IMG/VR virus record: IMGVR_UViG_3300006924_000242 | Location: 1 to 21,543 of that record | Direction: 5' to 3' (one strand) | DNA: 21,543 nt | Origin: a virus | Shown here: piece by piece, positions 1-21,543 of the stretch | Layout: every line of letters begins with the position of its first letter | How positions within the stretch are numbered: the stretch's first letter is position 1 | Program-made: the position numbers and the translations under genes | The notes under the pieces: generated by a model | Told to the model about the DNA's origin: nothing | What the model saw: only the letters and a program-made list of their open reading frames with translations | Databases searched by the model: none

Positions 1-3000
1 ACTACAGCAAACATTGCTGATAGTTTATTATTAGCATTACAGTCTACATCAGGAACACTACACAAAATTACAACAACTAGTGTTTGGACAGGAACAAATC
101 CAAGACAAGCATCAATATCAGCACCTAGCATTTTAGACGGAACTTACAACGTAGTTCAAGTTAACCTTGGTGCAAAACGTTGGGCTGATGTTTGGGTAGA
201 TAACATTGTAACTAACGGTATTAATACCGGAACTATTATTGTTGACGGAGTTGACCTAACACTACGCCAAGGTAACATTTTTTATGTTGCAGAAAATGGC
301 GATGATACACATACAGGAACGCATCAACAAGATCCTTTTGCAAGTATCAGTAAAGCACTTAGTGTTGCAAGTTCAGGAGATACAATTCATGTATATCCTG
401 GTATATACACAGAAACATTTCCACTAACTGTTCCAGTAGGAGTTACAGTTAAAGGACAAGGTATACGTGGCGTAACTATACAGCCAACAACAGCAACACG
501 TTACAATGATGCATTTTTGCTCAATGGCGAAACGACTATTGAAGATTTAACAGTTAGTGATTTTTATAGTGGCGGAGCATTCCACGACACAACAGCGGCA
601 AGCGCAGGATCTGCAACTTTAAATGTTGGAACTGCACCATTTGCACACACGTATGTAAGTGGCGGAACAATTACATTTGGTGGCACTGATTATGCAATTA
701 CAAATGCTGTTTATACTCACGGAACTGGCGAATTAGTAATTACACACGCAGGACCAGATGCCGGCGTAGGAACAAATACATTTATTAAAGATATTGTGTT
801 TAGTTGCAATGGCGGTAATAGAACATTCCCAGACAACGGATATGCATTCCGTTTTGCTACAGACTTTGAAGTAACTAGTCGTTCACCATACATTAAAAAT
901 GTATCAGTAATTACAAAAGGTAGTGTAACAAGTGCAAGTGATCCAAGAGGCTTTGATGCAGGAGATGCAGGTAAAGGTGTATATGTAGATGGTGCATACG
1001 CAACTATAAATTCTAAAGAAGCGGCAATGTTATTTCATAGTGCAACATTTATTACTCCAGGAGTTGATGCACTTACAGCAACAAACGGTGCTAGAATAGA
1101 ATGGTTAAACTCATTTACATATTTTGCAAATAGATCAGCATACGCATTTGATAGTAACGATGGTCTAAAAGGCGAAGGTAAAACACGTATTAGATTAAGT
1201 GGTATCTCCGGCACATTTGCTGGCGGCGAAACAATTACATTTACATCTACAGATAATTCAACAGTAGTTACTAAAGTAATTAACAGTGTTGAAAACAGCG
1301 ACACACTTGTTATTAATGGAAAAGACACAGGCTTATTAGGATTTGACTTTACTCCGTTAAGTATATCATCAAGTGGCGGAGCAAGTGCTACTGCTATTGA
1401 AAGTTTAGATCTAAGAGACTTTGGTGCTGAAATACGCATGATTGGTAGTGCTAGTGTTTACGGTAATAATGGCTTAGTAGGTGACGGACCAGGTGTATTA
1501 GTTTACGCTATTGGACACAACCTTGCATATATTGGTAATGGTAAAGCAGTTACTAATGATCCATCAACTGTAATACAATCACAAGAAGTTATTGAATCTA
1601 ACGATGCACAAATACGTTATAACTCAGTTGACCATAAAGGTGACTTTAGAGTTGGTGATTTATTTTATGTAAACCAAGAAACAGGTAGTGCTTCATTTAG
1701 TGTTAGTGATTTTGTAATTAACACAACTAACGGAGTTACATTTAACACAGGTAGCGACACTACTTTTGTTGATGGTTCAAAAATTGAAACTGGTGATTGG
1801 CGTATAAGTGGCAACACAATACAAACACTAACACAAGATGCAAACTTTAATGCCGCTAGTGGTACAATTAAATTAAATGATAATGTAGATATTACAGGTA
1901 ACCTTGATGTAACAGGTAATGTTACAATTGGCGGTAATATTACAATTGGTGACGAAGCAACAGATACAATAGAAATTGTTGCAGGAATTGATAGTGACAT
2001 TATTCCTAAACTTAATGGTGTATATAGCTTAGGTGAAGCAACTAAACAATGGAGCAATATTTGGGTCAATCAAGTTAACATTGATAGTATAAAAATACGT
2101 GATAACTTTATTGAAACTACAGAGTCAAATGCAGATTTAGAAATAAGAGCAAACGGCACTGGCAACATCTATATACCAAACAATAATGTACAAATTGATA
2201 ATGCTCTTACAGTTGCAGGACTTGCAACACTTGCTAATACAAATATTACAGGTACAGTAACGCATGTAGGTACTACTAACCAAACTGGTACTACTAATGT
2301 TACAGGTAATGTTACTGTAACACAAAACTTAGATGTAGGTGCCGCGGCACAGTTTGAAGAAATATTAATTGATGATAACTTTATTACTACAACTACAGGA
2401 AATACAGATTTAGAATTTCGCACAAGCGGAACAGGTAATATTATTGTTCCAGATAATAATGTTAACATAACAAATGATTTAACAGTTGCAGGCGATATTA
2501 GTGCAAGTAACTTAACTGCTAGTGCAAATATAACAAGTGCAACAGCAAACATTGGCGATGTACAAATTAGCGGAACAACTGTAGAAGCAACGGCTTCAAA
2601 TGCAGATTTAGAATTACGTGCTAACGGAACTGGAGATGTAACCGTTCCTACTAGTAATGTTGTGCTTGGCCAAGCACTTCAAGTTTTGGGTACTACTGAC
2701 TTACAAAATGTAAACTTAGGTGGTGTTCTTACACATTTTGGTAATACTGTACAAACAGGTAACTTTACCCTTACTAATGGAGAGTTTACAAACGGCGATA
2801 TTAAAATTGATGGTAATACAATTGAAACAACTGCTTCGAGTTCAAACTTAGAACTACGTGCAAATGGTAGTGGTATTATTAGTATACCAACTAACAATGT
2901 TGCAATTACATTAAATTTAGATGTTGACGGTGATACAGATTTACAAGCAACAAATATTACAGGTACACTTACGCACTTAGGCGATACTAACCAAACAGGA

Positions 3001-4827
3001 AATTATACTGTAACTGGTCAAGCAGATATTGATAGTGTACAAATTGATAGTAACTTTATTACTACTAATGTTTCTAATACAGATTTAGAATTACGTGCTA
3101 ATGGCACAGGTAAAGTATTAATACCAAATAACAATGTACAGATTGATAACAATCTTACAGTAAGTGGCGACACAGATTTACAAGCAACAAATGTTACAGG
3201 TGCAATAACTCATGTAGGTAATACTACACAAACAGGTAATACTGATCTAGCAGGTAACTTTGATATTACTGGCACTGTTACTGTGTCAAGTGTAGCACAG
3301 TTTGAAAATGTAAACATTACAAACAACGTTGTAACTACTACAGAATCAAACAGTGATTTAGAATTACGTGCGGCAGGAACAGGCGAAGTAATTGTTCCAC
3401 AGAATGATGTACACATAACAAATGATTTAATTGTAGACGGAACTATTACAGTAGGTGATATTAATAGTGCAGGTACTATTACAGCAAATCAATTTAGTAC
3501 AGGCGACATATTAATTGATGATAATTTCATTACTACAACAGCAAGTAATTCAGACTTAGAATTACGAGCAAGTGGTACAGGTGAAGTTGTAGTTCCTAGC
3601 AATGATGTTTTACTTTCACAAAACTTAACAGTTGACGGATTAGCAACATTAAAAAATACAAATATTACAGGTACAGTAACACATACAGGTACTACTAACC
3701 AAACTGGTGATTTAAACTTAACAGGTGCATTAGATGTTGACGGCGATATTACTATTGCTGGAGCAGTACAATTTGAAAATATACAAATTGCAGGCAATGT
3801 AGTTGAAACAACACATACAAACAGTGATTTAGAGTTACGTGCTAATGGCACAGGCAAAGTTATTATTCCAACTAATGATGTTGAAGTTATTGGTAACTTA
3901 ACAGTTGATGGAACACTAACAGTTGGCGATATTGTTAGTACAGGACAAATACAAGCAAACACATTTTATACAGGTGATATACGTGTAGACGATAACTTTA
4001 TTACAACAACTACAAGTAATTCAGACTTAGAATTACGAGCAAGTGGTACAGGAAGTATTGTAATTGATACGCTTAGTATTAACGATAGCACAATATCATC
4101 TACAGGCGATCTTACTTTAGCACCAAGTACAGAACAAGTTATTATAGATGCAACAGGATCTGTAAAACTACCAAGCGGTACAACAGCACAACGTCCAACA
4201 GGCGTAGCAGGACAGATTAGATTTAACAGTCAATTATCACGCTTTGAAGGATATGACGGAACTAACTGGATTGTATTACACGGTGTAGAAGATTTAGACG
4301 GTGATACTAAAGTAACTGCTGAACAAACAACAGGTGCAAATGACAACACTATTAGGTTTGATGTAGCAGGTAACACTATAGTTGATATAACAAATATTAG
4401 AATGTCAGCACCAAAAGTAACCGTTGATGACATCACTATTGACGGTAATGTGATAAGTACTACTACAACTAACACAGATATGATTCTGGGTGCAAATGGC
4501 ACAGGTAGCGTTAAGATAGATAATATTGCTTTTAGTGATAATACTATTACTAACACTTCGTCAAATGCTGTAACGCTGTTATCAAATACTGATAATGGCT
4601 ATTTTAAGTTTGGTACAACTTATGGTATGGTTTTACCAGGCGGAACGGCAGCTGAGAGACCACCTGTAGCATATACCGAACAAGGTATGATGCGTTATAA
4701 CTCAGCTGACGGTCGTGTTGAAATATGGGATGGATCAAACTGGGTATCTGTAGCAGGTGCGCAGTCAGGTGTAACAAGAGCTGAAGCAGAAGACATAGCA
4801 CTCGAAATTGTATTGAGTTTAGGATAA
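1..4827 (+). CDS. Large beta-helix and repeat tail-fibre-type structural protein, 5' end outside window
   Basis: The frame is open from base 1 to the TAA at 4825-4827, giving 1608 codons, so the true start lies upstream; the first possible start inside (TTG at 517) is mid-domain. Near residues 94-172 is a DUF1565/pectin-lyase-like entry segment (FYVAENGDD, then PFASISKAL, GDTIHVYPGIY and VPVGVTVKG), followed by beta-helix-like sequence to about residue 530 with SRSPYI and RIEWLNSFTYF, which match positions in the two downstream giant proteins. A D-x-x-GDFRVGDLF-x-V-x-Q-x-TG module sits near residues 538-565. Ten copies of an SN-x-DLELRA-GTG repeat follow (residues 705-1545), with two tip-like domains at about 1391-1428 and 1546-1586. 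The likely role is a trimeric tail fibre or baseplate-attached adhesin; the repeat type is familiar from marine myoviruses, but the exact virion position is inferred. No catalytic motif was seen. Confidence 0.85.
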   Translation, partial: TTANIADSLLLALQSTSGTLHKITTTSVWTGTNPRQASISAPSILDGTYNVVQVNLGAKRWADVWVDNIVTNGINTGTIIVDGVDLTLRQGNIFYVAENGDDTHTGTHQQDPFASISKALSVASSGDTIHVYPGIYTETFPLTVPVGVTVKGQGIRGVTIQPTTATRYNDAFLLNGETTIEDLTVSDFYSGGAFHDTTAASAGSATLNVGTAPFAHTYVSGGTITFGGTDYAITNAVYTHGTGELVITHAGPDAGVGTNTFIKDIVFSCNGGNRTFPDNGYAFRFATDFEVTSRSPYIKNVSVITKGSVTSASDPRGFDAGDAGKGVYVDGAYATINSKEAAMLFHSATFITPGVDALTATNGARIEWLNSFTYFANRSAYAFDSNDGLKGEGKTRIRLSGISGTFAGGETITFTSTDNSTVVTKVINSVENSDTLVINGKDTGLLGFDFTPLSISSSGGASATAIESLDLRDFGAEIRMIGSASVYGNNGLVGDGPGVLVYAIGHNLAYIGNGKAVTNDPSTVIQSQEVIESNDAQIRYNSVDHKGDFRVGDLFYVNQETGSASFSVSDFVINTTNGVTFNTGSDTTFVDGSKIETGDWRISGNTIQTLTQDANFNAASGTIKLNDNVDITGNLDVTGNVTIGGNITIGDEATDTIEIVAGIDSDIIPKLNGVYSLGEATKQWSNIWVNQVNIDSIKIRDNFIETTESNADLEIRANGTGNIYIPNNNVQIDNALTVAGLATLANTNITGTVTHVGTTNQTGTTNVTGNVTVTQNLDVGAAAQFEEILIDDNFITTTTGNTDLEFRTSGTGNIIVPDNNVNITNDLTVAGDISASNLTASANITSATANIGDVQISGTTVEATASNADLELRANGTGDVTVPTSNVVLGQALQVLGTTDLQNVNLGGVLTHFGNTVQTGNFTLTNGEFTNGDIKIDGNTIETTASSSNLELRANGSGIISIPTNNVAITLNLDVDGDTDLQATNITGTLTHLGDTNQTGNYTVTGQADIDSVQIDSNFITTNVSNTDLELRANGTGKVLIPNNNVQIDNNLTVSGDTDLQATNVTGAITHVGNTTQTGNTDLAGNFDITGTVTVSSVAQFENVNITNNVVTTTESNSDLELRAAGTGEVIVPQNDVHITNDLIVDGTITVGDINSAGTITANQFSTGDILIDDNFITTTASNSDLELRASGTGEVVVPSNDVLLSQNLTVDGLATLKNTNITGTVTHTGTTNQTGDLNLTGALDVDGDITIAGAVQFENIQIAGNVVETTHTNSDLELRANGTGKVIIPTNDVEVIGNLTVDGTLTVGDIVSTGQIQANTFYTGDIRVDDNFITTTTSNSDLELRASGTGSIVIDTLSINDSTISSTGDLTLAPSTEQVIIDATGSVKLPSGTTAQRPTGVAGQIRFNSQLSRFEGYDGTNWIVLHGVEDLDGDTKVTAEQTTGANDNTIRFDVAGNTIVDITNIRMSAPKVTVDDITIDGNVISTTTTNTDMILGANGTGSVKIDNIAFSDNTITNTSSNAVTLLSNTDNGYFKFGTTYGMVLPGGTAAERPPVAYTEQGMMRYNSADGRVEIWDGSNWVSVAGAQSGVTRAEAEDIALEIVLSLG
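280..519 (+). other. DUF1565 / pectin-lyase-like beta-helix entry domain
   Basis: Window residues 94-173 of the first fibre protein read FYVAENGDD, a short loop, PFASISKAL, GDTIHVYPGIY, a Pro-rich strand, then VTVKGQG. This is the characteristic order of DUF1565-type beta-helix starts (YVA-x-x-G-x-D, PF-x-(S/T)I-x-x-AL, GD-x-I-x-V-x-PG-x-Y, GV-x-(L/V)-x-G). The same entry segment occurs in the 5552 gene (about 6890-7117) and, interrupted, in the 11100 gene. In phage proteins it generally builds a binding or scaffold helix; the acidic residues of a pectate-lyase active site are not evident. Confidence 0.75.
1612..1740 (+). other. Conserved 'GDFR-x-GDLF' module, copy 1
   Basis: The encoded segment carries a Tyr-Asn-Ser strand, then Val-Asp-His-Lys-Gly-Asp-Phe-Arg-Val-Gly-Asp-Leu-Phe, Val-Asn-Gln and Thr-Gly. 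The same pattern (D-x-x-G-(D/N)-FR-x-G-(D/E)-LF-x-V-x-Q-x-TG) appears near the C-termini of the proteins starting at 5552 and 11100. Here it divides the beta-helix from the DLELRA repeat stalk. Its function is unknown to me; the position suggests a junction or capping element between fibre segments. Confidence 0.7.
3542..4052 (+). repeat. Exact 40-nt direct repeat, copies 471 nt apart
   Basis: Bases 3542-3581 and 4013-4052 are identical over 40 nt and encode the same SNSDLELRASGTG segment, exactly one super-unit apart. Identity at third codon positions implies recent duplication or gene conversion rather than protein-level constraint alone. Confidence 0.85.
4171..4284 (+). other. Tip-like domain 1 in the first fibre protein
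   Basis: The segment reads P-S-GTTAQRP, a loop, GQIRFNS, FEGYDGTNW and IVLHG. The order P-x-GT-x-A-x-RP ... G-x-(I/M)R-(Y/F)NS ... (F/V)E-x-(Y/W)DG-(T/S)NW is a common short beta domain near the ends of phage tail fibres. It is followed by another partial repeat unit and by a second copy at 4636-4758. Confidence 0.7.
4636..4758 (+). other. Tip-like domain 2, near the C-terminus of the first fibre protein
   Basis: The second copy reads PGGTAAERP, a loop, GMMRYNS, VEIWDGSNW and VSVAG. It lies about 23 residues before the C-terminus, as expected for a distal tip or closing domain. The remaining tail is a short acidic helix-like segment rich in Ala and Glu. Confidence 0.7.
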
Positions 4828-4833
4828 GAAAAA

Positions 4834-5163
4834 ATGGCAACATTATTTAAGAATAAAGTAGTAAAAGAAATAGGTACGTTACCGGTTGACATATATGAAA
4901 CTGATGCAAGTACACGAGCGACCGTTATTGGTTTAAGTATTACAAATTTAACAACATCATTTGTTTATGTTGATGTTATTATATTTGATGATACAAGTGT
5001 TGCAGGTTTCTATTTAAAGGATACAGTGTTGCCAGCTAATACAGCACTAAGAGTTGTTAACCAAGGTGAAAAACTTATATTAGCGGCTAATAACAAATTA
5101 CAAGTTCGAGCTAGTGTCGCAGACAGTGTTGACGTAGTATTGAGCTTTGTGGAGATTGTGTAA
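4834..5163 (+). CDS. Small beta-rich structural-type protein, 109 aa
   Basis: The start is ATG 4834, six bases after the preceding stop; AGGA at 4821-4824 is a weak, slightly distant ribosome site inside the previous gene. The product is almost all alternating hydrophobic strands, with no signal peptide or membrane helix: SITNLT, then VYVDVIIFDD, a loop, LPANTALRVV, GEKLILAANNKLQV, and a last strand VVLSFVEIV. The same strand plan appears in the 108-residue protein at 20464-20790, and I read the two as distant paralogues. Small proteins of this shape occur between fibre genes in T4-like marine phages, where I would expect a minor virion or fibre-adaptor role. That role is inferred from context only. 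Confidence 0.75.
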   Translation: MATLFKNKVVKEIGTLPVDIYETDASTRATVIGLSITNLTTSFVYVDVIIFDDTSVAGFYLKDTVLPANTALRVVNQGEKLILAANNKLQVRASVADSVDVVLSFVEIV

Positions 5164-5540
5164 TGACATATTATGTAGGTAATAACCCACAAGACGTTTT
5201 AGACGGGTTTATTAAAAGATATTTTTACGGTATGCGTAGGAATGAAGATGGTGAATTATTTTTAATTCGTATTGACCAGCTTCAAGGACAAGAAAATGTT
5301 GCAGTAATTAACGACATTGGTGTATCAGCAAATAACTTTTTAGACTTTGAAGAAGGTATTGATTATTTAGATGGAGTAGACGCAGAGCATAATATTGTTT
5401 ATGCAAACTTGCGATATCCACAGATTAGATGGGACGGACGTTCATTAGTCTATTATATTGATCCCACAGACGGACAATTTATAATGAGAATATCAGAAGG
5501 ATATGACTACCCTGAGAATATTTCAGGACCAGGGTATTAA
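5163..5540 (+). CDS. Hypothetical phage protein, 125 aa, coupled to the preceding gene
   Basis: The ATG overlaps the previous stop by one base (TAATG at 5161-5165), suggesting translational coupling; GGAG at 5151-5154, inside the upstream gene, is a well-placed ribosome site. The protein is acidic and soluble-looking, with an N-terminal YYVGNNPQD segment, a central IDYLDGVD patch, then IRWDGRSLVYYIDPTDGQF and a Gly/Pro-ending tail. I see no cysteine, coiled coil, membrane segment or recognised catalytic motif, and I do not recognise the family. Its place between a fibre partner and a giant fibre gene, and its own coupling, suggest a minor structural or assembly protein. Confidence 0.75.
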   Translation: MTYYVGNNPQDVLDGFIKRYFYGMRRNEDGELFLIRIDQLQGQENVAVINDIGVSANNFLDFEEGIDYLDGVDAEHNIVYANLRYPQIRWDGRSLVYYIDPTDGQFIMRISEGYDYPENISGPGY

Positions 5541-5544
5541 GGAG
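5539..5544 (+). promoter_or_regulatory. Strong Shine-Dalgarno overlapping a stop codon
   Basis: AAGGAG lies 7 nt before ATG 5552, and its first two bases are the last two of the TAA ending the 125-aa gene. It fixes the start of the 1831-residue protein and suggests that translation passes directly between the two genes. Confidence 0.8.
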
Positions 5545-5551
5545 CAACTAA

Positions 5552-8500
5552 ATGGCAGAGTTTAAGTTAGATAGATTTAAGTATGTTTGGAAAGGTGATT
5601 GGACCCCAACTACTGACTATCGAAGAGACGACATTGTAAGAGTCGGCGGTAAAAGTTATGTGTGTATTGTTACACATACTTCAAGCGGAACGTTCCTTAC
5701 AGACTTAGAAGCAACATTACCAGGATCAAGTCCACCACAACCATATCCACAATGGACGGTGATGACAAGTGGTAAATCTTTTGCTGGCACTTGGACACAA
5801 GGCGTTGCATATAACTTAGGTGACATAGTACTTTATAACGGCTCTTTATATAAATGTAATGATTCACACAACAGCGGAAACTTTGCTTCAGAATATCCTT
5901 TTTGGGATCTGTTTGCATACGCACAAGAATTTTTAAAAGATTGGACAACAGCAACAACATATGCACCAGGCGGCATTGTAAAATATAACGGTATAGTTTA
6001 TATTTGTCATATACCACATACATCAAGTTCATTACTAGAAGATAATATTAATGACTGGTTAGAATTTGGTAACGGTATTGAATACAAAAGCACATGGACT
6101 GCTGGCGTTGACTACAGAAAAAATGACTTAATACGCTACGGTGCTAACATATTCCGTTGTACAACTAGTCATACAAGTGCAGGTTTAGCATTTGATCAAA
6201 CTAAATTTCAAATTGAATTTCCAGGTACACAAGCAAACTTAGCTGTTTGGCAAGATACTGAATTTTACCAAGAAGGTGACGTTGTACGTTACGGTGGATT
6301 TATTTACTTTGCAATAGCAAATAGTATTGATGTTGATCCTAGTAGAAGTCAAGAAGATAGTACAGTAGCATGGATTGTACTTGCTAAAAACTCAAGTTTT
6401 GCAGGTGAGTTTGTTTCAGGCACAGCATATAAAACAGGTGAACTAGTTTTACGTGGTGGTTATTTGTACAGAGCATTAACTGATGTTAACGTTGTTGATG
6501 GTACAGATAGTACTGTAGATTATTTAGATAATAGTATTTGGGAAAAAGTTGCTGAAGGTAACAAGTGGTCAGAAGTATGGAAGGAAAACACTAACTACGC
6601 AGTTGGTGAAGTTGTTTACTATAAAGGTAGTGCGTATGTTTGTACATTTGAACATGATGCTACACAAAGAGACAATCCAGAAAACGGTAGCGGATATAGT
6701 TATTGGGATCTACTTATTCAAGCAGGTCGTCCAGCAGGTATGGATACCAAAGGTGACTTACTTACATACAACACATTAGATGACGGCAGTTCACAAGGCG
6801 ATATTGGACTACCAATTGGACAAGAACAACAAGCTCTATCAGTTGCTGACGATTATGAAGCATTTTGGAGAGACTTTGCTAATGATGCAGAAGCAGTGTA
6901 TGTTGCACCAAAAGGATTTGACTTACCTGGTTACGGCAAAGACTGGAAACAACCTTTTGCAACTATTAGACATGCTTGTGAATATATCGAAGATACATTT
7001 CCAGCACTAACTCCTGCAAAAATATTTATTGCGGCAGGCAGATATGAAGAAGTTGGACCAATAGCAGTTCCAGCAGGTTGTGTTGTTATGGGAGATGAAT
7101 TACGTGCAACAAACATAATTGCAACTCCTGCAATTCCAGAATACGAAGACAACTATCAATATGTAAAAGAAACAGATACTTATATTAGTGGATTTATTTT
7201 AGATCTTATACAAAATCAATTCTTAACACCTACAAGCGGAAATAGTGAACCACAAGTATTAGTAGGACCAGTATCAGATCAACCTACAGCACAAAGAATT
7301 TTAGAATTAATTGCTGAATATGAACAGTTTATTGAATTCCGTTTACCTACAGAATCAGGAGATGTTGATCCTGCTCAAACAACTGTAGCAAACGATTTAA
7401 CAACTAACTCAGCATTTAAAGCGGCATCAGAACAGTTGATGGCTAACAGAGAATTTATTGGTAACGAAGTGTATGCAAGACTAACACTAAACTTTCCAAG
7501 CGTTACATTTACTAAGAAATATGTTTTAGCAGATGTAAGAGCAATGATTAGAGGTGTTGCACAAGACTTATTATACGAAGGCAATCATAGAACATTATAT
7601 GCGGCAAGACGTTATACAAATAGTGCATTAGGCGGACAGTTTGATGACTTGTTTTATATGAGAGATACTACAGGACTAAGAAACTGTACAACTGAAGGTC
7701 TTACTGGAACACTAAATCCTCCAGGCGTGTTTGACTTATATCAACGTCCAACAGGTGGCGCACTTGTATCATTAGATCCAGGTTGGGGACCAGCAGACGA
7801 ACGTGTTTGGATTAAAAATAGATCACCATACATGCAAGGTGTAACAAACTTTGGCTTTGCTTGTGCAGGTATGAAAGTTGACGGAAACTTACATAATGGC
7901 GGCAACAAGTCAATGGTTGCAAACGACTTTACACAAGTATTAAGCGACGGTGTTGGAGCATGGATTACTAATAATGCTAGAGCAGAACTTGTGTCAGTGT
8001 TTACATATTATTGTTCAGTTGGTTACTTGTCAGAAAATGGCGGCATTATACGTGCAACAAATGGTAACAACTCATATGGTAGATTTGGTAGTATTGCATC
8101 AGGTGGAGACACAACAGAAGTTCCACAATCAACTACATTAATGAATAGAAATAACGAAGCACAAGTTGATAAAGTATTTGCAGGTTTATCAGATGATAGA
8201 ATCTTAGCATTTGAATTTAGTCACACTGGTGAGAAATATACTAGTGCAACTTCAACAGTAACAGGTGCTGGATCAAGTGTTAGTACAGAATTTAGAGATT
8301 ATAGAGCCGGTGCTTTATTCCAAGCAAGACTAGTTAATACTCAAGGATCAGGAAGCGAAGGCGGTAGTAATTATCTAGTAAGACAGGGTTACGCACAGGA
8401 AACACCAAATGCCGCAAGTACACTAAAATTATCAACTACAGATGCAACACAGTTTTATAATGAAATTGAAGGCATGAGAGTTGTAGTTTTATCAGGACTA

Positions 8501-11047
8501 GGTGCAGGACAGTATGCATATATTACTGCATATAATAGTGCAACTAGAGAAGCTACTTTGACAAAAGATTCAGATGGTACATTAGGGTGGGATCATATTA
8601 TTCCAGGAACTCCTTTAGTAGCATCATTTGACGCAACTACATATTATAGAATAGAACCAAGAGTAGTTGCAAGTGATCCAGGTTGGTTATCAGAAAATAA
8701 AACTATTGAACGTTTAGATTACGTTAGTGCAGACTTTGGCGGAACAAGTCAGTTATATCCAAGTTTAGATGGTCAAGTAGGAACAGGCGAAACTTTTGGA
8801 TTAGATCCAATTGCAAGTAATTGGCGTGTACAACGTTCAGGTAACATTTATACACTAACACTAGTAACTGGCGGTGCTGGTTATGCAGTTAACGATACAA
8901 TTACACTAAGTGGTACAGACTTAGGAGGCGCAAGTCCTGCTAATGATATTTCAATTAGAGTAGCATCAGTTACAGACGATAGTTCAAATAGTGTTGCAAC
9001 ATTTACATATTCAGGTGAACCAGTAGGCGGATTATTTGTTGCTATTGATGATAAATCACAGGCGGCATATAGTGCAGATGGCAACACTTGGGTACAAGTT
9101 AATTTAAGTTTTGACGCTGGAACTGATGAATACATAAAAATATTAGCAGAAGAAAATAAATTCTTAGCATTTGCTACAGGAATGAATACTTACAGTTATT
9201 CAGAAACAGCAACAAGTTGGACTACTAGAGCATTGCCAATAACTAGAAATTGGACTGATGCGGCTTTTGGTAGCGGTACGTTTGTATTAGTTGCTTCAGG
9301 AACAGCAGATGCACTTTATAGTACAGATGGACTAACATTTTCACAATCAGTATTACCACAAACAGATGACTGGGCGGCAGTACAATACGGTCAAGGAACA
9401 TTTGTTGCAGTAACAAGTGGAGCAACACAAGACGTTGCTACATCACCAGATGGTATTACATGGACACTGAGAAACGCAGTATTACCAGCAGGAAGTAAAA
9501 CTTGGACTAATGTATTATTTGGTAAAAATAGATTTGTTGCTATAGCAACTGATGGAACAACAGCATATTCATTAGACAAGGGTGTAACTTGGACAGCAGG
9601 TGGTAGTTGTAACGAAAGTGGAGCCTTTGTTGTTAAAAACGGCATATATTCGCAAGGTGTGTTTATGGCAGTTGGTTGGGCAACTACAGTTGGATCTGGC
9701 TTTACACTAGAAGGTTATGAAAATGCATTAGTATCAGAAGACGGTATTACATGGACACCACAATCATTAAATTTAAGTTATAAGTGGGCGGCGATTGCTG
9801 AAGCACCATTAGACGGAACTCCAAAGTTCATGGTAATTGCACAAGATGCAGACGGTGGCTTACAACATGTAACAACAGGATGTAAAGCTCTTGTTAGAGC
9901 AAGTGTTAACCAAGGTAAATTCCAAGACTTATTAATATGGGATCCAGGCAGTGGTTATAATGATGCAAATCCTTTAACATTAACTGTTACAGATACGCAA
10001 TTTGTATCAGAAGTTGAATTTGAAAATAGAATTGGTACAGGAGTGTTATCACAACCAGACTTTATTAATAGAGGTGGCGGTTATCGTATAACAAGTACAA
10101 ACGTAACTATTGCAGGTGATGGTTATGCAGATATTGTACCAGAAGCGGCATTTATGACACTAGCAGGAGTTGCAACAATTCCTGGACCAGGTGTGCAAAT
10201 TAAATTTGAAGGCTTATTAGAAGAAGCTACAGATGACCCAAATGATTTAAAATTATTCTCAGGTATTGAAATTACAGATTTAGGTGATGACGGTAGTGGC
10301 GCAGGAACAAGACTAGTTGCTTTTAAAGTTTCTCCAAGATTAAGAAACGAATATAATTTAGCACACGGTACAGTTGTAACACTACGTGAACGTTATAGTC
10401 AGTGTAGAATTAGTGGACACGACTTCCTAGACATTGGTACAGGTAACTTTGTAAACACAAACTATCCTGACATATATGCAGGCGGAGCGTACTACACAGC
10501 GGCACCAGAAAATGAAGTATTAGAGCAAACAGGCGGAAGAGTATTTTATGTAAGTACTGACCAAGATGGTAACTTTAGAACAGGTGAATTATTCAGTGTA
10601 CAACAGGCAACAGGTATTGTTACTATTAGTGCTGAATTCTTTGACTTAGACGGTCTGTCAGAACTAGCACTTGGTGGTGTTAGATTAGGTGGTTCAGGTA
10701 CAGTTGTTAATGAATTTAGTACAGACCCAACTTTTGCGGCAGACTCCAATCAGGTTATTCCAACACAAAGAGCTATTGCTTCATTCTTAGCAGACAGACT
10801 AAGTGTTGGTGGTGAGAACTTAGAGACAAACGCAATACAGGCAGGACAAGTAAGAGTTGGTACAGTTGATAACGTTATAGAACATGCATCAGACGGCGCT
10901 ATTGACATACCAATTGATGTTTCAATTGATGGAACATATACATCGACAGATGAGTTTGGTGTAGAGACAACAGAACAAGTTGCAATAAGTGGTACAATAT
11001 ACACTATGCAACAATTAATGAAAGGCCATGACGACTCTGTTCAATAA
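5552..11047 (+). CDS. Giant multidomain tail-fibre/adhesin-type protein, 1831 aa
   Basis: The domains in order are: seven CBM5/12-like repeats (residues 9-391); a TKGDLL linker (399-430); a DUF1565-like beta-helix entry (447-522, YVAPKG then PFATIRHA, IFIAAGRY, VPAGCVVMGDELRATN); one helical repeat (about 617-690) with VRAMIRGVAQDLLYEGN; a conserved beta-helix block (730-848, SLDPGWGP, NRSPYMQ, MVANDFTQVLSDG, ATNGNNSYG); beta-rich sequence; six Asp-box motifs (1157-1432); and a C-terminal module (1616-1750) with GHDFLDIGTGNF, DGNFRTGELF and VIPTQRAI. The start is fixed by the strong AAGGAG. The MAEFKL-R N-terminus matches the next gene, so the two are tandem paralogues, perhaps sharing an attachment site. 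The expected role is host-surface binding in the tail or baseplate (inference). No hydrolase active site was recognised, and there is no signal peptide, as expected for a cytoplasmically assembled virion protein. Confidence 0.88.
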   Translation: MAEFKLDRFKYVWKGDWTPTTDYRRDDIVRVGGKSYVCIVTHTSSGTFLTDLEATLPGSSPPQPYPQWTVMTSGKSFAGTWTQGVAYNLGDIVLYNGSLYKCNDSHNSGNFASEYPFWDLFAYAQEFLKDWTTATTYAPGGIVKYNGIVYICHIPHTSSSLLEDNINDWLEFGNGIEYKSTWTAGVDYRKNDLIRYGANIFRCTTSHTSAGLAFDQTKFQIEFPGTQANLAVWQDTEFYQEGDVVRYGGFIYFAIANSIDVDPSRSQEDSTVAWIVLAKNSSFAGEFVSGTAYKTGELVLRGGYLYRALTDVNVVDGTDSTVDYLDNSIWEKVAEGNKWSEVWKENTNYAVGEVVYYKGSAYVCTFEHDATQRDNPENGSGYSYWDLLIQAGRPAGMDTKGDLLTYNTLDDGSSQGDIGLPIGQEQQALSVADDYEAFWRDFANDAEAVYVAPKGFDLPGYGKDWKQPFATIRHACEYIEDTFPALTPAKIFIAAGRYEEVGPIAVPAGCVVMGDELRATNIIATPAIPEYEDNYQYVKETDTYISGFILDLIQNQFLTPTSGNSEPQVLVGPVSDQPTAQRILELIAEYEQFIEFRLPTESGDVDPAQTTVANDLTTNSAFKAASEQLMANREFIGNEVYARLTLNFPSVTFTKKYVLADVRAMIRGVAQDLLYEGNHRTLYAARRYTNSALGGQFDDLFYMRDTTGLRNCTTEGLTGTLNPPGVFDLYQRPTGGALVSLDPGWGPADERVWIKNRSPYMQGVTNFGFACAGMKVDGNLHNGGNKSMVANDFTQVLSDGVGAWITNNARAELVSVFTYYCSVGYLSENGGIIRATNGNNSYGRFGSIASGGDTTEVPQSTTLMNRNNEAQVDKVFAGLSDDRILAFEFSHTGEKYTSATSTVTGAGSSVSTEFRDYRAGALFQARLVNTQGSGSEGGSNYLVRQGYAQETPNAASTLKLSTTDATQFYNEIEGMRVVVLSGLGAGQYAYITAYNSATREATLTKDSDGTLGWDHIIPGTPLVASFDATTYYRIEPRVVASDPGWLSENKTIERLDYVSADFGGTSQLYPSLDGQVGTGETFGLDPIASNWRVQRSGNIYTLTLVTGGAGYAVNDTITLSGTDLGGASPANDISIRVASVTDDSSNSVATFTYSGEPVGGLFVAIDDKSQAAYSADGNTWVQVNLSFDAGTDEYIKILAEENKFLAFATGMNTYSYSETATSWTTRALPITRNWTDAAFGSGTFVLVASGTADALYSTDGLTFSQSVLPQTDDWAAVQYGQGTFVAVTSGATQDVATSPDGITWTLRNAVLPAGSKTWTNVLFGKNRFVAIATDGTTAYSLDKGVTWTAGGSCNESGAFVVKNGIYSQGVFMAVGWATTVGSGFTLEGYENALVSEDGITWTPQSLNLSYKWAAIAEAPLDGTPKFMVIAQDADGGLQHVTTGCKALVRASVNQGKFQDLLIWDPGSGYNDANPLTLTVTDTQFVSEVEFENRIGTGVLSQPDFINRGGGYRITSTNVTIAGDGYADIVPEAAFMTLAGVATIPGPGVQIKFEGLLEEATDDPNDLKLFSGIEITDLGDDGSGAGTRLVAFKVSPRLRNEYNLAHGTVVTLRERYSQCRISGHDFLDIGTGNFVNTNYPDIYAGGAYYTAAPENEVLEQTGGRVFYVSTDQDGNFRTGELFSVQQATGIVTISAEFFDLDGLSELALGGVRLGGSGTVVNEFSTDPTFAADSNQVIPTQRAIASFLADRLSVGGENLETNAIQAGQVRVGTVDNVIEHASDGAIDIPIDVSIDGTYTSTDEFGVETTEQVAISGTIYTMQQLMKGHDDSVQ
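5576..6724 (+). repeat. Seven CBM5/12-like repeats in the 1831-aa protein
   Basis: Seven units of about 50-65 residues start near residues 9, 76, 127, 176, 230, 282 and 337. The pattern is W-x(6-9)-Y-x-x-(G/N)D-(I/V)-V-x-(Y/V)-x-G-x-x-Y-x-(C/A), then often HTS, ending W-x-x-x-x-x-G. The aromatic W-x(n)-Y and GD-(I/V)-V-x-Y-x-G-x-x-Y core resembles the chitin-binding type 3 (CBM5/12) fold. Units 5 and 6 lack the Cys and His positions. Sugar binding is a family-based guess; the ligand is unknown. Confidence 0.75.
9020..9847 (+). repeat. Six Asp-box (BNR) repeats, likely beta-propeller, in the 1831-aa protein
   Basis: Asp-box motifs (S-x-D-x-G-x-T-W type) lie at residues 1173 (YSADGNTW), 1216 (YSETATSW, degenerate), 1256 (YSTDGLTF), 1297 (TSPDGITW), 1339 (YSLDKGVTW) and 1394 (VSEDGITW). 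They are spaced about 40-55 residues, each preceded by a strand of the form FG-x-G-x-FV-A-V. This is the layout of a six-bladed propeller. No sialidase arginine triad or RIP motif is evident, so binding is more likely than catalysis. Confidence 0.75.
10397..10801 (+). other. Conserved C-terminal fibre module, copy 2
   Basis: Residues 1616-1750 hold SQCR, GHDFLDIGTGNF, NTNYPD, GGRVFYVSTDQDGNFRTG, LFSVQQATG, LGGVRLGGSG, EFSTDP and VIPTQRAI in order. The matching segment of the 3098-aa protein (19830-20222) keeps every block in the same order. The nucleotides are also close, for example around GHDFLDIGTGNF. It is probably a shared trimerisation or attachment domain. Confidence 0.75.
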
Positions 11048-11068
11048 AATGCGCAGATATCATAGATG

Positions 11069-11076
11069 GATAAATA
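11069..11076 (+). promoter_or_regulatory. Candidate T4-type late promoter before the 3098-aa gene
   Basis: GATAAATA lies in the 52-nt gap between the giant genes, ending 23 nt before ATG 11100. It differs from the T4 late consensus TATAAATA only at the first base and fits the looser NATAAATA form I recall for T4-like cyanophages. GGAG at 11086-11089 follows, so the transcript would have a very short leader. The same octamer occurs in the gap before 20464. Confidence 0.6.
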
Positions 11077-11099
11077 CAGTAACTTGGAGTTAAGAACAA

Positions 11100-14000
11100 A
11101 TGGCAGAGTTTAAATTAGGTAGAATTAGATTCGTTTGGAAAGGTACATGGAGTACTGGCAGAACGTATTATCAAGACGATGTCGTCACAGTAGGCGGCAG
11201 AATGTACATATGTACGATTGGACATGAAAGTGACGCAGACTTTTATAACGATTTCGATATAGTACCCCCAAAATGGAATCTTGTTTCAGATGGACAAGCA
11301 TGGAAGGGTAACTGGTCCCCAAATACAGCATACATTTACAATGATATTGTAAAATATGGCTCAGGACTTTATATTGCAAATACCAATCATACTTCTGCAA
11401 ATACAACGGGCACAGGCTCTTTTGCAGTAACAATAGAAACAAATGCTTCTGCTCCAGGCAATAATGTTTTTGTTGTCGATGGTGTACAATATCCAAACTT
11501 ACAACTTACTGCTGGTTACACTTATACTTTTGTACAAGATGATGAATCAAATGATACTCATCCGTTTTTATTCAGTGAAACAAAACACGGTACACACAAC
11601 GGTGGAACTACATACGAAACAGGCGTTACTTACTACCTAGACGGCGCTGTAGTTGCTGATAAAGCAACTTATGTTGGAGGCTTTGATGCGGCAACAACAC
11701 GTAAAATAGTAATTGCAGTTACAGGCGCAACTCCAGATCCTTTATACTACTATTGTCATAACCATAACAACATGGCAATTGATGCAGAAATTGATATTCA
11801 ACTTGTTGGATTAGAAAATGACGAATCAAAATGGGATACCTTTACAAACGGTATTACTTGGAAAGGTGATTGGCAAACAGGCTTTGGTTATAAAGTAAAT
11901 GACATTGTTAAATATGGCGGAAGTTCATATGTGTGTAATACAGCACATACTTCAGGATCATTATCCGATGGCTTAGAAGTAGACCAAGCAAAATGGGATT
12001 ATCTAAACCAAGGTATTGAATATAAGTCACAGTGGATTACTGGAACACGTTATAAAGTAAATGACGTAGTACGTTACGGTGCTAGTTTGTGGATTGCAAC
12101 AGCACAGCACACAGGTTCAGCATCATTTGGTACTGACAGTGCTAATTGGGAAAAATTTGTAGAAGGCTTCCAGTACGAAGGCGAATGGGATGCCTATAAA
12201 GATTATCAACCAGGTGATATTGTACAATATGGTGGTTACCAGTATATTGCAAAAACAGATCACATTGGAGAGTTTCCTTCAACAAGTACAGTAAACTGGG
12301 ACTTGTTTAGTGAAGGATTTAAATTCCAAGACGAATGGGGTGCTGATAGTACAGCACAAGAATATAGAGTAGGTGACGTTGTACGTTACGGTGGTTTTAC
12401 ATATCTATGTATTTTAGACCACACTAACCAAGAACCACCAAATGCTACTTACTGGAAAAAGTTTACTTCAGGATTAAACTGGAGAGCAGTATGGGCAGAC
12501 GATGTAGAATACAAAGTTGGTGATGTTGCACGTTACGGTGATAACTCATACATATGTATTAACGGACATTTATCAGATGGTGATGGCGCAGGCAGTGCAG
12601 GCTTTGCTATTAACTCAAGACCAGACCAAGACACTGGTGGCGTATATTGGCAAGTTATTGCTGTTGGTACAGAACAATCTGTGCTTACTACAAAAGGTGA
12701 CTTAGTTTACTATAGTGGATCTGCTCCAACAAGATTACCAATTGGTGAAGATGGTCAAATTTTAACTGTTAACTCCGAAGGACTTCCTAACTGGGAATTC
12801 ATAGGCGAAACAGATGATGTTTATTATGTTGCAGGTCACGGTAAAGATAGCCCAGCACCAATATATGGTAAAACAATTGATAGACCTTTTAAAACTATTA
12901 GATATGCGGCACATCAAATTGAACGTGGTGCAAAGAATCCTAATGCGGCAAAACTACTTGAACTAAACAGAAGATTTATTCAAAGAGAAATTGTTGAATT
13001 TACAGACAATCAAATTACAAATAACGTTGCTCCATTTACAAGCAGTTTTGCATACGTTGCAGAAAAATGTGAAAGAGATATGGGTCTTATTGTAGACGCA
13101 GTTATTTGGGATATCAAACATGGCGGTAACGAACTTACATGGGACGCAATGTACGAGTATGTTAAAAATGCAACTAATTTTTACACACTAGGACAAGAAG
13201 CAGAAACAGTAGCAAGTATTAACTACGGTGTAACTGTAATGACTGCTGTTTTAAATCAAACAGCACCAGCAGTAAATTATCAAACATTAAATGGTGATAA
13301 CTCAACAGCGATTGTAGCACAACATACAGATGCAAGTTTATCTGCTGAAACTGTAATTGACCATATTACAGCAAATGTTAAAATGATAACAGATGCAATT
13401 ACAGCATCTAACCCAAATCAAGTGTTGCCTAAGAAAATTGTTCCAACAACATTAATTAAAGTTTCTACAGGATACTACTACGAAGTACTTCCAATTATTG
13501 TACCAGCTGAATGTTGTATTATGGGAGACGAATTACGTGCAACAAACGTACAGCCTCGCAAAGCAACAAATGCTACACTAACACCAAAACAAGATATACC
13601 ATTTAGTTTTGAAGGACTTTCTCGTGTAGAAGAAGTTGTTGCAGATATTGTTGAAGGTGTTGCAGTTTCCAAAACAACAGCAAATGCATTAACACAAGAC
13701 CAAACATGGCCTTATGCAGAAACTGATGTAGTTGGTCCGCAAGTACAAAAATTAGCACGTACTATACGTAGACAAATTGATAGTTCAACAGGTACTAAAG
13801 TTGAAGCAATTTATACACCTATATACGAAATGACTGATCCAAATTTTGGACGTTCAAGAGATTTATTCTTACAAAACAAAGCATTTATACAAGCAGAAAT
13901 AATTGCTTACATTGAAGAAAACTATCCAGGACTAAGTTACAGTAAAACAAAATGTAAAAATGATGTTGGCTTAATTATGGACAATGTTGCGTATGACTTA

Positions 14001-17000
14001 ACATACGGCGGTAACTGGATGAGTGTTGAAGCAGGTAAAGCATACTTCAACGGTAATACAAATACATTACAAATTAACAGTACTGAAAAAACAGCAACGT
14101 TAGCGGCATACGCACAACTTAAATCATTACTACAAACAGTTGGACGTAATATTGTAGTTAACCCAACTAGTCAAACACCAGATGATGCGGCAGACGTATC
14201 AACTGTTGCAGTTCCTCAAATTGCAGGTACAGGTGGTAGTGTTGCAGTTTCAACAGAAATAGGTAACTTACTAGACGATGTAATTTACACAATTGATAAC
14301 GGATATGACAATGCTCCGGCAATTACATATCCAACAATTCCAGCAACATCGGATGCACAGTTAGTACAAACTCAAACTACTACTGACTTACTAGGAATAC
14401 AAACTGGGACTATTGACTTTATTAGTAAGAACTTTGGTTCATTCAAATATAATAGTGCAACTTGTCGCAGAGATTTAACAAATATTATTACAGATGTTGC
14501 ATATGATGTAGCATTAGGTACAAACTATAACGGTGTGTTTAGTGGTATTGCTTATCAGCGTCCAACTAACTCATATAACTTAACATCACAGCGTATTGAA
14601 ACAATTGGTGCATTACGTTTTGCAAGAGATGAGCTAAAAGCAGACATTACTGATGCAACAGCAGAAGCAAGAATGGTTGCGGCATTTAATGAAATAGTTG
14701 ATATTATTGATAACGGACTAGCGGCGGCAGATGCAAATGTATATCCAACACCAAGTTCATTACCAACAACAAATGCTGATGATGCGTTTGCAGACTTAAA
14801 TGCAAACATTGCATTTATAAAAGCAGAAATTAATGCTTGGATTGATGATCAAGTTTTATTAAACACAACTACAACACCAGATCCAAACAGTATTTGGTTT
14901 AACTTTACATATGATGCAACTAAGTGTGCAAGAGATGTAGGCTATATTATTGAAGCAATGAAGTATGATATACTTTATGGCGGTACAATGGGAGCATCAA
15001 GAATTGCTGAATCCTACTTTGGAATTTACGGCGATACTTATCCTGCAGGCCAAACAGCACAAACTGCGGCGGCATATGATAGACTTGCTACAGTATTAGA
15101 TCAAATTGCAAGAGAAGCATCAGTAACTAAATCTTCAGGTAACGCATTGAACCAAACACAATTAGGTTCAGCGGCAACTTCAACTGAAGGTAATGCATTA
15201 CTTGCAAACATGCAAATTATTGAAGATGTATTAACAGCAGGAAATGCTAACGGCATGCCAGCAGTAGTATATCCAGACTTAGCATCATTAGGTGTATCAG
15301 CTACATTGCAAACTGAAAAAGGCGCAATGGATACTGCTAGAGCACAAACAATACTAGATGTTATCCAATATATTTCAGATACTTACAATGACTTTAATTA
15401 CAATCATGCTAAGTGTTCAAGAGATGTTGGATTAATTATAACTGCTTTTGTATACGACTATGCATTGAATACTAACTATGCTAGTATGTTTGCGGCGCAG
15501 TCATACTTAAGAGCACCAAGTAAAAATGTTGTTAACGATCAAAAAACTGCAAGTATTGCGGCATTTGAATTTGCAAGAACTAAAGTATTAGAATCAGTAG
15601 TTACAGCAGGTGGCTTTGCTCCAGCAGTACAAGCAGTAAACAATACTTGGGAATGGATTGATGATACAATCTTTAATGCTACAGCAGAAGGTGGTAAATC
15701 TAACAGCGATCAAGAAGTATGGAACGCAGTAAGACACTTAGAACTTAATAAAGAATTTATTGTAGAAGAAGTTGTTGCACACGTTGATGATTGGTTCAAG
15801 ATAGCAGTTTCCAAAACTGATCAAGCATCAAGCGTATTAACAGTAGCAGACACAAGTTGGTTAAAAGCAAATCAAAAAGTGCTTGCACAAAACATGGATG
15901 ACTCTGCAGACGCAGTAACAGACGCAAACCTTGCAGTAAGTACAACTTACTATGTTAAAGATATTTTAAGCGATACAACACTTACATTATCTGCAACACC
16001 AGGTGGTTCAGCTGTTGCATTATACGACACTGATTCAATTGTAGTACAATTAGATGAAGGTAAATTACGCAACGATATGTCTGATATAGTTGAAGGCATT
16101 GCATTTGATGCAGTTCTTAATACTAACTACAACCAAGTAGCATTAGGCTTAGATTTTGTAACAGGCGACAATGCATCAATAACTGCACTAGGTAAAACAC
16201 AAATTGCGGCAGGTATATCATATGCTAAAGGACTAGTTGCAGGAATAAAAGAGTTTAGAACAAATGCAACTTACTTGTCAAGATCAAATGCAGGATTTGA
16301 CGAAGTTACTGATATTGTAAACAACGGTGCAGGCAATGCAAACGCATTGACTTTCACAGGCACAAACAATGCAGTTGACCAAGTAGCAAACAATGAAGCA
16401 TTTATAGCAACAGAAGTATTAGAATGGATTAACCAAAACTATAATTCAATTTACACAGCAATGGACACTACACAGTTTACAACTGAAATAGGGTACATAG
16501 TTGATGCTTTAAGATATGACTTATTAAATGGTGGTAACAGTGCAACACATAGACTTGCTACAAGATACTTTACAAGCACAGAGTTTAAAGCTAACCTTGG
16601 TAATAATGCTACTGCAAGTGGACTTGCATTTAACTACTTACAATCGTTTATTGATAACATTGTATTAGATAATACAGCAGGTTGGTCAAAATTAAGCGGC
16701 GGAACACAAGATACATCTGCTTCAGCTGGTACAGCAACTCAAGCAACAACAGCACAAGCATTAGTAGGAATAATAGAATCAGTTGCAGGCGGTAACGCGG
16801 CAGGTGTTAAAAATTATCCAACAATGACACTAGCAAGTGCTACATCAGTAAGTAATGTTATAGCACATGCTTCTAAAATTGGAGTTAAAGCAGTACGTAG
16901 TGTAAGTAATACTTACAGAGCATCGTTTGAATTAAAAGCAGATTATGCTTACAATAAAACATTATGTAAACGTGATGTACGTGAATACATTGAAGCAATG

Positions 17001-20000
17001 AAATGGGATATGACTAACACTCAAGAGTGGGCAAGAACATATACTGACAACATTAGCTTTAATAGACCGGGTGCTTATAAATCAAGACTAGCGGCACGTT
17101 ACTATGTTAATAATGTAATAGGATCACAAGAAGAAGATTTCTACTACTTACGTAACGGTACAGGTTTAAGATTACAAACAATGGAAGGCCTACAAGGCGA
17201 CCTAAGTCCAGAAAATGCTTACGGAACAAGACGTCCAACAGCAGGTGCATATGCATCATTAGATCCAGGCTATGGTCCAGACGATGTAAGAGTTTGGATT
17301 AGTGCAAGATCACCGTACATACAAAACTGTACAACATTTGGATTTGGTGCAATAGGACAAAAAATTGACGGTGCCCTACACAACGGTGGTAACGACTCAA
17401 TGGTATCAAATGACTTTACACAAGTTATTAGTGATGGTATTGGTGCATGGATTACAAACAACGGTAGAGCAGAACTTGTGTCAGTGTTTACATACTATTC
17501 ACATGTAGGTTATCTTGCAGAGAACGGCGGACGTATACGTGCAACAAATGGTAACAACTCTTACGGTGCATTTGGATCAGTAGCAGAAGGTACTGACCCA
17601 GAAGAAATAGCAGTAACAGGTATCATTGATAATAAATTCCAGTATAACGCTACTGTAGCAACTGTTAATACAGATGCAGATCAGTTACTAGCATTAGAAT
17701 ACTCACATGCTGGTAATGACTATACTGAAGCAAAACTAGACTTCTTTGGACCAGGTTCAAACGAAGAAACAGTATCAGATGAATTTAGAGACGGTGCAGT
17801 TTATCAAGTTGGTATTGGTAATACAGTAAATGTTACAGACGGTGGTAAAGGTTACTTAGTTGTTACTAATACTGCACAAGCAGGTAGTACTACAAGTCTT
17901 ACAATATCAGCAACAGACGGTAACATTAGTTCAGCATACATTGGTATGAGAGTACAAATTGTTGGCGGTGCTGGTGCAGGTTTATTTGGTATAATTGACA
18001 CATACAATGCAGGTTCTAAAGTAGCAACTGTTGAAAGAGAAAGCGACGGAGTTGCAGGTTGGGATCATGTACTTCCAGGATTTACTTGGGAAGAACCTAA
18101 CTCAACTTCAACATATTTGATTGAACCAGCAGTTTCGTTTACTGCTCCAACTAACACTTCAGGTGATAGTACGCTACCAACATCAACAACTTGGTATGCA
18201 AACGAGTTTATTGAAACAGCGGCTCAATATACAGGAGTTGCTTCTGAAACTGAATCAGACGGTAATGGTGCAACATTTGATGTTACACGTAACGGTAGCA
18301 AATACTATGTTACAGTTAATGCCGCAGGTACAGGTTATGTTAGAAACGCAACTGTAACAATTAAAGGTTCTAACTTAGGTGGCGTAGATACAACACACGA
18401 TATAACAATAACATTAACATCACTTGATGCTAATGGTGCAGTTGTAGACTTTGACTTTATTGGTCAAGGACGCAAAGGATTCTTCCTTGGCGCAGGCGCA
18501 GGTAGTAACGGTGCAATTAGTTATGATGGTATTACATGGCAGTCACAAAATATTACAGCACCAGGTGCAGGTAATTGGTCAGACATTGCTCAAGGTTTAC
18601 TTGATGATGGATCAACTACATTCCACCCAAGCTCAATAATTATTGTTGGTGACGGAACTAACGACATAGCACGTTCCGGAGACGGCGATACTTGGACAGC
18701 TGGTACTTTACCAGGTGCAATGAGTAGTGCAGGTGAAAAGAGTGTTGCATTTGGTAACGTTGACGTTGCAGTTAATAGATACGTTGTTATTTCAGATGAT
18801 GACAGAGATGTTGCTTATTCAGAAGATGCAGGTCAAAACTGGACATTAACATCAAGTGCATTATCAGCAGTAGGCTTTGATAGTATTACATACGGAGCAG
18901 GATTATATGTTGCTGTACGTTCAGGAACAACAAGCATAAGTTACTCAACAAATGGTGTTGTTTGGACTGATGTTACTGCACCAGGAACAATATCAGGACC
19001 AGTAGTTTGGGGTAACGGACGTTTTGTTGTAACAGGCGGAACAGTTGGTGTAATGTACAGTTTAGATGGTATTACATGGGCAGATCCAGCATACCCAGGC
19101 GGTGCAAACGTAAGTACACTTGCTGGAACAGAACGTAACTTAGCATATGGACACGGTGTGTTTATTTTAACATCAGATGATACAGACGGAGTTCTTTATT
19201 CAGAAGATGCAATAGTTTGGACACTACAATCATTAGGATCTGCTGTAACAGGTGGATTTAATGCAGTTGCATTTGGTAACCCTGAGAAGATGGGAGTGTT
19301 TAGTATACTTCCTAATGCTACAGGTACAAGTGCAAAATACGCTAAGATTGGTGCTAGAACAAAAGCAAGAGCAGGTTTAGCAAATGAACAAATATTTGAG
19401 TTTAGAATTTATGAACCAGGTTCAGGCTACACAAGCGCACCAACTATTACTGTAACAGATCCAAATAACATTGAAGATGTTACACCAGTAGTAAGATTAG
19501 GAACAGGAGTACTTGGACAACCAACATTTATTAATAGAGGTAGTGGCTTTACAACTGCAACTGCATCAATTGATGCATTAAACAGTAACGGTAATGCAGA
19601 CTTCTTACAAAGTGGATCGTATATTGCTGTAAGAAGACTTACTGCAAGACCAGTTAACGGATCTAATGTTGAGTTTGCAGGACTTCCAGGACAATTCTTT
19701 AAGTTGGTTAGTACAGTATCGTTTATTGGTAGTAATGATGGATCGTATACAACGTTCTTACAAGTTTCACCAGCAATAACTACAGCAAATATTCCATCAG
19801 ATGGAGATGCTGTAAATATGCGTATCAGATTTAGTCAAGTACGTCTAACAGGACATGACTTCCTAGATATTGGTACAGGTAACTTTGCAGATACTAACTA
19901 TCCAGGTGTACCAGTTAACGTACCTAACCAGGATAGAGAAACACAAGATGCTAATGGTGGTAGAGTGTTCTACACAGCAACTGACCAAGACGGTAACTTT

Positions 20001-20396
20001 AGAGTTGGTGACTTGTTTAGTGTTGAACAGGCAACTGGTGTTGCAACATTGAACGCTGAAGCGTTTAACATTGCAGGTCTACAAGAACTATCATTGGGTG
20101 AAGTTACACTAGGTGGTAACTCAGCAAGTATTACTGAATTTAGTACAGATCCATTCTTTACTGCAAACAGTGATACGATTGTTCCAACACAGCGAGCGAT
20201 TAAGGCATACATTGAATCACAAATTGGTGGTGGTGGTGCTACGCTAGTTGTTAACAGTGTTACAGCAGGTGATATATTCATAGGCGGAACACAAATTACA
20301 ACAGTGTCAGGTAGCCCAATAACAATTAAAGCGAACATTGTGTTCAGTGGTACAGTGCTAGGATATCCTCTAGCATGGAATTATTACCAGAGATAA
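11100..20396 (+). CDS. Giant modular tail-fibre/adhesin-type protein, 3098 aa, with nested domain insertions
   Basis: It is a tandem paralogue of the 5552 product, with the same MAEFKL-R start and domain order. Domains: seven CBM5/12-like repeats (7-523), the second interrupted by a cupredoxin-like domain (107-237); a TKGDLVYYSG linker with LPIGEDGQIL (531-556); a DUF1565-like beta-helix entry split by an insertion (573-613 and about 783-818); eight helical repeats (613-2006), one containing a beta domain (about 1571-1651); a conserved beta-helix block (2044-2160, SLDPGYGP, ARSPYIQ, MVSNDFTQVISDG, ATNGNNSYG); six Asp-box motifs (2459-2738); and a C-terminal module (2911-3041) ending in VPTQRAI. 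GGAG at 11086-11089, 10 nt upstream, supports ATG 11100. The frame is uninterrupted over 9.3 kb, arguing for a functional protein. A host-recognition or long-fibre role is inferred. No enzyme active site was recognised. Confidence 0.88.
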   Translation: MAEFKLGRIRFVWKGTWSTGRTYYQDDVVTVGGRMYICTIGHESDADFYNDFDIVPPKWNLVSDGQAWKGNWSPNTAYIYNDIVKYGSGLYIANTNHTSANTTGTGSFAVTIETNASAPGNNVFVVDGVQYPNLQLTAGYTYTFVQDDESNDTHPFLFSETKHGTHNGGTTYETGVTYYLDGAVVADKATYVGGFDAATTRKIVIAVTGATPDPLYYYCHNHNNMAIDAEIDIQLVGLENDESKWDTFTNGITWKGDWQTGFGYKVNDIVKYGGSSYVCNTAHTSGSLSDGLEVDQAKWDYLNQGIEYKSQWITGTRYKVNDVVRYGASLWIATAQHTGSASFGTDSANWEKFVEGFQYEGEWDAYKDYQPGDIVQYGGYQYIAKTDHIGEFPSTSTVNWDLFSEGFKFQDEWGADSTAQEYRVGDVVRYGGFTYLCILDHTNQEPPNATYWKKFTSGLNWRAVWADDVEYKVGDVARYGDNSYICINGHLSDGDGAGSAGFAINSRPDQDTGGVYWQVIAVGTEQSVLTTKGDLVYYSGSAPTRLPIGEDGQILTVNSEGLPNWEFIGETDDVYYVAGHGKDSPAPIYGKTIDRPFKTIRYAAHQIERGAKNPNAAKLLELNRRFIQREIVEFTDNQITNNVAPFTSSFAYVAEKCERDMGLIVDAVIWDIKHGGNELTWDAMYEYVKNATNFYTLGQEAETVASINYGVTVMTAVLNQTAPAVNYQTLNGDNSTAIVAQHTDASLSAETVIDHITANVKMITDAITASNPNQVLPKKIVPTTLIKVSTGYYYEVLPIIVPAECCIMGDELRATNVQPRKATNATLTPKQDIPFSFEGLSRVEEVVADIVEGVAVSKTTANALTQDQTWPYAETDVVGPQVQKLARTIRRQIDSSTGTKVEAIYTPIYEMTDPNFGRSRDLFLQNKAFIQAEIIAYIEENYPGLSYSKTKCKNDVGLIMDNVAYDLTYGGNWMSVEAGKAYFNGNTNTLQINSTEKTATLAAYAQLKSLLQTVGRNIVVNPTSQTPDDAADVSTVAVPQIAGTGGSVAVSTEIGNLLDDVIYTIDNGYDNAPAITYPTIPATSDAQLVQTQTTTDLLGIQTGTIDFISKNFGSFKYNSATCRRDLTNIITDVAYDVALGTNYNGVFSGIAYQRPTNSYNLTSQRIETIGALRFARDELKADITDATAEARMVAAFNEIVDIIDNGLAAADANVYPTPSSLPTTNADDAFADLNANIAFIKAEINAWIDDQVLLNTTTTPDPNSIWFNFTYDATKCARDVGYIIEAMKYDILYGGTMGASRIAESYFGIYGDTYPAGQTAQTAAAYDRLATVLDQIAREASVTKSSGNALNQTQLGSAATSTEGNALLANMQIIEDVLTAGNANGMPAVVYPDLASLGVSATLQTEKGAMDTARAQTILDVIQYISDTYNDFNYNHAKCSRDVGLIITAFVYDYALNTNYASMFAAQSYLRAPSKNVVNDQKTASIAAFEFARTKVLESVVTAGGFAPAVQAVNNTWEWIDDTIFNATAEGGKSNSDQEVWNAVRHLELNKEFIVEEVVAHVDDWFKIAVSKTDQASSVLTVADTSWLKANQKVLAQNMDDSADAVTDANLAVSTTYYVKDILSDTTLTLSATPGGSAVALYDTDSIVVQLDEGKLRNDMSDIVEGIAFDAVLNTNYNQVALGLDFVTGDNASITALGKTQIAAGISYAKGLVAGIKEFRTNATYLSRSNAGFDEVTDIVNNGAGNANALTFTGTNNAVDQVANNEAFIATEVLEWINQNYNSIYTAMDTTQFTTEIGYIVDALRYDLLNGGNSATHRLATRYFTSTEFKANLGNNATASGLAFNYLQSFIDNIVLDNTAGWSKLSGGTQDTSASAGTATQATTAQALVGIIESVAGGNAAGVKNYPTMTLASATSVSNVIAHASKIGVKAVRSVSNTYRASFELKADYAYNKTLCKRDVREYIEAMKWDMTNTQEWARTYTDNISFNRPGAYKSRLAARYYVNNVIGSQEEDFYYLRNGTGLRLQTMEGLQGDLSPENAYGTRRPTAGAYASLDPGYGPDDVRVWISARSPYIQNCTTFGFGAIGQKIDGALHNGGNDSMVSNDFTQVISDGIGAWITNNGRAELVSVFTYYSHVGYLAENGGRIRATNGNNSYGAFGSVAEGTDPEEIAVTGIIDNKFQYNATVATVNTDADQLLALEYSHAGNDYTEAKLDFFGPGSNEETVSDEFRDGAVYQVGIGNTVNVTDGGKGYLVVTNTAQAGSTTSLTISATDGNISSAYIGMRVQIVGGAGAGLFGIIDTYNAGSKVATVERESDGVAGWDHVLPGFTWEEPNSTSTYLIEPAVSFTAPTNTSGDSTLPTSTTWYANEFIETAAQYTGVASETESDGNGATFDVTRNGSKYYVTVNAAGTGYVRNATVTIKGSNLGGVDTTHDITITLTSLDANGAVVDFDFIGQGRKGFFLGAGAGSNGAISYDGITWQSQNITAPGAGNWSDIAQGLLDDGSTTFHPSSIIIVGDGTNDIARSGDGDTWTAGTLPGAMSSAGEKSVAFGNVDVAVNRYVVISDDDRDVAYSEDAGQNWTLTSSALSAVGFDSITYGAGLYVAVRSGTTSISYSTNGVVWTDVTAPGTISGPVVWGNGRFVVTGGTVGVMYSLDGITWADPAYPGGANVSTLAGTERNLAYGHGVFILTSDDTDGVLYSEDAIVWTLQSLGSAVTGGFNAVAFGNPEKMGVFSILPNATGTSAKYAKIGARTKARAGLANEQIFEFRIYEPGSGYTSAPTITVTDPNNIEDVTPVVRLGTGVLGQPTFINRGSGFTTATASIDALNSNGNADFLQSGSYIAVRRLTARPVNGSNVEFAGLPGQFFKLVSTVSFIGSNDGSYTTFLQVSPAITTANIPSDGDAVNMRIRFSQVRLTGHDFLDIGTGNFADTNYPGVPVNVPNQDRETQDANGGRVFYTATDQDGNFRVGDLFSVEQATGVATLNAEAFNIAGLQELSLGEVTLGGNSASITEFSTDPFFTANSDTIVPTQRAIKAYIESQIGGGGATLVVNSVTAGDIFIGGTQITTVSGSPITIKANIVFSGTVLGYPLAWNYYQR
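11118..12668 (+). repeat. Seven CBM5/12-like repeats in the 3098-aa protein, one interrupted
   Basis: Units start near residues 7, 65, 251, 306, 357, 407 and 459. The shared pattern is W-x(6-10)-Y-x-x-(G/N/D)D-(I/V)-(V/A)-x-(Y/V)-G-x-x-x-(Y/W)-(I/L), HTS or a variant, then a closing W-x-x-F-x-x-G. Unit 2 runs normally to HTSANTTGTG, breaks off into a cupredoxin-like domain, and resumes at KWDTFTNG (residues 244-251). The number of units equals that in the neighbouring paralogue. Confidence 0.78.
11418..11810 (+). other. Cupredoxin-like domain with a full type-1 copper ligand set
   Basis: Residues 107-237 form a beta-sandwich-like segment: strand FVVDGVQYPNLQL, strand YTYTFVQ, then N-D-T-H154-P-F, a Gly/Thr-rich loop, VIAV-like strand, and LYYYC219-H-N-H222-N-N-M225. 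One upstream His plus C-x2-H-x2-M is the type-1 copper signature; the spacing matches amicyanin (C-x2-H-x2-M) and is shorter than plastocyanin (C-x2-H-x4-M). Cupredoxins usually carry electrons, but here the domain sits inside a phage fibre, so a structural, metal-stabilised or surface-binding role is as likely. I recall similar HPF ... YYYC-x2-H-x2-M segments in other marine phage structural proteins but could not check this. Confidence 0.65.
12936..17117 (+). repeat. Eight-copy helical repeat array (C-x-RD-x-G-x-I type)
   Basis: Each unit has an amphipathic stretch like N-x-x-FI-x-x-E-(V/I)-x-A-x-I, a short loop, then the core (K/T)C-x-RD-(V/M)-G-x-I-(I/V)-x-A-x-x-YD-x-x-x-GGN and a loop with a YP or NYP motif. 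Core positions are residues 657, 952, 1122, 1276, 1439, 1656, 1793 and 1956. Cys is replaced in units 6 (LRNDMSDI) and 7 (FTTEIGYI); RD becomes ND in units 2 and 6. Spacing is about 137-170 residues, except where other domains intervene. The 5552 paralogue has one copy (about 7400-7621). Function unknown; it resembles an expanded stalk spacer. Confidence 0.75.
18474..19313 (+). repeat. Six Asp-box (BNR) repeats, likely beta-propeller, in the 3098-aa protein
   Basis: Motifs are at residues 2474 (SYDGITW), 2525 (RSGDGDTW), 2573 (YSEDAGQNW), 2615 (YSTNGVVW), 2653 (YSLDGITW) and 2700 (YSEDAIVW). The count of six equals that of the 5552 paralogue at the same place in the domain order. Strands of the form (Y/W)G-x-G-(L/R)-(Y/F)V-x-V precede several motifs. 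No catalytic sialidase signature was recognised. Confidence 0.75.
19830..20222 (+). other. Conserved C-terminal fibre module, copy 3
   Basis: Residues 2911-3041 carry SQVR, GHDFLDIGTGNF, DTNYPG, GGRVFYTATDQDGNFRVG, LFSVEQATG, LGGNSAS, EFSTDP and VPTQRAI, collinear with 10397-10801 of the neighbouring gene. About 57 residues of beta-rich sequence follow before the stop. Confidence 0.75.
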
Positions 20397-20404
20397 CAGT
20401 AACG

Positions 20405-20412
20405 GATAAATA
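20405..20412 (+). promoter_or_regulatory. Candidate T4-type late promoter before the last two genes
   Basis: GATAAATA, identical to the octamer at 11069-11076, lies in the 67-nt gap after the 3098-aa gene, ending 51 nt before ATG 20464. Both are preceded by G, making GGATAAATA. A transcript from here would carry the 108-aa gene and the S74-type fibre gene. Confidence 0.6.
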
Positions 20413-20463
20413 TTAGTAAGATAAAATGTTGAAATATCTAGCATATAACAGGAGATTAAGATA

Positions 20464-20790
20464 ATGGCAAACGGAGTACTAGGATCAGCGGATTTAGCCG
20501 CGACAACGTATACTAACATATACGATGTACCCGATGGAAACTTTTCTGTAGTGTCGGTTAGCATTTGTAATAAAAATGCAACATCGATTACAGTAAGGCT
20601 TGCATTGGCAAAACCAGGGCAGTCACTACCACAGGCAGATGACTATATAGAATACGAAACAGAGATATTACCAAATGGTGTACTTGAAAGAACAGGTGTT
20701 GTTCTTGAAGCAGACCGTAAAGTATTTGCTCGTTCGTCAGCAACGCAGACAACTGTAGTAGTTTACGGTATAGAAACAGCAACAGTATAA
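20464..20790 (+). CDS. Small beta-rich structural-type protein, 108 aa (paralogue of the 4834 product)
   Basis: ATG 20464 is preceded by AGGAG at 20450-20454 (9-nt spacing). Predicted strands run FSVVSVSICNK, SITVRLALAK, a loop with DDYIEYE, ILPNGVLERTGVVLEADRKVFARS and TTVVVYGIE. The order 'strand-N-x-x-(T/A)-x-strand, polar loop, LP-N-x-x-L, L-(E/I)-x-A, V-x-A/V-R-x-S, strand-x-x-E' matches the 109-aa protein at 4834-5163, so I read a distant paralogy. It sits directly upstream of an S74-type fibre gene, whose ribosome site starts in its stop codon. A likely minor fibre or neck component; function is inferred from context only. Confidence 0.75.
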   Translation: MANGVLGSADLAATTYTNIYDVPDGNFSVVSVSICNKNATSITVRLALAKPGQSLPQADDYIEYETEILPNGVLERTGVVLEADRKVFARSSATQTTVVVYGIETATV

Positions 20791-20793
20791 GGA
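20789..20793 (+). promoter_or_regulatory. Shine-Dalgarno overlapping the upstream stop codon
   Basis: AAGGA shares its first two bases with the TAA of the 108-aa gene (20788-20790) and lies 8 nt before ATG 20802. It selects this start for the final fibre gene and implies coupled expression. Confidence 0.7.
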
Positions 20794-20801
20794 AATAGAT
20801 T

Positions 20802-21543
20802 ATGGCTAGAAGAATTTCAACAGGAAAACTAGGAAGACCAATACTAGGAAACATTAGTGTTGAAGATAGCACTTTTGGTTCAGTGATAGCCAATGCAGAT
20901 GTTGTTTTAGAACCTAACGGTACAGGTATTGCTCGTTCTACAAAAGACTTTAGAGTAGATAGTGCAAACTCTTTACGTTTAGGAGACAGTGATAACACTA
21001 ACTACGTTGCTTTTAAATCTCCAGCGGCAGTAGCTAGTAATGTTACATGGACGTTGCCAGGCGCAGACGGAACAGCAAACTATCTATTAGCAACAGACGG
21101 GTCAGGAACATTAAGTTGGGCTTCACCGTCATTAGCACTAGCAAGTGATACAGCAAGTGGTAACATTAATGTTGTACTTACAGCTGATGCAGGATCAAGT
21201 TTTTCAAACGCAAAACGTTCATCAAGAATACAGTTTGCACCCAACTCAGGTAATTTAACAATTACTGGTGAGCTAGGTGGAGCAACTGGTAACTTTAGTG
21301 GAACAGTCACAGCAGGCGGATTTGCAACTACAGGTGGTGCAAGTTTTGGTAGTGATTTAACAATTACAGGAACATTAACAGCAGGTACAGTTGCGTCAAC
21401 AGGCGACATTACAGCGGCTGGCGATATTACTTCTAACTCAGATATTAGATTGAAATCTAATATTATTGGTATCAAAGATGCTTTAGCAAAAGTATTAAAA
21501 TTAAATGGTAAACAATATACAATGAATGGCAAGGACAATCAAA
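20802..21543 (+). CDS. Tail fibre with C-terminal S74-like chaperone domain, 3' end outside window
   Basis: The frame from ATG 20802 is open for 247 codons to the right edge. It begins MARRISTGKLGRPILG, passes through LEPNGTGIARSTKDFRVD (an abbreviated relative of the GTG repeat of the first gene), then TWTLPGADGTANYLLATDGSGTLSWAS, a motif common in phage fibres. A stalk of GTVTAGGFATTG and LTITGTLTAGTV repeats follows. From residue 214 the sequence SDIRLKSNIIGIKDAL...L-x-GKQYTMN matches the start of the intramolecular chaperone of tail fibres and endosialidases (Peptidase_S74), which trimerises the fibre and usually cleaves itself off. The catalytic Ser/Lys region would lie past the edge. 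Expected role: short tail fibre or whisker-like adhesin. Confidence 0.82.
   Translation, partial: MARRISTGKLGRPILGNISVEDSTFGSVIANADVVLEPNGTGIARSTKDFRVDSANSLRLGDSDNTNYVAFKSPAAVASNVTWTLPGADGTANYLLATDGSGTLSWASPSLALASDTASGNINVVLTADAGSSFSNAKRSSRIQFAPNSGNLTITGELGGATGNFSGTVTAGGFATTGGASFGSDLTITGTLTAGTVASTGDITAAGDITSNSDIRLKSNIIGIKDALAKVLKLNGKQYTMNGKDNQ
21441..21543 (+). other. Start of Peptidase_S74-like intramolecular chaperone domain
   Basis: The segment D-I-R-LKSNI-x-G-I-x-(D)AL-x-KV-L-x-L-x-G-K-x-Y fits the S74 entry pattern SD-x-RLK-x-NI-x-x-I-x-x-AL-x-K(V/I)-x-x-L-x-G-x-x-(Y/F). The domain normally needs roughly another hundred residues, which are outside the window. Confidence 0.75.

Follow-up and report, generated by a model that had tools for sequence, protein, structure and literature searches.

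In amicyanin, the ligands of the copper are His53, Cys92, His95, and Met98, as given in the cited part of PMC12723479. Either Met or Gln is a natural choice for the axial ligand of type-1 copper, according to the excerpts of PMC517927 and PMC4059628 used here, and the former names stellacyanin, umecyanin, and auracyanin as proteins with Gln in place of Met. A blue copper protein gene is also found in cyanophages, namely petE for plastocyanin, which is described in the cited sections of PMC3037559 and PMC2984593 as a separate gene thought to serve the photosynthetic electron transport of the host, whereas the domain considered here belongs to a virion protein. Other reports touch on the subject from a distance. 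In the text available from them, PMC9605863 deals with cupredoxin genes of Borgs and not with phage virions, PMC7674155 deals with a phage-borne PmoC, and the copper in PMC10665884 and PMC10575957 is that of copper grids only. Cupredoxins and metal-bearing fibres are both known, but in the CC-licensed PMC papers that we examined we found neither a widespread family of virion-borne cupredoxins nor any phage virion protein with a cupredoxin domain described.

The window, which is the whole stretch of 21,543 nucleotides analysed here, is 21.5 kb of virus DNA rich in long fibre-like genes, and its relatives suggest that it comes from a marine tailed phage. Rfam and tRNA scans over the window gave no match. 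Positions 1-4827 hold a fibre-like ORF of many SNSDLELRANGTGKVIIP-type repeats joined by short linkers. The domain of interest lies in another ORF of 3098 residues, which matches the PHROG family phrog_9851, 'tail fiber protein', with an E value of 4e-102 (best stretch, residues 253-566). The first ~520 residues of this ORF are CBM5/12-like repeats (Pfam CBM_5_12, E 9e-36, seven stretches within 11100-12800). The features discussed below are the following:

5552..11047, + strand: paralogous fibre ORF of 1831 residues with a similar repeat array, no cupredoxin insert, and no CxxHxx[MQ] motif
11100..20396, + strand: fibre-like open frame of 3098 residues with the cupredoxin-like domain (phrog_9851)
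11100..11414 (ends approximate), + strand: CBM5/12-like repeats 1 and 2, upstream of the inserted domain (Pfam CBM_5_12 and repeat listing)
11418..11810 (profile core 11457-11801), + strand: predicted cupredoxin-like domain, residues 107-237 (AlphaFold2, Foldseek, and VIA)
11559..11561, + strand: H154, putative first His ligand (His at this column in 147 of 147 clusters having Cys and the second His)
11754..11756, + strand: C219, putative thiolate ligand (paired by hhalign with the plastocyanin Cys)
11763..11765, + strand: H222, putative second His ligand (paired by hhalign with the plastocyanin His)
11772..11774, + strand: M225, putative axial ligand (Met or Gln in 144 of 147 intact clusters)
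11811..12660 (end approximate), + strand: rest of the CBM5/12-like array, resuming in the loop of repeat 2 (Pfam and repeat listing)

Between the core of repeat 2, which ends with NTNHTSA, and the restart of the repeat at LENDESKW, the 3098-residue ORF contains ~130 extra residues. This stretch looks like a modular insert, because it is missing from the comparable array of the paralogous ORF. The top four PHROGs relatives of the domain are a baseplate wedge protein, a tail fibre, a virion structural protein, and one family of unknown function. The initial annotation had placed the domain inside a virion adhesin, and this placement agrees with its position in the loop of a CBM5/12-like repeat array and with these four relatives.

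The interval 11418-11810 is in frame, and H154 and the C219-x2-H222-x2-M225 loop are found at the positions first assigned to them, within ESNDTHPFLFSE and DPLYYYCHNHNNMAIDAEID. The spacing of the loop had been called amicyanin-type, and Cys-x2-His-x2-Met is indeed the spacing of amicyanin in the same part of PMC12723479. More generally, the window domain has His, Cys, His, and an axial Met or Gln in the order expected of type-1 sites. No Cys other than C219 is found from residue 39 to residue 278, and the whole protein has a single CxxHxx[MQ] motif. When the protein was shuffled 20,000 times, any CxxHxxM arose in 25 shuffles, and in 8 of these the first CxxHxxM was also preceded by a His at a distance of 30-75 residues. 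In the comparison with a 94% identical relative, a single pair with few differences, 13 of the codon differences are silent, 8 are replacements, and none falls on a ligand.

Sequence profiles place the domain near the known copper families and below their thresholds. No curated copper family in Pfam or NCBIfam matched the window domain, including Pfam Copper-bind (PF00127, gathering cut-off 21.2 bits) and the amicyanin family TIGR02657 (cut-off 110.2 bits). The search against copper families that the initial annotation had proposed was therefore negative for the window domain itself and positive for some relatives: two of ten relatives scanned singly exceed the Copper-bind cut-off (23.4 and 21.7 bits), and at E<=1 the Copper-bind profile picks up 4 of 55 relatives (best 8e-5). 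TIGR02657 gives 15.1 bits, below its cut-off, for a second copy of the domain found in near relatives, and at E<=0.1 it matches 23 of 29 members of an alignment of this second-copy type with fibre relatives (best 4e-4). PF25489 (At5g54830-like) was seen in 8 of 55 relatives with a best E value of 0.0012, below its cut-off where seen. When compared by hhalign with five cellular Copper-bind proteins, the window-type family aligned with an E value of 7e-6 and a probability of 84, over the Cys-His half only, and the second-copy alignment (21 second-copy rows plus eight fibre relatives from the window-type search) with an E value of 2e-8 and a probability of 95. PROSITE PS00196, in the pattern quoted in the cited part of PMC517927, matched neither the window domain nor any of 329 family domains. 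One reason is that PS00196 demands Pro or Gly before the second His, and this demand may be why such domains escape annotation. Neither the single domain nor either of two profiles gave a significant match when searched against PDB sequences (best E values 0.13, 0.04, and 0.12); one of these three lists is headed by antibody light chains (E 0.04 and worse), which we take as chance matches because of the YYC motif, and also contains a copper oxidase (E 0.15) and a pseudoazurin (E 0.22). Since the window domain misses the thresholds of PF00127, PS00196, and TIGR02657, we regard it as belonging to a cupredoxin-fold family separate from all three.

The structure of the window domain was predicted by AlphaFold2 from residues 107-237 together with 54 other alignment rows, and the model has a mean pLDDT of 91.7 and a pTM of 0.86. 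In model numbering, C219 closes the strand 109-113, H222 and M225 lie in the loop that follows, and H154 stands directly before the strand 50-53. This order of strands and ligands is that of cupredoxins. Foldseek against the PDB returned eight matches at E<=0.001, every one a rusticyanin (E 3e-4 to 7e-4, TM 0.43-0.46 by query), and the first match outside the cupredoxins is titin at rank 9 (E 0.006). The best VIA match is the N-terminal part of the nitrite reductase 2dv6 (Z 8.4, rmsd 2.6, 97 aligned residues, 14% identity), followed by two-domain laccases (Z 8.1) and rusticyanin (Z 7.9); a Z score of ~8 is modest and, by VIA's own note, at the edge of what is meaningful for the window model. 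All 50 VIA matches listed are copper nitrite reductases, laccases, other multicopper oxidases including CueO, or rusticyanins. With a confident model and cupredoxins leading both fold searches, the prediction is consistent with an eight-strand Greek-key sandwich and favours the cupredoxin fold that had been proposed. The window model also matches four BFVD entries, A0A481Z6J5, A0A481Z7Q7, A0A481YVH3, and A0A481YY19 (E 2e-6 to 1e-4), which are 'Beta-sandwich proteins' of Pithovirus LCPAC and Marseillevirus LCMAC.

The second copy was found in all three related contigs searched, in which the first domain is identical to that of the window or 93-94% identical. It lies at the C-terminus of a 549-residue ORF ~21 kb downstream, beyond this window. 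Its model has a pLDDT of 91.2, and Foldseek returned 55 PDB chains at E<=0.001. The 50 chains listed of these 55 have the cupredoxin fold; nitrite reductase, plastocyanin, amicyanin, and laccases are among them, as are oxidase subunits. The best VIA match of the second copy is nitrite reductase with a Z score of 11.5. As far as predicted models can tell, the second copy resembles cupredoxins (plastocyanin, amicyanin, and nitrite reductase) more clearly than the window domain does.

Relatives of the domain are numerous among marine phages. By tblastn, the window domain matches 235 of 50,697 phage records at E<=1e-3, of which 234 are named Synechococcus, Prochlorococcus, or cyanophage, and the second copy matches 246 of the 50,697 at E<=1e-2; some of the matches in both sets are ligand-less copies. 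The domain is also present in a Pelagibacter phage and a Methylophilales phage. In the records inspected, the carrier protein is annotated as a baseplate wedge protein (gp7), a tail-fibre connector (gp9), a tail fibre, a virion structural protein, or a hypothetical protein, and gp9 of S-CAM8 carries its copy at the C-terminal end. The virion of another such phage, S-SM1, was reported to contain 41 proteins (PMC3037559, in the part cited). Pattern searches of viral contigs, for which alignment subsets were used, as the wide alignment was too divergent, found 408 and at least 496 relatives, and 80 of each were kept. Ten further loci come from bacterial or archaeal genome contigs, which may be host or phage DNA, and every domain listed from these has Cys-x2-His-x2-Met except one (L307). 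Seven matches (L297, L305, L308, and L310-L313) fall in a single 1.2-Mb bacterial MAG (G004, also the home of L191), two of them in one 3942-residue ORF; these stretches may be of phage or host origin.

Several relatives have unusual forms. Cyanophage PSS2 gp080 (L016, 1564-1902) is a free-standing copy of 112 residues without the Cys or either His ligand, and L208 (1533-2894) has three successive copies in one ORF with no intact site. PHM1_104 of P-HM1 (L014) is recorded as containing PF07686, which we take to be the immunoglobulin V-set family, and M4QD42 of MED4-213 is recorded as an immunoglobulin domain. Perhaps these two records are due to the YYC motif.

The putative ligands are kept or lost as one set. 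We called 424 domains in 286 loci and kept 398, the others being too gappy or missing a ligand column, and these form 179 clusters at 80% identity. The Cys and the second His are both present in 147 clusters and both absent in 32, and no cluster has one alone. The first His accompanies the Cys-His pair in every one of the 147 clusters and is found in 10 of the 32 clusters without the pair. The axial residue of the 147 intact clusters is Met in 124, Gln in 20, Lys in 2, and Tyr in 1; Tyr is seen in S-RIM4 (L010, 949-1242) and Lys in L081 (2977-3375), both in otherwise intact sites. We note that this count favours intact sites, because the Cys-His loop was part of some of the patterns used to fetch loci. 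A cleaner sample was therefore taken from loci fetched by a pattern ending before the first His (best 80 of at least 350 relatives); the profile used to call its domains contained the ligand loop, and 142 of 155 domains were kept. At the fetched place, 25 of 48 clusters are intact (17 with Met, 8 with Gln), 23 have lost both the Cys and the second His, and none is half a site. Other copies in the same loci form 35 clusters, with 32 intact with Met, 3 lost, and 0 half. In the unfiltered set of 424 copies, both residues are present in 346, neither in 60, and the columns are unreadable in 17. The one remaining copy has His alone; it is a divergent partial copy (L275, ORF frame 3, residues 557-635) in which the columns of the first His, the Cys, and the second His hold Lys, Asp, and His, and it may be an alignment accident.

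The six ligand pairs rank 1, 4, 8, 9, 18, and 28 of 3580 column pairs by covariation, with scores that are inflated because ligand-less clades share descent. Where a Met or Gln loop was readable, it is C-x2-H-x2-[MQ] in 255 of 258 domains. On a tree of 129 domains with the ligand columns masked, parsimony gives seven changes of site state, at least two of them forced by well supported branches; 14 of the 126 inner branches are well supported, which makes the number of losses provisional. For a same-protein control, we collected ORFs in which one domain shares 40% identity or more with the second S-CAM22 gp7 copy and another copy precedes it, whatever the state of that earlier copy. Intact-then-lost is the arrangement in 37 of these 41 ORFs, while 2 have lost both sites and 2 have an earlier copy gapped at a ligand column (20, 1, and 2 of 23, respectively, when the earlier copies are clustered). 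All 87 neighbouring copy pairs comprise 40 intact-lost, 18 intact-intact, 7 lost-intact, and 4 lost-lost pairs, the remainder being partly unread. The fold itself does not require the site, since whole lineages lack the site and still carry the domain. A ligand-less copy beside a whole-site copy in one chain suggests that the ligands work together towards something other than the fold, for which metal binding is the simplest candidate. The complete type-1 ligand set described in the initial annotation therefore appears to be genuine, judging from the sequence, the joint retention or loss of the ligands, and their covariation. Routine loss of these residues in homologues had been named as a sign against it. 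Loss of single residues was not seen in the clusters, and loss of the whole site was seen in whole lineages.

The fold, the ligand set, the modular insertion, and the joint retention or loss of the ligands are supported by these computations, which make it likely that the cupredoxin-like domain holds a type-1 copper site. It is very probable that the domain binds some metal, and reasonably probable that this metal is copper. As a role, we lean slightly towards a copper-locked docking or stability module, and we infer its working as follows. A cupredoxin-fold module with a type-1 (blue) copper site would be inserted in a loop of a CBM5/12-like repeat of the virion fibre, as one copy of a large family in the fibres and baseplate proteins of marine tailed phages. 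The fibre would be synthesised metal-free in the host cytosol and, because this cytosol is reducing, copper would be loaded outside the cell: after lysis, the exposed His-Cys-His-Met pocket could acquire copper, either from sea water or from the envelope of the next host cell. The bound metal would then lock the ligand loop and produce a rigid face of the domain, which may dock with the host surface or an adjacent part of the tail, or the metal may simply stabilise the domain.

Metal stabilisation, redox sensing, and scaffold reuse had all been suggested as functions in the initial annotation, and pure scaffold reuse is disfavoured among them. On that account, the domain is a stable beta sandwich inherited from cupredoxins and used as a spacer or adhesin, and the ligand residues are relics or packing that hold no metal. 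The domain is retained in lineages without a site, such as the second gp7 copies and PSS2 gp080, and the carrier protein is otherwise made of repeats, both of which fit this account. Relics should erode singly, however, whereas the Cys and the second His are both present or both absent in 406 of 407 readable copies and the axial residue swaps almost solely between Met and Gln, so we consider scaffold reuse rather unlikely. Cys/His/Met pockets are able to take zinc, and H220-N221-H222 in the CHNH segment is an HxH motif as in the iron sites of T4 gp37, which could indicate a structural zinc or iron site in place of copper. Yet the position of H220 is T, S, V, A, K, E, or H in the 25 commonest loops, while the Cys, the second His, and the Met/Gln are fixed, and the x2-x2 spacing holds in nearly all readable loops (255 of 258); zinc or iron is accordingly an improbable alternative to copper. 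An immunoglobulin-like domain, with YYC as its core Cys, would agree with the PF07686 record of PHM1_104, the record of M4QD42, and the weak antibody light-chain matches. It is highly implausible given the rest. Immunoglobulin V-set domains have paired core cysteines, and the window domain has no second Cys to pair with C219; the best immunoglobulin structure stands behind eight rusticyanins at rank 9, and the listed matches of the second copy are cupredoxin-fold proteins.

Two other readings accept the copper and differ in its use. In one, a change in copper oxidation at the host surface triggers attachment or a baseplate change, or electrons are exchanged with envelope proteins. The ligand set is that of the electron-transfer cupredoxins, and copies occur in the gp7 and gp9 baseplate proteins of cyanophages, which are parts that rearrange in T4. 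We regard such redox sensing as improbable, to about the same degree as zinc or iron. In the other, by analogy with the iron hypothesis for phage tails, the loaded domain would be taken up through a copper-uptake receptor of the host. For marine phages, the iron version was put forward earlier (PMC11705849 in the part available, citing Bonnain 2016), and terminal copies exist in the 549-residue ORF of the near relatives and in gp9 of S-CAM8; the window copy is instead internal, between CBM-like repeats, and we consider uptake of this kind very unlikely. A broader picture can also be drawn, in which redox-active blue copper sites at several tail points (fibres, gp7, and gp9) of marine T4-like phages are loaded extracellularly and recognise the host surface or trigger there, so that the particles form a copper-binding pool in seawater, as a copper counterpart of the iron Trojan horse. 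This picture is doubtful. The copper-locked docking or stability module is still the role that we prefer.

Copper in these sites, if present, would make copper proteins of many marine phage particles, and it would join the iron already discussed for phage tails. This would offer a testable reason for metal-dependent adsorption and would bear on the trace-metal chemistry of sea water. The family gives an identity to many proteins whose present annotation is hypothetical, baseplate, tail fibre, or even immunoglobulin-like, and its ligand-less sister copies are a built-in control.

Among the known systems, amicyanin (TIGR02657), plastocyanin, and rusticyanin share their fold with the window domain as predicted, and amicyanin also shares the His...Cys-x2-His-x2-Met spacing. 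The window domain differs from amicyanin in having no Pro before the second His, and it has Pro after the first His, where the cited part of PMC12723479 gives Asn54 for amicyanin and Ser86 for rusticyanin. Amicyanin is a free periplasmic carrier, whereas the window domain is embedded in a virion protein. The N-terminal cupredoxin of 2dv6, a three-domain copper nitrite reductase, resembles the window domain as its best VIA match and as a module within a larger protein, but the identity is only 14% and the 2dv6 domain belongs to an enzyme. Fibres of the T4 gp37 type offer the likeness of a metal inside a phage fibre, the metal being putative in the window domain. In T4 gp37, as given in the portion of PMC11705849 cited, octahedral iron is bound by the paired His residues of HxH motifs, and the fibre is a trimer; the window domain would instead use a Cys-His-His-Met pocket in a single globular domain, and it lacks a conserved HxH, since the His at the position of H220 varies among its relatives.
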